The translations under genes were made by a program, and so were the position numbers. The notes below the pieces were generated by a model. That model was given only the letters and a program-made list of their open reading frames with translations, did no database searches and was not told where the DNA came from. A stretch of 25,515 nucleotides of DNA from a virus, in IMG/VR virus record IMGVR_UViG_3300027708_000273, positions 1 to 25,515 of that record. One strand, written 5' to 3'. Positions 1 to 25,515 of this stretch are shown here, piece by piece (within the stretch, counting starts at the first letter, position 1; every line of letters starts with the position of its first letter).

Positions 1-634
1 GGATTAGTATATGACTAACTGTTCCATCTTTATTTAATACTTTAAGATCGTCCGATTGGAATCTGCTGGTGTTTTTTGATACAAACTTTTTAAAACCCAT
101 TTGTTCACTAGTACTGCGACAAGCATTTATCTCGTGTTCATTATGTTGAAACACTAGCATGTGCCACTCAGCTTCGCCGCCTGCTTGAATAAATGCATCA
201 GCATTACGCAAGATTTGATGATAGTCTGTTCCTATACGGTATAGATGATGCGTAGTGCTAAGTCCGTCAATACCAAATATAACTTTAACACCAATTGTGG
301 CTAGATCCCTCCACCATCGTTGATTTCTAGCACTACCATTTGTATTCATGCTCAAATCAATTGCAGGATTTGTTTCTTTCAAATATTTAAATATCTCTAA
401 AGTATCACCGGCTACTATTGGATCTCCTGTATTACCACACATATACAGTCTATCTAATTGTTTTATAAATGTAGTTGGAAACCATTCTTTAAAATTAGAC
501 AATGTAATTTCAGATAACTTTAGATTAGGACTATCAATACCACCTTGTATATTTCTTACGCACATAGGACAACTAGCCTGGCATCGACTAGTGATTTCAA
601 GATGTACTGTTTTAATATCTTCTAACTTATACAT
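1..634 (-). CDS. Radical SAM enzyme, partial (C-terminus beyond left edge)
   Basis: This frame stays open from an ATG at 634 to the window edge, giving about 211 residues. The AdoMet-binding [4Fe-4S] motif CxxxCxxC is at C18, C22 and C25 (RCQASCPMC), right after the first beta strand as expected. A GNTGDP stretch follows in the place of the usual GGEP motif, then MNTNG and FGIDG strands typical of the radical SAM barrel. Family enzymes cleave S-adenosylmethionine to a 5'-deoxyadenosyl radical. The C-terminal half, where an auxiliary cluster would lie, is outside the window. The start overlaps the stop of the upstream gene by 8 bp, so it is the last visible member of the six-gene operon. Its C-x3-C-P-x2-C-type motif differs from the CNxxCxYC form of the other three radical SAM genes here, so it is a separate subfamily. 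Substrate unknown. Confidence 0.85.
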   Translation of the reverse strand, partial: MYKLEDIKTVHLEITSRCQASCPMCVRNIQGGIDSPNLKLSEITLSNFKEWFPTTFIKQLDRLYMCGNTGDPIVAGDTLEIFKYLKETNPAIDLSMNTNGSARNQRWWRDLATIGVKVIFGIDGLSTTHHLYRIGTDYHQILRNADAFIQAGGEAEWHMLVFQHNEHEINACRSTSEQMGFKKFVSKNTSRFQSDDLKVLNKDGTVSHILI

Positions 635-1643
635 TTGTTTTATGTTTGTTGATACGAATTTCTGTCTTGCAACCGCAAGTAATCATTGAGCACTTAATTG
701 GTTTAACAACGTCGGGTGTAAATTCTATATTAAAATCTTTATCATTGATGTTGAAAAAAGTATTACCATAGATACCTCGCTCTCCGCAAGTACCTTGAAT
801 TGAACCATTTGTTTGTATATTAACTCTATCAATTCCTAAGTTACAAGTCCATCCGTAAAAATTGTTTAATTTATTGCTAATCATATTAAACGAAGAATAT
901 GGTTCAATAGTTCCGTTATCCCATTTAATAAGTGCTTTTGTTTTATCTTGTTGTATGTTGTTAAGTAACCGCATTTTTAAAATAAACTCATCAGGAGGTA
1001 TTTTTTTTATTTTATCTTTAAGATATACTAGCTGATCATCTGTGTATTCTTTAATAGTCCCTAATTTGTCACCTTGTGTCTCTACTAACGTAGTTACTTT
1101 GACCAACCAAGGAATTGGATGTATTACTAGCTCATCTACTAGTACTTTAGATTTATCCCAGTTTAACGGATCCATTAATACTGATGCTGATACCATAACT
1201 GTTCCTTTAGAATATACTAAATTTAATACATTTTTAATATGTTCTAAGTTACAAAATTCATGATGGACACTAATTGCAATATCATTAAAATACTCTGCAT
1301 ACTCTTCCCACCATCTAATAGTCCTTGACCCGTTAGTATCTAATGAAATTCTACAGCCATGCTCTTCATGTAGGTACTTTACAAATTCTCCAAGTTTTGG
1401 CCATAAGGTAGGCTCTCCACCTGTTAGTTCAATACTAATACTTTTTTTGTTAAAATGAGTTCTATATAGAGTAATCAAATGATTAAAGTTTTGTTTTACT
1501 ATTTCATAGTCCGGCCATCGAGAAGTGCCAACATGATTTGCAGGCCAACAGTAATTGCAACTATAATTGCACACATTTGTAAATTCATATCGGATGCTAA
1601 GATATTCGTCAAAATCTGAATTTATTATTGCAATAGGTTTCAT
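627..1643 (-). CDS. Radical SAM protein with SPASM/twitch-like C-terminus
   Basis: 338 residues. The CxxxCxxC cluster motif is C25, C29, C32 (CNYSCNYCWP), and ELTGGEPTLW near residue 74 is the GGEP motif that contacts the AdoMet amino group. ISVHHE near residue 125 matches the YHSE segment of its two paralogues upstream. The C-terminus has WTCNLG followed by scattered cysteines (GTCGE, IKCSMITCGC), the usual look of a SPASM or twitch auxiliary Fe-S domain. SPASM enzymes commonly modify peptides or proteins, but also small molecules. Its ATG overlaps the stop of the asparagine-synthetase-like gene by 4 bp, suggesting translational coupling. The radical SAM assignment is firm; the substrate is unknown. 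Confidence 0.9.
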   Translation of the reverse strand: MKPIAIINSDFDEYLSIRYEFTNVCNYSCNYCWPANHVGTSRWPDYEIVKQNFNHLITLYRTHFNKKSISIELTGGEPTLWPKLGEFVKYLHEEHGCRISLDTNGSRTIRWWEEYAEYFNDIAISVHHEFCNLEHIKNVLNLVYSKGTVMVSASVLMDPLNWDKSKVLVDELVIHPIPWLVKVTTLVETQGDKLGTIKEYTDDQLVYLKDKIKKIPPDEFILKMRLLNNIQQDKTKALIKWDNGTIEPYSSFNMISNKLNNFYGWTCNLGIDRVNIQTNGSIQGTCGERGIYGNTFFNINDKDFNIEFTPDVVKPIKCSMITCGCKTEIRINKHKTNV

Positions 1644-2707
1644 AGGGTTGTTTGCCCAGAATAGAGTAGAGCTAAATCTATAAAGTTTTCTGTATTTTTT
1701 AAAGGTGACACATATTGCATTATACTTGGATACGTTCTTTCTATCAGTTGCTTTGATATTGATGCATCTAACATCTGAGTCTTTAACGTATTAAAACTTA
1801 AATTAAGTGTTAGTTCGTTAATTGTTAAATCATCTAATGGAGCAAATGTTAGGGTATTTCCAAGATGCCAATGTTGGAAATCAAAATTATTCCGACTATA
1901 AATTGATTGCTTTAATTCATATTCAGTATTGTATGCAGATGTTAACTCTCTATATCCATGTATATGTTTGTCTTTTAAAAAATGTTTACTATGGTAATAA
2001 TTATTAGATCGACATTCATCAACTAGATCTTCACCGTAGAATTTCATTATGTTAAATGCATCATATGGATTTCTTATCATCATCTCATCGCCATTGGCTC
2101 CGGATAATAACACAGACGATGTTGTCCAGTGATGTATTGATTTGTAAGCCCAGAAATTTTTTAATTTTTTACGATTCCAACACAAAAAATAATCTAGATC
2201 AATATGTTCTGACCTTACTAGCTCGTAGGGTAATTTATGTTTTAAAACATATGCACTAATTAGAGCAGTATCAACCCCGCCAGTTAAAAATATTTTAAAT
2301 GGTTTGTTTGAATTAAAATTTAAAATATTATTAGTAATTGTTTGATCAATTTGATCAATAATTTCAGAATCAGATAATTCTAATTCTTTAAATTGAGGAG
2401 TAGGAGCATCAATTTTTATAATAGTATCATCTACAATTATTACTTTGCCTACAAAAATTGTAGTTTGAAAAAATAAATTAGAAATTATAAAATTAGTTTC
2501 ATCTATAAAAATAGGAAAACTTTGTCTTCCATTTGGCATAATAGTAACAATACTATCAAATAAAATTTCACATCCTTTCCCATTATACCCTTTAGTGATA
2601 GATGTCTTATTAACCGTCCAGCCATCATCAAAATCTATGAACAAATTTCCACTTCTAATATGATTAGGAAAACTATTATTTTGAATTTTACTAATTGAAA
2701 AAAACAT
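1640..2707 (-). CDS. Asparagine-synthetase-like PP-loop ATP ligase without glutaminase nucleophile
   Basis: 355 residues. LTGGVDTALI near residues 141-150 is a PP-loop pyrophosphatase motif (usual form SGGxDS), here with Thr for both serines. LLSGANGDEMMIRNP further on resembles the SGEGADExFxGY segment of class B asparagine synthetases, and PLDDLTINELTLNL resembles their PxLDxRLxEF helix. These enzymes adenylate a carboxylate and form an amide. The about 130-residue N-terminal region lacks the Cys2 nucleophile (protein starts MFFS), so it probably cannot hydrolyse glutamine. It could use free ammonia or another amine, as beta-lactam synthetases and lasso-peptide cyclases do. It is one of the most AT-rich genes here. 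It lies between the methyltransferase-like gene (1 bp overlap) and a radical SAM gene (4 bp overlap). Superfamily call fairly sure, product unknown. Confidence 0.72.
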   Translation of the reverse strand: MFFSISKIQNNSFPNHIRSGNLFIDFDDGWTVNKTSITKGYNGKGCEILFDSIVTIMPNGRQSFPIFIDETNFIISNLFFQTTIFVGKVIIVDDTIIKIDAPTPQFKELELSDSEIIDQIDQTITNNILNFNSNKPFKIFLTGGVDTALISAYVLKHKLPYELVRSEHIDLDYFLCWNRKKLKNFWAYKSIHHWTTSSVLLSGANGDEMMIRNPYDAFNIMKFYGEDLVDECRSNNYYHSKHFLKDKHIHGYRELTSAYNTEYELKQSIYSRNNFDFQHWHLGNTLTFAPLDDLTINELTLNLSFNTLKTQMLDASISKQLIERTYPSIMQYVSPLKNTENFIDLALLYSGQTTL

Positions 2708-3306
2708 TAGATTTTTCCTATAATCATATATCTATTATACAGTGGTAATTCTAACTCTCCTGCCCACAATACATTAATATGACTTTGTTCTTTAAAAGTT
2801 TCTAGACTATCGGCAGTGCGTACATGTTCTGGAATTTGATAATTGTTACTTTGTAATACAAGAATCTGATCTGTATTTCGTTTACTCAACCAAGTTTCAT
2901 ACTGCTCTTGGGTTATGTGTTCACAGCTGGTATTGATTACGACATCGACAAAAGATATCAGATTGCACATGTCGCCAGTACTAGCTGTAAATCTACCCGC
3001 TATTTCTTCACCTTTGTTCATCATAGTAGCGATAGGTTCACACGTAGGATCAATGTCGAGACTGTAAATGCGTTTAATTGGAATGTTACTTTGAAATAGC
3101 ATACTAGCCAATACACCTACCCAGCCTCCATGTATTTCGATACTAACCGGATCATCCTTAACTGAGAATTGCATACTCAATGCTTCGATAAGCCATTCTT
3201 TACTTTTTAGCTGACCCGACCAAAAGGCATCCATAGTCCGCAAGGGATCTGGGCTTTGTCGGATGGCCTGCATCCAATAATGTAAGTGTTCGGTATCTAT
3301 TTGCAT
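2707..3306 (-). CDS. Class I SAM-dependent methyltransferase-like protein
   Basis: 199 residues. A Rossmann-type order is visible: SIEIHGGWVGVLAS near residue 55 as a degenerate motif I, YSLDIDP about 25 residues later as the acidic strand-2 end that would bind the ribose of AdoMet, then TGDMCN and VDVVINTSCEHI as motifs III and IV. The canonical ExGxGxG loop is altered to EIHGGWVG, so activity is not assured. The ATG overlaps the stop of the upstream radical SAM gene by 10 bp, and its own stop overlaps the next start (TAATG). Sitting inside the radical SAM/ligase operon, it probably contributes methylation, or an AdoMet-fold scaffold role, to the same product. Target unknown. Confidence 0.65.
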   Translation of the reverse strand: MQIDTEHLHYWMQAIRQSPDPLRTMDAFWSGQLKSKEWLIEALSMQFSVKDDPVSIEIHGGWVGVLASMLFQSNIPIKRIYSLDIDPTCEPIATMMNKGEEIAGRFTASTGDMCNLISFVDVVINTSCEHITQEQYETWLSKRNTDQILVLQSNNYQIPEHVRTADSLETFKEQSHINVLWAGELELPLYNRYMIIGKI

Positions 3307-4265
3307 TTTGGTATTTTACTATCAGCTGAACTAACACACGTAGGTGTTACACATAACTTAGGAGTGGAAAATAAATTAAATTTTTCTAAATCTCCAAGTG
3401 GCGCTTCGTGGCAGCTATACGCCCTTTTAATTTCATTGCCTCTTATTATAACACTTTGATACCCACTATTACAATACCAATTGGTGAATTTATTAAATCC
3501 AAATGCGTTAAATCTTTCAGCTTGATCAAATAGGTATTCAGTATTAGTTGAATCATATAATGCTATTTGATAAATGTCTTCTCCGTCTGCTCGTTGCGGG
3601 AATCCATTTTGCATTATTTCAATCATTTCATTAGTATAACCATCTACTATCTTACTAGCAGTAGGATCACTTTGCGGCTTGAGTGTTACATTAATTCCTC
3701 TCTTATGCAATCTCTCGCAACGGTTTAGTGTTTCAAAAAACTGCTCGGGAACCATAACTTGATTAACTGTTAGCAAAACTCCTTCAGTTATCAATCGTAA
3801 ACACTTATCGCCAAACTCTTGTTCTTTAGCAAACTCTGAGTGATAACTAGCCGTTATACTTCTACGTTGTAAAAGTGCAGTATGGTTACACCAAGTTTCC
3901 CACCACTTGATTCCTGGACTAAGATTTGTAGTCATATGTATACTTTGATACTGACTTTCTTTTTCATCTAAATGTTTGGTTAACTCTAGTAGGTGTTTGT
4001 AGGCAGTAGGCTCACCTCCGCTGAACGACCAATGGAACTGGTTAAACCCATTGGCTCGAGCTTGGCGTTTAATCTCGTCTACAGTAGATTTATATACTTC
4101 AAGCGATTGGTGATCCGGCATGTCGGATCTAGCATATGGCCAACAGTAACTACACTTGTAATTACAGAATCTACCTAATATCCAGCTAACATTAAACAAT
4201 GGACGATCCAGCATTGTCCGTTGTCCAAACTTGACAATTTCACTCCACGGTATTGACTGGTTCAA
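3297..4265 (-). CDS. Radical SAM protein, paralogue of the gene at 627-1643 (TTG start)
   Basis: 322 residues. CxxxCxxC at C34, C38, C41 (CNYKCSYCWP) and WSFSGGEPTAY define a radical SAM enzyme. CNYxCxYCWP followed by a conserved PD about ten residues later is shared with the 627-1643 protein, and SYHSEF with the 4240-5334 protein, so the three are paralogues. The C-terminus carries WYCNSG, then CHE, CVTPTC and a final Cys, suggesting an auxiliary cluster domain. The start is TTG at 4265, inside the upstream gene (26 bp overlap). It is supported by GAGG seven bases upstream (4273-4276 on the plus strand). The next possible start is an ATG at 4214, which still leaves the cluster motif intact. 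Substrate unknown. Confidence 0.88.
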   Translation of the reverse strand: MNQSIPWSEIVKFGQRTMLDRPLFNVSWILGRFCNYKCSYCWPYARSDMPDHQSLEVYKSTVDEIKRQARANGFNQFHWSFSGGEPTAYKHLLELTKHLDEKESQYQSIHMTTNLSPGIKWWETWCNHTALLQRRSITASYHSEFAKEQEFGDKCLRLITEGVLLTVNQVMVPEQFFETLNRCERLHKRGINVTLKPQSDPTASKIVDGYTNEMIEIMQNGFPQRADGEDIYQIALYDSTNTEYLFDQAERFNAFGFNKFTNWYCNSGYQSVIIRGNEIKRAYSCHEAPLGDLEKFNLFSTPKLCVTPTCVSSADSKIPKCK

Positions 4266-5334
4266 GATAATGCCTCATTATGTTGTTATAATCATAATAT
4301 TTTTTTGCTTTAGGAGCACATAATCCACATCGACATCTGTGTTTCCCACATACTATTGCTGGAGGTTGTTTTTGTTTAATGTTATCAATAATCAATTGAG
4401 CATCTGACAAATACCCTATAGGAGCAATTTTCCCATCAAAGTTCATCATACAGTCTTTATTAACAAATACCTCTTTAGTAACTTGTTTAACAAATACGAA
4501 AAAATAATGTACGCTACAATGCCACCCTTTAAAATTATTATTAGGTATATAAGGCTGACTAGAACTATAATCAGCATTTACATGCATCTCGTTACCTCCG
4601 CAACAACTACGACCGTTGCTATCTAAATTTATAATTGATATAATTTTTTTATGTAACGGTATCTTTGTAGTAATGCCATACAACTCGTCAAACCATTTTA
4701 TTTGATCTTTTTTATAATAATCGAAATCAAAATCATGTTCAAGTTGTCTTGGCAAATGGGGTATATTATTATCCTTACACCATTCAATCATGCTGATACT
4801 ATTGTTCCAATGTTTAGGATGCATCATTATTGCACATTTAAAATGCTTGCCTTTTTGCTTTAAATCTAACAAATTTTGTTTAAATAAATCTTGTTGTTCT
4901 ATAGTAGTTTCTGAATGATAACTTACTGTCCAATAATCAATCTTATCTACAATTCTATCCCAAATTTTTTCTTTAACTATTGCGTTTGTAATAGTTTGGA
5001 TACTTAAAGACCATTTATCTTTGTATTGTTCGTGCTGTATTTTGATGTAATCCAAAATTTCTACAATATTTGGATGAAATAAACTTTCGCCACCAAACAC
5101 ATTTAACCCTGCTCTACGTTGTGAAGGTAACTTGTATGCCATATAAGCATCAACATATTCTAGTAAAAAATCAACCGTTTTTAAACATTCCTCCAAAGTT
5201 GGATGAGGGATAGCATTGTTATGATAATTTTTACTGCAATACGAGCAGTCCAAATTACACTTCAAAGTAGTTTCCCATGTTATTTGGAAAACGGGCGCAT
5301 CATCTAGTGTAGGTTCAATAACAGAGTAATTCAT
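4240..5334 (-). CDS. Radical SAM protein with Cys-rich C-terminus, first gene of the operon
   Basis: 364 residues. CxxxCxxC at C26, C30, C33 (CNLDCSYC) and LNVFGGESLF (a GGE variant) mark the radical SAM domain. WTVSYHSE near residue 137 matches the paralogues downstream. The C-terminal third has RSCCGG, GWHCS, KDCMM and then a dense CGKHRCRCGLCAP segment, enough cysteines for one or two auxiliary Fe-S clusters (SPASM-like). It is the promoter-proximal gene of the operon reading left. The upstream sequence has a near-match to the late promoter motif (CGTAAATA, 5341-5348) and no clear Shine-Dalgarno. The substrate is unknown; peptide or protein modification is possible by family analogy only. 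Confidence 0.88.
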   Translation of the reverse strand: MNYSVIEPTLDDAPVFQITWETTLKCNLDCSYCSKNYHNNAIPHPTLEECLKTVDFLLEYVDAYMAYKLPSQRRAGLNVFGGESLFHPNIVEILDYIKIQHEQYKDKWSLSIQTITNAIVKEKIWDRIVDKIDYWTVSYHSETTIEQQDLFKQNLLDLKQKGKHFKCAIMMHPKHWNNSISMIEWCKDNNIPHLPRQLEHDFDFDYYKKDQIKWFDELYGITTKIPLHKKIISIINLDSNGRSCCGGNEMHVNADYSSSQPYIPNNNFKGWHCSVHYFFVFVKQVTKEVFVNKDCMMNFDGKIAPIGYLSDAQLIIDNIKQKQPPAIVCGKHRCRCGLCAPKAKKYYDYNNIMRHYLEPVNTVE

Positions 5335-5340
5335 ATGGTA

Positions 5341-5348
5341 TATTTACG
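5341..5348 (-). promoter_or_regulatory. Possible late promoter, one mismatch to NATAAATA
   Basis: On the minus strand this reads CGTAAATA, one mismatch from the NATAAATA late motif of T4-like phages. It lies six bases before the ATG of the radical SAM operon. There is no sigma70-like -35 box at the right distance. It is weaker than the other late promoters here and is offered because the operon has no better candidate. Confidence 0.35.
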
Positions 5349-5375
5349 CTTATAAATTAAGTTAGCCAAAAAAAC

Positions 5376-5404
5376 TTGACGTTGGAGTCAAATGAATATA
5401 TAAT
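5376..5404 (+). promoter_or_regulatory. Sigma70-type promoter of the tRNA-like gene
   Basis: TTGACG at 5376-5381, a 17 bp spacer and a perfect TATAAT at 5399-5404. The first base of the tRNA-like RNA (G, 5411) is seven bases past the -10 box, so transcription should begin at or next to the mature 5' end. It may also serve the plus-strand genes that follow. Host RNA polymerase is the expected reader. Confidence 0.85.
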
Positions 5405-5410
5405 ACAAAT

Positions 5411-5521
5411 GTGGACGTGAGCGGAATTTGGTATACCTCCTCCTAGTAGCGCAAGCGAACGGAGGGCAAGGGTCTAGCTCTTAGAGCGACTTTGCAGGTT
5501 CGAATCCTGCCGTCTACACCA
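5411..5521 (+). tRNA. tRNA-like gene with encoded CCA, long variable arm and oversized anticodon region
   Basis: Seven-base acceptor stem 5411-5417 with 5511-5517 (GTGGACG/CGTCTAC), including a G3.U70 wobble. Discriminator A at 5518 and CCA at 5519-5521. T arm 5494-5510 is perfect (GCAGG, TTCGAAT loop, CCTGC). The D region holds the GG of positions 18-19 at 5430-5431. The middle is abnormal: CCTCC (5439-5443) pairs with GGAGG (5461-5465) as a five-pair anticodon stem, but the loop is 17 bases instead of 7. A long variable arm follows (GTC..GAC plus GCTC-TTA-GAGC, 5472-5490). Total 111 nt, well above the usual 85-95 for class II tRNAs. Long variable arm plus A73 would fit tRNA-Leu; G3.U70 plus A73 is the alanine identity pattern also used by tmRNA. 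No anticodon can be assigned. It could be a degenerate tRNA, an intron-bearing tRNA or a tRNA-like regulatory RNA. Confidence 0.7.
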
Positions 5522-5552
5522 ACTTAACACACAGGCACAGAAAGGCTTTGAA

Positions 5553-5873
5553 ATGAAAACAGCAATTTTAATTTTGGCAACATTGATTTCGTTAACTGCA
5601 CATGCAGAAATGGAAAAATCAGCAACAGATTTTTATTCAATTAAATCATTAAGAAATACAAAGAGTGTTGTGGATATTATCCGAACTGATAACGTTCCAG
5701 CTACCTGTGAAGCAGAAAGTAAACGTCGAGGTTATGGCGGATTTCGCGGAGCATCCATGGAAGCCTGTAGTTTTTCAGACGAGAATAAATGCACCATTGT
5801 TACAGGTTATGTAACCAATAATGACATTCTTGGTCATGAATTGCACCATTGTTTTGCAGGACACTTTCACTAA
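5553..5873 (+). CDS. Secreted small HExxH protein, putative zinc metallopeptidase
   Basis: 106 residues. The N-terminus is a Sec signal peptide (MKTAILILATLISLTAHA, cleavage after AHA expected), so the mature product should be periplasmic. The C-terminus ends in GHELHHCFAGHFH, an HExxH zinc motif followed by G and H in a metzincin-like order with one extra residue. The mature part is only about 88 residues, small for a full protease, so it may be a minimal peptidase or a zinc-binding inhibitor. Residues after the signal (SIKSLRNTKSVVDII, then a Cys) resemble the start of the mature protein at 11941-12483. AAAGG lies ten bases before the ATG. The stop overlaps the next start (TAATG). Confidence 0.75.
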   Translation: MKTAILILATLISLTAHAEMEKSATDFYSIKSLRNTKSVVDIIRTDNVPATCEAESKRRGYGGFRGASMEACSFSDENKCTIVTGYVTNNDILGHELHHCFAGHFH

Positions 5874-6391
5874 TGGCTAATTTGTCAAAAAGTCCAGAAC
5901 GACATACTTTTCAAAAAAATGCTTACATCAAAAGGTGTAAGGAAGAAGGGAAAGATCCCGATCCTTCTATCGTCGAAATGTATAATAGCTTTACCAACAA
6001 ACCCGAATACGAAAATCGGCCAGAATATGATTTAGAATACGAGTTGCGCACTACTGATTGGATTTTGGAAAAGGTTCGTACTAGTGATTCCTATGCCCAA
6101 AATTTGTATGCGGCAATGTGTAATATGCGCTGGCAACATAAAGATGCGGGGCCTAGATCTAAATGGTCTTGCTCGTGGAGGCATAGTGGAGGCATAATTG
6201 CAGACATGCAGAAAAAAGGTGACTATATCGATTGGTACTGTAGCGGAATTGGCAACAGTGATGATGGCTATGGTCTGGATTACCGTCCAGCCAGTGGCTA
6301 TGTTCCAGAAGGTAATGTAACTGAGGAAATTGAAAAAGATTTAGAGAGAATGGGGTGGACTCCAGTTCCTTGGGATGACGACGAAAATTAA
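5873..6391 (+). CDS. Conserved-looking hypothetical phage protein
   Basis: 172 residues from the ATG at 5873 (MANLSKSPERH). An upstream TTG at 5849 is possible, but the ATG overlapping the previous stop is the natural coupled start. Hydrophilic, no signal or membrane segment. The centre has a Trp/Cys-rich patch (CNMRWQHKD, KWSCSWRHSGG, DWYCSG) that could bind metal or fold around a disulfide, followed by an acidic tail ending WDDDEN. I do not recognise a family. Its coupling to the secreted HExxH gene suggests a shared task, but nothing in the sequence names it. Confidence 0.75.
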   Translation: MANLSKSPERHTFQKNAYIKRCKEEGKDPDPSIVEMYNSFTNKPEYENRPEYDLEYELRTTDWILEKVRTSDSYAQNLYAAMCNMRWQHKDAGPRSKWSCSWRHSGGIIADMQKKGDYIDWYCSGIGNSDDGYGLDYRPASGYVPEGNVTEEIEKDLERMGWTPVPWDDDEN

Positions 6392-6392
6392 G

Positions 6393-6400
6393 AATAAATA
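6393..6400 (+). promoter_or_regulatory. T4-type late promoter (AATAAATA) for AbrB/IF-1
   Basis: AATAAATA fits the NATAAATA late motif described for marine T4-like phages. It fills most of the 13 bp gap before the ATG at 6405, with exactly four bases (TTTC) between octamer and ATG. The same four-base spacing recurs at 16404, 16448 and 24271. Confidence 0.6.
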
Positions 6401-6404
6401 TTTC

Positions 6405-6575
6405 ATGGATAAATTAATATTTGATGTAGAGGAAATCTTTGAGGATATCCCTGGAGATCCGGATAATGTTATTATGAAAATTCCCCCTGCTGTTCTTGAA
6501 ATGACAGGATGGAATGAAGGTGATACTTTGGATGTAACCGTAGAGGATGGTGCAATCAGCATTAAAAAGGTATAA
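6405..6575 (+). CDS. AbrB/MazE-like (SpoVT-AbrB fold) small protein
   Basis: 56 residues from the ATG at 6405. The stretch IMKIPPAVLEMTGWNEGD followed by LDVTVEDGAISIKKV has the pattern of a swapped-hairpin AbrB domain: strand, IP.xVLexxGWxEGD, then DG.I.I. This domain usually binds DNA as a dimer, as in MazE antitoxins and AbrB regulators. No MazF-like toxin is adjacent. Instead the stop overlaps the IF-1 start (TAATG). A longer form from an ATG at 6375 would start inside the previous gene; the start at 6405 is preferred because a late promoter octamer lies four bases before it. It may regulate transcription, or act as an orphan antitoxin against a host toxin. Confidence 0.8.
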   Translation: MDKLIFDVEEIFEDIPGDPDNVIMKIPPAVLEMTGWNEGDTLDVTVEDGAISIKKV

Positions 6576-6793
6576 TGGCAAAAGACGATATTATTGAATT
6601 AGTAGGTTCTGTTGAAGAAGTATTGCCAGGCAATATGTTTAGAGTTAAAGTAGAAAACATGCCGACTCCGTTGCTATGCTATATGGGTGGTAAGTTAAAA
6701 CAAAATAAGATTCGCATTATCCTAGGTGATAATGTACGATTAGAAGTTAGTCCATATGATCTTACAAAAGGTCGTGTAACTTATAGGTTGTAA
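6575..6793 (+). CDS. infA: Translation initiation factor IF-1
   Basis: 72 residues, exactly the length of bacterial IF-1, and alignable end to end. MAKDDIIELVGSVEEVLPG matches the MAKEDNIEMQGTVLETLPN start, MFRVKVEN the OB-fold strand, GGKLKQNKIRIILGD the SGKMRKNYIRILTGD segment, and SPYDLTKGRVTYR the TPYDLSKGRIVFR end. IF-1 binds the ribosomal A site on the 30S subunit during initiation. The loop before GGKL (TPLLCYM) differs from the host-type HVVTAHIS, so A-site contacts may be altered. The start overlaps the AbrB stop, so the two are translated together, and the pair appears to be under a late promoter. It could favour phage mRNAs, including leaderless ones, late in infection. Confidence 0.95.
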   Translation: MAKDDIIELVGSVEEVLPGNMFRVKVENMPTPLLCYMGGKLKQNKIRIILGDNVRLEVSPYDLTKGRVTYRL

Positions 6794-6795
6794 CT

Positions 6796-7458
6796 ATGAA
6801 TATCATTCTTGAACGTGTTTACAAAGTTTGTAAGGAAGTTCGAGAATCTAGTCCTGAACCTACAACATTTAAAAAATTAGTAGCCAAGACTAGAAAAATA
6901 TTTAAAGTACATGACTTTGATATTGATATTAAAACCCGAAAAGATCGAGATTTAGATCCCGACATGTGGTATGTTATGGCATACTATGACAGCGAAGGTG
7001 ATTTTAATTTAGAAACTGCTATCGAAATCGTTGTTTACCATAATTTAAATGGCACTGAAGAGTTTAAAGAACGCCAAATAACTGCATTTTTAACTGAAAT
7101 ATTTGATGCTACTGTACACGAATTCAGACATCAATATCAAAGTATGCGTAGAGATCACAACCAATTTGGCGTACATTACGATAGTCTACATGAAGAATAT
7201 CTTGCAGATCGAGATGAACTAGATGCTTATGCGTTTAGTATTAGTCTTGAATTGTTGCGGATTATGGATGCCCAAAGAGCCAAAAGAAATCTAAGTAGAA
7301 TTAGTGTAATGAGCAGAATGCGTACGGGTCCAAATTACTCTAGTCCAACCTTACATGCATATATGAAAAATTTTGGGCTAAATCATCTTACCAGAAAGTT
7401 AGCCAAAAAAATATACTATCATTTAGAAACGGTTGACAAGCGTTGGATTTTCATGTAA
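6796..7458 (+). CDS. Putative HExxH zinc metallopeptidase (cytoplasmic)
   Basis: 220 residues, no signal peptide. TVHEFRHQYQSMRR holds the HExxH motif at H108, E109, H112. About 20 residues on, HEEYLADRDELDAYAFS supplies acidic residues that could be the third zinc ligand. The same order (HExxH, QY/QYRS, RDExxAxxF) occurs in the protein at 17065-17793, so they are paralogues. Phage proteins of this kind may process virion or host proteins, but no substrate is indicated. The ATG is three bases after the IF-1 stop, so it probably belongs to the same transcript. A consensus sigma70 promoter for the next gene overlaps its last codons. Confidence 0.7.
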   Translation: MNIILERVYKVCKEVRESSPEPTTFKKLVAKTRKIFKVHDFDIDIKTRKDRDLDPDMWYVMAYYDSEGDFNLETAIEIVVYHNLNGTEEFKERQITAFLTEIFDATVHEFRHQYQSMRRDHNQFGVHYDSLHEEYLADRDELDAYAFSISLELLRIMDAQRAKRNLSRISVMSRMRTGPNYSSPTLHAYMKNFGLNHLTRKLAKKIYYHLETVDKRWIFM

Positions 7459-7461
7459 AAT
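7433..7461 (+). promoter_or_regulatory. Sigma70-type promoter for the 7491-11631 gene run
   Basis: TTGACA at 7433-7438, a 17 bp spacer and TAAAAT at 7456-7461. It lies in the last codons of the HExxH gene and would start transcripts about 7468, 23 bases before the ATG at 7491. It is followed by ACAAAG, similar to the sequences after the -10 boxes at 5399 and 11638. Confidence 0.8.
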
Positions 7462-7490
7462 ACAAAGTATATTAACTCATGTAGCGAGCA

Positions 7491-8183
7491 ATGTCCAAAA
7501 AAGAATTTCCTACCCAGCAAGTTTTAGAACTAGCCTGTGCGGCACAGCGACTATACGGTGCGTACATCAAAGATCCTGAAGCGGTTTATGCAGAAGACGG
7601 TGTGTACATGTATACCAAACAAACCAATAAGATGCTTATGCTCTGCACACTTGAGCCGGCGATTTGGACAGCTGACCCAAAAGACGCTCCGATGCCCTTG
7701 AAGGTATTTCCCGAAGATGTTGCGTTTGCAGATGAAATTAAAAATTATTACAAACGACTCTTGTTTGCGGCCATTGAAGGTGAAAATGATTTTCAAACTA
7801 CTATTAACAATATTCTTACTAGTGACATGGTTAAACAAAATCAATTTGGATATGTTGCCTGTTTGCCGCATGTCTATGTTAAAGACAAGATACAGAACAA
7901 AGTTAAGAAGGCAGCACGGCAAGTTGATGAAGGATATCTGGCAGAAATTGGTAGCACAGTCAAAGACTTAGATGCAGAAATCATAGCATCAATTAAGTCA
8001 AAAAACTTTGAAGGTTACAATATTGATGCTATAATTGACAATAAGATGGTATCATGGTTGAACAAAACTGCATTGGTATTAGGCCCATGTGTTGTTGTAA
8101 AAGCCAAAGTTAAAGATCACAACAAACACTGGAAACATCAAAATGATGTGACTAGACTTAATTTTGTAAAGGCGGCACAATGA
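7491..8183 (+). CDS. Hypothetical protein, first gene of a sigma70-driven run
   Basis: 230 residues. No signal peptide or membrane segment. The middle is Lys-rich (VKDKIQNKVKKAARQ). The C-terminal stretch VVVKAKVKDHNKHW followed by DVTRLNFVKAA has the shape of a short beta-rich nucleic-acid-associated tail (KxKxH, then TxLNxVK) seen in several phage and viral DNA-metabolism proteins; this resemblance is from memory and weak. It heads a run of overlapping genes (ATGA overlaps with the next) behind a strong host-type promoter, so early or middle expression is likely. Function unknown. Confidence 0.75.
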   Translation: MSKKEFPTQQVLELACAAQRLYGAYIKDPEAVYAEDGVYMYTKQTNKMLMLCTLEPAIWTADPKDAPMPLKVFPEDVAFADEIKNYYKRLLFAAIEGENDFQTTINNILTSDMVKQNQFGYVACLPHVYVKDKIQNKVKKAARQVDEGYLAEIGSTVKDLDAEIIASIKSKNFEGYNIDAIIDNKMVSWLNKTALVLGPCVVVKAKVKDHNKHWKHQNDVTRLNFVKAAQ

Positions 8184-8371
8184 TTAAACTAAACACACAC
8201 GAATTGGAAAAGATTAAAAAAATCTGCGAAGAAGTTGGCACAGAATACTTTACCTTAGAACAGAATAATAAGTCTGGCATCGGTAGCATTCTTACAATGA
8301 CCTACGACACCTTTGTAGCAGATTATCCTGCTAAAATGACTATTGAAGTATCTGGTGTGGAGACTTGGTAA
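8180..8371 (+). CDS. Small hypothetical protein
   Basis: 63 residues. Starts with the ATG overlapping the previous TGA (ATGA) and ends TAATG into the next gene, so it is clearly translated as part of the run. The N-terminal half is a charged helix (LEKIKKICEEVGTEYFTLEQ), the rest strand-rich (ILTMTYDTF, KMTIEVSGVETW). No recognised family. Confidence 0.72.
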   Translation: MIKLNTHELEKIKKICEEVGTEYFTLEQNNKSGIGSILTMTYDTFVADYPAKMTIEVSGVETW

Positions 8372-8625
8372 TGAGTAAAGCTAAACATAAATCGTATCAA
8401 TGGATTGATGCAGAAACTGCGGATCGTATTACCAGTCTTAACCTAAAAGACTATCGTGCGTATCTTAAAAAAGAATTGAAACAATGGAAAAAGAATCCAA
8501 AGACAGATAGTAATCCAGATGGATACTGGTTGCACCCTGAAGATGTAGCAGGCAATATCCGTAGCATTGAAGCATTGGATTTGATTATTAGTCACTTTCC
8601 ACAAACAGAAGATGAAATAAAATGA
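8371..8625 (+). CDS. Small hypothetical protein, Lys/Trp-rich
   Basis: 84 residues from the ATG at 8371, which overlaps the preceding TAA by one base. An in-frame TTG at 8365 is less likely. Basic N-terminal half with YLKKELKQWKKNPK, then a conserved-looking GYWLHPEDVAGNIRSIEALD segment. Soluble and helical by composition. No function recognised. Overlaps the next gene by ATGA. Confidence 0.72.
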   Translation: MSKAKHKSYQWIDAETADRITSLNLKDYRAYLKKELKQWKKNPKTDSNPDGYWLHPEDVAGNIRSIEALDLIISHFPQTEDEIK

Positions 8626-9116
8626 AACAAGAACTAGACGAATACCTATGTAAAACTTATCCAAAGATGATGGTCAACCGCAACAAGAACATGCAGGAAA
8701 CTTGTATGTGCTGGGGTTTTGAATGTGGAGATGGATGGTTCCAGATTCTAAATCAACTCATGGGCAATATTCAACATCACATTGATTGGAAAGAGAAACA
8801 GCGTAATTGGGCAATTACTTTTAATAGTACAGCCTCGCCAGAAGACATGCGACCGGTACCGGATGCTATCCCACAAGTAACATTGGATCAAGTTAAAGAA
8901 AAGTTTGGTACACTACGTTTCTATTACACAGGTGGAGACGACCATATCAGGGGAATGGTTACTATGGCAGAATCAATGTCGGGCGTAACTTGTGAAACTT
9001 GTGGCAATCCTGGCACAAGTACTAGCGGTGGATGGATTAAAACAGTATGTAAGGAACATGGTGGTGTTGATTATGACACACCAGAAGATGAGTATCTAGC
9101 AAAGGAAACAGAATGA
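8622..9116 (+). CDS. Hypothetical protein with C-terminal zinc-ribbon-like motif
   Basis: 164 residues. The centre has QVKEKFGTLRFYYTGGDD followed by GMVTMAESMS, then CETCGNPG and WIKTVCKEHGG. The CxxC plus CxxH pairs about 17 residues apart look like a treble-clef or zinc ribbon. The FGTLRFYY...W..T.C..H pattern is one I associate with a widespread uncharacterised family of phage and bacterial proteins. The N-terminal half has MCWGFECGDGWFQILNQL. It sits in the overlapping run (ATGA on both sides). Function unknown. Confidence 0.78.
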   Translation: MKQELDEYLCKTYPKMMVNRNKNMQETCMCWGFECGDGWFQILNQLMGNIQHHIDWKEKQRNWAITFNSTASPEDMRPVPDAIPQVTLDQVKEKFGTLRFYYTGGDDHIRGMVTMAESMSGVTCETCGNPGTSTSGGWIKTVCKEHGGVDYDTPEDEYLAKETE

Positions 9117-9721
9117 TTACTATTAAAGAATGGATGGAATTGGTTGACTACAAAATCACTGAAGGCAGTGATTATGGTTGGCAATGCTACGGCCCTAACA
9201 GTTACACATTGAGTAGCTGGAACGGTGTCCATGGTAAGGGCGGTTATAGTATGGACATTACTTTTAGTAACAAAAGTCAAAAAGTCTATGAAGTTAGTGT
9301 ATGTGATTATACTAACGACCGTGCGTACCGAATGATTAATCCAAAGTTTCAAAAGAAACATGAAAAAGAGGCACTGTCTCGTAATGTTAATTTAAACGAA
9401 GCATGGGATGATGTTGACTATGTTGAGTTGGATGTACTAGATGATTTCATCCAAAAAGCACTGGCTATTAAAGCAGGTGAACCTTATGACACACGGGTGC
9501 AGATTGAGGTTGACTTTTCGGATGAAGAACTGTTACAATACATGAAACTAGCACACGACCGTGATATGACCTTTAACGAGTTAGTTGAAGAAGCATTGCG
9601 CTATGCTATTGATGAATACGAAGCCGGTCGTCTTACCAAAGAAGGCGCCCAAAAATGGGTAATTGAAAATTCTAAAGCCTGGCCATTTGATAAGGGCGAG
9701 GAAGAATACAGCGAGATATAA
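9113..9721 (+). CDS. Hypothetical protein with ribbon-helix-helix-like segment
   Basis: 202 residues. The N-terminal 100 residues are strand-rich and aromatic (YGWQCYGPNSYTLSSW). Residues about 128-165 read QIEVDFSDEELLQYMKLAH then DMTFNELVEEALRYAI, a strand followed by two helices in ribbon-helix-helix order. That arrangement would bind DNA as a dimer if the match is real. The tail is acidic. Overlaps the zinc-ribbon gene by 4 bp and ends one base before the metallophosphoesterase start. A DNA-binding role is inference only. Confidence 0.75.
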   Translation: MITIKEWMELVDYKITEGSDYGWQCYGPNSYTLSSWNGVHGKGGYSMDITFSNKSQKVYEVSVCDYTNDRAYRMINPKFQKKHEKEALSRNVNLNEAWDDVDYVELDVLDDFIQKALAIKAGEPYDTRVQIEVDFSDEELLQYMKLAHDRDMTFNELVEEALRYAIDEYEAGRLTKEGAQKWVIENSKAWPFDKGEEEYSEI

Positions 9722-9722
9722 A

Positions 9723-10568
9723 ATGAAAATCAAGTTAGTCAGCGATCTCCATTTAGAGTTTGCCGATATTAACATTCAGAATGATCAGGACTATGATGTA
9801 CTGATTCTTGGTGGTGACATTTGTGTTGCACAAGATCTGCACGACCATCCAGAAATGGACTATGGCATGTACAGTAATATTAATCTTGCTGATCTAGGTC
9901 GTAGGCAAACTACAGCTTTACGTTTTAGAGATTTCTTCAAGCGTTGCAGTTTTCAGTTTCCGCACGTTGTCTATGTTATGGGCAATCACGAATTTTATCA
10001 CGGTAAGTTTTACGGTGCTATTGATTACATGCGTGACGAGTGCGCTAAGTTTCCAAATGTTTATCTATTAGAGCAGGATACTAAGATCATCGACGATGTT
10101 GTGTTTGTGGGTGGTACGCTTTGGACTGATATGAACAGACGTGATCCACTTACAATGCATGCCATTGAAGGTATGATGAACGACTTCCGTATTGTACGCA
10201 ATGATCAAAGAAATTTTGCTCGTATGAGTGCATTAGATGTTGCCGTTCGTCATGATAGGACTCTTGCCTACATCAAACTGATTGTTAAAGAACATAAGGA
10301 CAAGAAGTGTGTAGTAGTTGGTCATCATGCTCCTAGCTATCAAAGCATTCATGAGCAGTACAAACACGACACATTGATGAATGGCGGGTATGCTAGTGAT
10401 CTAAGTGAATTCATTTTGGATCATCCGCAAATTAAATTGTGGACACATGGTCATATGCATCAGCCATTTGACTATATGATTGGGGAAACTCGTATTGTCT
10501 GTAACCCGCGTGGTTATGAAGGTCATGAAGATAGTGGCTGGAATCAACAAATTGTACTAGAAGTATGA
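9723..10568 (+). CDS. Calcineurin-like metallophosphoesterase
   Basis: 281 residues from the ATG at 9723 (MKIKLVSDLHLEF). An upstream in-frame ATG at 9663 would add 20 residues inside the previous gene and is less likely. The ordered metal motifs are all present: SDLHLEF (DxH), LGGDI (GGD), MGNHEFYHG (GNHE), VVGHHAPS (GHH) and WTHGHMHQPF (GHxH). The family uses two metal ions to hydrolyse phosphomono- or diesters, ranging from nucleic acids to cyclic nucleotides. Substrate not apparent. It lies in the host-promoter-driven run, which favours a role in host takeover, nucleotide metabolism or defence evasion. The start of the next gene overlaps by ATGA. Confidence 0.92.
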   Translation: MKIKLVSDLHLEFADINIQNDQDYDVLILGGDICVAQDLHDHPEMDYGMYSNINLADLGRRQTTALRFRDFFKRCSFQFPHVVYVMGNHEFYHGKFYGAIDYMRDECAKFPNVYLLEQDTKIIDDVVFVGGTLWTDMNRRDPLTMHAIEGMMNDFRIVRNDQRNFARMSALDVAVRHDRTLAYIKLIVKEHKDKKCVVVGHHAPSYQSIHEQYKHDTLMNGGYASDLSEFILDHPQIKLWTHGHMHQPFDYMIGETRIVCNPRGYEGHEDSGWNQQIVLEV

Positions 10569-11032
10569 AAGAAGACATAGTTTTTTACATAAAGAAAGGA
10601 AGAAGGTATGTACCTCACAGTACATACTCTTCTGAATTTTGCGATAGCTTTCCAAAAGGCACTCACCTAGTGCAGAGTTATCCCGGCGGGAGTATGCGCC
10701 GTTTCAATATTGATCCTGCGTATGCTCCTATGATTGCCGCTGGTCGTGTTGCCGAAGATGCTATCAGTGAGGCATTGATGAGGGCCAATGAGATTCGTCC
10801 GCAGACTACGCCTATTACTCCGGCGGCTCAAAAAGCCTGGATGAAGTTGAAGAAAGAATTGGGTAACGATGGATATTTAACTAGAGGCAGTACTAGAGAA
10901 GCATCAGAGGCCGCAGTCAAAGCCATGACGGAAGAAGCAGAGAAATTACTAAGTAACCCAGCAGTTCGAAAAGCATACGATAGATTTTTGCTAATTTGCG
11001 AACTAACAAAAGAACATAATACGGAGAAATAA
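10565..11032 (+). CDS. Hypothetical protein with NPAxxxAWxxF-type tail
   Basis: 155 residues. The N-terminus is compact and aromatic (FYIKKGRRYVPHSTYSSEF), the rest helical and Ala-rich. The C-terminal NPAVRKAYDRFLLICELT resembles NPAAKMAWEKFQTIASL near the end of the protein at 11200-11631, so the two share a C-terminal helix and may be divergent duplicates. No catalytic motif seen. Start overlaps the phosphoesterase stop by ATGA. Confidence 0.75.
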   Translation: MKEDIVFYIKKGRRYVPHSTYSSEFCDSFPKGTHLVQSYPGGSMRRFNIDPAYAPMIAAGRVAEDAISEALMRANEIRPQTTPITPAAQKAWMKLKKELGNDGYLTRGSTREASEAAVKAMTEEAEKLLSNPAVRKAYDRFLLICELTKEHNTEK

Positions 11033-11033
11033 A

Positions 11034-11198
11034 ATGGATGATAAGAAACCAACAGTTGGTGATATGCTTAGGACTACTGCCGAGAATCAGCAAAAGTTTT
11101 TGGTAAGTGTTGCCGATCATGTTGATAATTTAGAAAAAACAATTTCTGAATTATCTGAAAGAGTAAACAATTTAGAAGATCTACTAAAGAACAAATAA
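11034..11198 (+). CDS. Small coiled-coil protein
   Basis: 54 residues, ATG at 11034 with GGAG ten bases upstream and a TAA at 11196-11198. After MDDKKPTVGDML, residues 25-54 show heptads with hydrophobic a/d positions (VDNLEKTISELSERVNNLED), so it should form a parallel coiled coil. It fits tightly between two genes in the same direction: 1 base before, 1 base after. The coding assignment rests on that packing, the ribosome-binding site and the amphipathic pattern. Possibly an oligomeriser or small inhibitor; function unknown. Confidence 0.75.
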   Translation: MDDKKPTVGDMLRTTAENQQKFLVSVADHVDNLEKTISELSERVNNLEDLLKNK

Positions 11199-11199
11199 T

Positions 11200-11631
11200 A
11201 TGAAAATTGGACTAAGTTATAGTCGGTGTGTCCGAGATATCGTCGAAGGTGTAGTAGATATAGACGATGTACTTGTTCTTATCACTCGTACAAATTTTGA
11301 TCCGCACGATGACAAACAATGGAAAGGTATCTGGGAAGGCTACGGTGGCGGCCAAACATTTGGTAATCCGTTTAGCAATCCGGAGTGGATAGACTATCCT
11401 GCCGAAGATGAAGATCGATTCCGTAGTGTGAGCATTGAACTTTGGGAGTCTGGTAAGCTACATCAGCCTCGTAAATTTGGCGCACACCCGCAACGTCGCC
11501 CAGAAATTTGGTTGGAAGCAGTATTACCCAATAGTGAATTGGATAAGAATCCAGCTGCCAAAATGGCTTGGGAAAAATTCCAAACCATTGCATCGCTTTC
11601 GAGCGTCGAATTGGATGACAAATATCAATAA
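11200..11631 (+). CDS. Hypothetical protein, related by its tail to 10565-11032
   Basis: 143 residues. It starts MKIGLSYSRCVRDIVEG with an acidic VDIDDVLVLITRT segment, then aromatic and Gly-rich (YGGGQTFGNPFSNPEW), and ends with LDKNPAAKMAWEKFQTIASL. The tail matches the helix ending the 10565-11032 protein. Soluble and acidic. No recognised domain. It is the last gene before a new sigma70 promoter, which overlaps its final codons. Confidence 0.75.
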   Translation: MKIGLSYSRCVRDIVEGVVDIDDVLVLITRTNFDPHDDKQWKGIWEGYGGGQTFGNPFSNPEWIDYPAEDEDRFRSVSIELWESGKLHQPRKFGAHPQRRPEIWLEAVLPNSELDKNPAAKMAWEKFQTIASLSSVELDDKYQ

Positions 11632-11643
11632 TGAGTGTAAAAT
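11615..11643 (+). promoter_or_regulatory. Sigma70-type promoter for the exported-protein pair
   Basis: ATGACA at 11615-11620, a 17 bp spacer and TAAAAT at 11638-11643 (one mismatch in each box). The predicted transcript starts near 11650, about 25 bases before the lipoprotein ATG. The -10 is followed by ACTAAC, like the ACAAA after the -10 boxes at 5399 and 7456. Confidence 0.65.
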
Positions 11644-11674
11644 ACTAACATCATAAATTAACAGAAAGTTAAAA

Positions 11675-11944
11675 ATGAAATTAGTGGTGCTAGGTATCGT
11701 TGCAACTCTAATAGGTTGTACAGATGCAGGTACTTCACGACCAAAGATATTAACCTATGACGAATTGGTTAACTATCCAAAAAAGTGTTCTCAATCTAAA
11801 GTTCAGCTAACTGAACTTAGATACATTCAAAAAATAAAAAACTTTGATCCTGATCCAGATAACTTAGACGATGATGAACGAGAGTATAATAGTCAACTAA
11901 AGTCTACAATTTGGTGGTATGCTTATAGGTGCGAAAAATCATGA
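11675..11944 (+). CDS. Small lipoprotein
   Basis: 89 residues. MKLVVLGIVATLIGC is a lipoprotein signal with lipobox LIGC, so C15 would be acylated. The +2 residue is Thr, not Asp, so by the E. coli Lol rule it would go to the outer membrane. The mature part is short and charged, with an acidic DPDPDNLDDDERE stretch and three further Cys counting one near the C-terminus (KKCSQ, YRCEKS). The stop overlaps the next start (ATGA), linking it to another exported protein. Function unknown; surface or superinfection roles are possible. Confidence 0.8.
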   Translation: MKLVVLGIVATLIGCTDAGTSRPKILTYDELVNYPKKCSQSKVQLTELRYIQKIKNFDPDPDNLDDDEREYNSQLKSTIWWYAYRCEKS

Positions 11945-12483
11945 AATCCATAATTATATTAAGTATTTTGGTTAGTCAACTAGCATTGGCTGACTGCGAT
12001 ATGCGCTCTGCAAGTAGTTTGTCTAGTCTCCGAAAAGTTGGACCTGTGACAGATTTGGTTAAAAATACTAGTGTATATGGACAATGTTCTGTTCAATTTA
12101 AATTAAATGTGGACGGAATTTGGCATGACGTTAATGGTACAAGGAAAGGACTGGAGCAAGAATCTTATCTATGCCATTATGCTGTTGAACAAGCAAGAGA
12201 TAATCTGTTGTTAGAATTGGGTGGAAAATTCCAAACTGAAGCTATAACAGTATGCAAAGAAGGCAATTTAAAAATTGAAAAGATCAAAATTGGAGATACT
12301 ATTTTGGAAAATGAGGTTGGCACAGTTCCAGAAGCTAATCCAAAATACTTCAAGTATCAAAATACACAATGTCGGTTGTTTAGAGAAAAATTAGTATCCA
12401 AAGGTGAATTACGTGTTAATCACGGGGTCATTTGCCAAATTGATTCTAATGCAACAAATTGGCTAGTTGTGGACAAATGGTAG
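11941..12483 (+). CDS. Exported (periplasmic) Cys-containing protein
   Basis: 180 residues from the ATG at 11941, which overlaps the lipoprotein stop. A GTG at 11929 would add four residues and is less likely. Signal peptide MKSIIILSILVSQLALA with cleavage before DCD. Six or more cysteines in the mature part suit the oxidising periplasm. The first mature residues (SLSSLRKVGPVTDLV, then a Cys) resemble those of the secreted HExxH protein at 5553-5873 (SIKSLRNTKSVVDII, then a Cys). That suggests a shared small N-terminal domain. No catalytic motif seen. Confidence 0.78.
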   Translation: MKSIIILSILVSQLALADCDMRSASSLSSLRKVGPVTDLVKNTSVYGQCSVQFKLNVDGIWHDVNGTRKGLEQESYLCHYAVEQARDNLLLELGGKFQTEAITVCKEGNLKIEKIKIGDTILENEVGTVPEANPKYFKYQNTQCRLFREKLVSKGELRVNHGVICQIDSNATNWLVVDKW

Positions 12484-12484
12484 G

Positions 12485-12513
12485 TTGACAGTGATTGTAT
12501 TTGACGTTATAAT
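12485..12513 (+). promoter_or_regulatory. Perfect-consensus sigma70 promoter for the lipoprotein/ClpP run
   Basis: TTGACA (12485-12490), 17 bp, TATAAT (12508-12513): both boxes match consensus exactly. Predicted start about 12520, giving a leader of about 29 bases before the ATG at 12549, with AAAGG in it. No other promoter is visible until 15248, so it may drive eight genes through clpP. Confidence 0.9.
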
Positions 12514-12548
12514 TATGACATGTTAAACAAACATAGAAAGGCAATTGT

Positions 12549-12677
12549 ATGAAGGCATTTATTTTAGGCACAGTTTTTGGATTGGTACTTGCTACTGTTG
12601 GATTTTCTGGCATTGCTCGTATGCTTGACAAAGGCGTTGACACAGTTAAAACACAAAGTACGGAGATGGCAAAATGA
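12549..12677 (+). CDS. 42-residue membrane or exported peptide
   Basis: ATG at 12549 behind an AAAGG ribosome-binding site; TGA at 12675-12677 overlaps the next ATG. MKAFILGTVFGLVLATVGF is a single hydrophobic segment, followed by a short amphipathic tail (GIARMLDKGVDTVKTQS). It could be an inner-membrane peptide or have an uncleaved signal. It is the first gene behind the strongest promoter in the window and is coupled to the entericidin-like gene, so the two probably act together at the envelope. A holin-like role is conceivable but unsupported beyond size and topology. Confidence 0.78.
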   Translation: MKAFILGTVFGLVLATVGFSGIARMLDKGVDTVKTQSTEMAK

Positions 12678-12796
12678 AATCACTCATTATGATTATGTTG
12701 GTTAGTGCGCTGACTGCTTGTGGAACAGCAGGCGGATTGGTATCCGGTGCTGGTACAGACTTGCAAAAGGCTGGTGAGTGGATTAAATCAAAATAA
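12674..12796 (+). CDS. Entericidin-like small lipoprotein
   Basis: 40 residues. MKSLIMIMLVSALTAC is a lipoprotein signal with lipobox LTAC (C16). The mature 25 residues run CGTAGGLVSGAGTDLQKAG, matching the entericidin pattern of Cys, Thr, Gly-rich turn, then GxDLxxxG and a short amphipathic helix. Entericidins A and B of E. coli are tiny outer-membrane lipoproteins; B is bacteriolytic and A counters it. The ATG overlaps the stop of the 42-residue membrane peptide. In a phage this could help lysis, block superinfection or mimic a host envelope signal. The family match is by pattern only. Confidence 0.78.
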   Translation: MKSLIMIMLVSALTACGTAGGLVSGAGTDLQKAGEWIKSK

Positions 12797-12801
12797 GGAC
12801 T

Positions 12802-13365
12802 ATGATGAAAAAAGTATTTTTATTGCTCCCAATTGTTGCTATTCTTGCGGCCTGTGGCACTACCAAAGATGCCTATGAACGCCGTGCCGACGATGTACGT
12901 GAACGTCAAGAAAAGTATGTTGAACGTACTATTGACAAGGCTCCTAAATGGATGTTCCAAGTGCCAACTAGCAATTCTGCCATTTATGCAAATGGTACTA
13001 GTGTAAGCAATGATTGGTCTATGGCTGTACATAAAGCCAAAGCCGATGCTTATAGTAAAATTTGTATGGCGGCTGGCGGCACTACTAGCCAAAACACAAA
13101 AATTTACAAAGCTGATACAGAACATGCTAGCACCGAAATCAGTGAAATGGTTTTGAAAACTTCTTGCAAAGAAGTTGATGTAACTGGTGTCGAGTTGTCT
13201 GATAAAAAGATTATCCAAGAAGGTAATCGTTATCGAGTCTATGTGTTAGTTGCATTACCTACAGGCGATGCAAATATTCTTAAACGTGCTAAAGATGCAC
13301 AAAAACTTCGTGAACAGGCCGCGGCACGTTCACCCGAAGCATTTAAAGAATTGGATCATCAATGA
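12802..13365 (+). CDS. LPP20-like outer-membrane lipoprotein
   Basis: 187 residues. MMKKVFLLLPIVAILAAC gives lipobox LAAC at C18 with Gly at +2, so outer-membrane sorting is expected. A charged helical linker follows (RRADDVRERQEKYVERT). Then PKWMFQVP and AIYANGTSVSNDWSMAVHKA, the PxW...YAxGxS....A...A pattern of LPP20-type lipoproteins, with VYVLVALP as the terminal strand. LPP20 of Helicobacter is a surface lipoprotein of unclear role. Five bases after the entericidin-like gene and overlapping the next gene by ATGA, it completes a three-gene envelope cassette. A surface role such as superinfection exclusion is inference. Confidence 0.82.
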   Translation: MMKKVFLLLPIVAILAACGTTKDAYERRADDVRERQEKYVERTIDKAPKWMFQVPTSNSAIYANGTSVSNDWSMAVHKAKADAYSKICMAAGGTTSQNTKIYKADTEHASTEISEMVLKTSCKEVDVTGVELSDKKIIQEGNRYRVYVLVALPTGDANILKRAKDAQKLREQAAARSPEAFKELDHQ

Positions 13366-13811
13366 TTAGAGCATACATTAACATTGTAGAGTCTATGGAA
13401 AACGGAATTACCGATAAGTGGTTTGCTCACGGTAGTTTTGAAACCTATAAGCATCCTACACCAATACACTACAAAACTGCTATCGCTCCTGGAACTATCG
13501 AAACTCTCGAAGGTCCGGTTGCCTATCAAGCAGGTCATAAAATCATTACTGGCCCAAAAGGCGAACAGTATCCAGTAAATCCACAAAAGTTTGCTGAGTA
13601 CTATGATGATAACAAGGATGGTACTGCTACTCCTAAGAAAATTCATAAGCATGCCAAACTGGCAGATCACGATGGTGTGGTAAAAGCCAGCTGGGGTGAT
13701 TTGAATTATCGAGCAGGTGAAGATTACATTGTACGTCACGGTGCTGGAGACTACGGTGTTGTGAAAAAAGACATCTTTGTCCAGACCTACGATACTAGTA
13801 ATATAAAATGA
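13362..13811 (+). CDS. PGDYG-family phage protein
   Basis: 149 residues. The C-terminus contains the PGDYG-like signature as HGAGDYGVVKKDIFVQTY. An earlier VAYQAGHKIITGPKGEQYPV block has the same strand-turn-strand look, so the protein may hold two small beta repeats. The PGDYG family is found in phages and some bacteria and has no known activity. The N-terminus (MIRAYINIVESMENG) is an amphipathic helix. ATGA overlaps on both sides tie it to the envelope cassette transcript. Soluble. Confidence 0.8.
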   Translation: MIRAYINIVESMENGITDKWFAHGSFETYKHPTPIHYKTAIAPGTIETLEGPVAYQAGHKIITGPKGEQYPVNPQKFAEYYDDNKDGTATPKKIHKHAKLADHDGVVKASWGDLNYRAGEDYIVRHGAGDYGVVKKDIFVQTYDTSNIK

Positions 13812-14257
13812 AGTTGTTTGGTCGTTCAAGCGGATACTACCTATTCTGGATTAGCTTTGTCTACTTCTGTGTAGTAGGTATGTATCTGGCATTTACTCAT
13901 GCCGATCATGCAGAATACGGTTCACTTGGATATGTACTGGCTCTTAGTGTACCGCTTTGGTGTCCGCCAGTTGCTCGTTATTTTAACATGGAGCCTACCT
14001 TGTTTGATTTGTTTAAGAAAAATAAAATGCCCGCTAATGTTGTACCGTTTCCTACGCCTAAGGTAGTTGAACCTGTGGAGCCGCTTGCTCCAAAGGAAAA
14101 GGATCCATCTATTCATTACACCATTGGACACACTAGCGATAACCGTGTAGCTTTTAAACTAGGTTACGCTACACTTTTTATGAATTACGAAGGTGTACAA
14201 TCTCTCATTGATCAACTGGAGTTGTATCAAAGTCAACTACATCAGGAACAAGAATGA
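13808..14257 (+). CDS. Membrane protein with two TM segments and a soluble C-terminal domain
   Basis: 149 residues. Two hydrophobic segments (about 10-29, YYLFWISFVYFCVVGMYLAF; and about 38-57, SLGYVLALSVPLWCPPVA) form a hairpin. A Pro/Val/Glu linker follows (VVEPVEPLAPKEKD), then a small strand-rich domain (IHYTIGHTSDNRVAFKLGYA and LFMNYEGVQSLIDQLELY). With two TM segments both ends lie on the same side, most likely the cytoplasm. No enzyme motif. Overlaps its neighbours by ATGA. Role at the inner membrane unknown. Confidence 0.78.
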   Translation: MKLFGRSSGYYLFWISFVYFCVVGMYLAFTHADHAEYGSLGYVLALSVPLWCPPVARYFNMEPTLFDLFKKNKMPANVVPFPTPKVVEPVEPLAPKEKDPSIHYTIGHTSDNRVAFKLGYATLFMNYEGVQSLIDQLELYQSQLHQEQE

Positions 14258-14670
14258 AATTCTTTGAACCTCTGCGTGATGACCTAATGGTGCAACAGCA
14301 GATCACCAATAGTTGGGAACACATGGTAGGGGTTATCATGTTGAATCAAACTGGTCGCAAGCCTGTTAAAATGACCTTGCCAGAATTTCTATATTGGTTC
14401 CCTACTCCTCACGCACTGTTACAAGCTGACGAAGATTTTGTCAAAACTATCATAGCACCATTAGGCATGCTGAATGTGCGATACAAAAGATTGATCCGGA
14501 TGACCGAGGACTACTTGACCTGGGACGGAGAAGATGCTACAATGCTTTATGGCATTGGAAAATATGGTAGCGACAGCTACGAAATATTTTTCAAACAGAA
14601 CTACTCTGTACAGCCTACAGACAAAGAATTAAAAAGATATTTACAAGAGGAAATTGAATGCCACATCTAG
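14254..14670 (+). CDS. HhH-GPD DNA glycosylase, MBD4-like
   Basis: 138 residues, matching just the glycosylase domain of MBD4-type enzymes. [18 protein letters not shown] corresponds to the LLIATIFLNRTSGK start. [18 protein letters not shown] corresponds to the helix ending in Lx[19 protein letters not shown] is the helix-hairpin-helix, with D107 in the place of the catalytic Asp (MBD4: LHGIGKYGNDSYRIF). The end [12 protein letters not shown] matches VHPEDHKLNKYH. MBD4 removes T or U from G mismatches. There is no Fe-S cluster loop as in endonuclease III. In a phage it could repair deaminated cytosine or act on modified bases. It overlaps clpP by 13 bp. Confidence 0.85.
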
Positions 14671-15248
14671 TACCAATGGTTATCGAGCAAGAAGCTCGTG
14701 GAGAACGCAGTTATGACATTTACAGTCGCTTGCTCAAGGACCGTATTGTTATGCTGGACACAGATGTTAATGAACATTCAGCAAGTTTGATTGTAGCACA
14801 GCTACTATTTTTAGAAAGTCAAGGCAATGAAGATATTCATTTTTTCATTAACAGCCCTGGCGGTGTTGTTACCGCTGGTATGGCTATCTACGATACGATG
14901 CAGTTTATCCGACCCGACGTATCAACCATCGTTATGGGACAGGCTTGCTCTATGGGTTCTTTGCTCGCCACTGCTGGCGCTCCTGGCAAACGGAAAATTC
15001 TACCTAACGCACGTCACATGATTCACCAACCCTCGGGTGGTGCAGGTGGGCAAGCTACGGATATGGAAATTCAAGTAAAAGAGATTCTAAAAATGAAACA
15101 AACTCTTACTCAAATTTATGTTAACCATAATAGCAAGGGCAAGACATTTGAAGAGTTTTATGCGGGAATGGAACGTGATAATTTTATGAGTGCGCAGGAA
15201 GCTGTAGACTTTGGTCTAGTTGACGAGATTATTACTAAGCGTCCTTAA
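14658..15248 (+). CDS. clpP: ATP-dependent Clp protease proteolytic subunit ClpP
   Basis: 196 residues, colinear with bacterial ClpP from [20 protein letters not shown] to the end. The catalytic triad is intact: S98 in [10 protein letters not shown]123 in RHMIHQP and D174 in MERDNFMS. The handle ([16 protein letters not shown]) and the [16 protein letters not shown] stretch are present. ClpP forms a two-ring barrel that needs a ClpA- or ClpX-type ATPase, and none is seen here, so it would borrow host ATPases or mix with host ClpP. Marine T4-like phages are known to carry clpP-like genes. GAGG sits seven bases before the ATG inside the glycosylase gene. It ends 4 bp from the convergent gene. 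Confidence 0.96.
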
Positions 15249-15252
15249 AGAT

Positions 15253-16404
15253 TTAAGCCGGGTTAAGTGACTTGGCTATCATTCTTAGAACGTTAGGACC
15301 AATGTTGCCAGCGCCAATACTAGTATGTACACTAATTGCTAAGATCATATCATTAACATTAAAGTTTGCCCCAGAAACATAAACTGGGCCATTGACAGAT
15401 GGCACACGATCGTTGTCGCTACTTATCCCACCACCAACCCAGCTTGGGTAATGTCTACCTATGCTGATCTTCATGTTGTAATACAGCTCAGGGGCAATTA
15501 AAATAAAGTCTTTGCCCTTTTGATAAGCATATACCCAATGCAAGTCACTAGGGCCAATTGGCGAGCCGGTTGATGTTCCAAATCGACCGGGATCAACTTG
15601 TTTATATCCTGGTAGCTCGGGTGCACCGTCGGGTAGTTTAACAGGTTTACTTTGCTCAATAAGAGAAGCGTTATTGTAAGCAACTTTATGTGTCATTTTT
15701 TCAATCTTGAGTTGAAATGGGGTATATATGTTGTGCGGGATACCTACTAGGTTTGCTGGGCTAGTACGAGGAGGTTTCCAGTTGCCACTTTCAGTTCTAA
15801 CGTGAAAAGGGGTAGGAACCCACATGCCGTTGGGATCTAGATAACCAAAGTCAGGTGCTGCCTTAACACCAGGCGGCCATGTTTTAGGATCTTCAGGGTC
15901 GTCATTGGGAGAAATGCCCGAACCTTCGTGTCCGCCATTACTGTTGGGATTTTTGCCTGCCGCCATTTTTGCATTCATCATCTTAACAAATGGATGATCT
16001 GAGTTGTAACTACCGTCTGCATTGCGGCCCTCAGACGGTGGCGAAAACGTCGATATAGAATCGCTATTTGTTTCTGAACTAGGCTTGCCGGGCCCTGCTG
16101 GACCGCTAGAAAAATCTGAAATGCTAGCAGGTTCAGACTTATTTGACCTAGACTTACTTGAACTAGACTTACTTGAGTCAGGTTTATCAAAAATGTCACC
16201 AATATTACTACCTATTTGTCCTAGGCGATCAGCAGAATCTTTACCAAAGATTCCACCTATCGCAGATCCAATTTTGCGGCCAATCTCGCCTTCGGTAACA
16301 GGTTTACTAATAATACGTCCAGTTGTGTAATCTAATTCTCGAATTAGCTCGCCGCCTTGATCAATGTATTCTAAACGATTTATTAGTTGTCTTAAATTAT
16401 TCAT
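15253..16404 (-). CDS. Ser/Pro/Gly-rich hypothetical protein, possibly virion-associated
   Basis: 383 residues if started at the second of two tandem ATGs (16407 and 16404); an upstream ATG at 16425 would lie above the late promoter octamer. An N-terminal amphipathic helix (MNNLRQLINRLEYIDQGG) is followed by a Gly-rich segment (GRKIGSAIGGIFGK). Next comes a long disordered region of Ser, Lys and Pro (about 75-150). The C-terminal about 200 residues are Pro/Gly/aromatic-rich and beta-like (WPPGVKAAPDFGYLDPNGMW, YVSGANFNVNDMILAISV). It is the only minus-strand gene between two plus-strand runs, with its own late promoter. Linker-rich architecture and late expression suggest a virion-associated or scaffold-like protein. 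No family recognised. Confidence 0.78.
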   Translation of the reverse strand: MNNLRQLINRLEYIDQGGELIRELDYTTGRIISKPVTEGEIGRKIGSAIGGIFGKDSADRLGQIGSNIGDIFDKPDSSKSSSSKSRSNKSEPASISDFSSGPAGPGKPSSETNSDSISTFSPPSEGRNADGSYNSDHPFVKMMNAKMAAGKNPNSNGGHEGSGISPNDDPEDPKTWPPGVKAAPDFGYLDPNGMWVPTPFHVRTESGNWKPPRTSPANLVGIPHNIYTPFQLKIEKMTHKVAYNNASLIEQSKPVKLPDGAPELPGYKQVDPGRFGTSTGSPIGPSDLHWVYAYQKGKDFILIAPELYYNMKISIGRHYPSWVGGGISSDNDRVPSVNGPVYVSGANFNVNDMILAISVHTSIGAGNIGPNVLRMIAKSLNPA

Positions 16405-16408
16405 CATG

Positions 16409-16416
16409 TATTTATA
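16409..16416 (-). promoter_or_regulatory. T4-type late promoter (TATAAATA) for the Ser-rich protein
   Basis: Perfect TATAAATA on the minus strand. The octamer is one base from the ATG at 16407 and exactly four from the ATG at 16404. A T4-type start lies about five or six bases past the octamer, so the mRNA would begin at or near the second ATG. It is divergent from the plus-strand late promoter 19 bp away. Confidence 0.75.
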
Positions 16417-16424
16417 AATTTCCA

Positions 16425-16440
16425 TTATAGTTTACTATAA
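16425..16440 (+). repeat. Perfect inverted repeat between divergent late promoters
   Basis: TTATAGT, two bases, ACTATAA: seven-base arms centred between the two divergent TATAAATA boxes. It overlaps the first five bases of the plus-strand box. Such symmetry could be an operator or only AT-rich coincidence. Confidence 0.6.
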
Positions 16441-16443
16441 ATA
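16436..16443 (+). promoter_or_regulatory. T4-type late promoter (TATAAATA) for the 2OG oxygenase
   Basis: Perfect TATAAATA followed by TTAG and then the ATG at 16448, so the A of the start codon is five bases after the octamer. That is about where a T4-type late transcript begins. No Shine-Dalgarno can fit in a leader of zero to a few bases, so the mRNA would be leaderless. Confidence 0.78.
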
Positions 16444-16447
16444 TTAG

Positions 16448-17005
16448 ATGAAAGTACCATTCCGAGAATTTAATGTACCAAATTTTGATAATATACAATC
16501 ACAGTTAGTACCCTATATTGTTTCTAAATACGCACATTGTACAGATTTTTGGAATCAAATTAATCAACAAGAATTATTTGATACAGTTCCAGATTTATCT
16601 AACACTATATCAAGTTTTATTGGATTACCGCCATCAGTAGCTTACCTAATTGCAATACCCAACAATGCTAAAACAATAGCAGGATTAGGGCCAACTTCTC
16701 TTCATTATGATCACGGCACTGAATCTTGTAGATTAAATTGGCCAATATTGAATAGTACTTCAATTGAAACTAGATTATTTACTAGTGATGTTGAACCAAC
16801 GATCCATTATCTAAGTACTAATGAACCATACCTAAGTTACCACGAACGCGATTGTAATTTAATTGGAAGTTTTAGAATGACCATGCCTACACTATTGCGA
16901 GTACATACTATACACGGATTATATCATGTCTCTAAAGAAGCACCGTTACCGCGTTTAGTACTCAGTTTTAAATTTGGGGAAGATCTTGAGCATTTGTTAG
17001 AATAA
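16448..17005 (+). CDS. 2OG-Fe(II) oxygenase-like protein
   Basis: 185 residues, the size of a minimal double-stranded beta-helix oxygenase. LHYDHGTESCRLNWPI contains the HxD pair (H86, D88). RVHTIHGLYHVSKE followed by LPRLVLSFKF supplies the distal His (H156 or H160) and the Arg (R169) that would hold 2-oxoglutarate; the H-x8-R spacing from H160 fits. These enzymes hydroxylate proteins, nucleic acids or small molecules, and several are typical of T4-like marine phages. The gene is under a late promoter, which fits modification of a virion protein or of progeny DNA. Substrate unknown. Confidence 0.78.
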   Translation: MKVPFREFNVPNFDNIQSQLVPYIVSKYAHCTDFWNQINQQELFDTVPDLSNTISSFIGLPPSVAYLIAIPNNAKTIAGLGPTSLHYDHGTESCRLNWPILNSTSIETRLFTSDVEPTIHYLSTNEPYLSYHERDCNLIGSFRMTMPTLLRVHTIHGLYHVSKEAPLPRLVLSFKFGEDLEHLLE

Positions 17006-17027
17006 AGTGCGCATATAATTGATTACC

Positions 17028-17048
17028 TTAGTATACTATAAATACTAA
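17028..17048 (+). repeat. Inverted repeat around a late promoter
   Basis: TTAGTAT, seven bases (ACTATAA), then ATACTAA: perfect seven-base arms that bracket and overlap the late promoter octamer at 17037-17044. The inner ACTATAA is also an arm of the repeat at 16425-16440. A protein bound here would cover the promoter. Confidence 0.6.
17037..17044 (+). promoter_or_regulatory. T4-type late promoter (TATAAATA) for the second HExxH gene
   Basis: Perfect TATAAATA. The start is expected about 17049-17050, leaving a short leader with a strong Shine-Dalgarno AGGAG (17054-17058) seven bases... before the ATG at 17065. Unlike the octamer at 16436, this one yields a normal ribosome-binding leader. Confidence 0.75.
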
Positions 17049-17064
17049 TGTCTAGGAGTGTGCT

Positions 17065-17793
17065 ATGGCCCGCGAAGCCTTTAACTGGTCCTTATTGGAT
17101 CGAAATATGCTGTACTCAATGCTCTACCAACTCAGAACTGAATTAGTAGATAAAAGACTTTCTTTTACTCAAATTACTAGACTGATAAGCAAACACATCA
17201 AAAGCCATCTTCCAATAAAAGTTATTAGCACACGTTTCAAACCGGTAAAAAATGGAGAACTTTGGATTGGAGGTTGTTATTACGCAGACTATGACATGCA
17301 AGGTAAACAAAGATTTATCGAAATACAGTTAGCATATCCTGTGAATTCAAACACTATGAAGATAAGCGGTTATCGTTGGGAGAAGATTTGCAGAGTATTT
17401 GCAGATACAATCCTACACGAAATCATTCATTGTCGACAATATCGTTCTAGAAATTTTAAATCTATTCCCGGTTACGAAAGTAAAGCATATTATGCCAGAG
17501 AAAGAAGAGAACAAGAGTATTATGGGCACCGAGATGAAATGGGCGCACACTCATTTAATCTTGCCTGTGCGCTTCTTGATAAATTTGGATGGGACCCAAC
17601 TGCTATTAAAGATTATTTGGACAGTCCTGTTCCAAAACGATTACGTCCAAACTGTTGGGGACGATTTATGAAAGCGTTCGCCTACAATCACAACCATTCA
17701 AAAGTTATCCAAATGAAGCATAAAATAATGAATCAATTAGAATATGCGGCAATAGGTAAGCCATTTAAGACTCCGGACCACTTGACATACTGA
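17065..17793 (+). CDS. Putative HExxH zinc metallopeptidase, paralogue of 6796-7458
   Basis: 242 residues. ADTILHEIIHCRQYRSR has HExxH at H118, E119, H122, followed by REQEYYGHRDEMGAHSFNLA. This repeats the order in the 6796-7458 protein (HEFRH, QYQS, then EEYLADRDELDAYAFS). The last block offers an acidic third zinc ligand. The C-terminus is basic (KRLRPNCWGRFMKAF). No signal peptide, so it acts in the cytoplasm or in the virion. Late promoter and a strong AGGAG site precede it. The late timing would suit processing of structural proteins, but this is inference. Confidence 0.72.
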   Translation: MAREAFNWSLLDRNMLYSMLYQLRTELVDKRLSFTQITRLISKHIKSHLPIKVISTRFKPVKNGELWIGGCYYADYDMQGKQRFIEIQLAYPVNSNTMKISGYRWEKICRVFADTILHEIIHCRQYRSRNFKSIPGYESKAYYARERREQEYYGHRDEMGAHSFNLACALLDKFGWDPTAIKDYLDSPVPKRLRPNCWGRFMKAFAYNHNHSKVIQMKHKIMNQLEYAAIGKPFKTPDHLTY

Positions 17794-17810
17794 TAATTAG
17801 AGTGTATAAT
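17782..17810 (+). promoter_or_regulatory. Perfect-consensus sigma70 promoter for DNA ligase
   Basis: TTGACA (17782-17787), 17 bp, TATAAT (17805-17810), both exact. It overlaps the end of the HExxH gene. Start expected about 17817; the leader contains TTGGAG shortly before the ATG at 17843. Confidence 0.9.
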
Positions 17811-17842
17811 ATACACTTATACAGTTAATCATTGGAGTCGAA

Positions 17843-19156
17843 ATGAGTGTTTGCGCAAGCCATATTTGGAGTTTGGAAAGTCATCCAAGCCGTCTAAACA
17901 AAGAAGCTATCATTGAAGCTATTGCCAAAGAAGGTAATAAAGAATTCTTTGAAGGTTGTCGTCTTGCACTAGACCCAATGATTACTTTTGGACTTAAACA
18001 AATACCGGAGAAAACTAATGAAGATGGCCCTGGTTTACCTTGGGATGCTTTTACTCTCGCTCTTACTGGTTTTACTACTCGTAACGTCACAGGTAATACT
18101 GCCAGAGATGTCGTTGCATCCATGATGAATTCTGCTACTAAGGCAGAGTGGAATGGTTGGTATCGACGTATACTGATCAAAGATTTACGCTGTGGTGTTA
18201 GTGAAAAAACAATTAACAAAGTAGTGGAGAAGAAATATGCTGGATATGCTATTCCTGTTTTCGGTTGTCAGTTGGCTCACGATAGCGCAAATCACGAATC
18301 AAAAGTTACAGGGCAGAAACTTATCGAAGTTAAGTTGGACGGCGTTAGGGTTATCACTATTGTACATCCTGACGGCAGGGTTGATATGTTTAGTCGTAAT
18401 GGCAAAGAGCTTGTTAACTTTCCTCACATAGCCGAGCAAGTTGCAGCCGCATTTACTGACGGTGAGGAAGCAATGGTGTTGGATGGCGAGATCATGAGCA
18501 GTAGTTTCCAAGACTTGATGAAACAGGTGCATCGTAAAAGCGACGTCAAAGCCAACGATGCGGTGCTTAACCTGTTTGATATATTGCCGCTGAGCGAGTT
18601 TGAAAAAGGCAGTTGGTCTCGCAATCAAAGCCAACGCACAGAGATGGTAACTAATTGGGTCACTAAACGTCAACATCTTATGCCCAATGTTGCAGTAGTA
18701 GGGCAAGAGCTCGTTGACTTGGACACTGATGCAGGTCAACAGCGTTATAAAGAAATCAATGCACAGGCAATCGCTGGCGGGTATGAAGGCATCATGCTCA
18801 AAGACCCCAATGCAGGATATGAGTGCAAGCGTAGTGTGGCTTGGTTAAAGTTAAAACCATTTATTGAGGTAACACTGGAGGTAGCACATGTCGAAGAAGG
18901 AACAGGAAAAAACATCGGAAAACTGGGAGCCTTGGTATGCCGAGGAGAAGACGATGGAAGACTTATTCAAGTTAATTGTGGTTCTGGTTTTAGTGATAAC
19001 GATAGGATTTCCTATTGGGATGCTCGCGATCGATTACCTGGTCAATTAGTTGAAGTACGTGCAGATGCTATTACACAAAATCAAGACGGCACCTATAGTT
19101 TGCGCTTTCCTCGATTTAAAAGTTTTAGAGGTTTTGAAGTTGGAGAAAAAATATAA
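17843..19156 (+). CDS. ATP-dependent DNA ligase
   Basis: 437 residues, near the size of T4 gp30. The nucleotidyltransferase motifs are in order: I, IEVKLDGVRV with K164 as the adenylated lysine; Ia/III, MFSRNGKE and VLDGEIMS; IV, GYEGIMLKDP; V, VAWLKLKP. The C-terminal OB-fold follows (GALVCRGEDDGRLIQVNCGSG, then QLVEVRADAITQN). The N-terminal about 150 residues are the extra DNA-binding domain found in T4-like and eukaryotic-type ligases. It seals nicks in phage DNA replication and repair. It heads a run under a consensus host promoter and overlaps the MazG-like gene by one base (TAATG). Confidence 0.95.
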   Translation: MSVCASHIWSLESHPSRLNKEAIIEAIAKEGNKEFFEGCRLALDPMITFGLKQIPEKTNEDGPGLPWDAFTLALTGFTTRNVTGNTARDVVASMMNSATKAEWNGWYRRILIKDLRCGVSEKTINKVVEKKYAGYAIPVFGCQLAHDSANHESKVTGQKLIEVKLDGVRVITIVHPDGRVDMFSRNGKELVNFPHIAEQVAAAFTDGEEAMVLDGEIMSSSFQDLMKQVHRKSDVKANDAVLNLFDILPLSEFEKGSWSRNQSQRTEMVTNWVTKRQHLMPNVAVVGQELVDLDTDAGQQRYKEINAQAIAGGYEGIMLKDPNAGYECKRSVAWLKLKPFIEVTLEVAHVEEGTGKNIGKLGALVCRGEDDGRLIQVNCGSGFSDNDRISYWDARDRLPGQLVEVRADAITQNQDGTYSLRFPRFKSFRGFEVGEKI

Positions 19157-19521
19157 TGACTAATCCGTTCCGTGATCAAGAGAAGTTTATGCGGGCTTGC
19201 GATCAAACCGCAGATGGTGAGTTTAATAGAGACCAGTTTGCAATGTATCTCGGACTCATTGAAGAAGAATACAAAGAGCTTTGGGAAGCTGTCAACAACA
19301 ATGATCAGTTAGAAACGTTAGATGCACTTATAGATATTCTAGTGGTCACTATCGGTGCCATTCATAGTACAGGTAGCGATGCCGAGGGTGCATGGAAAGA
19401 AGTGATGGCAACCAACTTTGCCAAGATCGATCGAGAAACTGGCAAGGTTCGCAAGCGTGAAGATGGCAAGGTACTAAAACCCGTAGGTTGGGTTCCACCT
19501 GATTTAAAACCATTTGTTTAA
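19156..19521 (+). CDS. MazG-like nucleotide pyrophosphohydrolase
   Basis: 121 residues. GLIEEEYKELWEAV supplies the EExxE metal motif (E37, E38, E41) and LETLDALIDILVV the downstream D56 and D60, the all-alpha NTP pyrophosphatase arrangement of the MazG/PRA-PH superfamily. The C-terminal NFAKIDRETGKVRKREDGKV followed by KPVGWVPPDL is typical of phage members of this group. Such enzymes hydrolyse (d)NTPs to monophosphates; marine phage MazG proteins have been linked to nucleotide-pool control. Coupled to DNA ligase by TAATG, which fits a nucleotide-metabolism role. Confidence 0.88.
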   Translation: MTNPFRDQEKFMRACDQTADGEFNRDQFAMYLGLIEEEYKELWEAVNNNDQLETLDALIDILVVTIGAIHSTGSDAEGAWKEVMATNFAKIDRETGKVRKREDGKVLKPVGWVPPDLKPFV

Positions 19522-19530
19522 AGGAATAAT

Positions 19531-20367
19531 ATGAGAAGTCATTATTGGACATGCAGTAAATTTGCAGACTGGATTCGCGGTACCACTAAGCTCAAAGCTG
19601 GTACTAGCGAGGAATGGCAAGAATGGGAAAAACGAGCCAAAGCTGATTATCCCGTTCGTTGGTGGTTAGCTGAAGAAGGCCTAGACTACATTCAAAAATT
19701 TGTTTATTACATTCCGGATCAATTAGATGAAGTACGCTATTATATTAATAACCGTTGGATTTCTCGTAGTCACTCTCTTACCGCACATGCTCGAGACATC
19801 AAGCCGGGCAATTGGTGTGACGTCGGCAATCGCTTTTTACCTTGTCTTTTTAACGAGCTTGTGGATTTTGTTGAGGTAGAACAAGCGTGGCATCATTGCT
19901 GTTGGAGTGATGAAGCTAAGACCAAGTTTGCTGTACCTTGGTGGCGCAAGGGTTGGTTCCGTTGGCGCACTTGGCGCTGTCCAGAAGCCGGACTAGAATA
20001 CCTACGTTGGGCCAGTAACTTGACTAATGAAGAGTTTTTGGAAGAAGGCGAAAAGCATCTAGCCGAACCAACCTATCAAGCCAAAGCCGCTAAAGAAATT
20101 ATCGAGCTTTACACATGGTGGACTGAGACCTATCGGAATCGTCCGGACCCCTATGATGCAAGTGGCTGGACTGCTTACTGCGAAGCAAGTCGTGCGGCCA
20201 ACGGTGGTAGTCTTTGGGGAAGTCTAAACGCTGACAAAAGTCCTGAACTTCGTAAGATGAGCGACGAGTCTCATACGGCATTGCGTAAAATAGAAGAGGC
20301 CTATGCCAAGGAAGAAGAACAAATGATGATTCGTCTTATTAAGATTCGTGAAAGTTTGTGGACATAA
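19531..20367 (+). CDS. Trp-rich hypothetical phage protein
   Basis: 278 residues with an unusual number of Trp (for example PVRWWLAEEG, VPWWRKGWFRWRTWRC). No signal or clear membrane segment; the Trp are spaced in helices and more likely form a core or binding surface. The last 60 residues are a charged helix (LRKIEEAYAKEEEQMMIRLI). AAGGA lies five bases before the ATG. No family recognised. It overlaps the next gene by 10 bp. It follows ligase and MazG-like, so nucleic-acid or nucleotide work is possible but unproven. Confidence 0.78.
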   Translation: MRSHYWTCSKFADWIRGTTKLKAGTSEEWQEWEKRAKADYPVRWWLAEEGLDYIQKFVYYIPDQLDEVRYYINNRWISRSHSLTAHARDIKPGNWCDVGNRFLPCLFNELVDFVEVEQAWHHCCWSDEAKTKFAVPWWRKGWFRWRTWRCPEAGLEYLRWASNLTNEEFLEEGEKHLAEPTYQAKAAKEIIELYTWWTETYRNRPDPYDASGWTAYCEASRAANGGSLWGSLNADKSPELRKMSDESHTALRKIEEAYAKEEEQMMIRLIKIRESLWT

Positions 20368-20606
20368 ACATAAAGTATTGGCGGAAAAATCCGCGTACTT
20401 GGATAGTAGAAATATGGCTAGCAGATGGTAATACAGATGGCGATTATGGGGAACAACTATTATCATTTACTCCTCCGGAAACCGCTCTAGTTGAAATCAA
20501 TCAATGGTGCATCGATACCTTTGGGTATCATGCACGTACTGCCTATAATAGATTTGAGCTACGTAAAAAATCAAACTTAGATTGGTTTTTGTTAAGGTGG
20601 TTATAA
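20358..20606 (+). CDS. Small hypothetical protein, GTG start
   Basis: 82 residues from a GTG at 20358 inside the end of the previous gene; there is no in-frame ATG near the start. Sequence is VDINIKYWRKNPRTWIVEIW, then an acidic loop (DGNTDGDYGEQ), then ETALVEINQWCIDTFGYHAR. Strand-rich first half, helical middle. It fills the gap exactly between two genes, which supports coding. Function unknown. Confidence 0.65.
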   Translation: MDINIKYWRKNPRTWIVEIWLADGNTDGDYGEQLLSFTPPETALVEINQWCIDTFGYHARTAYNRFELRKKSNLDWFLLRWL

Positions 20607-20613
20607 TTAATGT

Positions 20614-21978
20614 ATGAATCAAAAACAAAAAATATTTGAAATAAAAAAGATAACCGATACTGTTAGTCCAACATTTTGTCTAGCCAAATGGCACCATACA
20701 ACCATTTATTTGCAAACAGGAGAAACTCATAGTTGCTATCATCCTGCACCACATAAAATTCCATTACTTGAACTAGCAGTTAATCCCACAGCATTACACA
20801 ATACTAACCAAAAGCGTGATGAACGTTTTAGTATGTTACAAGGCGAAAAGCCTAGTGGATGTAATTACTGTTGGAATATCGAAGCGTTAGGTGATGATTA
20901 TATTAGTGATCGTAAAGAACGTAATGCAAGTATCTATACACCAGAAAGATTTGCAGCCATTAAGGCAGCGCCGTTGGCTAATGTTAATCCACAGTACATA
21001 GAAATTAGCTTTGGTAACGAGTGCAATTTTAAGTGTGGCTATTGTCATCCCAAAGCGTCTAGTGCCTATTATAAAGAAATTAAAACACACGGTCGGTATA
21101 AAGTTAAGAATCATGGCTTTAGTGTTGACAATTTAGAAATATATGAAGAAGAAACTAACCCATATGTTGAAGCTTGGTGGGCTTGGTGGCCCGAAGTTCG
21201 TAAGACCTTAACTATTTTACGAATTACTGGTGGTGAACCGTTACTACAACAATCAACATGGCGATTGCTAGACGATCTAGAAAAGAATCCATTACCTAAT
21301 TTAGAATTAAACATCAATAGCAATTTTGGTGTTAAACCTATTTTAATTGAACGGCTTGCTGAAAAAGTGAACAATCTTGTTACTCAAGGAAAAATTAAAG
21401 ATTTTAAAATCTTTACTAGCATGGATACTTGGGGTAAGCCGGCAGAGTATATTCGTACTGGATTAAATTTAGATGTATGGGAAAAGAATTTTGACACCTA
21501 CTTGACTAAAACATCATTACCGATTACATTCATGGTAACATTTAATATATTAACTGTAACAAATTTTCAAAACTTACTTGAAAAATTACTAGAGTGGCGT
21601 ATACAATATAATGGTACAGATCAGAATAAATGGCAACGTGTACGATTTGATACACCATACTTAAAAGAACCTTTACAGTATGATATGAATATATTACCTA
21701 AAGAAGAATTTATGATTTATATGCAAAGTCATTTACAATTTATTAAGAACAACGTTGACGATCAAGATCGAACTAAATTTAGTGAACTCGAATATGAAAA
21801 ATTCCGCAGAGTCGTCGATTATATGGGCACTACAACTTATTCAGATGAAAAATTAGTAGAAGGTCGTAAAGATTTCTATACATGGTTCACTGAACATGAT
21901 CGAAGACGAGGCACAGATTTTGAAGAAACGTTTCCTGCTCTAGTAAATTTTTATAAAAGATGTAAACATGAAGTCTAA
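20614..21978 (+). CDS. Twitch-domain radical SAM protein
   Basis: 454 residues. The radical SAM motif is C137, C141, C144 (CNFKCGYC), with ITGGEPLL as GGEP and INSNFG and FTSMDTWG as later barrel strands. Four more cysteines precede the barrel (FCLAKW, SCYHP, CNYCW at about 83-86), a twitch/SPASM-like cluster site placed at the N-terminus rather than the usual C-terminus. Its neighbour downstream has the same layout, so they are a tandem pair. This architecture is known in marine phages, with no proven substrate. Upstream is TATAATTA, a one-mismatch late-like octamer, again four bases from the ATG. Confidence 0.9.
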   Translation: MNQKQKIFEIKKITDTVSPTFCLAKWHHTTIYLQTGETHSCYHPAPHKIPLLELAVNPTALHNTNQKRDERFSMLQGEKPSGCNYCWNIEALGDDYISDRKERNASIYTPERFAAIKAAPLANVNPQYIEISFGNECNFKCGYCHPKASSAYYKEIKTHGRYKVKNHGFSVDNLEIYEEETNPYVEAWWAWWPEVRKTLTILRITGGEPLLQQSTWRLLDDLEKNPLPNLELNINSNFGVKPILIERLAEKVNNLVTQGKIKDFKIFTSMDTWGKPAEYIRTGLNLDVWEKNFDTYLTKTSLPITFMVTFNILTVTNFQNLLEKLLEWRIQYNGTDQNKWQRVRFDTPYLKEPLQYDMNILPKEEFMIYMQSHLQFIKNNVDDQDRTKFSELEYEKFRRVVDYMGTTTYSDEKLVEGRKDFYTWFTEHDRRRGTDFEETFPALVNFYKRCKHEV

Positions 21979-23149
21979 AACATTTTGTGTACTGCCGTGG
22001 ATTCATCTAAACATTAGTCCCGTTGGTGAAGTATTCCCGTGTGCAATTGGAAATTATGCGCATCCTTTAGCCAATGTACAAAATAATAAAATTACTGAAA
22101 TTTGGAATAATGATCGATTTAAGAACCTAAGACTTAAGATGTTAAAGGGAGAACGATGCAACGAATGTTCAGCGTGTAATCATGCAGAAGATAATGGTGT
22201 TCCGACCGCAAGACAAGGTATGAATGACAGGTTTCAAGAATTTATTAAAATTGCAGATACTACTAATCCAGATGGATCTTTAAACGCAATGGATCTTAAA
22301 TATTTAGATATTCGTTGGAGCAATATTTGCAATTTCAAGTGTCGAACATGTAATGGAACATATTCATCTAGTTGGGCGTCTGAGGACATAAGCAAAGGAC
22401 ATAACAAAAAAGTTTTTATCTTTGCTGGTGGTGAAAATAATGACGATCTATATGATCAATTATTGCCCTATATTTCTACAGTTAAAGAAATTTATTTTGC
22501 TGGTGGCGAGCCTCTGTTAATGGACAAACATTATTCTATGCTAGAGCATTTAATTAGTATAGGTAATAATACTGTAAAAATTCAATATAACAGCAATCTA
22601 AGTAATTTATACTACAAAGACAAATCAGTAATAGAACTATGGAGACATTTTAAAAATGTTAAGGTATATGCAAGTATTGATAGTTGGGGAGATCGTGCCG
22701 AATATATAAGAGAAGGTACTGTATGGACAGACATAGAAGAAAATATACGGCTAATTCATTCTCAAGCACCTAATGTTGATTTAGATATTGGAATTGTAAT
22801 ATCTGCTTTAAACATATATACCTTGCCAGAATTTCTTGATTATATGTATTCTAATAATTTATTTGATTTTAATAAATCTAGACCAAGTTTTTATAATATA
22901 ATTGATCCAAACTATTATAGTGTAAGCATCCTTAACAACGAGATGAAGAACAAGATAATTAAAAAATTATCAGATGTCTCGTTTAATAACTTTGTAAATC
23001 AAAGAATTAAAGAAGTTATAACGCATATTGAGTACTCAGTGTATAGACCTGAAATAAAAGATAGATTTTTAAATAGGACTGCACATTTTGATAAACTTAG
23101 GAATAAGGATTTTAAAAAAACGTTTCCTGAATTAGCAAATATCTGTTAA
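21968..23149 (+). CDS. Twitch-domain radical SAM protein, tandem partner
   Basis: 393 residues. FCVLPWIHLNISPVGEVFPC and GERCNECSAC (C7, C25, C64, C67, C70) form an N-terminal SPASM-like cluster site. The radical SAM motif is C121, C125, C128 (CNFKCRTC), then YFAGGEPLL. ASIDSWGDRAEYIREG aligns with TSMDTWGKPAEYIRTG of its partner, and the ends match too (FKKTFPELANIC vs FEETFPALVNFY), so the pair arose by duplication. The start overlaps its partner's stop by 11 bp. Its 3' end overlaps the convergent gene by 18 bp. Substrate unknown; action on the same target as its partner is likely. Confidence 0.9.
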   Translation: MKSKTFCVLPWIHLNISPVGEVFPCAIGNYAHPLANVQNNKITEIWNNDRFKNLRLKMLKGERCNECSACNHAEDNGVPTARQGMNDRFQEFIKIADTTNPDGSLNAMDLKYLDIRWSNICNFKCRTCNGTYSSSWASEDISKGHNKKVFIFAGGENNDDLYDQLLPYISTVKEIYFAGGEPLLMDKHYSMLEHLISIGNNTVKIQYNSNLSNLYYKDKSVIELWRHFKNVKVYASIDSWGDRAEYIREGTVWTDIEENIRLIHSQAPNVDLDIGIVISALNIYTLPEFLDYMYSNNLFDFNKSRPSFYNIIDPNYYSVSILNNEMKNKIIKKLSDVSFNNFVNQRIKEVITHIEYSVYRPEIKDRFLNRTAHFDKLRNKDFKKTFPELANIC

Positions 23150-24271
23150 CATTAATTCAAATTTAGATAATTGTTCGTTTGTATTTTTTCTTTCTAAAAA
23201 TACATTAAAGTTATATTGTAAAACTTCTTCGTACTGATATCTCCAAGCAATTTGATCTTTGCGCGAATAAGATAGCAAAGTGTCAACTGTTTGTTTTATA
23301 CTATCTATTAGCTTCATATATCTAATCAAATCATTAGGCTCGTCATCAAAGTCTAAATTAAAATATTGCTCATAAGTTTTAAATCCTAGGAGACTAAGTT
23401 TTTTATTAATTCCTTGATGGCCATATATTACCATTGGTTGAAAATTAACAATGGGTTTTAGAATCTTTTCTGAAAAGAATAATGTAGTGTTATGTACATT
23501 ATCTGCAAGTGTTTCATTTACAATACTAAAGATAGTCTTAGCATGTAATAAAGTTAACGAATTGAAAGGTTCATTAATATGGAATTTATCTTCGTCTGCA
23601 ATTAATGGAAGACTTTGTTTGAACTTTTCTACATCTTCAATTGATAAATTTGCAACTTTCAGTTCTTGCATATTAAAATTATGATTCTCAATCCTATCTT
23701 GACTTATGATACTACGTTCACGCAATGTTGAATTGAATAATACTAAATGAGCAAACAGTCTGTGACTTCTATTACGCCTAGATAAACTAAGAATAATATT
23801 TTGATAATTTTCATTACATAATTGTTTTGATTGTTCAATGGTTCGTACATAATGAGTTTTCCAATCGTTTTCATTGTCTAAAATAAAAATTGGCACAATA
23901 TTAATATCTGCAGAATTATCTACAAAATTACCGGTAAAATAAAAAATCTTCTTTGGATTTATATTATGTTTTATACAACTTTGATAAAGAGGTTCTGCTA
24001 TGGGTCTTTCAATTGGACTAAGCCCCTCAAATGTTGCATCAAATATAAGAATGACTGGTTCAGTCTGCAAACGTTTTAGTATATCGTTACCTAAATATGC
24101 CAATAGATCCACACCGCGAAACGACAGCATTGGGTAGGATAATAATACATGTATGAATAATACATTTGAAAAATTATTTTCAAATCTTTTTAATGCACCT
24201 GTTAGTATACTAGGCCCAGGAGGGCTCCAAAAATATGGATTTGATTCTATTTCTACTGATAGTTGTTTCAT
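23132..24271 (-). CDS. Glycosyltransferase-like phage protein
   Basis: 379 residues. The N-terminus is a Rossmann-like region (FIHVLLSYPML, PVILIFDATFEG). SLSRRNRSHRLFAHLVLF follows in the middle. Near the end, LFFSEKILKPIVNFQPMVIY, GHQGINKKLSLLGFKTYEQY and FNLDFDDEPND have the SEKxxKPI...PxxxxG..G....LxxLGFKT pattern. I associate this pattern with GT10/exostosin-like glycosyltransferases common in marine phages and bacterial surface loci. It may decorate a virion protein or host surface sugar, or use a product of the radical SAM enzymes. It has its own late promoter (CATAAATA) and ends 18 bp inside the convergent radical SAM gene. Confidence 0.62.
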   Translation of the reverse strand: MKQLSVEIESNPYFWSPPGPSILTGALKRFENNFSNVLFIHVLLSYPMLSFRGVDLLAYLGNDILKRLQTEPVILIFDATFEGLSPIERPIAEPLYQSCIKHNINPKKIFYFTGNFVDNSADINIVPIFILDNENDWKTHYVRTIEQSKQLCNENYQNIILSLSRRNRSHRLFAHLVLFNSTLRERSIISQDRIENHNFNMQELKVANLSIEDVEKFKQSLPLIADEDKFHINEPFNSLTLLHAKTIFSIVNETLADNVHNTTLFFSEKILKPIVNFQPMVIYGHQGINKKLSLLGFKTYEQYFNLDFDDEPNDLIRYMKLIDSIKQTVDTLLSYSRKDQIAWRYQYEEVLQYNFNVFLERKNTNEQLSKFELMLTDIC

Positions 24272-24275
24272 GGAA

Positions 24276-24283
24276 TATTTATG
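24276..24283 (-). promoter_or_regulatory. T4-type late promoter (CATAAATA) for the glycosyltransferase-like gene
   Basis: CATAAATA on the minus strand fits NATAAATA, with four bases (TTCC) before the ATG at 24271. That is the same spacing as at 6393, 16409 and 16436, again implying little or no leader. Confidence 0.65.
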
Positions 24284-24311
24284 AATTATTTTTTAAGGCA
24301 ATAAAATTATC

Positions 24312-24319
24312 TATAAATA
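24312..24319 (+). promoter_or_regulatory. T4-type late promoter (TATAAATA) for 24342-25004
   Basis: Perfect TATAAATA, divergent from the CATAAATA 28 bp away. The start is expected about 24324-24325. The leader contains AAGGAAT ending about nine bases before the ATG at 24342, a normal ribosome-binding site. Confidence 0.75.
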
Positions 24320-24341
24320 TCTTTTTAAGGAATATAAGTTA

Positions 24342-25004
24342 ATGGATAAGCCGCATCTTGTTTTAAATTGGACATTTGATATCCCTAACAATGAATTATA
24401 TTGTGAGATCAGCGACGACTTAAAGTATATTGCGTATGAAGGCGGAACTTTACCGTTTACCAAAATACATAAAGGTGTAACATCTACGTTGTCAGTTAAC
24501 GAATGGCTTTCACAAGAGCGGCATTGGATTAGCAAACATTACGGAGAACTAGTTGGTTATTTTCAACCGGACCCTAACCGAGTTATAACTCATCCAATAT
24601 ATAATCGCCCGGATCATTGTCCCAACGGCCTCGGTCCTGACGGAAGATATCTTGATCATCTACAACGTATGCAAATTGTAATGGAAGGTGAAGATATGCG
24701 TATAATCTGGGGAGGAGGCAAAGATCCGTTATTCCTCACACCTGACCAAGGTAAGACAATCTACAAGCGTGTGCCTACTAGAGATGTAAACTATCCCGAA
24801 GTGGAAACTAATCCAGATTCGTGGTGGAGTGAATGGCCGCAGGCATGTGCGCAACAGCCGCGTACAGCAGGTCCAAGATTGAGTAGTCTCGAAGAACTAG
24901 AAAAGGCAGGAGCACCTGAAGGCATCATTGAAAAATGTCAAAACGGCGAGTGGCCTGCACCACTACATCCAGAGTTACAGCAATGGTATATATACCCTAA
25001 ATAA
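24342..25004 (+). CDS. Hypothetical late protein, Pro/Trp-rich
   Basis: 220 residues. LVLNWTFDIPNNELYCEIS suggests a beta-rich start; the middle has NRPDHCPNGLGPDGRYLDHL, and the end is PEWPAPLHPELQQWYIYPK-like in composition, rich in Pro, Trp and Glu. No signal, TM segment or catalytic motif. A perfect late promoter and good ribosome-binding site precede it, so a virion or assembly protein is a reasonable guess. It ends 8 bp inside the convergent partial gene. Confidence 0.75.
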   Translation: MDKPHLVLNWTFDIPNNELYCEISDDLKYIAYEGGTLPFTKIHKGVTSTLSVNEWLSQERHWISKHYGELVGYFQPDPNRVITHPIYNRPDHCPNGLGPDGRYLDHLQRMQIVMEGEDMRIIWGGGKDPLFLTPDQGKTIYKRVPTRDVNYPEVETNPDSWWSEWPQACAQQPRTAGPRLSSLEELEKAGAPEGIIEKCQNGEWPAPLHPELQQWYIYPK

Positions 25005-25515
25005 AATTATGTTCTTTAAGATAGGGTAAAATAAATTGATCGCAAATTATTTTTTGATTATCTGAGCCATGATGGCCGCCACCAAAAGCACCGGCCGGTA
25101 ATGGTTTTAAATTGTGTTGTATTACAAACTCTTCAATATAACTGGGTATTATATTTAAATCTTTAAAAATATCAGAATACCCAATATTTTTGATTATTTT
25201 TTGAAGATCAACACACCAACTAAAGAATACTATAGGCACATTTTTTTGTCCTGCTAAGAATGCCATAGTTGATATAGTGTGCATTATTTTATAATATAAA
25301 TTATAATCGGACAACAGTACATGATTAATAATAAAATCATCAATGTGATGAAAGAATTGATTTGGTTGGTCACCTAATAATCTTGAAAGATTATTAGAAT
25401 TTTCATGAGCATTAAATGTATAATATACTTGTCCATTATAATGATGGCTACCAATTAGATATTCTTTAGTTTCAGCTCCAATTGGCCAATCCATTTTATA
25501 ACGATGTCGCAATGC
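24997..25515 (-). CDS. C-terminal part of an unknown protein, perhaps SGNH-hydrolase-like
   Basis: The frame is open to the right edge; the first possible start codon seen is a TTG at 25512, and the true start probably lies outside. About 172 residues are visible. Helical and aromatic, with PIVFFSWCVDL as a buried strand. AFGGGHHGSDNQKIICDQF and ILPYLKEH close the protein, resembling the DxxH-containing end of SGNH/GDSL esterases (a His just before a helix that ends with a YL motif). That resemblance is weak. Very AT-rich, like the neighbouring glycosyltransferase-like gene, which may suggest a shared surface-sugar role. Confidence 0.6.
   Translation of the reverse strand, partial: ALRHRYKMDWPIGAETKEYLIGSHHYNGQVYYTFNAHENSNNLSRLLGDQPNQFFHHIDDFIINHVLLSDYNLYYKIMHTISTMAFLAGQKNVPIVFFSWCVDLQKIIKNIGYSDIFKDLNIIPSYIEEFVIQHNLKPLPAGAFGGGHHGSDNQKIICDQFILPYLKEHNFI

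Follow-up and report, generated by a model that had tools for sequence, protein, structure and literature searches.

The window (i.e., the whole stretch of 25,515 nucleotides that was analysed) carries near its right end two genes, henceforth called A and B. An earlier note on this DNA had seen two radical SAM genes between positions 20614 and 23149, and open reading frames were found at exactly these positions, overlapping each other by 11 bases. Both proteins matched the NCBIfam model NF033640 (N_Twi_rSAM, “twitch domain-containing radical SAM protein”) far above its curated cut-off of 170 bits (A, 314.8 bits; B, 383.8 bits) and over nearly the whole profile (positions 1–398 and 1–397 of 398, respectively). 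Additionally, the Pfam SPASM model (PF13186) matched B at residues 7–71. The gene that follows B on the opposite strand, c20, had been called glycosyltransferase-like, and its AlphaFold model (pLDDT 89.4) bore this out: the matches listed for it were glycosyltransferases, the best being an alpha1,3-fucosyltransferase (Z 11), and c20 is, by predicted structure, a GT-B glycosyltransferase. The features of the locus are collected in Table 1.

Table 1 Genes and cluster-binding sites at the right end of the window (coordinates are those of the window)
Feature	Position	Strand	Description
Gene A	20614..21978	+	Radical SAM enzyme of 454 aa with N-terminal twitch domain; member of a conserved subfamily linked to glycosyltransferases
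Auxiliary [4Fe-4S] site of A	20677..20871	+	C22, C41 (CX13GX4C) and C83-X2-C86; invariant in 81 orthologues; profile aligns with the C-terminal twitch of BtrN
Radical SAM motif of A	21022..21045	+	C137-X3-C141-X2-C144, invariant; fold matches the barrels of MoaA, EpeE and BlsE (Z about 9)
Gene B	21968..23149	+	Radical SAM enzyme of 393 aa, likewise with N-terminal twitch domain; variable accessory gene
Auxiliary-cluster cysteines of B	21986..22177	+	C7, C25, C67 and C70 form the constant set; C64 is not constant
Radical SAM motif of B	22328..22351	+	C121-X3-C125-X2-C128; invariant cysteines
c20	23132..24271	-	Divergent GT-B-fold glycosyltransferase family found throughout the cassettes; 3' end overlaps that of B by 18 bp, tail to tail
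220-aa gene without assigned function	24342..25004	+	Same place behind c20 in L039 and L043; 82% identical at L039:14676-15332 and L043:9277-9933
SGNH-hydrolase-like frame	24997..25515	-	Cut by the window end; recognised by eye from the translation

In both proteins, the cysteines of the auxiliary cluster precede the radical SAM barrel. In A, C22 and C41 are spaced as C22-X18-C41 with a twitch-type glycine four residues ahead of C41, and all seven cluster and motif cysteines are invariant across the 81 orthologues. An eighth cysteine near the C-terminus, Cys450, was likewise invariant in these orthologues and has no counterpart among the constant cysteines of B. When a joint profile of A and B was searched against the PDB, its N-terminal positions 8–84 aligned with the C-terminal twitch domain of BtrN, a twitch radical SAM dehydrogenase of butirosin biosynthesis (E about 1e-4). 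The domain lies at the C-terminus in BtrN and at the N-terminus in A and B, and the domain order is therefore permuted. The substrate of BtrN is an amino-cyclitol, and there was no sign that A or B shares it. Only four constant cysteines were found before the motif in either protein, i.e., one cluster instead of the seven-cysteine SPASM pattern with two auxiliary clusters, and the auxiliary site is therefore of the twitch type and not a full SPASM. Of the earlier description of N-terminal, SPASM-like auxiliary sites, the location thus held and the SPASM assignment did not. The structure model of A (pLDDT 77) contained a TIM-barrel-like radical SAM core which, together with the CX3CX2C motif, places the protein in the radical SAM superfamily; structural matches at Z 8–9.7 were obtained to MoaA, EpeE, BlsE, SuiB, and anSME. 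This structural comparison singled out no sugar-acting relative and indicated no substrate, and a Foldseek search with the same model returned nothing under an E-value of 0.001. Profile matches and cysteine patterns show A and B to be radical SAM family proteins whose twitch cluster domain has been moved to the N-terminus.

A and B had been described as a tandem duplicated pair. They share 25% identity with each other, as opposed to 75% (A) and up to 65% (B) with their orthologues elsewhere, and a tree of 69 family members separated an A clade, which includes copies from Bdellovibrionota, from all B-type proteins on a branch of 2.25 (SH-aLRT 100). A recent tandem duplication was rejected on these grounds, and A and B are, as far as identities and tree topology tell, ancient paralogues. 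The motif (T/A)S(M/I)D(T/S)WG..AEYIR.G, which had been taken as a mark of the pair, is indeed common to A and B but not specific to them, since the shared SxD..WG..AEYIR positions fall mostly into columns that are invariant or nearly invariant family-wide. A head-to-tail fusion of two complete N-terminal-twitch radical SAM units, whose halves belong to different clades, was observed in an 817-aa protein of two further contigs (L067:11364-13817 and L070:8915-11368).

A relative of A was encoded in 214 of the 220 viral stretches that matched the search patterns, and the loci of the best 80 of these 214, in which the relative was 73–77% identical to A, were compared. Across these 80 loci, gene order was largely fixed: tail-fibre-like families 6 and 2 were followed by families 7, 5, 3, and 4, by two c0 genes and A, and then by a variable cassette and a conserved block on the opposite strand. 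The gene directly upstream of A was c0 in 77 of them. As these loci had been chosen by A, the figure may carry a sampling bias; a scan with c0 alone, performed without A, found A close behind c0 in 58 of the 59 contigs that had room for it, and in the remaining one (L148) an A-type protein of 40% identity stood behind c0, so that an A-type enzyme was present in all 59 usable contigs. The coupling was also kept where the identity of A had fallen to 58–65% (L158 and L353). A was the most conserved of the 20 protein families compared, with a mean pairwise identity of 82%, and rechecking this value in the contigs selected by c0 again gave 82%. Gene order thus shows A to be bound to c0, a putative GT-A-like glycosyltransferase, in the main phage group; in the window itself, c0 does not adjoin A.

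B behaved differently. Because most records are fragments, absences were counted solely in long records or in cassettes visible from end to end. B-type genes were present in seven of the 34 complete cassettes, and A stood without B in the other 27, which speaks against the pair acting together as previously supposed. In 14 of the 22 long records, including those of 115, 126, and 139 kb, A was the sole NF033640 protein. Judged by these counts, A is a core gene and B an accessory one. The relatives of B were gathered via the A loci; when viral contigs were scanned directly for B, no candidate was confirmed, because the patterns of B are not conserved. Among isolated phages, no match was found for A, c0, c20, or c5, and B had matches only at 21–24% identity, in Vibrio phages including KVP40.

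The cassettes behind A encode glycosyltransferases, sugar epimerases, UDP-sugar dehydrogenases, SGNH hydrolases (families 14, 19, 29, and 37 being frequent), 2OG oxygenases, and B12 as well as further radical SAM proteins in varying sets, with a NodU-type carbamoyltransferase in one record (G021); tail-fibre-like genes lie ahead of the block. The sugar-related setting at which the earlier note had hinted from one neighbouring gene is therefore far better supported than that reader could see. c0 has an invariant DxD motif and, by this motif and its context only, is classed as a putative GT-A-like glycosyltransferase; it had no database match, and PDB profile searches returned nothing for c0 or c20. 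The GT8-like families 5 and 3 (c5 and c3) kept a DxD motif and gave weak matches, exclusively to glycogenin.

At its left end the window carries a further operon with radical SAM genes, which brings the total to the six radical SAM frames that had been counted in these 25 kb, one of them (2-634) cut by the window end. The investment is heavy indeed, as had been remarked, but not unprecedented: a T4-like Tara genome (TARA_ERS488813_N000010) has 12 radical SAM genes, discussed there under Fe-S metabolism and not glycans (PMC5332604); the likeness to the window noted here is the abundance of radical SAM genes in a single T4-like phage. Five records of 52–111 kb (G053 (L262), G044, G047, G049, and G050) had 12–13 NF033640-type matches each, weak radical SAM matches counted. 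A near-identical contig (G031; L270:6847-8370) extends the window leftward with another NF033640-type and another radical SAM gene, and the left operon is therefore larger than the window shows. Within this operon, a 355-aa protein (1640-2707) without a family match has a TGGVDTAL motif resembling those of asparagine-synthetase-type ATP pyrophosphatases, and two proteins of the window with HExxH-like motifs (HEFRH at 6796-7458, HEIIH at 17065-17793) are possibly metallopeptidases.

The left operon had been thought to form one system with A and B, on the understanding that independent occurrence of the two loci in related genomes would speak against this, and such occurrence was found. For a marker gene of the left operon (3297-4265), relatives were found in no fewer than 594 viral stretches, and the best 80 of them were 74–100% identical. 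It exceeded 50% identity in one of the 22 A-bearing records (G021, 71%), and A exceeded 50% in one of 25 left-operon records (G047, 60%). Of the 20 large records (61–353 kb) with a homologue of the window gene at 19531-20367, nine had clearly A-type genes (at least 34% identity over most of their length or, where the contig ended, a fragment of 77%) and three had the left-operon gene at more than 50%. Both modules were present together in the window, G021, G047, and G065; a single system was nevertheless rejected by the co-occurrence counts, and the two modules are, on this distribution, compatible but independent.

An assembly chimera in the window is unlikely, since other contigs carry both modules and one of them is colinear: in G047 the left operon is followed, as in the window, by the middle genes, by the homologue of 19531-20367 and, after an SGNH-like gene, by A at 60% identity, behind which come an epimerase and a glycosyltransferase. 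In addition, L183 is 99.6% identical over window positions 1-10649. The order of A, B, c20, and the gene at 24342 recurs in L039 and L043, several related phages have genes of the A or B type in the slot that follows the 19531 homologue, and in one record of 353 kb (G056) A-type genes adjoin the conserved block that bounds the cassette of the main group. These arrangements are explained by a module that moves from slot to slot among large T4-like phages related to one another; gp23 was found in three of 15 main-group records, the other records being fragments. The G+C content was 33% in A, 30% in B, and 29% in c20, compared with 40% in the middle genes and 33% in the left operon; the low values of A, B, and c20 relative to the middle genes are as expected for exchanged modules.

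The reading that we prefer, with a probability of about 0.5, is that the locus forms half of a glycan-decoration module which large T4-like phages can exchange and in which a constant step performed by A is coupled to c0. Here, c0 would place a sugar, and A would catalyse one unvarying radical step, be it oxidation, epimerisation, or the formation of a bond, on the sugar, its nucleotide precursor, or the acceptor. The phage-specific variations would then come from the exchangeable genes, B and c20 among them. The acceptor would be a cytoplasmic protein or sugar, most likely a virion adhesin encoded next door, although this part is less certain; a cytoplasmic acceptor is favoured since neither membrane transporters nor membrane-bound transferases could be recognised in any cassette. 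What speaks against this reading is that the window has no c0 beside A, that the A-type genes of Bacteriovoracaceae contigs (see below) have no sugar genes around them, and that twitch and SPASM enzymes often have peptide substrates.

A possible though unlikely explanation is that the module alters the surface polysaccharide of the host (serotype conversion) and thereby shuts out competing phages, with A and B tailoring the sugars used. The same gene types and the same proposal are on record for the host recognition cluster of pelagimyophages, in which tail fibres, GT8 enzymes, a UDP-glucose 6-dehydrogenase, and radical SAM cassettes occur together and for which O-antigen modification was proposed (PMC7029224). 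Classical gtr-type conversion, however, involves a membrane flippase and a membrane glucosyltransferase, and nothing like these was encountered, as none of the 810 island frames had two or more predicted membrane spans (34 of 363 in the control of bacterial loci). The lack of membrane proteins favours a cytoplasmic acceptor, for instance a virion adhesin, over gtr-type conversion, while peripheral cytoplasmic transferases could still supply an exporter of the host.

It is quite unlikely that the direct target of A and B is a virion protein or a small peptide, modified in a RiPP-like manner, with the sugar genes travelling as unconnected passengers in a hypervariable region. Twitch and SPASM enzymes often have peptide substrates, as many characterised relatives do, and EpeE, SuiB, SkfB, and anSME are among the structural neighbours of A. 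A-type genes of 39–42% identity were also found in Bdellovibrionota-type MAG contigs (L161:9983-11368, L159, L160, L162, and L166); in these Bacteriovoracaceae contigs, the neighbours were rpl/obg, LolA-like, MacB-like, and PEP-synthase-like genes and not sugar genes, so that the chemistry of A need not be sugar-specific. Against this reading stands the near-absolute linkage of c0 and A in the main phage group; also, no precursor-like short frame lies between the overlapping genes A and B, and none was noticed beside them. Finally, it is extremely improbable, and in its strong form already refuted, that A and B are a tandem-duplicated pair and belong with the left operon to a single system, for although the two genes overlap, B-like paralogues lie directly behind A in several independent contexts (L158, L344, and L353), and both modules meet in the four records named above, A and B split anciently, A lacks B in most complete cassettes, and 21 of 22 A-bearing records lack the left-operon gene at more than 50% identity, just as 24 of 25 left-operon records lack an A of at least 60%.

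The features of the pelagimyophage cluster, which is also T4-like, recur here, namely tail-fibre genes beside GT8-type transferases (the glycogenin-like profile match being weak), a UDP-sugar dehydrogenase, and radical SAM cassettes of variable presence. It differs in that one radical SAM gene, A, is constant here while the rest is variable, and in that matches to A, c0, or c20 are absent from the isolate records. With respect to NF033640, the name of the model carries no reaction, and A forms within it a distinct and very conserved clade that is tied to c0 and reaches into Bdellovibrionota contigs. Nothing closer turned up in searches of the literature on this module in jumbo phages, on permuted twitch enzymes, and on phage-encoded virion glycosylation. 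The new findings are that A is constant, that it is coupled to c0, and that it is independent of both B and the left operon.

These observations suggest that the phages make their own sugar coat and alter it chemically. More speculatively, and rather improbably at present, A may found a radical SAM subfamily that acts on glycans or sugar nucleotides together with a dedicated phage glycosyltransferase, yielding in uncultured T4-like phages a radical-modified adhesin glycan that is varied by swapping the downstream enzymes. Among the environmental phages seen here, proteins of the NF033640 family occur commonly, and the family has no reaction assigned to it; the near-absolute pairing of A and c0 provides a specific, testable hypothesis of two enzymes, and the separation of a constant enzyme from its interchangeable companions points to where a common substrate should be sought. 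It also touches the question of whether chemically unusual glycans are produced by phages themselves.
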